Positions 1-36,295 of a DNA stretch of 36,295 bases are shown piece after piece (position 1 is the stretch's first letter; every line of letters starts with the position of its first letter). The position numbers were made by a program, and so were the translations under genes. The stretch comes from a virus. The DNA is taken from positions 1 to 36,295 of the IMG/VR virus record IMGVR_UViG_3300021364_000073. One strand, written 5' to 3'. A model generated the notes under the pieces. That model saw nothing but the letters and a program-made list of their open reading frames with translations, did no database searches and was not told the origin of the DNA.

Positions 1-443
1 TAGAAGAGTATATAGCTCAACAAGAACTTGCTATTAAACAACAAGAGGTTCAGGTCAAGCAAAGCAAAGTGCAAGTAGATATGTTAGAGGTGCAAGCTGA
101 AAGCACTAACGAATCTACAAAGCAGGCTATTCAGCAAGAAACCGCACAAATGAATCAGATTTTAGAGATTCAAAAGCTACAGCTTGAACAGATGAGAATT
201 AAGCTATCTGAAACTGAAAAGCTAATGGAAGAAAGAAGGCTAAACTCCGAGCAGGAGCTTGAGCGAATTAGACTAGCTATGCAAAGCATTACGGAGCAAA
301 GCAAGGAAACAGCAGCAAAAGCACAGCCTTTAGTAATAAACAATATAATTCCTAAACGAGGTAAGCGACGAGCTAACATGATAAATGACGACTTAGGAAA
401 CGTAGCAGGGATAGAGGTAGAGGACATTGAGGAGGAGAGCTAA
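1..443 (+). CDS. Portal protein, C-terminal part (continues from 34056-36295)
   Basis: The reading frame is open from the first base (codons start at base 3) to TAA at 441-443. It joins the frame that starts at 34056 when the sequence is closed on the 126-bp terminal overlap, giving a protein of about 851 residues. This part is almost entirely charged, Gln/Glu-rich coiled coil and ends in an acidic tail (DIEEES). It is the far C-terminal extension of the portal and has no enzymatic motif. The last codons carry GAGGAGGAG, a strong Shine-Dalgarno for the next gene at 444. The split is an artefact of where the circle was opened, not a gene truncation. Confidence 0.85.
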   Translation, partial: EEYIAQQELAIKQQEVQVKQSKVQVDMLEVQAESTNESTKQAIQQETAQMNQILEIQKLQLEQMRIKLSETEKLMEERRLNSEQELERIRLAMQSITEQSKETAAKAQPLVINNIIPKRGKRRANMINDDLGNVAGIEVEDIEEES

Positions 444-959
444 ATGTCGGTTCCTACGCCAGTTATACCCCCTGATGGCAGTGTATCGTCTGACTGGGCG
501 TATCCTCTTGGAGCGTCTTTACTCTCTCAATTATCTGAATCGACTAAAAGCGATTTGTTGGCAGTTACAAACATCGGGACAAGCATTACTAGCGTTATTG
601 AAAAAGCATTAGAGCGTATAGATGAGCTGTCTGATTTTACTACTTTCTTGCTTGATGGCACACAGCTAGACGGTTTAGCAAATGGCGGTAGCGCAACCTA
701 CACGGTAAGCAATACTGGTGACTCTCCAGCGGTACGATTGGTTATAATCTTAGGCGCAATTACACCTACTTTTGGAGCTACAATAGAAGTGTCGGATGGA
801 GTTAATGCTTATCAATTATCTCTTTCTACTGCTAATAGTGTGAAAAGAATTGAGTTTAATGATTTAGATCCGAGTTTTGTTAGCAGTTTTACAATTACTA
901 ACAATAGCGGAGTTTCCCTAGCGTCTTCTGCTAACAGTTTAGTAGTAGTGGGGTTATAA
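444..959 (+). CDS. Probable virion structural protein, beta-rich
   Basis: 171 residues, starting one base after the portal stop behind GAGGAGGAG. The N-terminal 70 residues look helical (LSQLSESTKSDLLAV, then VIEKALERIDEL). The rest is Ser/Thr/Val-rich beta sequence ending hydrophobically (SLVVVGL), as expected of a small beta-sandwich appendage or head/tail accessory protein. It lies between the portal and a 1200-residue tail protein, with a 0-base gap to the next start at 960. I recognise no named family. A virion role is inferred from position and composition. Confidence 0.7.
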   Translation: MSVPTPVIPPDGSVSSDWAYPLGASLLSQLSESTKSDLLAVTNIGTSITSVIEKALERIDELSDFTTFLLDGTQLDGLANGGSATYTVSNTGDSPAVRLVIILGAITPTFGATIEVSDGVNAYQLSLSTANSVKRIEFNDLDPSFVSSFTITNNSGVSLASSANSLVVVGL

Positions 960-3900
960 ATGCCAACGATTTCAACGACGACTAATTTAGACCAGATTAC
1001 AGGTTACAGTGATGGCGAAGCATATACGCTGAATCAACAAGCAAATCTCACGATAGACAGTGACAACCGCTATTCACAAAATGGCACAATTCTTGGCACT
1101 ATATCTTATTCTAGTCTATATGACGGTGGAATAAACATTGATGCTAGAGAAACGTGGTGGATACCCTTTGACGCTTCAAGCGGTAATGTGCCAGCGTTGT
1201 CAACATACGGCACAACAGATGTAGAAGTAAGTTCAGTTGGCGTTGGCGAGTTTTTAGGTATCTGGGCAAATCTTGGCGATTCAGCTCCAATGACAGCAGG
1301 TACAGCATTGCCCACTACTGGCTATGTAAAACTAAGAAAAAAAACAGGTACTATTGCAGATGATGATGTACTCACGTTTACAAACAACTCAGCAACGGTA
1401 ACAGTCAATTCAGCAACAGGCGGTCAGCGAGGGTGGTTATTAGTACACGCAAAAGTAGGATACTTTGTAGAAACATACAATTTTGCAAATTACTTTAATA
1501 TGTATGGTGATTGGTTTGAACTTGGTGTTTCAGATGGTAGTAATTCTCAAACATTCCAACATTTTTGCGAAACAGCTCCAGCAGCAGTACAGGTAGAAAC
1601 AGGAAACGGAACTGGTGTGTACGAATGGTATTGGAATTTATCAAGCACAAATTATTCAATTTATTATTCAAGTGATTATTTAGATACAAGCGACAGAAGC
1701 CGAGTCTACGACTGGAATAGCACAGGGTTACTTACTTTTTCAAATGGTACACTTGGCAAAGTTCCTCCGAATGGCGCAAGAATTAGAGTTCCAAACCTTG
1801 CAATTTTTGCTTATGACTCAAGCTACAACAGAAAACTTTGGACTGATAACGGTTATGACGATACCCGTTCTTGGAACTTAGAAGTTAGAGGGTCTAGAGG
1901 ACCATTCAATACAAGCACAATAGATTGCACTAGCGGTGGCATTACCACATCTGGATACACAAAACCGATAGTCAAGAACTCATGCGCTCCGAATTTTATT
2001 AGCGTTGGTACAGAAGAAACAACAATGCAGGATTGCGGTTTTGCATATTTCTCAACAAACAATAATCAAAGTTTCAATATTTCTGATTGTCTAAAAGGAA
2101 CAATGACTAAAGTTAGTTGGCACACCTATGTTGGTAACAAGACTTCAACAATCAATAATTTCGATGATTGTACTTGGACTGATTGCGAATTTTTTACTTT
2201 CAACAGCAATGTTTTCAATAATTGCGATAACAATGTTTTTAACAACTGCATTTTTGGGAAAGAACAAAGTAGTAGCAGTGGTGTTTTGCAAATAACAAGT
2301 TGCAACAATTTAACAATTAACAACTCACAATTTTATAGCGCAAGGTCAAGAACTGGGTCTCAAAAACTATATAGCTTAAAGTTTACTACATGCGACAGAA
2401 TGGACATCAATAATATTAGTCCAACTCATTGGCGTGGTGGTGTTGGAACTCATGAAGGAATAAACTTAACAACATGCGATAATGTGATTTTACGTGATTG
2501 CGGTTCAGTTGGCAATTATGTTTTATTTGGTGGAACTCAAAAGCCTTTTTATAAGGGTACTAGTGCAAATATTTCAATGTCAGAATTTAATGTTTGTACT
2601 GGCTGGGAAGGAACAGGAACGATTACAACTAGCACAAGCTCAACTACTGTAACTGGTTCAAATATTACAGGAACAGGAACGATTACAACTAGCACAAGCT
2701 CAACTACTGTGACTGGTTCAAGTACAACGTTTGCGACTACAGATCTTGGAATGGTTTTATATGATTCTAATTTGAATTTCATTGGTATCATTGGATCTTA
2801 TGTAAGCCCAACACAAGTTAGACTAGAAGCAAATGCAAATGTAACTTTATCAGGAGAGCCGTTTGTAATTACAACTTTTGCAAGTGCAAGTGTTGGAATG
2901 TTTTTATATGATTTTGACTTAAACGTAATTGGTAGAATTGCAACTTATGTAAGCGCAACAGAAGTTACACTAGAAGCAAATGCAAATGTAACTTTATCAG
3001 GAGAGCCGTTTGTAATTACAAATCACCCTTACAGCTCAGGATTTCCATCAACAAATGAAAGTTTGTATTTCAATGATTCTCATGGCTATGACCAAGAACT
3101 TGCTTGGGGCAGCGTTGCCGATATAGAAAATGCGGTATTGCATAGAGGTGGTGGAACTGGGACATTCGGTGGTCGATATGAATCAGACAAAGGCACACAC
3201 TATGGAACGCTTGTTGATAATAAGGGAATTAACCCGACTCAATTAACTTTGTGCATGTTTTTTGCGGCACAATCAAGCAGAGACAAAAGTTTGCAGTCTT
3301 TAACTCTATCACCAACGACATTAAAGCAATCGGGTGGTGGGCTTTTTTTTGAAAACCTAAACGATACTGCGATTATTGAAACAGTAAATTGGGTCAAAGG
3401 TGCAACAAGTTTTAAGAACGTAAATCCAACACGCAGGGGCGGTAATGCAACAAATATAACATATACTTATGATTTAAATAGCGGGAACGGTTATTCAGGA
3501 ACATTTAAAGCTTTAACAGGTGCTAATTTATCTAGCGAAACTATCTCACCGACAGGTTTTAAGTTAAAGTTAAAAGCAGAATATACAAGTTTAAGTACGG
3601 CAGATTTTATCGCTTCACCATACAGGTTTGAAATATTCTTAAACACAAGCGCAAGCGATTTAGCATCTAATAAACAAGGGACAACCGAATCATTGTATTT
3701 AATTCAAAACAATGAGCCCGACAGTTTAGCAGCGTTTTTCGACAATACTAGTGGCGAATTGAAATACGTGGCAAGTGAAGTAACAACAGGACAAATATCG
3801 CTTTACCCTGAATACTACAGCAATGCGGCAAGCACGATACGAATTAGAAAAGTCGGATATGAGGTTATTCAATTAAACACAACGCAACTCATCTACGGCG

Positions 3901-4562
3901 AGACATTTCCTATTCAGCAAGCCGAGAACGGTATTGCTACAACAACTCCAACAGCGACAGGAATTAGTGTAACGAATCACGGTGCAAGTCCAGTTACTTG
4001 GGAAGGCAAAACGTGGTCGATTTCGATTGTTGTAACAGACAGCAGTTCAGCGGCTACGATTGCACAATACATCCAATACTATCTAGGACAGAACAGTTAT
4101 TCGTTGGATTCTACGCTTCACAACATGGCGTATCACGACATGGTTATTCCAACAAGTACAGGATACGAGACAGCCCGTGGGCAGGTGTTCGGCAGTGCAG
4201 GGGCTACGCTTAAAGGCGTTCGGGTAGTAGATGGCAGTGGCAACGAGATTGCTGGTTTTGCTCGTATGCAAGCTGATGATGGAAGCTATTATTCACCAGC
4301 GGCGGCGTATACTCTCACAGTTAGCAATATCGTTTCAGGCAGTCGTTTGCTTTTGAGAAGAACAGACACGTTAGCGGTAATTAGCAACGTGACAGTGACA
4401 AGCGGCACGTTCACTTACACCTATACTCATACTTCGGATATACCTGTAGAAATAGTCGTGCGTAAAGCTACGACTTCACCTTATTATCAGGAGTGGAGTA
4501 CAACAACGACTTTGAGTAATAGTAATAACACGCAAACGGCTAACCAACTAAGTGACGAGTAA
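960..4562 (+). CDS. Large tail fibre/spike-type protein with internal repeats
   Basis: 1200 residues, the longest gene here. Residues ~320-520 are rich in short Asn/Thr/Cys-Asp beta repeats with evenly spaced small polar residues, typical of a right-handed beta-helix in receptor-binding spikes. Residues ~550-690 hold two tandem duplications: a 20-residue unit with TSTSSTTVTGS, and a 49-residue unit ending in LEANANVTLSGEPFVIT. The C-terminal ~120 residues form an Ig-like beta domain (TVSNIVSGSRLLL) that resembles a segment of the next protein (VGNLVSGDRVLV). The likely role is host recognition at the tail or capsid surface. No depolymerase active site could be assigned. Family assignment is by composition and context only. 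Confidence 0.7.
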   Translation: MPTISTTTNLDQITGYSDGEAYTLNQQANLTIDSDNRYSQNGTILGTISYSSLYDGGINIDARETWWIPFDASSGNVPALSTYGTTDVEVSSVGVGEFLGIWANLGDSAPMTAGTALPTTGYVKLRKKTGTIADDDVLTFTNNSATVTVNSATGGQRGWLLVHAKVGYFVETYNFANYFNMYGDWFELGVSDGSNSQTFQHFCETAPAAVQVETGNGTGVYEWYWNLSSTNYSIYYSSDYLDTSDRSRVYDWNSTGLLTFSNGTLGKVPPNGARIRVPNLAIFAYDSSYNRKLWTDNGYDDTRSWNLEVRGSRGPFNTSTIDCTSGGITTSGYTKPIVKNSCAPNFISVGTEETTMQDCGFAYFSTNNNQSFNISDCLKGTMTKVSWHTYVGNKTSTINNFDDCTWTDCEFFTFNSNVFNNCDNNVFNNCIFGKEQSSSSGVLQITSCNNLTINNSQFYSARSRTGSQKLYSLKFTTCDRMDINNISPTHWRGGVGTHEGINLTTCDNVILRDCGSVGNYVLFGGTQKPFYKGTSANISMSEFNVCTGWEGTGTITTSTSSTTVTGSNITGTGTITTSTSSTTVTGSSTTFATTDLGMVLYDSNLNFIGIIGSYVSPTQVRLEANANVTLSGEPFVITTFASASVGMFLYDFDLNVIGRIATYVSATEVTLEANANVTLSGEPFVITNHPYSSGFPSTNESLYFNDSHGYDQELAWGSVADIENAVLHRGGGTGTFGGRYESDKGTHYGTLVDNKGINPTQLTLCMFFAAQSSRDKSLQSLTLSPTTLKQSGGGLFFENLNDTAIIETVNWVKGATSFKNVNPTRRGGNATNITYTYDLNSGNGYSGTFKALTGANLSSETISPTGFKLKLKAEYTSLSTADFIASPYRFEIFLNTSASDLASNKQGTTESLYLIQNNEPDSLAAFFDNTSGELKYVASEVTTGQISLYPEYYSNAASTIRIRKVGYEVIQLNTTQLIYGETFPIQQAENGIATTTPTATGISVTNHGASPVTWEGKTWSISIVVTDSSSAATIAQYIQYYLGQNSYSLDSTLHNMAYHDMVIPTSTGYETARGQVFGSAGATLKGVRVVDGSGNEIAGFARMQADDGSYYSPAAAYTLTVSNIVSGSRLLLRRTDTLAVISNVTVTSGTFTYTYTHTSDIPVEIVVRKATTSPYYQEWSTTTTLSNSNNTQTANQLSDE
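2610..2721 (+). repeat. Two 52-bp direct repeats, 60-bp period, inside the fibre gene
   Basis: Bases 2610-2661 and 2670-2721 match except one position (A2651/G2711). The 60-bp offset is a multiple of three, so the frame is kept. The repeat encodes the Thr/Ser-rich TSTSSTTVTGS unit. Confidence 0.9.
2743..3021 (+). repeat. 49-residue tandem duplication in the fibre gene
   Basis: Bases 2822-2874 recur identically at 2969-3021, a 147-bp offset. The upstream part of each copy is diverged at DNA level but similar in protein (LYDSNLNFIGIIGSYVSPTQ against LYDFDLNVIGRIATYVSATE). The identical 3' halves suggest recent gene conversion on top of an older duplication. Confidence 0.85.
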
Positions 4563-4565
4563 AAT

Positions 4566-6002
4566 ATGGCAATAGGGGACGATTTTAGCATTAGCTCAAC
4601 TGGTGACATAAGGCACACTAGCGGAACAACCGTTTACACTGTGCTTGAGCTGCATGAATGGCTACAGGATTTAGCTGATGATGCTGCTTCAACTGGTAAT
4701 GATGATCTTGATATTCTTTCGCCTAATCCATCGAAGTTAGACGGACCTAGGGACAGTGCGGTAGCGAGTCGTCTTAACTTACTTACTGATGGTAGTGTAG
4801 CTTTTAACATTGATGACACTGCTGCTGAGTATTTTAATTTTGGATCAATTAAACAAGATGACGCAGATGTTCAGTATTCGGGCTTAAAAACTATCGGTGG
4901 TATTGTAGCTAATAGCCCAGTTTATGTAGTGCAAAATGGCTCAAAACTCACCTCGTTTTGGTCAAATGGGCACATACAGATTTTGGTGAAAGTAAAAACT
5001 GGTGGAGCGTTAATAGATAGCGGTGATGTTACTGCTTTCTCAAGAAAATGGACACAAACCTACTCTCACTTTGATGTTAATTTAGCAGCAGGTGGTGAGA
5101 CCTCAGCAGCTTTAGCTACAGCCGTAGATGGCAATATTACGCTTACCGAAGCACAGGCAGCAGCTTTATCAACAGACGTAGCAATTACGTTTGGCGATAC
5201 AACTCAAGACTTAGGTAACGGCAACGGCTCGAAGTTATACAAAGGAACAATCGCCCTATCTAATGGCATAACGCTTCAAGAGGCGTATCAGTACTTGCAA
5301 TACATTACACGAGAGGGCAGTACAACGACATTAAACAGCATCCCAGGATGGCGATACAGAGTGCTAAATAGTGCTTACGCAGAAGTGCCTTCAGCTCCCT
5401 TCGGGACTTTTGCCGGAGGTACTTTCTTCTTTGCTCAAGGGTGGTATGTATCAGGAGTGTTAGCAGCGGAAGCTACTAACTATCAGCTAATTGCTCACGA
5501 TGGCACGACACAAGTTCCGCCTACAACAATTACAATATCCGTTGGTAATCTCGTATCGGGAGATAGAGTTTTAGTCGCAAGAGATAATGGCAGTGGCGGT
5601 ATTTTAACTGATGAGTATACTCCAGCGGCAACAAGCTCAGGGGCTACATCTATTGTAGTAAGTGAGACAATTAAGACGGATACGCCAGCAGCAGGAGTAA
5701 TTCGTATTAAAGGAGCTAGGTATACTTACACAAGTATCACAGCAGGGACAAAAACCTTTAATGGTCTTTCTCCTGCCTTAGCGGAAAATATTGCAACTAC
5801 AGATGATGTTTTTGTACCGTTTATAGATACAGCCACAACTACAACGAGTGAGAGCGTGTTGTTTGTTTATGACGCTAATTTTAATGCTAGAGTGGATGTT
5901 CGTAACGGTAGCGGAGCATCTCCAATTATACCGTTTACTACAACAATCGGAGTGACTAATGCTGGTGGTAGTGTAAATGCCAGCCGTAACAGTGATGTGT
6001 AA
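4566..6002 (+). CDS. Probable tail/appendage structural protein
   Basis: 478 residues. It starts three bases after the preceding stop and overlaps the next start (TAATG). It has a mixed N-terminal domain with aromatic beta sequence (residues ~80-180). The C-terminal half is Ser/Thr/Gly-rich beta sequence and contains an Ig-like segment (TISVGNLVSGDRVLVARDNG) related to the C-terminus of the 1200-residue neighbour. No catalytic motif is seen. The shared module and tight spacing suggest that the two proteins sit in the same virion appendage. The function is inferred. Confidence 0.65.
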   Translation: MAIGDDFSISSTGDIRHTSGTTVYTVLELHEWLQDLADDAASTGNDDLDILSPNPSKLDGPRDSAVASRLNLLTDGSVAFNIDDTAAEYFNFGSIKQDDADVQYSGLKTIGGIVANSPVYVVQNGSKLTSFWSNGHIQILVKVKTGGALIDSGDVTAFSRKWTQTYSHFDVNLAAGGETSAALATAVDGNITLTEAQAAALSTDVAITFGDTTQDLGNGNGSKLYKGTIALSNGITLQEAYQYLQYITREGSTTTLNSIPGWRYRVLNSAYAEVPSAPFGTFAGGTFFFAQGWYVSGVLAAEATNYQLIAHDGTTQVPPTTITISVGNLVSGDRVLVARDNGSGGILTDEYTPAATSSGATSIVVSETIKTDTPAAGVIRIKGARYTYTSITAGTKTFNGLSPALAENIATTDDVFVPFIDTATTTTSESVLFVYDANFNARVDVRNGSGASPIIPFTTTIGVTNAGGSVNASRNSDV

Positions 6003-6628
6003 TGCCATATTACAGCGAGCCGTTTACCTTCAATTTTAATACGTCGCTAATAGCCGTCGATAGTGGAGTAGTCGATGTAGACTGCAATACTCTCTATGAT
6101 GCTATCAAGTTAGCGCAATGGAGTGAGGAGGGAATTATCTATGAAAGAATCGGAAAAGGATCAGGGCTTGATGACCTCGGACCAGGTGTCCAGGTCGGTA
6201 TCACCGTCGAGTTATTGGGGTCGTGGCAACTGTTGTTTCCGACCGGGAACTACATCGCACGAATCGCAGGAGGGAATCTCGTCGGAGGGCCAGGGGGAGA
6301 TCCAGTCGCATACTCAGCAGGAGTGCAAACCCTCTTAATTCAGTCAGCAAATAGTACGGTTGTTAGCACGTCGGGAAGCATACCTACAGCTACACAGATA
6401 GCGGATACAGTTTTGAAACGGTCTACAAGTAATGTAGAAGCAAGCGGAACAGGGGACACTTTATCGCTTAAATCGCTTTATGGAATGATTGCTCAAGGCG
6501 TTCATAACACACAAGTTAATGGCTCTAAACTGGTAATAACTAAGAGCGATGACAGCACAACACTAGGCGAGCGCACCATAACAACTGATGCAACCGCATT
6601 ACCGATTACAGGGCTAGATAGTGACTAA
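6002..6628 (+). CDS. Conserved virion-associated protein with a GC-rich mosaic core
   Basis: 208 residues, start overlapping the previous stop (TAATG). The central segment (about residues 45-110) has Gly-rich beta turns such as GNYIARIAGGNLVGGPGGDP and then SAGVQTLLIQSA. I recall this pattern from a widespread short protein next to phage tail genes, but I cannot name the family. This core has very different composition from the rest of the gene (71 of 120 bases G/C at 6181-6300, with many C-ending codons), so it was probably acquired by recombination. The C-terminus is simple beta sequence with a TTITTDATALPITGL tail. Confidence 0.65.
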   Translation: MPYYSEPFTFNFNTSLIAVDSGVVDVDCNTLYDAIKLAQWSEEGIIYERIGKGSGLDDLGPGVQVGITVELLGSWQLLFPTGNYIARIAGGNLVGGPGGDPVAYSAGVQTLLIQSANSTVVSTSGSIPTATQIADTVLKRSTSNVEASGTGDTLSLKSLYGMIAQGVHNTQVNGSKLVITKSDDSTTLGERTITTDATALPITGLDSD

Positions 6629-6950
6629 TGCTGGCTTTCAGAATCATCTACACTTTTTGTATGGCTTACCTGGCGGTATTCTTACTAAGCGAGACACCTC
6701 CGATATTTTGGATCGGTGGCGTAAGTATCAAAAACAGGAGCAGCAGCTTGAAGAGGAATTGGCTGCTAAGCTACTACAAAAACAACAAACTAACATTGAA
6801 ATACCAACTACTATAAAAGAGGATAAACTTGAAGATGTATTAAAAGCAAAATTACATAGCAAGCCGCAATCTGGAGAGCTTGTTGGCGCAGATCGTGTAA
6901 AACGTGTTAAGCTGTTATTATTATTACTAGAATTAGATGATGAAATATAA
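6621..6950 (+). CDS. Small charged protein, unknown
   Basis: 109 residues from a GTG start at 6621 that overlaps the end of the upstream gene. The middle is a strongly charged helix (LDRWRKYQKQEQQLEEELAA) and the C-terminus is a Leu-rich helix (VKRVKLLLLLLELDDEI). The competing ATG at 6628 opens a 62-residue frame that ends early and has hydrophobic, non-gene-like composition, so the GTG frame is preferred. It overlaps the next gene by 14 bases, implying translational coupling. It sits just ahead of the scaffold and capsid genes, so a head-assembly accessory is possible. The family was not recognised. Confidence 0.6.
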   Translation: MTNAGFQNHLHFLYGLPGGILTKRDTSDILDRWRKYQKQEQQLEEELAAKLLQKQQTNIEIPTTIKEDKLEDVLKAKLHSKPQSGELVGADRVKRVKLLLLLLELDDEI

Positions 6951-7251
6951 ATTGTATCAGTTTTGTTACATACAAAATAAAGTTGTTCCGGTGGAAGATG
7001 TTATAAGAGAAAGGTATGCTAGAGACTTGTTTATACAAGATGAAATGGAGCCTACTCGCAATCCCTTAAATCCTAAAGAAATATACACAAGTAAATCAAA
7101 ATTAAGGGCGGCTTATCGAGCTGCTGGAGTTGTAGAAGTAGGAGATGCTTACGAGCGTGGATATGTGCCCGACAGGGAGTCAGGTGCTACCGAACGCAAG
7201 TTAGTTGCTAAACTAAAAGAACAAATGATTGATAGGTATAGAAATGGTTAA
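6937..7251 (+). CDS. Small protein upstream of scaffold, unknown
   Basis: 104 residues starting ATGATG inside the end of the previous gene. It is hydrophilic and basic (YTSKSKLRAAYRAAGVVEVG, then ERGYVPDRESGATERKL). The phrasing resembles small phage proteins that carry a residue-numbered positional tag near the capsid, but I cannot name a family. It overlaps the scaffold gene start by 8 bases (ATGGTTAA). Part of the head-morphogenesis cluster by position. Confidence 0.6.
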   Translation: MMKYKLYQFCYIQNKVVPVEDVIRERYARDLFIQDEMEPTRNPLNPKEIYTSKSKLRAAYRAAGVVEVGDAYERGYVPDRESGATERKLVAKLKEQMIDRYRNG

Positions 7252-8308
7252 TGACACGGAAAGTACAGAGATCGTAGCAGAAAGAAATGAAGCTCCTATA
7301 AGCATTAGGGATCGTTTGCAACAGGAACTATCTGAGGAACTCACAGAGGATAGCACCGCAGACGCAGATAGTGTAGAGAGTGACGAATCCGACGACAGCT
7401 CCACTGAGGAACCCCAAGATACAACAGAAGAAGTTGCGCCTAAACATGTTTTTGCCCCTCCAGCAGATATGAACGCTCTTGAAAAAGAAGCATTTTTGTC
7501 TCCTTCAGCCGAAAATACACACGTTATTCAAAACTATTTGAATCGTAGAGCTTATGAAACTCGAACGCAATACGATAAAAAGATGCAAGAGGTAAATCAG
7601 CTTAAATCGCAGCTAGGCTCTCTGTATGAGTCTGTTCAGCAGTATGAAAATGATTACGCTAAAGACGGAATCTCGATTGCAGACATAACAAAAAGGTCGA
7701 TTGCATGGGATAAAGCTATGCAAAATAACCCTGTATCTGCCGCTAGGGAATGGCTAGAAAGCTACGGTTTAACTGTAGATGACCTATTAGAAGGTCAAAT
7801 GCAGTATGAGCAACAAGGGCAACAACCACAACAAGCGCAACAAACACAACAATCACAATATCTTACACGAGAAGAAGCCGAAAAGATTGCCGAGGAGCGT
7901 TTTCAATCTGCACAAGAAGACCAACAAAAAAAGGCACTTGAATACTATAACCAACAGGTTGTAAACTCATTTACAGCAGCCAAACCATTATTCAAAGACC
8001 CTGAAACGGCAGCCCAACTCGAAGCAGAGATGGCTCCTGTAGTTCAGGCTCTTACAAGTACGGGTAGGTACAGCTCCGCAGAGGAGATCCTTGAAACCGC
8101 CTATAACTATGTGGTGAATGGCAATCCGACTTTCTCCAGCCTAAATAGTCGTATGGCTGCTCAGTCGGCAATGGAAAAAGAAGCGGCAAAGGTTCAAAAA
8201 GCCAAAGCTGCAAGTAAATCTGTCACTGGCTCCGCAGGTAGTGGAACTCCCAGAATAGCAAGTAAAGATATTCGGGATAATCTACGCCGTCGAATGGTCG
8301 GAGAGTAA
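7244..8308 (+). CDS. Putative capsid scaffolding protein
   Basis: 354 residues from the ATG at 7244. A TTG at 7229 would add five residues (MIGIE) and is less likely. The N-terminus is very acidic (long Glu/Asp/Ser run at residues ~20-65). It is followed by helical sequence (QLKSQLGSLYESVQQYEND), a Gln-rich linker (~185-205), a charged coiled coil and a basic C-terminus (DNLRRRMVGE). An acidic, helical protein with a basic capsid-binding tail directly upstream of the major capsid gene is the usual form of podovirus scaffolds. No protease motif is seen. Sequence identity of scaffolds is generally poor, so this rests on architecture and position. Confidence 0.75.
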   Translation: MVNDTESTEIVAERNEAPISIRDRLQQELSEELTEDSTADADSVESDESDDSSTEEPQDTTEEVAPKHVFAPPADMNALEKEAFLSPSAENTHVIQNYLNRRAYETRTQYDKKMQEVNQLKSQLGSLYESVQQYENDYAKDGISIADITKRSIAWDKAMQNNPVSAAREWLESYGLTVDDLLEGQMQYEQQGQQPQQAQQTQQSQYLTREEAEKIAEERFQSAQEDQQKKALEYYNQQVVNSFTAAKPLFKDPETAAQLEAEMAPVVQALTSTGRYSSAEEILETAYNYVVNGNPTFSSLNSRMAAQSAMEKEAAKVQKAKAASKSVTGSAGSGTPRIASKDIRDNLRRRMVGE

Positions 8309-8314
8309 CAGTAG

Positions 8315-8337
8315 GTTATCCCATAATTAGGGATAAC
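8315..8337 (+). promoter_or_regulatory. Perfect 8-bp hairpin just ahead of the capsid start
   Basis: GTTATCCC (8315-8322), loop ATAATTA, GGGATAAC (8330-8337), two bases before ATG 8340. The AGGGA that would serve as ribosome binding site lies in the 3' arm. The hairpin could stabilise or define the 5' end of the capsid message, or tune translation. There is no U-tract, so it is not a classical terminator. Confidence 0.7.
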
Positions 8338-8339
8338 AA

Positions 8340-9296
8340 ATGGCAAACTTAGAAGAAGCAATTGTTGCGACCTTGTTTGACCAGTCTGATTCCATAGCTG
8401 ATGAGGTTCTTCACCACAATCCGCTATTGGCAACACTGGACGATCAAGGTCTTGTTCGCAAAGTTTCTGGAGGCTATGAGCTTCGGAAACCTATTATGTA
8501 TAACGATGCTGCCGTAGGTGGATTCTACCAAGGGTATGACTCGTTTGACCTCTCAGCAATCGACGATGCTACTGCATTTCGATTCGCTATTAAGCAAGTA
8601 TATGAGCCAGTGGCTATCAGCGGTCGTGAAAAGCGAGCTAACCGTGATGATGCACAGCTTCTTGACCTTGCTGAAATGAAGATGAAAGCAGCTATTTCTC
8701 GATTGAAGAATACTGTCGGAACTTCACTCCGAGGCGATGGAACTGGATCTGGTGGACTTGAGTTTGATGGTATTAAGAAAGCAATTTCTACTTCTCCATC
8801 TTCAGGTACATACGGAACAATAGATCGTTCAACGAACGTATTTGCTAGAAACTTGGCTGTAAACACAACTCTTAGCGCAACTAACGTGCAAGAGACGGTT
8901 ACAGATACAATTTCGCAGATTGTTCGAGGCGATGAGCAGGTTGATCTTGGACTGTGTGACAGAACTGCTTGGAAGTTTCTACACAGCTCCCTTACAGCTA
9001 TTCAGCGAATCCAAGCTCCTACGAAGAAAGCTATCGGAGGTTTTCGTGCGCTTGCTTATGACGGAGTGGATTTTGTGTTTGATGGCGGTTATGGGTCAGC
9101 GGTTCTTGAAACCAATTCTTGCCGATTGCTCAATACTAAGTATTGGTCTTTCGACATGATTCGAGGAGCTGATTTCAAGCCTTTACAACCACAGATGGAT
9201 CGTCCTATCGACCAAGATGCTTTCTTCACGGTAATTATCGTGGAAGGTAACTTGTGTTGTGCGGCTCCTGCTCTACAAGCTGTAATTTACGCATAG
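8340..9296 (+). CDS. Major capsid protein (HK97-fold type)
   Basis: 318 residues, a typical length for a capsid protein whose scaffold is encoded separately. It has the pattern seen in this class: a helical N-arm (residues 1-30), an extended loop region (YELRKPIMYNDAAVGGFYQG), a long spine-like helix (DDAQLLDLAEMKMKAAISRLK, ~105-125), a Gly-rich turn (GDGTGSGGLEFDGI), and a beta/P-domain C-terminal half ending FFTVIIVEGNLCCAAPALQAVIYA. It follows the scaffold-like gene and precedes a decoration-like gene. The hairpin at 8315-8337 may set its expression. Assignment is by position and pattern. Confidence 0.85.
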   Translation: MANLEEAIVATLFDQSDSIADEVLHHNPLLATLDDQGLVRKVSGGYELRKPIMYNDAAVGGFYQGYDSFDLSAIDDATAFRFAIKQVYEPVAISGREKRANRDDAQLLDLAEMKMKAAISRLKNTVGTSLRGDGTGSGGLEFDGIKKAISTSPSSGTYGTIDRSTNVFARNLAVNTTLSATNVQETVTDTISQIVRGDEQVDLGLCDRTAWKFLHSSLTAIQRIQAPTKKAIGGFRALAYDGVDFVFDGGYGSAVLETNSCRLLNTKYWSFDMIRGADFKPLQPQMDRPIDQDAFFTVIIVEGNLCCAAPALQAVIYA

Positions 9297-9308
9297 GAGG
9301 GTAAGGAT

Positions 9309-9791
9309 ATGTCAAGTCAAGGATTTGGAGTTAATCCAGGAAAAACATACACAACAACTGATTTGCCTCTACCAATAGGGGTTGGATCGGTTGGAAAAAC
9401 GCCGGACGGCACTTGGATGTTTGTTCAAGCGGATGGAGCTATTGATCAGTACGCTGCTGTTAAAATCAGCGATGATGGTCAAGCTGCTATGCTGACAACT
9501 ACCAATGCTGGAAGTAACAATTTGCAGGTTGGTATTGCTCAAGTAGCTGCCGCTGACAATGAATACCTATATGTGTTTATTGGTGGTGTTGGTGGTGGTG
9601 GAGTAGGAAGCGGAATCAAGGTTAAGGCCGCTGCTTCTTACGCTGCTGATGCTAACTTACAAACAACGGCTACTGCTGGTGTTGTTGATGATGCTTCTAC
9701 TACGGTAATAAAAAACGTAGTGGGGCTTACAACCCTTACCGGTGCTGGCACTGTTGAGGTTAAAACCACTGGTTACTTATCAGTAAACTAG
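9309..9791 (+). CDS. Probable capsid decoration/head accessory protein
   Basis: 160 residues, small beta-rich and Gly/Ala-rich (GVGGGGVGSGIKVKAAASYA). There is a good ribosome site (GGAGGGTAAGGATATG) twelve bases after the capsid stop. Sequences like SVGKTPDGTWMFVQADGAIDQYAAVKISDDGQA resemble the small trimeric proteins that follow capsid genes in many phages and coat the head. The gene ends eight bases before the terminator hairpin at 9799, so capsid and decoration genes close a transcription unit. Confidence 0.65.
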   Translation: MSSQGFGVNPGKTYTTTDLPLPIGVGSVGKTPDGTWMFVQADGAIDQYAAVKISDDGQAAMLTTTNAGSNNLQVGIAQVAAADNEYLYVFIGGVGGGGVGSGIKVKAAASYAADANLQTTATAGVVDDASTTVIKNVVGLTTLTGAGTVEVKTTGYLSVN

Positions 9792-9798
9792 TGTAATT

Positions 9799-9823
9799 AA
9801 GGGGGGGGGCGACCCCTCCCTTT
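9799..9823 (+). terminator. Terminator after the capsid/decoration genes
   Basis: Ten-pair stem (9799-9808 with 9813-9822, one G-U pair) closed by the GNRA-type tetraloop GCGA (9809-9812). It is followed by a loose T-rich tail (TTTACGTTTGTTT). Position immediately after the head genes is where a late-transcript terminator or attenuator is expected. Confidence 0.75.
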
Positions 9824-9827
9824 ACGT

Positions 9828-9856
9828 TTGTTTCATCAATGCCCTAATGTTATACA
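9828..9856 (+). promoter_or_regulatory. Candidate promoter for genes after the head cluster
   Basis: TTGTTT (9828-9833), 17-base spacer, TATACA (9851-9856). It lies between the terminator and the gene at 9888, which has its own strong ribosome site (AAGGAGTGTTATG). The -35 element matches only partly. The same TTGTTT/17/TATA layout occurs at 25792-25820. Confidence 0.4.
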
Positions 9857-9887
9857 AAAATAATAACCTTATTAAACAAGGAGTGTT

Positions 9888-10547
9888 ATGGCACAAGTAG
9901 ATTGGGCAAGCGTAATGAATGGTAATAGCCAACCCAAAAAGCGGTACAGTGGGGCTAACATCAAGTTTTTTTATGCTTACAATGAAAACCGAGAAAAGTC
10001 ATTGGCAGAAGGACGGCCAATTTTTGATGAAATACCAAGCATAAGTATTCAGTGGCCTGGTGGGGATGAGACTGTAAGACGTATTGAGCAGCGAGACATC
10101 CTAGAATATCCAGAGCTTTATGAGCGATTCAAAGCTGGTAGCGAGCCTGTTACAGAAGGCACACCTCTAGCTGAATGGGCTATGATGAGCGGTTCTGCAT
10201 TAAGAGAGCTTAATTATCTTGGCTTTAAGACCGTAGAGCAATTAGCTGCTGCAACAGATGATGTTAAACGCAAGATTGGGCCGCTTTCTAAGCTAGTAAA
10301 AGCGGCAAAGGATTGGCTGGAAGCAGCTAATTCCGACCAGAATGAAGTCGTAAAATTAAAGCAGCAACTAGAGGTTGAGACTCGTAAGAGACAGGCTTTA
10401 GAGGAAAAGCTAGAGCTGTTCTTACAGCGTATTGAAGCCAATGAGGGCATAGACCTAAGAGGCAAGCGGCAAGAAATAGCGGTTGAACTAGAAGCAGAAC
10501 CCGTGAAGGAACCTGCAAAAAGACGAGGTAGACCAAGAAAAGAATGA
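9888..10547 (+). CDS. AT-hook protein with HhH-like segment, unknown role
   Basis: 219 residues. Residues ~105-135 (LRELNYLGFKTVEQLAAATD) look like a helix-hairpin-helix module. Residues ~145-190 form a charged coiled coil (VVKLKQQLEVETRKRQALEEKLELF). The C-terminus is KRRGRPRKE, with the RGRP core of an AT-hook minor-groove binder. Together these predict a DNA-binding protein, perhaps packaged with or bridging DNA in the head or neck. It is the first gene after the internal terminator and overlaps the adaptor gene by ATGA. No named family was recognised. Confidence 0.7.
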   Translation: MAQVDWASVMNGNSQPKKRYSGANIKFFYAYNENREKSLAEGRPIFDEIPSISIQWPGGDETVRRIEQRDILEYPELYERFKAGSEPVTEGTPLAEWAMMSGSALRELNYLGFKTVEQLAAATDDVKRKIGPLSKLVKAAKDWLEAANSDQNEVVKLKQQLEVETRKRQALEEKLELFLQRIEANEGIDLRGKRQEIAVELEAEPVKEPAKRRGRPRKE

Positions 10548-11407
10548 GCTTATCTACGGTAATTCAGAATGTTGCAAATGAAGCAGGTTATACAGTTAGT
10601 CCAAATATCGTAACGGCTACTGATACAACTACTAAGCAGTTACTTGCTATTGCACAGAGAATAAACCGTGAAATGTTTGAGCAGTACCCTTGGACAAAAT
10701 GTTATGCGTCGGGGTCAATAACGCTAGTGGCAGGTCAGGCGCAGTATGCCTTGCCTGCTGCTTTTTCATATTACCAGTACGACACCTTTTGGAACCAGAG
10801 CAATCGTTGGCGTGTTTTAGGCCCGATGACTCCTCAAGATTACGCCGATATTAGAGGATTTGGCCTTAATCCTACAATCTATCAGCAGTTTCAAATTAGA
10901 GGCATAAGTAACGATCAACTGCTTATTTATCCTACTCCTGGCGCATCGGAAGATGGCAGTGTAATTATTTTTGAATACATTGCAGATCGAAGTGTTAAAC
11001 CTAAAACATGGACAAATGCTACAGCTTTTGCTGCTAATAGCTACTGTTTTTATAACGGCAATTATTATCAAACTACTGCTGGTGGCACTACTGGCGGTAC
11101 GCCTCCAACACACACTAGCGGATCGGTTTCTGATGGGGGTGTCACATGGACGTATTATAGCGGAGCCTATGACAAGTTTTTAGCAGACACAGATACGAGC
11201 ATTTTTAATGAAAAAGTATTGGAACAGGGAGTCTTAGAAAGGTTCGCTGAAATACATGGGCTTGATAGTGTTCGCCCCAAATATCAACTTCAACTGCATG
11301 AGGAATGGTCACGAGATATGCCTGCAAAGATTCAGTTTGCTGGCACTATGAGACGTAACCAGATTTATGCAAGAAACGGCGTAGCTTCTTTTGGGACATA
11401 TATATAA
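10544..11407 (+). CDS. Head-tail adaptor (P22 gp4 / T7 gp11-type) with an inserted module
   Basis: 287 residues. The opening pattern (VIQNVANEAGY, then ATDTTTKQLLAIAQRINREMFEQYPW) and the GITLVAGQAQYALPA-like segment (here ASGSITLVAGQAQYALPAAF) match the short helical adaptors that bind the portal in podoviruses. Residues ~155-210 carry an extra aromatic/Gly module (YYQTTAGGTTGGTPPTHTSG, then VTWTYY) of a type common in fibres and carbohydrate-binding proteins. This is unusual inside an adaptor. The end (VLEQGVLERFAEIHGL) returns to the helical adaptor core. ATGA start overlap with the AT-hook gene; stop overlaps the next start. Confidence 0.75.
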   Translation: MSLSTVIQNVANEAGYTVSPNIVTATDTTTKQLLAIAQRINREMFEQYPWTKCYASGSITLVAGQAQYALPAAFSYYQYDTFWNQSNRWRVLGPMTPQDYADIRGFGLNPTIYQQFQIRGISNDQLLIYPTPGASEDGSVIIFEYIADRSVKPKTWTNATAFAANSYCFYNGNYYQTTAGGTTGGTPPTHTSGSVSDGGVTWTYYSGAYDKFLADTDTSIFNEKVLEQGVLERFAEIHGLDSVRPKYQLQLHEEWSRDMPAKIQFAGTMRRNQIYARNGVASFGTYI

Positions 11408-12966
11408 TGGACGGATTTCAACCCCCTGCTTTTGTAGCTAACGATCCTCAAGGCACGTTTTACTGGTATGTTTCAAACGGTATGCCTTATCAAGAGGCTG
11501 CCAATCTTGTATCACAACGTTTTGGCCAGCCCAAAACTAAAGAACAGTTAGCTAGGGAACAAGAAAAAGCTAAATCAAACTATGAATATGGACAACTCGC
11601 TGGTTCGTTAGGTGGAATGGTTGTAGGTCGAGAGGCTTTGCAAGGATTTCCACATGTTAAAAACTGGTTGGGATATGGATCAACACCAACGGATGTTGGA
11701 AGCGGATCTATTGGAATGACACGACCTATTCCGCCGCCGACAACAAGTGTTAATGGCAGCGGAGCTGGAACAATAGATTTAGGTGGGGGGGCTAGCGGCA
11801 CTACGGTTGCTACTCCTAAGGTATTAGAAGTAAAAGGCACTACTGCAACCATAGAAACTCCAGCAGGCGTTGAGCAAGTCCCTTCGGAAGCATTAAACGA
11901 TCCAGGATTCTTTGCTAACATTGATTGGAACAAGGCAGCGCAAGGCGGCATGGGTGCTTTGCAATTATATCAAGCATATCAATCATTAAAGGGAGGCGAT
12001 AAATTAGGGGCTGGCATTTATGGAACTGCTGGAGCAACAAACATTGCGGCCTCTGGTTTTGCAGGGCAAATGGCACAGCAAGCAGCATCAGAGGCTCTTG
12101 GTGGTTATTTAATACCAGGAGTTAACATAGCTACAGGTTTGTATAGCGGATACAAAACGGCTGATGCTATTGGCGATATGGCGGCTGGTAACGATAGATA
12201 TAAAACTGGAGCAATGGGAATGGCCGCAACCGGTGCTGCTCTTGGGAGCGTTATTCCAGGAGTAGGAACAGCGGTAGGCGCAGTCGTTGGTGCGGTAGCA
12301 GGACTAGCGGCGGCAAAATTTGGTTCTAGTAAAAATCAAGCGCAGATGTTGCGTGATGGGATTCGTGACGTATGGCAGGAAAACGGAATTATTGACGAAA
12401 ATTACAAAGGCACTTTAGCTGATGGAAGTGTTTTTGATTTTGGCGTTGACGGCAGCAAATTAAAATGGAGCGAAATTGATAAAATTGCTGAAGCAAAACC
12501 GGAGGCGTGGAGTGCGGCAGTAGGGCTTCTTGATCCGTTAGTCAGTAGTTTTGGCCTTCAAGGTCAAAAGGGTTCTGATGTTGTGGCATGGCTGGCAAGA
12601 GCAGCAGTCAGCAACGCTGGCAACGATCCTCAAATTGCCATAGATAATGTAAAGCACATGGCGGCACAGCAAGGTCTTGATGCTGATGCGTATCAGAAAA
12701 TCATGGATACATTTTTAGCGGAAGACAAAATAACGCAACAAGAATATGACAATAATATGAGTCATGCTTCGAGGTTGTTTGGTGAAGTTACTCCAGAATT
12801 AAGCCAAGAACTAACTGAACGCCCTGCCAAGGGAGAGGTTGCAAGGCTGTCCCCTGGTATGTATCGAGATGCAAGCGGCAATCTTGTAAAAGCAGATTCT
12901 ATGCGAGCAGCATTAGAAAAAGCATATAAAGGTAAAAAATCTAAAAATAAAAATGAGGAGCTATAA
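11407..12966 (+). CDS. Probable internal virion (ejection) protein
   Basis: 519 residues. Low-complexity Gly/Ala/Ser sequence (~85-130) and long hydrophobic, small-residue stretches (AATGAALGSVIPGVGTAVGA, then VVGAVAGLAAAKF, ~270-305) could insert into a membrane. The C-terminal third is helical and charged, ending KGKKSKNKNEEL. Such amphiphilic proteins between the adaptor and nozzle genes are typical of podovirus ejection proteins that make the channel through the cell envelope. No lytic domain is seen. Start and stop overlap both neighbours by one base or so. Confidence 0.65.
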   Translation: MDGFQPPAFVANDPQGTFYWYVSNGMPYQEAANLVSQRFGQPKTKEQLAREQEKAKSNYEYGQLAGSLGGMVVGREALQGFPHVKNWLGYGSTPTDVGSGSIGMTRPIPPPTTSVNGSGAGTIDLGGGASGTTVATPKVLEVKGTTATIETPAGVEQVPSEALNDPGFFANIDWNKAAQGGMGALQLYQAYQSLKGGDKLGAGIYGTAGATNIAASGFAGQMAQQAASEALGGYLIPGVNIATGLYSGYKTADAIGDMAAGNDRYKTGAMGMAATGAALGSVIPGVGTAVGAVVGAVAGLAAAKFGSSKNQAQMLRDGIRDVWQENGIIDENYKGTLADGSVFDFGVDGSKLKWSEIDKIAEAKPEAWSAAVGLLDPLVSSFGLQGQKGSDVVAWLARAAVSNAGNDPQIAIDNVKHMAAQQGLDADAYQKIMDTFLAEDKITQQEYDNNMSHASRLFGEVTPELSQELTERPAKGEVARLSPGMYRDASGNLVKADSMRAALEKAYKGKKSKNKNEEL

Positions 12967-13655
12967 TGGCAAAGGGATGGATGAGTAAAGACCCAAGCGA
13001 GATGACTGCAAGACAGCAGCAGCGAATGAAGTTTTTAGAGAAGCGTGGGCGTGTTCAAGGGCAACCTACAGAGATGCCTGAAATGACAGCTAGGCAACAA
13101 CGTAGAAAGCAATTCCTTGAGCGCAAGCAAGCAAGAGAAGACCGTAGAGTAGCTGATTACCGAGCGCAACAACAAGCCGCAAATATGGGGGATGCCGTAG
13201 CGCAGGTTCCTGCCGATTTAGGAGGGGGATTTGCAGGGCGACTGGCAGATTTTACTAACAAGCCTGGGTCTCAAGGAACTCCTTTTATTGATTATCGACA
13301 GCTAACCGATCAAGAACTATATGAAAGAGGGCATGACCCAAGAGATTATAATAGTGTAAGTGTTGGCCCTGATGGTAAAGAAATAACTACGCTGATGGGA
13401 TTTAACAATAGTCCTTTAGATCCAGAAGAAAGACAGAGATTGTGGCAGGAAAGATTAAACAATCCAAGACCGCAATTTAATTCAGGTTTTGAATATAATC
13501 GGGCTTTGCAGCAAAATCCACAATCCTTGGGAATACCGGCTGGTCGTTTTGCAAATGGATTTCAAAACCCATACCAACAAATGCCAACTCCTAACATAAA
13601 TACTGCCCCAACTCCTATGAGTCAAAGGCAAAACAAGCCTTGGTGGGCTAATTAA
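12966..13655 (+). CDS. Basic Gln/Arg-rich virion protein with a repeated N-terminal helix
   Basis: 229 residues behind GAGGAGCTATAATG. The first 60 residues contain the same motif twice: EMTARQQQRMKFLEKRG and EMTARQQRRKQFLERKQ. The rest is Pro/Asn/Gln-rich and disordered, ending PWWAN. The repeated basic helix could bind DNA or the packaged core proteins. It lies between an ejection-type protein and the nozzle, so a minor virion protein is likely. The family was not recognised. Confidence 0.6.
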   Translation: MAKGWMSKDPSEMTARQQQRMKFLEKRGRVQGQPTEMPEMTARQQRRKQFLERKQAREDRRVADYRAQQQAANMGDAVAQVPADLGGGFAGRLADFTNKPGSQGTPFIDYRQLTDQELYERGHDPRDYNSVSVGPDGKEITTLMGFNNSPLDPEERQRLWQERLNNPRPQFNSGFEYNRALQQNPQSLGIPAGRFANGFQNPYQQMPTPNINTAPTPMSQRQNKPWWAN

Positions 13656-13668
13656 ATAAAGGAAACAG

Positions 13669-15207
13669 ATGCCGCTTCAGGGCTTTACAATGCCACCTCC
13701 ATACAAGGGCTTAGATTTAGTAAGTCCTATTGATAATATGGATCCAAGCTATGCCTTGGAATTGGTAAACGTATTTCCTGGAGCTGGCGCACCTACAGTA
13801 CGTCTCGGCTACAAAGAGTTTTGTGACGTTGGGATAGCGTCTCCCTTGTTGTTTTCTGCACCTCTTAACCTTAAAAATGGCACGACTCAGCTTATTGTTG
13901 CAAATGACACAAACCTTTACAGCATAAATACTACAGGTGTCGCTACAGATATTACTAATGTAACGCCGCATACTGACAGCGAGTTTCAATCTACGACCTT
14001 TGCTAATAACATTTATCTTGCAAATGGTGTTGACCATCTAAGTGTATACACTGGTAGCGGAACGGCAACAGACGCTACTTTTAGTTTTGGTGGAGGGGTA
14101 ACAGGGCACGACATTATAAACGTATCTATATATCGTAGACGTTTATATATGGTGCAAAAGGATACCGCTATTGTGCATTATGGCAATACTGAAGCTACAG
14201 GCGTTTCAGGAACATCCTCTACAAACAGTTTTGATTTTCAATATGTGTTTACTCAAGGCGGCTTTTTGGTGGCGTGTGGTGCATATACTAATCAAACAGC
14301 TAACACCTCACAGGATCTATTCTTTGCATTAAGCAGTGAGGGTGAGATTGTTTTTTATAGTGGTTCTAGTCCAAGTGATTCTGCGTGGACACTTGTTGCT
14401 CGATACTACATTGGAAAGCCTTTAGGTTATCGAGCTTTAATTCCTATAAACAGTGATACTTGGATCCTTACGCAGCAAGGCATTGTCCCTATCTCAGCAC
14501 TATTTCAAATGAGTCCTGAACAAGCGGCACAAAGTATTAGCGGCAGGGTAAATCCTTTTATCAGCGACTACAGCAAACTATTACCTTTTGACCACGAATG
14601 GACTGGCGTATTTTGGCCTGCTGGCAGAAGAGTTTATGTTTCTGTGCCTACTAGCACAACAACGGTTAGTTATTTAGTTTACAGTTTAGACACTGGGGGT
14701 TGGACTGAGTTTAGATTGCACGACAATAAACATGGCATCTCAATGACTATATTCGATAGGTTGCCTTTTTATGCAAGTAGCAATGGAATAGTGTGGCAGG
14801 GAGAAACTGGTCAATTAGACGCTGTTACAGCCACAAACAGTGAGTCTATAAAATACAGCGGAAGAAGCGCATTTAGTTTTTTTGGTAGTCGAGCGAATTA
14901 CAAAGTTTTTGCCGATATAAGGCCGATTGTAAGAACAAAGCGTGGTATCAGCCTAAACGTAGGTATTGATACTGATTTTCAGAGAGCAGTTACCGTTACA
15001 GGCGTGACGACATCTCCTGGCACGTTCACACCGTGGGGAAGTCCTTGGGGGAGTGCCTGGTCGTCTGACTTGGAGTACATTTTTGACCGTTTTGCGACAC
15101 AAGGGCAGGGGCATAGTGCAGCGTACAGATTTGGTGGTTCATTAAATAATGCAAGTATGCAAATACTAGGAATGGAGATTAGATTTAATCTTGGGGGGCA
15201 AGTGTAA
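13669..15207 (+). CDS. Tail nozzle/hub protein (P22 gp10 / T7 gp12-like)
   Basis: 512 residues, ribosome site AAAGGAAACAG. It starts with a signature of this class (PPYKGLDLVSPIDNMDPSYA then LVNVFPG, followed by VRLGYKEF) and continues as repeating beta-propeller-like strands (NLYSINTTG, VSIYRRRLYMVQKDTA, DTWILTQQGIVPISALF). Gp10-type proteins close the head after packaging and form the short tail tube. About 500 residues is in the usual range. The last codon overlaps the next start (TAATG). Assigned from pattern recognition. Confidence 0.75.
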   Translation: MPLQGFTMPPPYKGLDLVSPIDNMDPSYALELVNVFPGAGAPTVRLGYKEFCDVGIASPLLFSAPLNLKNGTTQLIVANDTNLYSINTTGVATDITNVTPHTDSEFQSTTFANNIYLANGVDHLSVYTGSGTATDATFSFGGGVTGHDIINVSIYRRRLYMVQKDTAIVHYGNTEATGVSGTSSTNSFDFQYVFTQGGFLVACGAYTNQTANTSQDLFFALSSEGEIVFYSGSSPSDSAWTLVARYYIGKPLGYRALIPINSDTWILTQQGIVPISALFQMSPEQAAQSISGRVNPFISDYSKLLPFDHEWTGVFWPAGRRVYVSVPTSTTTVSYLVYSLDTGGWTEFRLHDNKHGISMTIFDRLPFYASSNGIVWQGETGQLDAVTATNSESIKYSGRSAFSFFGSRANYKVFADIRPIVRTKRGISLNVGIDTDFQRAVTVTGVTTSPGTFTPWGSPWGSAWSSDLEYIFDRFATQGQGHSAAYRFGGSLNNASMQILGMEIRFNLGGQV

Positions 15208-16058
15208 TGAAAACGGCTATGGGGCGAGACCCTTCAATGCAGCAAGCTAGTGGTTTTAATCCTGATAGATTGCAGCGACGCATCAACTACCTACAACGTA
15301 GGAATCCAAACGATCCAAGACTTCGGAGATTAAGAGGTAGATTGCAAGCTGGTGGGCAGGTTCCTGTACAAGAGCAATCTCCACAAGAACAGCTACAAAC
15401 AACTGCTAGCACAAGTGCAGATATATTTCAGAGAATGGCCGGTTACGCTCAAGGATTTGATCCAGCTAATATGCAGAGTCAGTACGACCCCATTTACTCG
15501 CAAGAAATGGAACGAGCTAGGCAGAATGTGATGGGGCAGTTTGAGCGTCAAATGGCTCCTGAGTTTCAGAGACAGCAAGAGCAGTTTCAACAAATGGCAG
15601 CAGAAAGAGGATTAGACCCTAACTCTGTAGCCTACAAAACTCAGCTACAACAGCTAAACGAGCGACAGGACGCTGCAAGACAGCAAGCTATGAGTAGTGC
15701 AGAGCAAGCTGCTCAAGGCGTACAGCAGACAATGTTTAGTCAAGCTGGTCAAATGGCAATGATGCCAGGTCAGATTGCAGGTCAGTATATGACTCCTTAC
15801 GAGTATCAGCAAAAACTGTTACAGCTTCAATCTCAGCAACAAGCAGAAGCCGAGCAGGGTAGGCTTGAGCGACAAAGCAGAGAACAAATTGCAAGAATTG
15901 GAGCTAGTGCTGCAAATCAAGGCCCTACTCCCTATGATAAATATATAGCTGGAAGAATTGCTGAAGGGTACGGAGGCGGTCAGCAACCTAATCCTATGGC
16001 CGGTTTTGCAGGTGGCTTTGCTGGTGGTTTTGGTAAGAGCTATTTCGGAGGATCTTAG
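15207..16058 (+). CDS. Gln-rich helical internal virion protein
   Basis: 283 residues. The basic start (LQRRINYLQRRNPNDPRLRR) is followed by long Gln/Ala/Met-rich helices (residues ~85-215) and a Gly/Phe-rich end (GFAGGFAGGFGKSYFGGS). No cysteine, no catalytic motif. The composition matches the T7 gp14/P22 ejection type, which is packed in the head and expelled with the DNA. First of three consecutive genes of this kind. The next gene has GGAGG nine bases before its ATG. Confidence 0.65.
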   Translation: MKTAMGRDPSMQQASGFNPDRLQRRINYLQRRNPNDPRLRRLRGRLQAGGQVPVQEQSPQEQLQTTASTSADIFQRMAGYAQGFDPANMQSQYDPIYSQEMERARQNVMGQFERQMAPEFQRQQEQFQQMAAERGLDPNSVAYKTQLQQLNERQDAARQQAMSSAEQAAQGVQQTMFSQAGQMAMMPGQIAGQYMTPYEYQQKLLQLQSQQQAEAEQGRLERQSREQIARIGASAANQGPTPYDKYIAGRIAEGYGGGQQPNPMAGFAGGFAGGFGKSYFGGS

Positions 16059-16060
16059 TA

Positions 16061-17164
16061 ATGGCAAATGAAGGCTTGTTAGGCGTACCGATGAGTTTTG
16101 GTGTTGGCGATACTTTAGCAGGATCCCTTGGGTCTGGCCTTGGTGCTGCAACTCCAACAATGATTAGCCCTTACGCATCTACAGGGACGGCTATTGGTTT
16201 GGGGCTAGGAAGTGTATTGCTACAGTCTCTACTTGGCTTCCAAGCAAGACAACAAGCTGCTGAAAGGACACTAGAGCTTAACAGGCTTAGTACCTCTTTG
16301 CTTGGCATGAAGGATGCACAAGAGAGATCTGATTTTATAGGTACACTAGGTGATACAGATCCGTTGGTGTTAGGCAGGCTTGGATCGTTATCGGGAGCAT
16401 TAGCTGGCCAAGAGATACAGCAGCAACGAGCATTGGATTTAGAACGATCTAAAAAGATGTTGGGTTATGAGCTTGAGTTAAGTCCTGAAGCGCAACAGGT
16501 AGCGGATTTGGACCTAGGGCGAGAGATAGCAAAAATTAAAGCTAGAAACGCTGGATTTGGAGGACAAGGCTTTACAACAGAGCTAACACCTGAAGAAATT
16601 AAATTGGTAGAAAGCAAAGAGGCTTGGAAAAACGTGCCAGCAGCAGAAAAACCAAAACTTACAGGAGGTTTAGGGCAAGCTGCAATTTTGCGTGAATTGG
16701 CACAAAGGTTTGCAGCATTAGATATGTATGCTCCAAAGTTCCAATCTGCAAAAAAGATTGAAGGATCGGAAGCTAATTTAGCAACAGCGCAAATGAAACA
16801 AATGCTTCCAGGTATTGTTAGAACTCTTGGGGATGTTGGTAACATTGCAATAGGAGAGCAAAAACAAATCTTAGAATCAACTATGGGGAGTCTTTTTTCG
16901 GGATCTGAAAGCGTTGCAAAAAAATTAAATCAACTTGCAAATTACGCAGAAAGCGTAGTTAAATATAAAATACAAAATTATTCGCTTACATCTAAATATG
17001 GTATTGAAGGTTTGGTAAAAACACCAACACCAACACCTGCGCCTACAACGGCATTTGCAGCAGAAACAGAAGCAAATAAGGCCGAACTCTTGCAAAAAGC
17101 AGACCAGGAACTAGCCGAGATTATGCAGGAAATAAATCAACTTAAAGCCGCGCGAGGTCAGTAA
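16061..17164 (+). CDS. Internal virion (ejection) protein
   Basis: 367 residues. The hydrophobic, Gly-rich N-terminus (GDTLAGSLGSGLGAATPTMI, then GLGLGSVLLQSLLGF, ~15-65) could form a membrane-inserting segment. The remainder is mostly helical. The C-terminus is Ala/Thr/Pro-rich and then a charged helix (ADQELAEIMQEINQLKAARGQ) similar in style to the terminal helices of the next protein. Stop and next start overlap (TAATG). The role is inferred from composition and its place in the ejection cluster. Confidence 0.65.
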   Translation: MANEGLLGVPMSFGVGDTLAGSLGSGLGAATPTMISPYASTGTAIGLGLGSVLLQSLLGFQARQQAAERTLELNRLSTSLLGMKDAQERSDFIGTLGDTDPLVLGRLGSLSGALAGQEIQQQRALDLERSKKMLGYELELSPEAQQVADLDLGREIAKIKARNAGFGGQGFTTELTPEEIKLVESKEAWKNVPAAEKPKLTGGLGQAAILRELAQRFAALDMYAPKFQSAKKIEGSEANLATAQMKQMLPGIVRTLGDVGNIAIGEQKQILESTMGSLFSGSESVAKKLNQLANYAESVVKYKIQNYSLTSKYGIEGLVKTPTPTPAPTTAFAAETEANKAELLQKADQELAEIMQEINQLKAARGQ

Positions 17165-19677
17165 TGGATGAAGCTGATTTAGCATTACAAGAAAGACTTA
17201 ACCAAATTAGAGTAGCTAAAGCTGAACTCGCCGCTTTGAAAGCTTCTCCGCCTGAATCACCATCTCCATTACGACAATTAGGTTATGATGTTGGCGTTGG
17301 TTTTGCAAAAGCTGGTGCTGGCTTTTTAGATGTTTTAGGCGCACCACTTACTTTTGCTGCCAGGCAATTAGGTGCAGATCCAGAGACGACTAGATATTTT
17401 CCTCTTACAAAAGAAGTAACGCCTGCTACTGAAAGCCTTGCGGCAGCTTTAGGTGTTCAACCAGATACAAAGGTTCAAAAAGCAGTAGAGTTTATGGCTC
17501 CCTTGCCAGGTGTTAGTAAGGGGCGTGTTTTAGCAGATGTTGGACTAGGAGCTTTAGGTTTTGCTGGATCAGAACTAGCTGGACCAATCGGAGCGCTTGC
17601 AGTACCTTTAGCATATTTAACTGGCAAGAAAGTAGTGCCAGCAGGAGCAAGGCGATTAGGAACGGCTCTAAGCATCCCATCCGCAGTAGAGGCATCTGCA
17701 CAACGAGAGATACTAGAGAAAGTTAGCCCCGAAGGGGTTAGTGCATTACAAAGAGCTTTGCAAGAGGGACAAGTTACTGGAACAGGAGGTGTCCCCTTAA
17801 CACTGGCAGAGATTGTTCAGGAGCCAAGAGTAGCGGCCTTTCAAGAAGGAATAGCTAAACTTCCAGGAGCCGAAAACATTATGCAGGCGCAAGCTGCAAG
17901 GAGACTCGAAGGCACAGAGGAAGCGATTGCAAAACTTGGTGGTGCTGAAGCAGGCGATTTTTCATTAGCTTTGCAAAAGGAAGCTGCCAAGCAACAAGCG
18001 GTTAAGGAAGCGGAGCAGGGCAATCTTTTATCTTTGCTTGGTGCTACTGAGGAAAGCCTTGCAAAAGGTAAGATGGCAGAGGGTGAGCAATTCAGAGCCG
18101 TAATTGCTGAAGAGTTTAAAAATGCCGAAGAGCAAACACGAAGTATTTGGAACAAAGTAGATAAAAAACAACCAATCGATCTATCTGCTCCACTCACAGC
18201 ATTTATTGATGATTTGAAACAATATGGAGAATTGCAAAAGGGAGCTTTCTCAAAAGAATTAAAGCGTATTAGAAGCAGGGCATTAAGACTATTGCAACGA
18301 CAGAAAGAAGGTAAGCCTGCCACTATTCTTGATCTACAGGATTTACGAAGTGCCGCTGGTCGAGTCATGCGAGAAGCTAGTCATACAGATCCAGTAGCCG
18401 TAAAGGTTGCGGCGGATTTAATAGAAGCATTAGAAACGCATGGCATAAGATACGCAGAAGGAGAGATAGCAAAGGGCGGGTTGCCCTTTGGTGCTGGAAT
18501 ACAAACTAACAAAGATGCTTTGACTAGATTGAGCGAAGGAATTGCTGCAACTCGCAAAATGAAACAAACCTTTGCTGAAGATGCGGTTGGTCAGGTTACT
18601 AAAAAGCGAGGCTTGCGATACCAGACACAAGCAAGCAACTTAATTGATAACATTATTAAAACACCTGAAAGAAGCAGAGAAATCGTAAGTAAGTTTGGTG
18701 ATGATAGCGTTCAGACAACATTTTTAAGAGAAGGCTTGTTGCGCCGTTTAGCAGAAGCCAAAAAGCCAACTGCATATTTACAAAAAAACAAAGAAGCATT
18801 TGCTAATGTATTTGGTTCGGATTTAGAAACTGTAACAACATTTGCGAAAAGCGTAGAGAGCAAAGCTCCATTGGCTCAGTTTGCTAACATTACTGAATCG
18901 GCAATTCCGAATAAGGTGTTTGCCAATGTTGAGCAGGCATCTGAGTATATGAATCAATTTAGAGGAACAGAACTTGCTAATTATGCACGAGCTAAGTTTT
19001 ACACAAAGAACATTGCTAAGGGTGATTCACTTAGTAAGTTAAAAGCAAACAGCAAAATTGCTAAAGCCTTGTTTGAAGATGAGTATCCTGCTTTTGAACG
19101 ATTAGTACAGGACATTCAACGTTCTAAATCCCCTGCTACATTGGCGACTGCTGCTGCCAAGGGACAATCTGCAACGGCAGTATTTCAAACAGCTTTAGGC
19201 GCAATAATAAGCGACAGACCTTTGCTTACCTTAATGAAAAAAGGAGGAGGCTTATTAGGGGGATTGGGTGGTATCGGATTGGGAATACAAAGCATGTCCG
19301 ATCCGACAATGGCCATGCTGAAGGCTACTTTAGGAGCTGCTGCTGGTCTTACTGTAAGTGCTTTGGGTACGGCAAGTGAAAAAAGATTAAACGAGGCTAT
19401 TGCAACTTTACTTACTAACCCCTCTAGTTTGAAATTAGCTGCTGCTCCACCAACACCTAAAGGAATCGAGCGATTAGTAGCATTTATTTCACGCAATAAT
19501 AAAATGACTCAATTACTTGGGCAACCTAGTAAGTTAGCAAATGAGTTACCAACGCAAATGCCAACGTCAGCAGCGGAAGCTACCGTGTCTGAGCAGGAGC
19601 AATTACAACAAAAACTAGCCATGATACGTCAGGCAAAAACGGAACTTGCAGCACTAAAGCAAGGATTGCAGAATTAA
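17164..19677 (+). CDS. Large internal virion (ejection) protein
   Basis: 837 residues, the largest of the ejection-type cluster. Hydrophobic small-residue segments occur near the N-terminus (VGVGFAKAGAGFLDVLGAPL; VLADVGLGALGFAGSELAGP) and again at ~690-735 (GGGLLGGLGGIGLGIQ). Long charged helices fill the middle. The two ends carry a related ~20-residue helix: LQERLNQIRVAKAELAALKA at residues 7-26 and LQQKLAMIRQAKTELAALKQ near the C-terminus. No transglycosylase or peptidase motif was found. A T7 gp16/P22 gp16-like role in spanning the envelope is an inference. Confidence 0.65.
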   Translation: MDEADLALQERLNQIRVAKAELAALKASPPESPSPLRQLGYDVGVGFAKAGAGFLDVLGAPLTFAARQLGADPETTRYFPLTKEVTPATESLAAALGVQPDTKVQKAVEFMAPLPGVSKGRVLADVGLGALGFAGSELAGPIGALAVPLAYLTGKKVVPAGARRLGTALSIPSAVEASAQREILEKVSPEGVSALQRALQEGQVTGTGGVPLTLAEIVQEPRVAAFQEGIAKLPGAENIMQAQAARRLEGTEEAIAKLGGAEAGDFSLALQKEAAKQQAVKEAEQGNLLSLLGATEESLAKGKMAEGEQFRAVIAEEFKNAEEQTRSIWNKVDKKQPIDLSAPLTAFIDDLKQYGELQKGAFSKELKRIRSRALRLLQRQKEGKPATILDLQDLRSAAGRVMREASHTDPVAVKVAADLIEALETHGIRYAEGEIAKGGLPFGAGIQTNKDALTRLSEGIAATRKMKQTFAEDAVGQVTKKRGLRYQTQASNLIDNIIKTPERSREIVSKFGDDSVQTTFLREGLLRRLAEAKKPTAYLQKNKEAFANVFGSDLETVTTFAKSVESKAPLAQFANITESAIPNKVFANVEQASEYMNQFRGTELANYARAKFYTKNIAKGDSLSKLKANSKIAKALFEDEYPAFERLVQDIQRSKSPATLATAAAKGQSATAVFQTALGAIISDRPLLTLMKKGGGLLGGLGGIGLGIQSMSDPTMAMLKATLGAAAGLTVSALGTASEKRLNEAIATLLTNPSSLKLAAAPPTPKGIERLVAFISRNNKMTQLLGQPSKLANELPTQMPTSAAEATVSEQEQLQQKLAMIRQAKTELAALKQGLQN

Positions 19678-19703
19678 AGTAATAAGCAAATTAGGAGCGT
19701 AAT

Positions 19704-20684
19704 ATGGGCTGGTCAGGAGGAAGTTATACAAAGGGAAACAGTGCCACGGGTGGATGGAGTGGAGACGCTAGTTTAGGTATTGGCATAGAAGCTGGTCGTC
19801 ATGATACTCAAGACGATGACTTTGCTACTGGCATTGATAATTGCATTGCTAAAGACGGTCAAAACTCTGCTACTGCTAACCTGCCTATGGGTGGCTTTAA
19901 GCATACTAACGTCGCTAGTGCTTCAGGCAATGATGAATACACGACAAAGGGACAGCTAACCGATGGTAGTTTTACACCAACTTTTCTCAACCCGAATTAT
20001 ATCGGATCGTCCACCTTTTTTAATCAAACGAGCTGCTATAATGGCGGCACAGCAAACGTCGAGCAAATAAATGTCAGTCGTAGCTCAACAGTTGGGGTAG
20101 ACACCGCAGTTCAAGCAGGAGATGTGCTTTATAGACACGATATACAATCTTACAGCGGTACAGGTTATGTGCGCTCTGTTCAATTGCAAGCTACTTGTCC
20201 AGTAGCACCAACAAGCGGCAATCCGTTTGCACCTGGCAGTTATTCTATCTCAGTGGGCAACGCAACAGGATCGGCTTTGCTAACCGCTTTAAGTGTAAAC
20301 TCAAACGGTTGGGTGTATGCTCCCCAAGTGTATTCTAACACAACTGCCAATGCCGCTAATGTCTATGTTTCAAGCACAGGATTGTTACAAAGAAGTACCT
20401 CATCTTTAAGATATAAAGAGAATGTTGAACCGATGACAACAGGTTTAGAGGCAGTCAAGCAGCTTAATCCAGTTACTTTTACAAGCAAAGGAGACGAGTC
20501 AGGGGTTAAATACGCTGGTCTTATTGCCGAAGAATTAGACGAGCAAGGGTTAAAAGAGTATGTTTCTTACGACGAAGAAGGGAAGCCAGATGCAATTCAT
20601 TACGGCAATTTAGTTTCATTAGCCTTCAAAGCAATTCAAGAGCTAGAAGCTAAAGTAGCTAGTTTAGAAGCACAAATAGCATGA
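19704..20684 (+). CDS. Tail fibre with C-terminal S74 self-cleaving chaperone
   Basis: 326 residues, ribosome site TTAGGAGCG. The segment at 58-75 (ANLPMGGFKHTNVASASG) is a hallmark of phage fibres just after the virion-binding region. Residues ~90-230 are beta-rich. Residues ~231-326 are a peptidase S74 intramolecular chaperone: S233-S-L-R-Y-K238 gives the Ser/Lys dyad spacing (S+5=K, R at +3), followed by GLEAVKQLNPVTF, AGLIAEEL and a C-terminal coiled coil. In this family the domain trimerises the fibre and then cuts itself off just before the Ser. Cleavage here would leave a fibre of ~232 residues. The next gene starts at its stop (ATGA). Confidence 0.85.
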   Translation: MGWSGGSYTKGNSATGGWSGDASLGIGIEAGRHDTQDDDFATGIDNCIAKDGQNSATANLPMGGFKHTNVASASGNDEYTTKGQLTDGSFTPTFLNPNYIGSSTFFNQTSCYNGGTANVEQINVSRSSTVGVDTAVQAGDVLYRHDIQSYSGTGYVRSVQLQATCPVAPTSGNPFAPGSYSISVGNATGSALLTALSVNSNGWVYAPQVYSNTTANAANVYVSSTGLLQRSTSSLRYKENVEPMTTGLEAVKQLNPVTFTSKGDESGVKYAGLIAEELDEQGLKEYVSYDEEGKPDAIHYGNLVSLAFKAIQELEAKVASLEAQIA

Positions 20685-21097
20685 AACACCTACGGTTAGT
20701 AAGGGTAACAGAATACAATGGTGCTACCCTTGGTGTGCTGACCATTGATGAATCGCCGGAGATGATGACCTTGGAAGACCCTTGGCATCTAAACGAACGC
20801 AACATTAGCTGCATCCCTGAAGGTCGGTATACGATTGTTCCTCACAAAAGCCCTAAGTTTGGCAGTACATATTTAGTTGAAAACGTCACAGAAAGAAGTC
20901 ATATCCTGATTCATGCTGGCAATACAGCAAAAGACACTAGCGGTTGTATTCTTGTGGGGCTGCAATTTGGCGAGTTAAATAACGAACCTGCTGTACTTGC
21001 TTCTCGCTCTGCTTTCTTGAAGTTTATGGAGTTGATGGACGGTGAGGATGGTGAGTTAGTTGTAATTAAAGCGTTCGGTGGAGGCCGTGTCCATTGA
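20681..21097 (+). CDS. DUF5675-type predicted wall-active enzyme
   Basis: 138 residues. The pattern TLEDPWHLNERNISCIPEGRY, then IHAGN (77-81) and DTSGC (85-89) with ILVG, is that of the DUF5675 family. The His...Cys arrangement recalls L,D-transpeptidase/YkuD catalytic motifs, so activity on peptidoglycan crosslinks is plausible but not established by me. It heads the lysis cassette directly after the fibre gene (ATGA overlap) and may be the endolysin, since no muramidase or amidase is seen nearby. Confidence 0.8.
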   Translation: MKHLRLVRVTEYNGATLGVLTIDESPEMMTLEDPWHLNERNISCIPEGRYTIVPHKSPKFGSTYLVENVTERSHILIHAGNTAKDTSGCILVGLQFGELNNEPAVLASRSAFLKFMELMDGEDGELVVIKAFGGGRVH

Positions 21098-21336
21098 CTG
21101 ACCACGACTTCACGCAGGTTAAATACTGGTTTGACCTCGGCATTAAAGCCGTTATTGGCGTTGTTGTATCAATCGTTGGCATGGATTATAGGGCGGTTAA
21201 AAACAGCTTGCAAGAATTAGAGGTGAGCAAGTATCATCTGCAAGCCGAAGTACAGGTTCTGAAAACCGAATTAAATTACATAAAAATAGCCTTAGAAAAA
21301 ATTGATAGAAAACTCGATAAAGTTGTTAGTAATTAG
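21094..21336 (+). CDS. XhlA-like membrane-anchored coiled-coil, holin accessory
   Basis: 80 residues from a TTG start at 21094 (TTGA overlap with the previous stop). GGAGG at 21080-21084 is nine bases upstream and supports this start; the next ATG would remove the membrane segment. One transmembrane helix (IKAVIGVVVSIVGM, ~17-32) is followed by a long coiled coil (LQAEVQVLKTELNYIKIALEKIDRKLDKVV). This is the layout of XhlA-type or other lysis-associated membrane proteins. Its end overlaps the next gene by 35 bases. Confidence 0.65.
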   Translation: MTDHDFTQVKYWFDLGIKAVIGVVVSIVGMDYRAVKNSLQELEVSKYHLQAEVQVLKTELNYIKIALEKIDRKLDKVVSN

Positions 21337-22132
21337 CTTGTTGTTTCTTCAAACTGCAAGCGCAACCCCTAGCTTTTTAGGGTTGTGTCACAAGCAATGG
21401 AATTGCAAACAAACATTGCAATCTTTTTCTTCTACAGAAATAAAAACAGGCTGGTTAGAAAACACGTTTGGCAGTCGTTGTCGTTGCGGTAATCAGATAC
21501 TTCAAGACCCTAGAGATAAGGTGTTGCGAATACATCTGGTAAACAGTCCTTGCATGAGAAACAATCGGTGTGGCAAGTATGAAATGCTTTATAAAGAGAC
21601 AGCGAGAAGTGCAAGCAAGAAAATTACTAGGGGCAATCGTAGGATCTTAAAGAAGTTTAGAAGAATTACGATCCGATTAAAGCGTAGACTAGAGAGAGCA
21701 AACGGTAATGTTAAATTATATGTTAGCCCTTGCTTGGAGTGCGACTTAAATGGGAAAGCTAGAAAAATACTACTTGGCATTGTTTCTTCTTATTTGCCTA
21801 CTGCTATTCTTGTGGACAACCCCTATAGGCAGCGTTGTATTAAGGGAGTGGTTTGCGAGAAACACGGAATAAAGCCAAAGTTATCAGCACCTTGCATAGT
21901 CGACTTAGATGGTGTTGATGGTGGTGTAGTTGACATGAAAAAGTGGTTGTCAAACTACTCACATTGTGAGCTACAATACTATTGGAACTACGGAATGAAC
22001 TGTATTTCTGGAGGGTTTGTCGACCCTAGACTACGAAGCTGTGCGCTAGGTCGGCAATACTTTTCTAATTTGAGGAAAACATTATGCCGATATTATACAG
22101 ATCTATCATCCGACACTTGCTCACTGCTGTAG
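21302..22132 (+). CDS. Secreted Cys-rich protein in the lysis cassette, unknown
   Basis: 276 residues from a TTG start at 21302 (a second TTG at 21323 is possible). The N-terminus is a Sec signal peptide: Lys, then LLVISLLFLQTASA, with cleavage likely after ASA. The mature part has 16 cysteines, often as SPCxxxxRCG or SPCLEC pairs, so an oxidised periplasmic protein is expected. Segments such as VLRIHLVNSPC, VKLYVSPCLE and TAILVDNPY look like beta strands of an enzyme-like alpha/beta fold. A glycan- or envelope-degrading function is a guess. It overlaps the genes on both sides, which ties it to lysis. Confidence 0.6.
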   Translation: MIENSIKLLVISLLFLQTASATPSFLGLCHKQWNCKQTLQSFSSTEIKTGWLENTFGSRCRCGNQILQDPRDKVLRIHLVNSPCMRNNRCGKYEMLYKETARSASKKITRGNRRILKKFRRITIRLKRRLERANGNVKLYVSPCLECDLNGKARKILLGIVSSYLPTAILVDNPYRQRCIKGVVCEKHGIKPKLSAPCIVDLDGVDGGVVDMKKWLSNYSHCELQYYWNYGMNCISGGFVDPRLRSCALGRQYFSNLRKTLCRYYTDLSSDTCSLL

Positions 22133-22266
22133 CTGGTGGCCTTGTTACTGTTGGCGTTGCTGAACCTGATGCTGCTGATTTTGTTGCTACTGCTGAACCT
22201 GTTGTTGGTGGCGTTCTTTTGTACGCTATTGCTCAAGTATGGTCTATTTTTGAGAAGAAACTTTAG
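22084..22266 (+). CDS. Holin-like small membrane protein (Pam3_gp28 type)
   Basis: 60 residues, start GAGGAAAACATTATG inside the end of the upstream gene. Two hydrophobic segments (LLTAVAGGLVTVGV; VVGGVLLYAIAQVWSIF) flank a short acidic turn (EPDAADF), with a basic N-terminus and a Lys-rich end. The MPxLxRSxxRHxLTAxxG opening matches Pam3_gp28-family putative holins as I remember them. It is the last rightward gene. Its stop overlaps the stop of the leftward gene 22263-22607. Confidence 0.75.
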   Translation: MPILYRSIIRHLLTAVAGGLVTVGVAEPDAADFVATAEPVVGGVLLYAIAQVWSIFEKKL

Positions 22267-22607
22267 TGGTCGTTTCGCCTAATGTAGCGTAGACAGTGCT
22301 TCTTTCGGTTTTCTTTTGTCTCGTACAGTTTAGCTTGCTTTCTAACTCGGTCTGCAAAACCTAACGATCCATAAAGCATTAAGCTAATCCAATTAAGGTT
22401 ATGTTCTTTTATTTCTTCTGAGAATAAAAACCACGTTGCCGAATAAAGAAATGGCTCTGGCTTTTTGTTTTTCTTTTCTTCTTTTCTGTCTAAAAGCTCG
22501 CAGTAATCGTACAAGGCTCTCAGCACTACCGCTAACCACAACAAGTATTCTGGCTGTTTTACGTTCGAGCTTGCTATTTCAATTATATCACCTTTTTTGA
22601 AGCGCAA
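22263..22607 (-). CDS. Hypothetical early protein
   Basis: 114 residues, last gene of leftward block B, tail-to-tail with the holin and sharing stop-codon bases. Ribosome site GGAGG lies inside the end of the nuclease gene, which it overlaps by 20 bases. It has a Lys-rich middle (DRKEEKKNKKPEP) and aromatic helices (YLLWLAVVLRALYDYCELL; ATWFLFSEEIKEHNLNWISL). No family was recognised. Confidence 0.65.
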   Translation of the reverse strand: MRFKKGDIIEIASSNVKQPEYLLWLAVVLRALYDYCELLDRKEEKKNKKPEPFLYSATWFLFSEEIKEHNLNWISLMLYGSLGFADRVRKQAKLYETKENRKKHCLRYIRRNDH

Positions 22608-22899
22608 GCCAATCCTCCAGGTACATAGTTACCATCCACGGTTTTTTATTGCGCCTATGTACTACTATTGGCGTTTTATCTTGGCAATCCCGAAGCGATT
22701 GATCCATAGCGTTATCTATATTTAATCGCTCAACTCTTTTTACTTCGATATGATACTCGTCAAGCTCCTCACACACCACATCAGAGTCGCCTGCCTTGCC
22801 ACAAAATTGCTGTGTTCGTCTAGCTGTATAACCGTACTCCTTTAGCTTGTTAGCTAATTCTCTTTCCCCTGCGGCTCCTTTTGCTCTGCTGTTTGTCAT
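22588..22899 (-). CDS. Holliday-junction-resolvase-like PD-(D/E)XK nuclease
   Basis: 103 residues. The motif order fits Hjc/VRR-type nucleases: RAKGAAGERELANKLKEYGY (E12), GDSDVV (D38/D40) and YHIEVKRVE (E52-x-K54), then a Gln/Arg helix and IVVHRRNKKPWMVTM strands. The role is cutting branched DNA made during phage recombination, probably together with the ERF annealing protein at 27167-27775. No Shine-Dalgarno is evident; it follows the upstream stop directly, so coupling is likely. Confidence 0.8.
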   Translation of the reverse strand: MTNSRAKGAAGERELANKLKEYGYTARRTQQFCGKAGDSDVVCEELDEYHIEVKRVERLNIDNAMDQSLRDCQDKTPIVVHRRNKKPWMVTMYLEDWLALQKR

Positions 22900-23505
22900 T
22901 TAATAATATACCTTGTCCGTGTTAGCTACTGACCATCTCTCGCAAGTCTCTGCTGTATGGACTCCCTCCATTGTAATGTATCCCTTTGTTTCTGGCTTGG
23001 GATTATTTCCGATAAAGTAGGCATCTTTGAAAGCGAGTCTATTGGTCGGCAAAGCGCAAACTTGTCCGTTAGCAAGCAAACAGACATGGGCACACTTGTT
23101 TTGATGTGGTTCGAGCAAGACGCCTGATTCACTAGAAGAATCAGGTAACCAATCAACTGTAAACCAGTATGAGGCCGCCATTTGAGTTTTATCTTTGAGG
23201 ATGGCATTACACTCATAATCTTTTAAGAAGTCGAACACGGTCACTACAGGCTTGTAGGAGAAGCAATCCCAAAGCTGTAACATCTCTAGCTCTAATTCTT
23301 TATCGTCATCAGGCTTTTCATGCCAGATGTAATTTATAGGTACTTGTCTAAAGTGCGCTCCGCTCTCCATTAAAACGTGAAACTGTAGGCACCTGCCACG
23401 AAAAGACTGAATAGCAAAAGCGTAGCCTGTCTCTACGCCGTCTAGCTTGTCGGTAATGTACGGTGAGAAGATTTGTATTTTAAGAGGTGGAATATCTGCG
23501 TTCAT
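22900..23505 (-). CDS. Hypothetical early protein
   Basis: 201 residues. The start overlaps the stop of the 22-residue gene at 23502-23570 (AAATGAAC), with no obvious ribosome site, so it is probably translated by coupling. Mixed alpha/beta sequence with scattered cysteines. An N-terminal beta part (IQIFSPYITDKLDGVETGYAFAIQSF) could be a small binding domain. No motif could be assigned. Confidence 0.65.
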   Translation of the reverse strand: MNADIPPLKIQIFSPYITDKLDGVETGYAFAIQSFRGRCLQFHVLMESGAHFRQVPINYIWHEKPDDDKELELEMLQLWDCFSYKPVVTVFDFLKDYECNAILKDKTQMAASYWFTVDWLPDSSSESGVLLEPHQNKCAHVCLLANGQVCALPTNRLAFKDAYFIGNNPKPETKGYITMEGVHTAETCERWSVANTDKVYY

Positions 23506-23570
23506 TTATAAGCAAGAAACAATAAAAACAGCCAAACAACTATAATTGCAGTTAAAGGGTAATCGCTCAT
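23502..23570 (-). CDS. 22-residue membrane microprotein
   Basis: MSDYPLTAII, then a run of Val/Trp/Leu/Phe ending LAYK: a short polar N-terminus and one transmembrane helix. Its ATG overlaps the stop of the RS-repeat gene upstream (AGATGAGC) and its TGA overlaps the ATG of the 201-residue gene (AAATGAAC). Exact ATGA coupling on both sides makes a real gene likely despite its size. The function is unknown. Confidence 0.55.
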   Translation of the reverse strand: MSDYPLTAIIVVWLFLLFLAYK

Positions 23571-23674
23571 CTACCGTACCTGGTTTTATACCTAGACCCT
23601 GACCAAGACCCAGACCTAGACCTAGACCTAGATCCAAAACGATTAGGCCAATGAGTTCCTCTCATTTTAATCAT
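23567..23674 (-). CDS. Short RS-repeat protein, copy 2
   Basis: 35 residues: MIKMRGTHWPNRFG, then Ser-Arg/Ser-Gly dipeptides, ending RYKTRYGR. It is a paralogue of the upstream gene (same MIKxRGTHWPxRFG head and RYG-basic end) with a shorter repeat tract. The start overlaps the upstream stop (AAATGATT). The repeat comes from GGTCTA-type hexamers. Function unknown; a short basic RNA- or DNA-binding or assembly peptide is one possibility. Confidence 0.5.
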   Translation of the reverse strand: MIKMRGTHWPNRFGSRSRSRSGSWSGSRYKTRYGR

Positions 23675-23855
23675 TTACCGTACCCTGACCTATACCAATA
23701 GCAAGACCCAGACCAAGACCAAGATCGACACCAAGACCACGACCCAGACCCGGATCCAGAAAAGTATAAACACCCAGACCTAGCGCTAGACAAAGACAAA
23801 GACCTCGACAAAGACCTAGACAAAGACCCAGACCTAGACCTAGATCCAAAGCGAC
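23580..23855 (-). repeat. Degenerate hexamer repeat tracts in two tandem ORFs
   Basis: Two tracts (about 23598-23634 and 23690-23852) are built of GACCTA/GACCCA/GACCAA hexamers on the plus strand. Each abuts a conserved ~45-bp block (AGATCCAAA, GGCCAATGAG, CTCTCA, TTTAATCAT) at 23628-23674 and 23840-23886, which encodes the shared head of the two ORFs. The length difference suggests slippage or unequal exchange. Confidence 0.85.
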
Positions 23856-23886
23856 TAGGCCAATGAGTCCCTCTCACTTTAATCAT
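23671..23886 (-). CDS. RS/GS-repeat protein, copy 1
   Basis: 71 residues: MIKVRGTHWPSRFG, then a long (RS/GS/LS/WS) dipeptide region with a few Cys, Tyr and Trp, ending YRSGYGK. Start ATGATT overlaps the stop of the gene 23883-24194 (GTATGATT) and the stop overlaps copy 2. Low-complexity DNA makes automatic callers likely to skip it, and an alternative frame gives a Leu-Gly repeat (23667-23849). The conserved head in copy 2 and the coupling choose this frame. Confidence 0.55.
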   Translation of the reverse strand: MIKVRGTHWPSRFGSRSRSGSLSRSLSRSLSLSSARSGCLYFSGSGSGSWSWCRSWSWSGSCYWYRSGYGK

Positions 23887-24194
23887 ACTGTTTGCTTCGG
23901 CAACTCATGCTTCCACACATACGCATCAACAATACTGTCTGTGTTTACAACCACATCAACCGTCACTACTTCAACCTCTGATAGCGTTCCTGATTCAATG
24001 GCTGTGCTGAAACGTCCTGTATCAGCAACCCAAGCGGCATCCTCCAACACGATAAACTTGCCTTTTACCTGCTTTACCTTGCCTGTGACTGCAAAAGTTA
24101 CTGTGCGAATTAGCCACTTGCTGTCTATGTCGAACGGCAATTCTACTGCCGTTGCACCAAACAACTCTTTCATGTCTTTCAATGTTATTTCCAT
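23883..24194 (-). CDS. Conserved phage protein of unknown function
   Basis: 103 residues. The segment IRTVTFAVTGKVKQVKGKFI, then VLEDAAWVADTGRFSTAIESG and DAYVWKHELPKQ, is a pattern I recall from many phage and prophage genomes: a small beta protein with FxVLxDAAWxADTGRF. No activity is known to me. It is often near a short Gly/Ser-repeat protein, as here. Ribosome site GGGGGTAAAGTAAC. It follows the Gp157-family gene by one base. Confidence 0.7.
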   Translation of the reverse strand: MEITLKDMKELFGATAVELPFDIDSKWLIRTVTFAVTGKVKQVKGKFIVLEDAAWVADTGRFSTAIESGTLSEVEVVTVDVVVNTDSIVDAYVWKHELPKQTV

Positions 24195-24195
24195 G

Positions 24196-24666
24196 TTACT
24201 TTACCCCCATAGTTAATCTATCCACTAGCTTGACTCCCTCTACTGTAGCTCCTGCCTTCAAGTCATCTTTTAATGCTGACTTATTAGGCTCTACTTTTAC
24301 TCTCTGATAGATCTGAGGTAGCTCGCTTGTGTCTACCTCAATTTCTACCGCCTGAGACTTACGCCACGTTATACAATGCCTAGCAGACTCGTACTTCTCT
24401 CTAGGCTCAAGCTGGCTCTGTAAGTAGCCTAGCAAGCTCTCTGCTTTCCTGTCATAGCTTTTAGACCTGTCGGATAAACTCTTAGCTTCTGCCTTGCACA
24501 TCTCAGCCATAGCTCGTAAGTGCTTTATAAAGCCTAAGACGTTCTCTATTTTCTCAGACCGTTCAAGGGCTAAGGCTTCCCAAGTATCTGCTAGAGTTTG
24601 CTCGTCCAGCTCCTCTAAGGCTAGTAGCTCGGATAATTGTTTGTTTAGCTCGTATAGTGATGTCAT
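24196..24666 (-). CDS. Gp157-family protein
   Basis: 156 residues. Helical N-terminal two thirds (ELNKQLSELLALEELDEQTL; KAEAKSLSDRSKSYDRKAES, LLGYL) and a beta C-terminus (HCITWRKSQAVEIEV, LPQIYQRVKVEPNKSALKDD, LKAG) match the Siphovirus Gp157 family, found in phage early regions next to single-strand-binding and recombination genes. The exact function is unsettled. Leader AAAGGAGACTAACATG matches the block A consensus and lies inside the end of the HNH gene. Confidence 0.8.
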   Translation of the reverse strand: MTSLYELNKQLSELLALEELDEQTLADTWEALALERSEKIENVLGFIKHLRAMAEMCKAEAKSLSDRSKSYDRKAESLLGYLQSQLEPREKYESARHCITWRKSQAVEIEVDTSELPQIYQRVKVEPNKSALKDDLKAGATVEGVKLVDRLTMGVK

Positions 24667-25133
24667 GTTAGTCTCCTTTTTGTCTCTCGTTCATTGCGAT
24701 GTACTTCATAATGGTGCTTTGCACATAACCACATCACATTTAGTGGTTTACTGTAATCGTGGTGATGCGCTTGAACTTCCTTTTCTCCACAAACTAAACA
24801 TAATTGCTTTTTTAATGCGCCGGAAAGTATAGCTCGCCTTACTTTAACATGTGCGTTAGCTGCAATTTTATTTCGTTTACGCCAAGCTTTTTTTGCCTCT
24901 AACACCTTTTTAGGATTTTGACTTTGATATTTTTTTACCAAAGCCTTTCGCTTTTCACTCCTTCCTCGCTGTCTATCGTAAGCTTGTATCCTGTCTAGAT
25001 TGGCAACACGATGTCTTTGAACACGTTTCCTCACGCAATCTTTGCAATAATTAAGCCTACCGTCTTTCATTTTTGTGTGCTTATAAAAAGCATCTAACGG
25101 AAAACTATTTAAACAACGCTTGCATGTTTTCAT
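24663..25133 (-). CDS. Free-standing HNH-type zinc protein (possible homing endonuclease)
   Basis: 156 residues. The N-terminal zinc finger uses C4, C7, C30 and C33 (CKRCLNSFPLDAFYKHTKMK pattern). A basic linker follows (~35-100). The C-terminal HNH-like treble clef has C112, C115, HHHDY (123-127), then WLC137AKHH141. Ribosome site GGAGGTAATT. The last codons (KRRLT-stop) are written by the conserved AAAGGAGACTAACATG leader of the next gene, so the gene was probably inserted exactly against that leader. Residue pattern fits mobile phage endonucleases; loss of activity cannot be judged. Confidence 0.75.
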   Translation of the reverse strand: MKTCKRCLNSFPLDAFYKHTKMKDGRLNYCKDCVRKRVQRHRVANLDRIQAYDRQRGRSEKRKALVKKYQSQNPKKVLEAKKAWRKRNKIAANAHVKVRRAILSGALKKQLCLVCGEKEVQAHHHDYSKPLNVMWLCAKHHYEVHRNERETKRRLT

Positions 25134-25145
25134 AATTACCTCCGA

Positions 25146-25472
25146 TCAAAAAGGCAGGTCCAGATCATCATCCTCAAAGTCAGGGGCTTTCGACACCTTA
25201 TCAGCAAACTCTCTGAATTGATCTAGCTCAGTTTGGTGCGCCATGTTGCTGTCTTCTTTCAATGCTTCAGTGCCACTCATCCAAGCCCTAGCCTCTTTTA
25301 GTAGCTCTATAAGCGCATCCACATCTCTGTCGTAGTAGCTTGTACTTACCTTGTACTCGCCTGTTTGCTTGTCTTTATATCGCTTCTGCACCGTTAAGCT
25401 GTAGCCCGTCCTGCTCTCCCAGATAGCTACGTCTACTCCGCGTTTCCATAATTTATGTGCTGGTTTTGGCAT
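25146..25472 (-). CDS. Single-strand-DNA-binding-like protein with SSB-type acidic tail
   Basis: 108 residues. Residues 12-65 form a compact beta-sheet-plus-helix domain (VDVAIWESRTGYSLTVQKRY, then a helix ending ARAWM) reminiscent of PC4-like binders. After a linker, residues 98-108 are DFEDDDLDLPF, the acidic Pro-Phe tip that bacterial SSBs use to recruit partners. Its core aligns without gaps to the upstream gene product. It probably coats single strands during replication and recombination. Ribosome site AAAGGAGAAAGCA. Confidence 0.65.
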   Translation of the reverse strand: MPKPAHKLWKRGVDVAIWESRTGYSLTVQKRYKDKQTGEYKVSTSYYDRDVDALIELLKEARAWMSGTEALKEDSNMAHQTELDQFREFADKVSKAPDFEDDDLDLPF

Positions 25473-25767
25473 TGCTTTCTCCTTTACTTAGTTTTGTTAA
25501 AATACTCTCTACTACTGTGTTTGCTCGTGCGGTTTCTTTAGGCAAACTCTTTATCTCAATGCCTTTTTTCTTCATCCACTCCATAGCCTTGGCGCACACT
25601 GTAACTACGTCGGCAAGCTCATCACCGAAGATAGTTTCAGACTTTTTCCACTGGCCTTCTCTTTTATCGAGATAAACTTTTTGAATCTGAAAGCTAAAAT
25701 AATCTCCGTTTCGCCAAACAACTAGCTGAACATTATTGCTTTTTATTGTGCCAATACGTTGTCCCAT
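25453..25767 (-). CDS. Paralogue of the SSB-like protein, lacking the acidic tail
   Basis: 104 residues. VQLVVWRNGDYFSFQIQKVY-LDK, then a helix ending AMEWM, lines up position for position with the downstream protein (VW/IW, QK30, Y-x-DK, WM at 64-65). The C-terminus differs: Lys/Ser/Thr-rich without the DDDxDLPF tip. First gene of leftward block B. It might form mixed oligomers or bind a different substrate. Ribosome site AAAGGAAGCAAGCACT. Confidence 0.65.
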   Translation of the reverse strand: MGQRIGTIKSNNVQLVVWRNGDYFSFQIQKVYLDKREGQWKKSETIFGDELADVVTVCAKAMEWMKKKGIEIKSLPKETARANTVVESILTKLSKGESNAKTST

Positions 25768-25791
25768 AGTGCTTGCTTCCTTTGTTCAACT

Positions 25792-25820
25792 GTTATAGCA
25801 TGGCAAATTATGGAAAACAA
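25792..25820 (-). promoter_or_regulatory. Candidate promoter of leftward block B
   Basis: On the minus strand TTGTTT (25820-25815), 17-base spacer, TATAAC (25797-25792). The start codon of the first block B gene is at 25767. The -35 lies inside the first codons of the divergent HTH gene, so an HTH protein binding here could control both directions. Confidence 0.45.
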
Positions 25821-25998
25821 TAATAATCATAAAAAATGGCTGAGGACAAGAGAGCTATGCGAATACCTGGCGATTCCGAGAAGCACCTGCGAATTGTTGA
25901 TAAGACGAGGGATGCCACACATACGGATCGGAAAAGCGAGGCGGTGGAATCCAGAAGAAGTGGAGAAGTGGCTTCAAGAGAACGGTTCCTCAAAGTAG
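25810..25998 (+). CDS. Excisionase/MerR-type helix-turn-helix protein
   Basis: 62 residues from ATG 25810 (an in-frame ATG at 25759 would overlap the divergent gene). WLRTRELCEYLAIPRSTCEL, then LIRRGMPHIRIGKARRWNPE and EVEKWLQ, is the classical HTH_17 layout: helix-turn-helix, then the wing with KxRRW. Such proteins act as excisionases or small regulators. No integrase is present, so regulation or origin binding is more likely. It overlaps the next gene in a different frame. Confidence 0.75.
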   Translation: MENNNNHKKWLRTRELCEYLAIPRSTCELLIRRGMPHIRIGKARRWNPEEVEKWLQENGSSK

Positions 25999-26234
25999 AC
26001 AAGCGACTTTTAAGCCTTGAATTAAACCCCAGTGAGATTCTTACTTTTGCTTACGTCGATCAATTTCGAGGGGCAAAGGTTTGCTTTGCCACAAATGAAA
26101 CGATTGGAAAAGAGATTGGGATTTGTGAAAGGCAAGTAAGAAGAAACCTAGCCAAGCTAAAAAAACAGAGGTTAGTAAGAGCCTTTTACGAGGGTAAAAC
26201 TCGCTTCTTAAAAACTTATCTCAATACACGATAG
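25968..26234 (+). CDS. HTH_36-type replication-initiator-like protein
   Basis: About 88 residues if started at GTG 25968. The frame is open back to ATG 25836 (132 residues), but that would overlap the HTH_17 gene by 163 bases in another frame, which I consider unlikely. LELNPSEILTFAYVDQFRGA, then CFATNETIGKEIGICERQVRR-NLAKLKKQRLV, is a winged-helix HTH_36 pattern common at the start of phage and plasmid initiators. Iterons begin 13 bases after its stop, as expected for an initiator and its origin. A -1 frameshift near 25990-25995 (TCAAAG before TAG) could fuse it to the upstream HTH; this is speculative. Confidence 0.65.
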   Translation: MASRERFLKVDKRLLSLELNPSEILTFAYVDQFRGAKVCFATNETIGKEIGICERQVRRNLAKLKKQRLVRAFYEGKTRFLKTYLNTR

Positions 26235-26246
26235 TGGGGTGACAAA

Positions 26247-26320
26247 ATGTCCGCCTACCCGGACATAGATGTCCGCCCTACTAGGACATAAATGTCCACC
26301 TTACCCGGACATAAATGTCC
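26247..26320. repeat. Palindromic iterons, 22-23 bp spacing
   Basis: ATGTCC at 26247, 26269, 26292 and 26315, and GGACAT at 26261, 26284 and 26307, form three copies of the 14-bp palindrome GGACATnnATGTCC plus one half site. The 23-bp spacing keeps them on nearly the same helix face. The array is followed by the AT-rich stretch. Candidate initiator-binding iterons; a repressor operator array is the alternative. Confidence 0.8.
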
Positions 26321-26451
26321 ACATATAAGATAATATTATTATAATAATTTATAAGAATAATTATAAAACAAACATAGCTATCAGTAAGCGTAGTTAGGCT
26401 TTGTAAGATTAAAAATAGATAAATAATATTATAAATATTTAATTAAGATTG

Positions 26452-26528
26452 ATTTTAAGGTGTCTAGCTTCGCCGTAGAGACGTTTTCTACCTCGAACCT
26501 ATGTCATAGGTAGGGTCGACCTTAAAAT
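26452..26528. other. Structured segment enclosed by a 10-bp inverted repeat
   Basis: ATTTTAAGGT (26452-26461) pairs with ACCTTAAAAT (26519-26528). Inside are GTCT/AGAC (26462-26465/26479-26482) and ACCTAT-GTC-ATAGGT (26497-26511, alternatively CTACCT/AGGTAG). A three-way-junction RNA or a DNA cruciform is possible. It lies between the AT-rich stretch and the next promoter. Confidence 0.5.
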
Positions 26529-26563
26529 GGCTTAAAATGGATTCTACGGCTTCACTTGTTTTG

Positions 26564-26592
26564 TTGTGAAGAAGCTCAAAAAAGGGTATAAT
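26564..26592 (+). promoter_or_regulatory. Strong candidate sigma70-type promoter
   Basis: TTGTGA (26564-26569), exactly 17 bases, TATAAT (26587-26592). The predicted start near 26599 is only ~69 bases before a good terminator, and no plus-strand gene lies between. Confidence 0.55.
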
Positions 26593-26598
26593 GAGGGG

Positions 26599-26667
26599 GT
26601 GTTAAAACATTCATGTTTTAGCCTCCTTTAAGACCTCACGGTTTAGTCGCCGTGGGGTCACTTTTTT
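26599..26667 (+). ncRNA. Candidate small RNA antisense to the shared early leader
   Basis: Bounded by the promoter above and the terminator at 26632-26667. It starts with the hairpin TAAAACAT-TC-ATGTTTTA (26603-26620), then a single-stranded stretch containing CCTCCTTTA. The reverse complement of 26612-26630 contains AAAGGAGGCTAAAACATG, nearly the leader of many block A genes (for example AAAGGAGACTAAACATG). The RNA could therefore pair with their ribosome sites and start codons. Alternatively the minus strand is a relic leader followed by a 12-codon frame (26576-26614). Confidence 0.45.
26632..26667 (+). terminator. Rho-independent terminator, rightward
   Basis: GACCTCACGG (26632-26641), loop TTTAGTCG, CCGTGGGGTC (26650-26659, one G-U pair), then ACTTTTTT. 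It would end both the HTH-gene transcript and the short RNA unit. Confidence 0.8.
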
Positions 26668-26668
26668 G

Positions 26669-26700
26669 AAAAAAAAAGGGGGGGCTAATTAGCCACCCCC
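26669..26700 (-). terminator. Rho-independent terminator, end of leftward block A
   Basis: On the minus strand GGGGG-U-GGCU, loop AAUU, AGCC-CCCCC, then nine U (26677-26669). It begins eight bases after the end of gene 26708-26986 and faces the rightward terminator. Confidence 0.85.
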
Positions 26701-26707
26701 AAAGTGC

Positions 26708-26986
26708 TTACTCTCCAAAGAGTCCATCCAGATGATCCTGCATCCAGTAGAACGCATCGAGCTGGCCCTTTTCAAACTCAGTCAATCTTTTTTCCGCATC
26801 TCCTATTTGCTTTTCGATAGCTAACAAAAACTCCTCAAAGTAAGCTCGGATATTTTCCGATCCAGCCTCGTAAGCTACTTGATAGTCCTCCCTCTGTTGT
26901 GGCGCTCGCTTAAATGGGGTGTAATGCAAAGCAAACTCCCTAGCGTCTCTAATTATTTGATTTTCTGTTAGTTTTTGGACTTCCAT
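26708..26986 (-). CDS. Small acidic helical protein, unknown
   Basis: 92 residues, last gene of block A. Helical, Glu/Gln-rich (FEEFLLAIEKQIGDAEKRLT, then EFEKGQLDAFYWMQDHLDGLF). Leader AAAAGGAGATAAGAACATG is a variant of the early consensus. It overlaps the ribbon-helix-helix-like gene by 19 bases. No family was recognised. Confidence 0.65.
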   Translation of the reverse strand: MEVQKLTENQIIRDAREFALHYTPFKRAPQQREDYQVAYEAGSENIRAYFEEFLLAIEKQIGDAEKRLTEFEKGQLDAFYWMQDHLDGLFGE

Positions 26987-27177
26987 GTTCTTATCTCCTT
27001 TTCTAGTATTGCATAAATTAAGTCTTTAATACTTACACCGTCTTCTTTTGCTTGCTCTTTAATTGCGTCGATATGGTCTTGCTTTACCCACGCAGAGAAC
27101 CGCACAAAACCGTTGTAACTCTCTTTTTCTTTCCGTCTTTTTTCAGGGTAAAAATTAAATATAGGTTTATATACCAT
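26968..27177 (-). CDS. Ribbon-helix-helix-like protein
   Basis: 69 residues from ATG 27177. GGAGG lies nine bases upstream of this ATG but only three from the GTG at 27183, so the ATG is preferred. FVRFSAWVKQDHIDAIKEQA, then KEDGVSIKDLIYAILEKEI, resembles a strand-helix-helix DNA-binding unit of the CopG/Arc kind: one beta strand for the groove and two helices. A regulator of early genes is possible. Overlaps genes on both sides. Confidence 0.6.
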   Translation of the reverse strand: MVYKPIFNFYPEKRRKEKESYNGFVRFSAWVKQDHIDAIKEQAKEDGVSIKDLIYAILEKEIRTWKSKN

Positions 27178-27775
27178 TTTCACTTACCTCCACGATTAAA
27201 GACTGTAACTTCTCAAGCCTAATCGGTGACAAGAAAATGCCTTCTTTGACTTCCTTGGCTCCATTGCTTTCAAGGTACTTAACAGATGGTGCAAGCTGAT
27301 CCTCTGATAGCTTGCTTGTGTCGTAGTATGTTTTGACTGCTTTCCTCGGCTTAGGAGTCGGAACCTGCTTTCCAGCACTAGCTTGGTTTCCGTCGTCGTC
27401 CTCTGGTGCGATTCCTAAAGCACTCATCAAGCTGTACCTTCGACAGTAAGTCAAAGCTGATCCATAGCCTTGAGCGTCCTGTTTAGTTACAGGGATTGAC
27501 AGCTCGCCTAGATAAAGCCTCTCACCAGTATGGTAGAGAAGCTCAGTTTGGACTGTTACCCAACCTAGCTCGCTTGGCTTAGTAAGCTGAATTAGTGCAA
27601 AGCCTTGTTCGTGCAAAGCATCTATAACAGCTTCGACACAAGCTCCTAAATCGGCGTATTTACTCCTGAAATGGGGGTTTGAACTTGTTTTTAGTGCTTT
27701 TCCAAAGCCTTTTTGAGCATCGACAAAAGCCTCATGGATTGTTTTTGTTTCTTGTTTTTCTTCTTTCTTAGTCAT
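27167..27775 (-). CDS. ERF-family single-strand annealing protein
   Basis: 202 residues. TSSNPHFRSKYADLGACVEA, VTVQTELLYHTGERLYLGEL and QGYGSALTYCRRYSLMSALG, then IAPEDDDGN, are the conserved core of ERF recombinases (as in P22), which anneal complementary single strands. The C-terminal ~70 residues are a Lys/Pro linker and a small helical domain. Its partners here are likely the SSB-like proteins and the resolvase-like nuclease in block B. Start behind GAGGTAAAAAAC. Confidence 0.9.
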   Translation of the reverse strand: MTKKEEKQETKTIHEAFVDAQKGFGKALKTSSNPHFRSKYADLGACVEAVIDALHEQGFALIQLTKPSELGWVTVQTELLYHTGERLYLGELSIPVTKQDAQGYGSALTYCRRYSLMSALGIAPEDDDGNQASAGKQVPTPKPRKAVKTYYDTSKLSEDQLAPSVKYLESNGAKEVKEGIFLSPIRLEKLQSLIVEVSENGI

Positions 27776-27780
27776 GTTTT

Positions 27781-28233
27781 TTACCTCATTGTTTTAGCTA
27801 ATTGTAAAACCTTTTTTGCGTAACCTTTACCGCAATCTGTTCGACCGCAATTATATACTCGCAAAGCCTTTTCTATGCTCCCTACCCTTGCTATCTCTTC
27901 TTGTAAGATGATAGCTCCGCAAGCCAAGTTTAGACTTGGATCCCAAAGCTGGTGAGGCTTCAGTCCACATCTCTTGGCATTAAAAGGCATTACTTGAGTC
28001 AAGCCTCTTGCGCCTTTCTTGCTTAGTGCCTTAACTTGGAAGCTACTCTCTATTTGCACCAAAGCCTCTAGCAAGCTCGTAGGGAGTTTATGCTTTCGGG
28101 CTACCCTGCTAACCTCGGCCTCGATTACAGCACGAGAGGGACTAACAGGTAGCCTCCAAAAGCGTTTAATATGATAGGATGCGCTCTCTACATCGCAACC
28201 GACTATAAAGAGCGCAACGAGTATTAGTCTCAT
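27781..28233 (-). CDS. Lytic transglycosylase (SLT type), putative lipoprotein
   Basis: 150 residues from ATG 28233; the frame is open to 28296, but 28233 is coupled by ATGA to the small gene upstream. Residues 1-13 (MRLILVALFIVGC) are a lipoprotein-like signal with Cys13. The catalytic Glu is E62 in VQIESSF, followed by GARGLTQVMP (75-83) and YNCG near 128 where the family has AYNxG. It cleaves glycan strands. It sits among replication/recombination genes instead of the lysis cassette, so a role in entry, exclusion or early wall remodelling is possible. Confidence 0.8.
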   Translation of the reverse strand: MRLILVALFIVGCDVESASYHIKRFWRLPVSPSRAVIEAEVSRVARKHKLPTSLLEALVQIESSFQVKALSKKGARGLTQVMPFNAKRCGLKPHQLWDPSLNLACGAIILQEEIARVGSIEKALRVYNCGRTDCGKGYAKKVLQLAKTMR

Positions 28234-28391
28234 CTTTTGGATACGACCTTGACAGGATCGTTGCCTAAAATTTGTGTCTGAACACCGATCCAGCATGTAA
28301 CCGCACCAACCACTACAAATATATGCAAAATGGTCACTACAACCGCTGATACACTGAAAAGGTCTGCTTTTATTTTATGTAAAATGCTCAT
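28230..28391 (-). CDS. 53-residue single-span membrane protein
   Basis: MSILHKIKADLFSVSAVVVT, then ILHIFVVVGAVTCWIGV and a basic end (KVVSKR). Basic N-terminus and one ~22-residue transmembrane helix. ATG 28391 has leader AAAGGAGGACTAAGACAATG, and the TGA overlaps the transglycosylase start (ATGAGA). Position suggests it works with the transglycosylase, perhaps as an anchor or regulator. The family was not recognised. Confidence 0.65.
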   Translation of the reverse strand: MSILHKIKADLFSVSAVVVTILHIFVVVGAVTCWIGVQTQILGNDPVKVVSKR

Positions 28392-28395
28392 TGTC

Positions 28396-28587
28396 TTAGT
28401 CCTCCTTTACGTTGTAATGCTCACCTTCTATGCCGTATGAGCTTTTTATGCCTTCCTTGTCGTTTCTTTTTTGCTCATCTGCTATGCAACGATAACAAAT
28501 GCCATAACCTGCATCTCGGTTCCACCACTGGCGACCTCGACAATATGATCCACAACAACAACAAATTAGTCTTTTTACTTTGTCCAT
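28396..28587 (-). CDS. Small Cys-rich zinc-finger-like protein
   Basis: 63 residues. C9-C12, C16, C31 and C34 (ICCCCGSYCRGRQWWNRDAG, then YGICYRC) form a probable zinc-binding treble clef or ribbon. The acidic/Lys tail follows. Leader AAAGGAGACTAGAAACATG overlaps the stop of the upstream gene. I recall similar CRGRQWWNRDxGYG proteins in other phages but know no function. Confidence 0.7.
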   Translation of the reverse strand: MDKVKRLICCCCGSYCRGRQWWNRDAGYGICYRCIADEQKRNDKEGIKSSYGIEGEHYNVKED

Positions 28588-28601
28588 GTTTCTAGTCTCC
28601 T

Positions 28602-28859
28602 TTATTTTAAGTCTAATGTTTCTTGCTCACACTGAACAAAATAGCATTTCAATGGAACCGCATTGTGGCGAGTCATACGGCTTGATTCTTCTCGCTCATC
28701 TATTCTGTACAAACCAGCTTTTGCACCTACTTCAAAACCAGAGCAAGCTGAAAGGGTAAGCATGAAATACAAGCCTACGCCTAAAGCGATTGTATAGACT
28801 AGGTGTGTAATAAATACGTCCATTTTGTCAGCGATTTCATTTAGTTTGTCGTGATTCAT
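28602..28859 (-). CDS. Small membrane protein with lipobox-like LSAC
   Basis: 85 residues. One transmembrane stretch (LVYTIALGVGLYFMLTLSAC, ~20-39) ends in LSAC-SG, which fits a lipobox, although the N-terminus before it is long and acidic. A hydrophilic tail follows with two more Cys. It could be a lipoprotein or a simple membrane anchor. Leader AAGGAGGAATAAATCATG is a diverged form of the early consensus. Confidence 0.6.
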   Translation of the reverse strand: MNHDKLNEIADKMDVFITHLVYTIALGVGLYFMLTLSACSGFEVGAKAGLYRIDEREESSRMTRHNAVPLKCYFVQCEQETLDLK

Positions 28860-28941
28860 GATTTATTCCTCCTTGTTTTTTCATTAAAGATCCTGAACAA
28901 GCGATCAAGCCTACCCCCACGGCGTAGGAGTAGATTGATAG

Positions 28942-29262
28942 CTAGTAATTGCCTAAACGGAACTCGCCAACCATCTCTAAAGCTAAAACCTCCGCTAGTT
29001 TCAACCGTTCGGCCTTAGGAAACATCTGCTTTATTGAGTCGGTCATAGATCCGTATTGCTTAAGGTACTCTTTGGCCGCTGGAAGCAATAAATACCGATC
29101 AAGGTATTTGATAGCCCGATCTAAAGAGAACGTGTTTGCTTGGTGGAACTTGCCTAGTGTTTTATAAGCTGGCCAGTAGTACGCCGGTGCAAAGAACCGA
29201 TCGTGTTCACAGTAATATCCTAGCTCTACCATCTCGTGACTTAGTGTTTCTCGTGTTCTCAT
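28942..29262 (-). CDS. Hypothetical early protein
   Basis: 106 residues, helical and aromatic (HDRFFAPAYYWPAYKTLGKF, then KYLDRYLLLPAAKEYLKQYG). No motif was recognised. Leader AAAGGGGACTAAACATG differs from the consensus by one base, and a 7-bp hairpin (29289-29306, AGGCCAC-CGGA-GTGGCCT on the plus strand) precedes it. Confidence 0.65.
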   Translation of the reverse strand: MRTRETLSHEMVELGYYCEHDRFFAPAYYWPAYKTLGKFHQANTFSLDRAIKYLDRYLLLPAAKEYLKQYGSMTDSIKQMFPKAERLKLAEVLALEMVGEFRLGNY

Positions 29263-29288
29263 GTTTAGTCCCCTTTAATGTTGTTTAT

Positions 29289-29306
29289 ACAGGCCACCGG
29301 AGTGGC
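29289..29306 (-). other. RNA hairpin upstream of an early gene
   Basis: AGGCCAC / GTGGCCT with a four-base loop, between two block A genes and just upstream of the conserved leader. There is no U-tract, so processing or stabilisation is more likely than termination. Confidence 0.65.
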
Positions 29307-29316
29307 CTTGCTTGTG

Positions 29317-29502
29317 TTAGTTTACTGGTGGCAAAGCGTAATCATTGATCTCACAATCCATCTCGATCATCTCTTTACCGTAATCGGTTAGATCACTGTA
29401 TATCGCTTGAAATGCTGATAGGTCGCTATCTGATAGTCCGCCCTCATTGAAAGCGATAATTAGATCCATTAATTGAGCTTGTTTAATTGCTGCTGTTATC
29501 AT
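29317..29502 (-). CDS. Small acidic early protein
   Basis: 61 residues, helical, net acidic (LIIAFNEGGLSDSDLSAFQA, then IYSDLTDYGKEMIEMD). Perfect consensus leader AAAGGAGACTAAACATG. Preceded by the 9-bp-stem hairpin at 29536-29561. Small acidic early proteins of phages often bind host enzymes, but nothing specific can be assigned. Confidence 0.65.
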   Translation of the reverse strand: MITAAIKQAQLMDLIIAFNEGGLSDSDLSAFQAIYSDLTDYGKEMIEMDCEINDYALPPVN

Positions 29503-29535
29503 GTTTAGTCTCCTTTGTTACTGTCTACTGTAGCC

Positions 29536-29561
29536 AGTATACACCATGAGATGTATACTGA
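29536..29561 (-). other. 9-bp-stem hairpin with GTATAC core
   Basis: CAGTATACA / TGTATACTG around CCATGAGA, in the gap between two block A genes. Related TGTATACAG sequence occurs in the hairpin upstream of the first block A gene (30870-30896), suggesting a repeated element. Confidence 0.65.
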
Positions 29562-29577
29562 CCAGGGATAGTTTAGA

Positions 29578-30168
29578 TTATTCTTCTCGCATCGGCATGA
29601 TACAGGCTTTCTTGTCACCTGATTCAAACCAGATCGGCGCACCTTCTTTTTCTTGGCTTAGAGTCCAGACGTTAGATTCTTTGACTAAATCTAATAAGTA
29701 ATAACCGTTTACGATAAACTTCAGCTCCTCTTGTTTTGGATGGCCGTTAACCCTGTAACAGATGTCTAGGCCATCATCTCGCCCAGTATTGAGATCGTGC
29801 GCTCTCCTTGTGAAGTATACTGTTTCACCCACAAAATGCACTGTTATGCCAGCTCGCTTTTCTTTTCGGTAATTGCTTTCAGTACCTACCCCAACGGCAT
29901 CTACTAAGCCTTTTAGCCTCTTGATTGTATCCTTTTCTAATTGTAGATGATGTGTCGGAGTAGCATCTTTCCATATCTGATCGATACGTATCGCATCTTT
30001 ACCGCTAACTTGCTTCGGAGTGTCTCCGTGATCGGCTTCGGTTTCTATGGCATGTAACCGATGGCCATCGGTTGTGACCATGTAGTTCCGATACAGAATA
30101 ATCTCTGTCATATTGTCTCTATCGGCTTTTCTTGCGGCTTTAATAAGTGTGTCTAGGTATTTATTCAT
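29578..30168 (-). CDS. Mini sliding-clamp (DnaN-like) protein
   Basis: 196 residues from ATG 30168; the frame extends to 30198 but only reads through the leader AAAGGAGACTAATAACATG. TTDGHRL (32-38) and the C-terminal IMPMR (190-194) are signatures of bacterial beta clamps (ATDGHRLA and MPMRL). YYLLDLVKES, then APIWFES, fits clamp domain 3. It is roughly half the size of a full clamp, so it may hold about one and a half domains. It could assemble into a phage clamp or interfere with the host clamp. Moderately sure. Confidence 0.65.
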   Translation of the reverse strand: MNKYLDTLIKAARKADRDNMTEIILYRNYMVTTDGHRLHAIETEADHGDTPKQVSGKDAIRIDQIWKDATPTHHLQLEKDTIKRLKGLVDAVGVGTESNYRKEKRAGITVHFVGETVYFTRRAHDLNTGRDDGLDICYRVNGHPKQEELKFIVNGYYLLDLVKESNVWTLSQEKEGAPIWFESGDKKACIMPMREE

Positions 30169-30188
30169 GTTATTAGTCTCCTTTACTC

Positions 30189-30237
30189 GTAGCACCATGC
30201 TACACCTACGGCCTCACGTAGAGGCCTAAGGTCTAGC
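30189..30237 (-). repeat. Two-hairpin intergenic element, copy 1
   Basis: GTAGC-ACCAT-GCTAC (30189-30203), then CCT..GGCCTC-ACGTA-GAGGCC..AGG (30205-30231) and GTCTAGC. Same layout as copy 2 at 30542-30588, with compensating base changes in the second stem. Confidence 0.8.
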
Positions 30238-30243
30238 TTAGAT

Positions 30244-30522
30244 CTACTTGAAATATATCTCGCTAGCGTACTTTGAACGGCTAGTAAACGCTTCGGTCAC
30301 TAGGTCGGCTTCTGTTAGCACAAGGGTTTTATCTTTTGAGAGATACAGTTCAATCTGCTCAATCGCACCGAGGAGCAGACAGTCGCCCTTGTCGATTCCG
30401 TCCTCGATTAGGTCCGCAACGGTTGCCTTTACCTCGTTAGCGGGTACATGGGCTGAACACCAGTCGTTGATGTTCTTCTTGGCTGCTGCAGTTAGATCTA
30501 CTGCTATTAGATTCTTATTCAT
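30244..30522 (-). CDS. Small early protein
   Basis: 92 residues, acidic and helical (VKATVADLIEDGIDKGDCLL, then EQIELYLSKDKTLVL). No motif was recognised. Leader AAGGAGACTAAAACCATG. It stands between the two copies of the two-hairpin element, so its cistron may be cut out as a separate RNA. Confidence 0.65.
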   Translation of the reverse strand: MNKNLIAVDLTAAAKKNINDWCSAHVPANEVKATVADLIEDGIDKGDCLLLGAIEQIELYLSKDKTLVLTEADLVTEAFTSRSKYASEIYFK

Positions 30523-30541
30523 GGTTTTAGTCTCCTTATCA

Positions 30542-30588
30542 GTAGCACCATGCTACACCAAGGCCCCTCGTGAGGGGCTATGGTCTAG
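30542..30588 (-). repeat. Two-hairpin intergenic element, copy 2
   Basis: GTAGC-ACCAT-GCTAC (30542-30556), then CCA..GCCCCTC-GT-GAGGGGC..TGG (30558-30583), then GTCTAGC. The stem bases differ from copy 1 but pairing is kept. Confidence 0.8.
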
Positions 30589-30589
30589 C

Positions 30590-30850
30590 CTAGTCCTCAT
30601 ACTCGCTTATATAAGAGCCACAGTCATCGCAATGTATTCCACCGTCCACGTTCTCCATCGCTAACACAGATAGCTCATAACTAGCGTTCTCTGCATATGC
30701 AGTGTAACAGTCATTTACATGGCAACGCAGATTGATAGCCAAGCACTCGGCGCAGATGCAGCTTGCATTACGCTGTACTAACATCCGCTGATACATCGTA
30801 GGGGATAGCACTGCTTTGATTGCTCGTCGGTCGTTGGTGTTTAATTTCAT
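30590..30850 (-). CDS. Cys-rich zinc-binding early protein (first gene of block A)
   Basis: 86 residues from ATG 30850; upstream codons to 30913 lie in the leader. Seven cysteines: C31, C33, C36, C43, C48 and the knuckle C74-DD-C77. Charged N-terminus (NTNDRRAIKAVLSPTMYQRM). A zinc-stabilised small protein of unknown role. Leader AGAGGAGACTAACAACATG. Promoter-proximal, so probably the most strongly expressed early product. Confidence 0.65.
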   Translation of the reverse strand: MKLNTNDRRAIKAVLSPTMYQRMLVQRNASCICAECLAINLRCHVNDCYTAYAENASYELSVLAMENVDGGIHCDDCGSYISEYED

Positions 30851-30869
30851 GTTGTTAGTCTCCTCTGTT

Positions 30870-30896
30870 TTTACTACTGTATACAGTCTACAGTAG
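30870..30896 (-). other. 10-bp-stem hairpin in the early leader region
   Basis: TACTACTGTA / TACAGTAGTA with a seven-base loop, overlapping the predicted -10 region of the block A promoter and lying just ahead of the first gene. It could act as an operator or as a 5' mRNA hairpin. Confidence 0.65.
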
Positions 30897-30913
30897 TAGA
30901 TGATTAAACTCAA
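30885..30913 (-). promoter_or_regulatory. Candidate promoter of leftward block A
   Basis: Minus strand TTGAGT (30913-30908), 17-base spacer, TAGACT (30890-30885), about 35 bases before the first start codon. The -10 overlaps the 10-bp inverted repeat, which is a good place for an operator. Confidence 0.4.
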
Positions 30914-31051
30914 GGGTAAGAATCGACTTTTTTATGTTTTTCTTTATCTTTTTTTTATTGGTAATAATATCACATAGTTGGAAACACGGCTTGCACTAGC
31001 TAACACAATAGCTCACAGTAATGAGAGTAGGGTAGGTAGGAGTGTACATGT

Positions 31052-31360
31052 ATGGACAGTGGAAATACGGTTATGAGCGATGAATACAGGGTTAATAAAA
31101 CGATTGATAGGCTAAGGCAGCGGACAGGGAAGTATCGGCATGAGATACAAGGATGGCTAGTCAATCCGTATAAGGCCGTGAGGCTTCATCTACGCTGGCC
31201 TGTCCACCAGATGGCTAGTTTCCTCGGCCTCACTACAGATGCTTTGAAGTATCGCGAGCGTACCAAGCAAAGCTTCTACCTACTAGAGATTGTGATGCTG
31301 TTCGAGGTATCAGGCATGACACCAGATGAGTTTGTCGAAATGCTGAGAGATATCGCCTAG
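31052..31360 (+). CDS. HTH transcriptional regulator
   Basis: 102 residues. The C-terminal half, LRWPVHQMASFLGLTTDALK, then YRERTKQSFYLLEIVMLFEV and SGMTPDEFVEMLRDI, is a Cro/CI-type helix-turn-helix with the typical trailing helix. The N-terminus is basic. It is divergent from early block A and just upstream of the terminase genes, the place expected for an early/late switch regulator. Ribosome site GGAG nine bases before ATG. It may bind the inverted repeats at 30870-30896 and 31392-31431. Confidence 0.65.
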   Translation: MDSGNTVMSDEYRVNKTIDRLRQRTGKYRHEIQGWLVNPYKAVRLHLRWPVHQMASFLGLTTDALKYRERTKQSFYLLEIVMLFEVSGMTPDEFVEMLRDIA

Positions 31361-31391
31361 TTACGGAGTTAGCTTAATAGTTTTCCACTAC

Positions 31392-31431
31392 TCGTAAACT
31401 ATAATATGGTAATGATTCCAGTAGTTTACGA
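31392..31431 (+). promoter_or_regulatory. Inverted repeat over a -10 box ahead of the terminase genes
   Basis: TCGTAAACTA (31392-31401) and TAGTTTACGA (31422-31431) form a perfect 10-bp inverted repeat 20 bases apart. TATAAT lies at 31400-31405, with only a poor -35 upstream. Candidate operator/promoter of the late genes, possibly activator-dependent. Confidence 0.5.
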
Positions 31432-31537
31432 AACCGTGGGGTAGGAAAACGAAAGCCAAAGCGATTTGAAAAAAGAAAGATGGATGGTACCTATATATAC
31501 CATCACACAGTACAACCCAATTTAGGAGTAAAACACC

Positions 31538-31942
31538 ATGTCAGATCCCGAAGTATTACCAGCTAAGAGGTCGAGGAAGGAATCGCTTACACACAAAAAG
31601 GACAGAAGGTTAAGTCATAGTGTTCGTGAGTTAGGTCGATTAGGTTTGAGCAAGCATGCGGTGTGTGTGTCGTTACAGATACGAGATTATACATTTAAGA
31701 AGTATTATTTAGATGAGTATTTGGAGGGTCAGAGTGAATTGCAGAGGGGATTAGCTAGTACAGCAATTCAGGAAGCGATGAATGGTAATACGCCTATATT
31801 ACTTCATTTGCTAAAAACTAAGTTAGGTTGGAGTGAGCAGCAGGTAATTGAGCATATAGGCGAGGTAAAGGCTGTCGTATCTTCTAAGCCATTAACTAAA
31901 GAAGAGTTTACACAAAGGTATTTAACGAATGATGAAGAATAG
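31538..31942 (+). CDS. terS: Terminase small subunit
   Basis: 134 residues, ribosome site AGGAG. RRLSHSVRELGRLGLSKHAV, then CVSLQIRDYTFKKYYLDEYL, is a helix-turn-helix DNA-recognition part. GLASTAIQEAMNGNTPILLH, then LLKTKLGWSEQQ, is the characteristic central motif of phage small terminases. It binds the packaging site and recruits the large subunit. It is separated from the large subunit gene by three small zinc-ribbon genes, which is unusual. Confidence 0.85.
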   Translation: MSDPEVLPAKRSRKESLTHKKDRRLSHSVRELGRLGLSKHAVCVSLQIRDYTFKKYYLDEYLEGQSELQRGLASTAIQEAMNGNTPILLHLLKTKLGWSEQQVIEHIGEVKAVVSSKPLTKEEFTQRYLTNDEE

Positions 31943-32118
31943 TGTTCCCACACTTATTTAAGTGGGGGGAAGGGGGGGAGATAAACCCTGCCGCTAGGCA
32001 CTGATATAGTATATATAGACTTATCCTTAAGAACACGATAAGGGATGAAATGGGAAAACATAGCTGTGAATACGACAACGACCAGCTAAGTTGAATATAT
32101 AAACTACCCAAAAACACC
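31943..32118. other. Intergenic stretch after terS
   Basis: About 176-197 bases with no gene. It holds an imperfect hairpin (CCCACACTT/AAGTGGGGG, 31949-31970), a purine-rich run, TATATA-rich sequence near 32005-32017 and CTTATC/GATAAG (32020-32041). A packaging (pac/cos) site near the terminase genes is possible but not shown. Confidence 0.4.
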
Positions 32119-32139
32119 TTGTCAAGAACTTTTTTTTTA

Positions 32140-32352
32140 ATGAATAATAGTAGGCAGTTAGGGTGGCGTTTTTTGAGGTGTCCAAGCTGTCTTGAGTTAA
32201 AAATTACGTATACAACATTAAAATATGTAGATTGCGGAACGTATAAATGTAATAGAAAATTGGATTTAGATGCTGATAGGATTAGCCGTTTTGAGTATGA
32301 AAAGGTAAGGGGGGTTTGTGCGTTTATTGAAGAGTTGGATGCGGTGTTTTGA
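32140..32352 (+). CDS. Zinc-ribbon protein 1
   Basis: 70 residues from ATG 32140 (a TTG at 32119 is possible). C14-PS-C17 and C32-GTYK-C37 make a zinc ribbon, followed by an acidic helical end. No clear ribosome site; nine T precede the start. Its end overlaps the next zinc protein by 14 bases. Role unknown, perhaps terminase or transcription accessory. Confidence 0.6.
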   Translation: MNNSRQLGWRFLRCPSCLELKITYTTLKYVDCGTYKCNRKLDLDADRISRFEYEKVRGVCAFIEELDAVF

Positions 32353-32476
32353 GTGTGGTTGGGTTTCTATAAAGAGAGGTGAGAACGAGACTGGCTTTTA
32401 CTGTCAGAATCCTCAATGTAATGTTAGACTGATTTTAACTGAATCAGTTGTTATTAAAGGGGGCTATAATGATTAA
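32339..32476 (+). CDS. Zinc-ribbon protein 2 (45 residues)
   Basis: MRCFECGWVSIKRGENETGF, then YCQNPQCNVRLILTE: C3-x2-C6 and C22-x4-C27, a compact zinc finger recalling Com-like translational regulators. Starts inside zinc-ribbon gene 1 and overlaps gene 3 by eight bases (ATGATTAA). Too short for many gene callers, but the coupling on both sides supports it. Confidence 0.6.
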   Translation: MRCFECGWVSIKRGENETGFYCQNPQCNVRLILTESVVIKGGYND

Positions 32477-32645
32477 AGACGATATAAAGCTATGCAGGTG
32501 CGATAAGTGTCAATGTGTAGTTACGTTTGTTCAGAAAGAGACATTTATTGATTGTCCTGAGTGCCAAGAAATTATTGAACCAAGCAAAACTCCTGCTACT
32601 TGGGATGATTTAGATACTTACCTAAGAAGCCATGCCAATGGATGA
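32469..32645 (+). CDS. Zinc-ribbon protein 3
   Basis: 58 residues from ATG 32469, ribosome site AAAGGGGGC. C9, C11, C14, C16 and C29-PE-C32 form the zinc site, followed by an acidic helix (WDDLDTYLRSHANG). The upstream in-frame start at 32448 is less likely. It overlaps the large terminase start by 14 bases. Confidence 0.7.
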   Translation: MIKDDIKLCRCDKCQCVVTFVQKETFIDCPECQEIIEPSKTPATWDDLDTYLRSHANG

Positions 32646-34059
32646 GCTAGATAGCGGCAGGGATGAGTTTGTTGTTTGGTCTCCTCAAGCTGGACCTCAA
32701 GAAGCCTTAGTTCATTGCCCTATTACGTTAGTTGGCTACGGAGGGGCACGAGGTGGAGGTAAGACTGACGGCGTATTAGGCAAGTTTGCTATTAAGCAAG
32801 AGCAGTTAGGAGAAGCATTTAACGCTATATTCTTCCGTAAAGAACTACCCCAAGCAGATGACCTTATAGAGCGAGCTAAGCAGATATATTTACCCTTAAA
32901 AGCTCACTGGCAGGACCAAAAAAAGCAGTTTACCTTTCCTAGCGGCGGTAGGTTACGTTTTAGGCCACTAGCTAATGATAGTGATGCTGAGAAGTATCAG
33001 GGGCAAAATCTATCTGATTGTGCTATTGAGGAGGCAGGTAACTATGCTGAACCTAGCTGTATTTGGAAGCTATTTGGAGCCTTGCGAGGTAAAGGTGGTG
33101 GGCAGATTATCCTTACCTTTAACCCTGGTGGTGTAGGGCATCACTGGCTAAAAGAGTTCTTTATTAAGCCTGCTCCAAAAGGCATGAAAATGCTGCAAAA
33201 GAAGCTGCCGAATGGAAAACATTTTGATTATATCTATATACCAAGTAGGGTACACGACAATCAGATTCTATTAGCAAAAGACCCTGAGTACATAGATCGC
33301 TTGCATATGGTAGGTAGTCCAGAGCTTGTGCGAGCGTGGCTAGAAGGAGATTTTGAAATCCATGAAGGTAGCTATTTTCCTGAGTTTAGTAGCAAACATA
33401 TTATTAGCCCCTTTAATGTTCCAAAACACTGGCCTCGCTACTTGGGTTACGATTGGGGCTACCGCAGTCCTTTTGCTGCTGTGTGGGGTGCTGTTAGTTC
33501 TGGAAGGGATGACGCTGGCAATGAAGTACCATATCCTAAAGGAGCAATTGTCATATATCGAGAAATGCATGGTAAAGGAATCGACAACGAGCAACAAGCA
33601 GACAGAATTGCAAGTGCCTCTGTCGGAGAAGGAGTGGTTGCAGTAGCCGACCCCTCCATATTTGCTCATGATGGTGGCCCTAGTATTAACGACCAATTTA
33701 ATAAAGTATTTGCTAAGTATCAGCATCCTAGCTTTAGACGAGCTGACAACGACCGTATATCGGGATGGTCGCAAATTAGACAGCGATTAGTTCACAAACC
33801 CGATCCTTTGCTCTTTATATTTGCTACTTGCCCTTATTTGCTAGAAACTTTACCATCTTTAGCTATAGACAAACGAAAACCAGAGGATGCCGATACGACT
33901 GGCCCTGACCATGCTTGCGATGCGCTGAGATATTTGTGCAAGGCTAGGTTAATTGATGCCAAATGGGAGCAAACTGAAGCCGCTAGACAGCCAGGAGTTA
34001 TAGTTTTAGCCGATTATGTGAATAAAGTTCGGAAACGACAAAAACAGGCAAGGATATGA
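32632..34059 (+). CDS. terL: Terminase large subunit
   Basis: 475 residues (a second ATG at 32638 is possible). Walker A GGARGGGKT (37-45), Walker B-like SDCAIEEAGN (128-137), coupling motif LTFNPGG (161-167). Nuclease acidic residues in YLGYDWGY (D274), AVADPSIF (D340) and GPDHACDALRY (D426/D430). It is the ATP-driven packaging motor and headful or site nuclease. The stop overlaps the portal start (ATGA). Confidence 0.95.
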   Translation: MPMDELDSGRDEFVVWSPQAGPQEALVHCPITLVGYGGARGGGKTDGVLGKFAIKQEQLGEAFNAIFFRKELPQADDLIERAKQIYLPLKAHWQDQKKQFTFPSGGRLRFRPLANDSDAEKYQGQNLSDCAIEEAGNYAEPSCIWKLFGALRGKGGGQIILTFNPGGVGHHWLKEFFIKPAPKGMKMLQKKLPNGKHFDYIYIPSRVHDNQILLAKDPEYIDRLHMVGSPELVRAWLEGDFEIHEGSYFPEFSSKHIISPFNVPKHWPRYLGYDWGYRSPFAAVWGAVSSGRDDAGNEVPYPKGAIVIYREMHGKGIDNEQQADRIASASVGEGVVAVADPSIFAHDGGPSINDQFNKVFAKYQHPSFRRADNDRISGWSQIRQRLVHKPDPLLFIFATCPYLLETLPSLAIDKRKPEDADTTGPDHACDALRYLCKARLIDAKWEQTEAARQPGVIVLADYVNKVRKRQKQARI

Positions 34060-36295
34060 AAAACCCACAACCCCTTATAAAGAAATATACTCCGAGGTGG
34101 TGGAAAGCACAAATATCCGAAGCTGAAGAAAGACGTAAATCTTTTATAGACCAAGCAGAAGAGTCTATAAGACTATACAACGCTCAAAAAGACCGTACAG
34201 TAATGAATGATGTAGAACGCCGCATAAACGTGTGGTGGTACTGCATAAATACCCTTTTACCTGCTTATTACAGCTCAACCCCACAAGCAGAAGTCGATTT
34301 AAGAAAACGTAGCGGAAGTTTGCCTTATCAGCTAGGGAGCGTCATTTTAGAGCGAAACACTCAATACGCTATGGACGTACATTTTAGCTTTGATCAAGTA
34401 GGGTATCTAGCCGCATTGCAGTTTTTGCTTACCGGACAAGCTGTATTGTGGGCAAGGTACGCACCAAAGTTTGAGACTGTGATGCAAGAAATTGCATTGG
34501 TAAAAACACCTGATGGTTTAATGACAGGAGACGGCAAACCCTATGAAGGCGATACGACTAATCTTGTCGAAACTGATTCTAACCTTGTCATGGTGTCTGT
34601 TGAGGTTGAGCGCAAAATTGACGAAAAAGCGATCTTGGACATTGTTCAATACAACGATTATTTTTGCTCTGATGCCAGAACAGAAGCCGAAATAGAATGG
34701 AGAGCTAGACGAGCATATCTTAGCCGTGAAAGAGCTAATGAAATGTTTGGTGCAGAAGTAGCTGATACTTTGCAATACACAAGCTATCCAGACGTTATTA
34801 AGAAAAGCATACGCCGAAAAGATGACAAATATGAGGGAAAAGCTGAAGTATTTGAAATATGGTGCGAAGAAACCGACAAGGTTTATTGGCTTAGTAAGGA
34901 CGCCGAAAACCCTATCATTGAGGCAGGGCCGCCGCCAATTAAGTACGAAAAGTTTTATCCTTGTTCAGTTATTACACAATCTGATGACCCCGATAGTGTT
35001 ATTCCTGTATCCGATTATGCTCATGTTAGAGATCAGGTTTTAGAGGTCGAACGACTTACAACTCGTATTCATGCCGTAACACAAGCTATTCGTACTAATA
35101 GTGTATATGATTCTACATTAGGCGACCAAATAGAGCAGCTTCTTTCCGGCGACCTTAAACTCATCCCTGTTACTAACTGGCCAAGCTACAAACAGCGTGG
35201 TGGTTTAGCTAATGGTGTAGAAGGGTTTAACATTGCGCCGTATATCGAAGCCTTACAGGTACTACAAACAGCTAGACAAACAGCACTAGGGCAGCTTTAC
35301 GAAACTCTAAAAGTATCTGATCTATTAAGAGGTACAAGTGAGCAATACAAGTCTGCAACCGCTAATCGGCTTGAAAATGCTTGGTCAAGCATGGGGCTTA
35401 TTGTTAGGCAAAACATGTTTGCTAAGTTTGTGTCCGATGCAGTTAGCAATTTATCGGCTATTATTGCAGAGCAATTTGACGAAGAAACAATCTTGGATAT
35501 TGGTAATGTTGCAGAAGTAGTAGGGCCACTAGTAAAAGAACCTGCTCCAGCTCCAGAACCAATGCCGCAAGAAGAGGGTATGCCACCGCAAGAAATGCAG
35601 CCTCCAGTTCCAATGCCAATGCCTTCTCCTGAGGAACAGGTGCAGCAAATGGCGCAAGCTATCATTGCTATACTACGAGACAACAAAGAACGGTCCTACC
35701 GTATTCAGGTAAACACCGATTCTATGGTTGCGGTAAATGAAAGCCAGCAGCAACAAGAGGGTATGCAGCTTATACAAACTACAGGTGCTTTTTTCGACCA
35801 AATGAGAGGTCTTGTAGAGCAGTACCCACCTTTGATGCAGTTTAGCATGAGTTTATTTCAAAATATGATTAAACGATTTAAGGGGGGCAAGGAATTAGAT
35901 GCGGTGTTTACGCAAGGTTTTGAAGCGTTGGGCGAGATTATTAAGGCTAAGGAAGAAGCGGCTAAACAACCGCCGCCACCGGATCCAGTCATGCAAGAGG
36001 TGCAAGGGCGGTTGCAAATTGCACAAATAGAAGCTGAAGCTCGTATGGCATCTACTCAAATGGAGATGCAAGATAAGGCAGTTAAGAATCAAATTGCAAT
36101 GCAAGAGCAGCAAGTTAAGATGCAGCGTGATCAATTAGAAGCTCAATTAGCTGTGCAAAAGTATCAGCTAGAAGAGTATATAGCTCAACAAGAACTTGCT
36201 ATTAAACAACAAGAGGTTCAGGTCAAGCAAAGCAAAGTGCAAGTAGATATGTTAGAGGTGCAAGCTGAAAGCACTAACGAATCTACAAAGCAGGG
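34056..36295 (+). CDS. Portal protein, N-terminal part (continues at 1-443)
   Basis: ATG overlaps the terL stop. The frame is open to the window end. MKNPQPLIKKYTPRWWKAQI, then INVWWYCINTLLPAYYSSTP, RTEAEIEWRARRAYLSRERA, YPCSVITQSDDPDSVIPVSD and SDLLRGTSEQYKSATANRLE, are portal-type segments. A Pro/Met/Gln-rich linker follows (near 35540-35640), then a Gln/Glu coiled coil that continues at the start of the window. At ~851 residues in total it is long for the class, because of the ~280-residue C-terminal coiled extension. Confidence 0.85.
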   Translation, partial: MKNPQPLIKKYTPRWWKAQISEAEERRKSFIDQAEESIRLYNAQKDRTVMNDVERRINVWWYCINTLLPAYYSSTPQAEVDLRKRSGSLPYQLGSVILERNTQYAMDVHFSFDQVGYLAALQFLLTGQAVLWARYAPKFETVMQEIALVKTPDGLMTGDGKPYEGDTTNLVETDSNLVMVSVEVERKIDEKAILDIVQYNDYFCSDARTEAEIEWRARRAYLSRERANEMFGAEVADTLQYTSYPDVIKKSIRRKDDKYEGKAEVFEIWCEETDKVYWLSKDAENPIIEAGPPPIKYEKFYPCSVITQSDDPDSVIPVSDYAHVRDQVLEVERLTTRIHAVTQAIRTNSVYDSTLGDQIEQLLSGDLKLIPVTNWPSYKQRGGLANGVEGFNIAPYIEALQVLQTARQTALGQLYETLKVSDLLRGTSEQYKSATANRLENAWSSMGLIVRQNMFAKFVSDAVSNLSAIIAEQFDEETILDIGNVAEVVGPLVKEPAPAPEPMPQEEGMPPQEMQPPVPMPMPSPEEQVQQMAQAIIAILRDNKERSYRIQVNTDSMVAVNESQQQQEGMQLIQTTGAFFDQMRGLVEQYPPLMQFSMSLFQNMIKRFKGGKELDAVFTQGFEALGEIIKAKEEAAKQPPPPDPVMQEVQGRLQIAQIEAEARMASTQMEMQDKAVKNQIAMQEQQVKMQRDQLEAQLAVQKYQLEEYIAQQELAIKQQEVQVKQSKVQVDMLEVQAESTNESTKQ
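36169..36294. repeat. 126-bp terminal overlap with bases 1-126
   Basis: Identical to 1-126. The next base differs (G36295, C127). The overlap length is typical of a circular assembly cut at the k-mer size, inside the portal gene. Confidence 0.9.

Follow-up and report, generated by a model that had tools for sequence, protein, structure and literature searches.

A candidate trans-acting antisense RNA matched to the early leaders of an uncultured phage family

The stretch of DNA analyzed here, referred to as the window, comprises an entire virus record, G000, with a length of 36,295 bases. A 127-base repeat with one mismatch is found at its two ends (1-127 and 36169-36295), and the record therefore probably represents a complete phage genome. 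Its late genes are oriented rightward, including those for the terminase (32632-34059) and the major capsid protein (8340-9296), and early genes run leftward, including those for an Erf-like annealing protein (27167-27775) and a DNA-polymerase-processivity-like protein (29578-30168) that corresponds to phrog_947. No tyrosine integrase was found in the window. The phage belongs to a large, wholly uncultured family, and the terminase of the nearest cultured isolate is at most 41% identical. The site of interest lies beyond the terminator that ends the leftward gene run at 26708, and its features are as follows:

26564-26592, plus strand: sigma-70-type promoter-like site, TTGTGA-17-TATAAT, 10 of 12 consensus matches, with a placement that is conserved in relatives
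26573-26614, minus strand: region of a 12-codon frame, ATG just below 26615 and stop near 26576, not kept in relatives
26599-26667, plus strand: predicted 69-nt antisense small RNA, its 5' end inferred from the promoter
26601-26622, plus strand: 5' hairpin (arms 26601-26609 and 26614-26622), the 3' arm complementary to the leader/AUG part of the targets
26612-26629, plus strand: anti-leader stretch, the exact reverse complement of AAAGGAGGCTAAAACATG
26623-26631, plus strand: seed CTCCTTTAA (anti-Shine-Dalgarno), unpaired in the predicted fold
26632-26667, plus strand: intrinsic terminator, an 11-pair stem (26632-26659) with the loop UUAGUC, then the U-tract ACTTTTTT
26675-26703, minus strand: leftward terminator hairpin and T-run closing the leftward gene run after the ORF at 26708-26986 (-17.4 kcal/mol at 26700)

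Several other elements were observed in this part of the genome and its counterparts. At 25759-26234 (plus strand), two overlapping frames encode an HTH_17-type protein and then an HTH_36, replication-initiation-like protein. The same overlap is kept in three phages, namely the window, L006 (587-1011) and L031 (7201-7625, minus strand), and in L025 the two frames are separate genes. Three 23-bp direct repeats follow at 26254-26322, each with a GGACAT(A)(A/G)ATGTCC-type palindrome, and a very AT-rich stretch comes next; together with the adjoining replication-like gene, these repeats look like a phage origin. The 108 nt between this presumed origin and the small RNA (26455-26562, minus strand) fold better than shuffled sequences (z -2.5), and L006 has a similar sequence at the equivalent place. 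L031, and this relative only, has a 177-aa ORF (6271-6804) between the leftward terminator and the small-RNA site.

Farther away, tandem repeats with a 12-bp period (23567-23886) encode Gly-Leu or Ser-Arg-rich repeats depending on the frame, and a Ser/Trp-rich ORF in L025 (11432-11638) resembles this region. L025 also carries a large, intein-like insertion in its terminase gene (3-2285, minus strand; CLTGDTKV...VSHN) that contains another ORF (182 aa, HNH-like). Within the early region of the window, hairpins GTAGCACCATGCTAC with a G+C-rich stem repeat lie upstream of the neighboring early genes 30168 and 30522 (30168-30566), perhaps with a role in RNA processing.

The promoter, the hairpin-U6 terminator and the single-stranded seed left by a 5' hairpin had all been proposed in a preliminary description of this DNA, and each was borne out by the computed architecture. 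A single promoter-like match is no better than chance, with 29 such sites found in the region against 31.2 expected. The fold of the RNA at 26599-26667 is far more stable than that of its shuffles (-26.9 kcal/mol versus -10.75 ± 2.46, z -6.57), and its predicted order is a 5' hairpin, an unpaired CUCCUUUAA and the terminator. The seed is also predicted to be unpaired in the relative L006 and in the diverged relative L003.

The RNA was proposed to act on a leader carried by at least nine leftward genes, and its center is indeed the exact reverse complement of AAAGGAGGCTAAAACATG, which had been described as nearly that leader. An ungapped search for the leader pattern, allowing up to 3 mismatches, found just one other site; because the spacing between the Shine-Dalgarno (SD) sequence and the ATG varies, such a search misses most leaders. 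The exact pattern with mismatches was dropped and duplex energies were used instead, by which 10 of the 20 leftward leaders pair at z -3 or better:

30846-30867, minus strand: leader of the gene starting at 30850, -20.9 kcal/mol, z -4.0
30517-30538, minus strand: leader of the gene starting at 30522, -20.7 kcal/mol, z -3.7
30163-30186, minus strand: leader of the gene starting at 30168 (DNA polymerase processivity-factor-like), -23.2 kcal/mol, z -4.2
29494-29517, minus strand: leader of the gene starting at 29502, -20.1 kcal/mol, z -3.2
29253-29279, minus strand: leader of the gene starting at 29262, -23.8 kcal/mol, z -4.1
28851-28875, minus strand: leader of the gene starting at 28859, -21.1 kcal/mol, z -4.8
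28583-28605, minus strand: leader of the gene starting at 28587, -21.5 kcal/mol, z -3.8
28381-28410, minus strand: leader of the gene starting at 28391, the strongest predicted duplex, -25.9 kcal/mol, z -4.9
27774-27799, minus strand: leader of the gene starting at 27775 (Erf-like ssDNA annealing protein), -16.8 kcal/mol, z -3.1
26979-27002, minus strand: leader of the gene starting at 26986, -19.7 kcal/mol, z -3.5

These predicted targets include replication and recombination genes, and pairing in the ten duplexes runs mostly across SD, spacer and start codon, except that for the gene at 27775 it lies partly upstream of the SD. Across all 20 leftward leaders, the 5' part of the RNA pairs with a mean energy of -17.1 kcal/mol, compared to -10.95 ± 0.96 for 300 shuffled RNAs, none of which was as good. 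Against late leaders the corresponding value is -12.5, versus -11.0 for shuffles, and 7 of the 300 shuffles were as good. A genome-wide detector scored the window's site at -5.5 against leftward genes and -2.5 against rightward genes, and in four unrelated phages it found no site beyond z -2.6. When the terminator-like sites of each genome were ranked by anti-leader complementarity, the slot in which the element lies took first place in 12 of 15 genomes and second place in another two.

Relatives of the phage (L006, L003/L004 and L031) were reached through neighboring proteins, and scans with the terminase then revealed a large family (the best 80 of 226 and the best 80 of 269 confirmed relatives). 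One scan of bacterial and archaeal genomes with a neighboring protein returned no relative. Relatives have their early genes in the same order around the slot, and a slot search for a hairpin and T-run, with no anti-SD required, yielded candidates in nearly every contig that covers the slot. Strong slot candidates with an anti-leader stretch were taken as the element set, which comprises 23 contigs in 15 sequence groups (A-O). Throughout this set, a promoter-like site, an anti-leader stretch and a terminator occupy the same slot, on the strand opposite the early genes.

The predicted RNAs of the relatives are 58-88 nt long, and their commonest fold is again a 5' hairpin, an unpaired anti-SD and a terminator; groups K and L are without a stable 5' hairpin, and in groups H and O the anti-SD is partly inside a stem. 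A terminator was found in the slot of all groups A-O. In most groups, promoter-like scores at the right distance from the terminator are above the local background, with a Stouffer z of 7.1 across the 15 groups; those of F, G and I are weak and unremarkable. Comparison of close relatives reveals compensatory changes in the stems: all three pairs of the terminator stem that differ between the window and L006 are of this kind, as are three changes between L055 and L176, and L071 and L131 differ by two compensatory changes and one broken pair. The terminator loop UUAGUC, a candidate second contact with the leader sequence GACUAA, is kept in the window and L006.

Individual phages have leaders of different classes (GGAGACTAAAAC for the window, GGAGAAAAACACT for L031 and L120, CTAACTAGGAG for L055, GGAGACACGGACT for L105 and GGAGAATATATGAGA for L113), and the anti-leader stretch tracks the class of its own phage, also at bases outside the SD core. 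To quantify this covariation, every RNA was scored against the early leaders of every phage, row and column means were removed, and the result was permuted. Gene starts came from a simple caller, and any gene starting within 150 nt of the element was left out. The double-centered own-phage diagonal was -1.61 kcal/mol (permutation sd 0.26, z -6.2, 15 groups), with 0 of 100,000 permutations as good, giving p ≤ 1e-5, a value that is optimistic because the groups share ancestry. The preliminary description had named independent divergence of leader and antisense in relatives as the observation that would count against an antisense RNA; in the 15 groups the anti-leader stretch instead tracks the phage's own early leaders. 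Adding the displaced lineage described below brought the test to 16 groups and z -6.6.

The matching is specific to early leaders, as own-phage matching to late leaders gave no signal (z 0.1). Shuffling the early leaders outside the SD and start codon largely abolished the signal (z -1.9, -0.8 and -0.8 in three replicates), and reversing the RNA gave z -1.1. A duplex test with the SD and start codon masked by N likewise gave no signal, although in our reading this test cannot work because N breaks the helix. A PWM test restricted to positions outside the SD core was used in its place; with early leaders it yielded p 6e-5, compared to 0.73 with late ones. Taken whole, the terminator part displayed weak own-phage matching only (z -2.5). 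Individual groups vary in how well the RNA ranks its own leaders: group B ranks them 9th or 10th, groups D and E 5th-6th, as their leader class also occurs in related groups, and group O last, on a contig that holds few early genes or leaders. The co-change of RNA and leader across about 16 lineages suggests that a single RNA may turn down early protein synthesis.

In the lineage represented by L089/L133 and L179, the slot contains no element. We had predicted that lineages of this kind would have less uniform leaders; this prediction failed, and the ensuing search located a similar element at a distance of about 3 kb, here on the strand that carries the early genes. It consists of a promoter-like site and a terminator without a stable 5' hairpin, is present also in L086, and has no early gene opposite it. 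The match to its own leaders, compared to shuffles, is clear in L179 (0/300) and modest in L133 (18/300), where the genome-wide detector had missed it. Since the displaced element was found via the complement of the leader, this complementarity is not independent evidence, and it is the terminator and the presence in three lineages that are.

The antisense side of any leader resembles other leaders, and complementarity alone therefore cannot distinguish an antisense RNA from a leader. Indeed, the slot in L006 was outscored by a site at position 3932 that is the antisense side of the leader of an ordinary gene. The preliminary description had cautioned that the minus strand reads exactly like the other early gene junctions and might be a decayed gene cassette. 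On that reading, the site would be the leader and start codon of a lost early gene, and the plus-strand promoter and terminator would be coincidental. In the window the minus strand does present a hairpin followed by SD, spacer and ATG, with a frame of 12 codons; in L006 the frame has 20 codons. However, the claim of exact likeness to other junctions is wrong: upstream hairpins occur at some other leftward gene starts, but at none of them is a 10/12 promoter-like site accompanied by a hairpin and T-run on the plus strand. The site is also located past the leftward terminator, and about half of the groups (B, C, D, E (L061), G, J and O) have no minus-strand start codon and yet retain the plus-strand architecture. 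This architecture without a minus-strand start, the separate ribosome-binding site (RBS) of the neighboring leftward gene in groups D, E and F, about 25-35 nt from the antisense stretch, and the displaced element on the early-gene strand decide the strand question. The decayed cassette, contradicted in several relatives, was rejected as quite unlikely.

The same observations bear on whether the RNA could be a cis-acting antisense RNA for the neighboring leftward gene only, its resemblance to other leaders being a by-product of the shared leader. Such a role is possible in groups K, L and M, where the neighboring gene starts within the antisense stretch, and the known phage antisense RNAs P22 sar, lambda OOP and aQ each pair with single genes (PMC12197685). 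Nevertheless, neither the window's element nor the displaced one is encoded opposite a target gene, as the opposite strand of the window has no real gene left and the displaced lineage has no opposite early gene. The offset RBS in D, E and F and a match to own leaders that was measured with the neighboring gene left out also argue against this reading, and we consider it very unlikely. It is highly improbable that leaders and site are recombination linkers ('boundary sequences') homogenized within each genome by an annealing recombinase, with no antisense function needed. These phages encode an Erf- or RecT-like annealing protein and the leaders within several of the genomes are shared, yet linkers leave the promoter, the terminator, the compensatory stem changes and the strand switch unexplained. 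Finally, the terminator might serve only to end the rightward pair of replication genes (25811-26234), with a functionless RNA, as a rightward HTH gene lies upstream in groups A, B, C, G, I and J. We find this hardly credible, since groups D, E, F and K-O keep the element without that HTH gene in the slot, and it leaves the anti-leader covariation unexplained.

It is likely, on the evidence of covariation with each phage's own early, and not late, leaders in 15 groups, that the element encodes an antisense RNA acting in trans, by which translation initiation is blocked at many early genes, as originally proposed. In accordance with what is expected of a trans-encoded small RNA, it is, as judged from sequence, an independent short unit with its own promoter and intrinsic terminator, and it lies apart from its predicted targets and pairs imperfectly with several mRNAs. 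We infer that the RNA is synthesized from the sigma-70-like promoter and would end at its own terminator. The unpaired anti-SD between the two hairpins would make the first contact with the SD of an early mRNA, and pairing would then extend into the 3' arm of the 5' hairpin. In this way the SD and spacer, and in many targets also the start codon, would be covered and ribosome binding prevented. Because one leader is common to many early genes, one RNA could lower the translation of many together. Our guess is that early expression is thereby shut down or limited as the RNA accumulates on replicating phage DNA.

No Rfam 15 family matched in the window above its curated cut-off, and the open-access literature searched yielded no phage RNA described as acting on a leader common to early genes. 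Among bacteria, trans-acting small RNAs whose anti-SD seeds are C-rich, such as RsaE of S. aureus, present an unpaired CUCC-type seed beside a terminator hairpin and have many mRNA targets. Unlike in these, the complement in the phage RNA extends across both spacer and start codon, and it varies with the leader of the phage itself. The nearest system in mode of action is RegA of phage T4, a protein that competes with the ribosome at the initiation regions of about 30 T4 mRNAs (PMC3014915); there too one regulator serves many initiation sites, but RegA reads loosely similar AU-rich sites, whereas the RNA described here would pair with a shared leader. Nearest in kind are two phage antisense RNAs, the small sar RNA of P22, which blocks initiation of translation by pairing with an mRNA, and c4 of P1/P7, which pairs around a ribosome-binding site (PMC12197685). 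In contrast to the many distant targets predicted here, in a phage with no tyrosine integrase found, sar has the single target ant and serves lysogeny. Likewise, c4 acts on a single target (ant mRNA) in immunity, and the likeness to it noted here is one of mode.

We see about an even prospect that these elements form a family of short RNAs that switch off most early translation at once, each phage having a private leader 'address' and RNA and leader evolving as lock and key. If so, the RNA would be the counterpart of T4 RegA, and it might also block the early mRNAs of a related superinfecting phage. The known phage antisense RNAs act on single genes, whereas the present one, with a length of about 60-90 nt, is predicted to pair with many early initiation sites of its own phage, and the match between RNA and leader is maintained though both sides change between lineages. 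This would offer an explanation for the occurrence, in unrelated early genes of a single phage, of shared leader bases that are not required for translation. The many matched RNA/leader pairs represent a natural one-to-many antisense design that lends itself to tests of specificity, and the early-to-late switch of a large uncultured phage family becomes testable.
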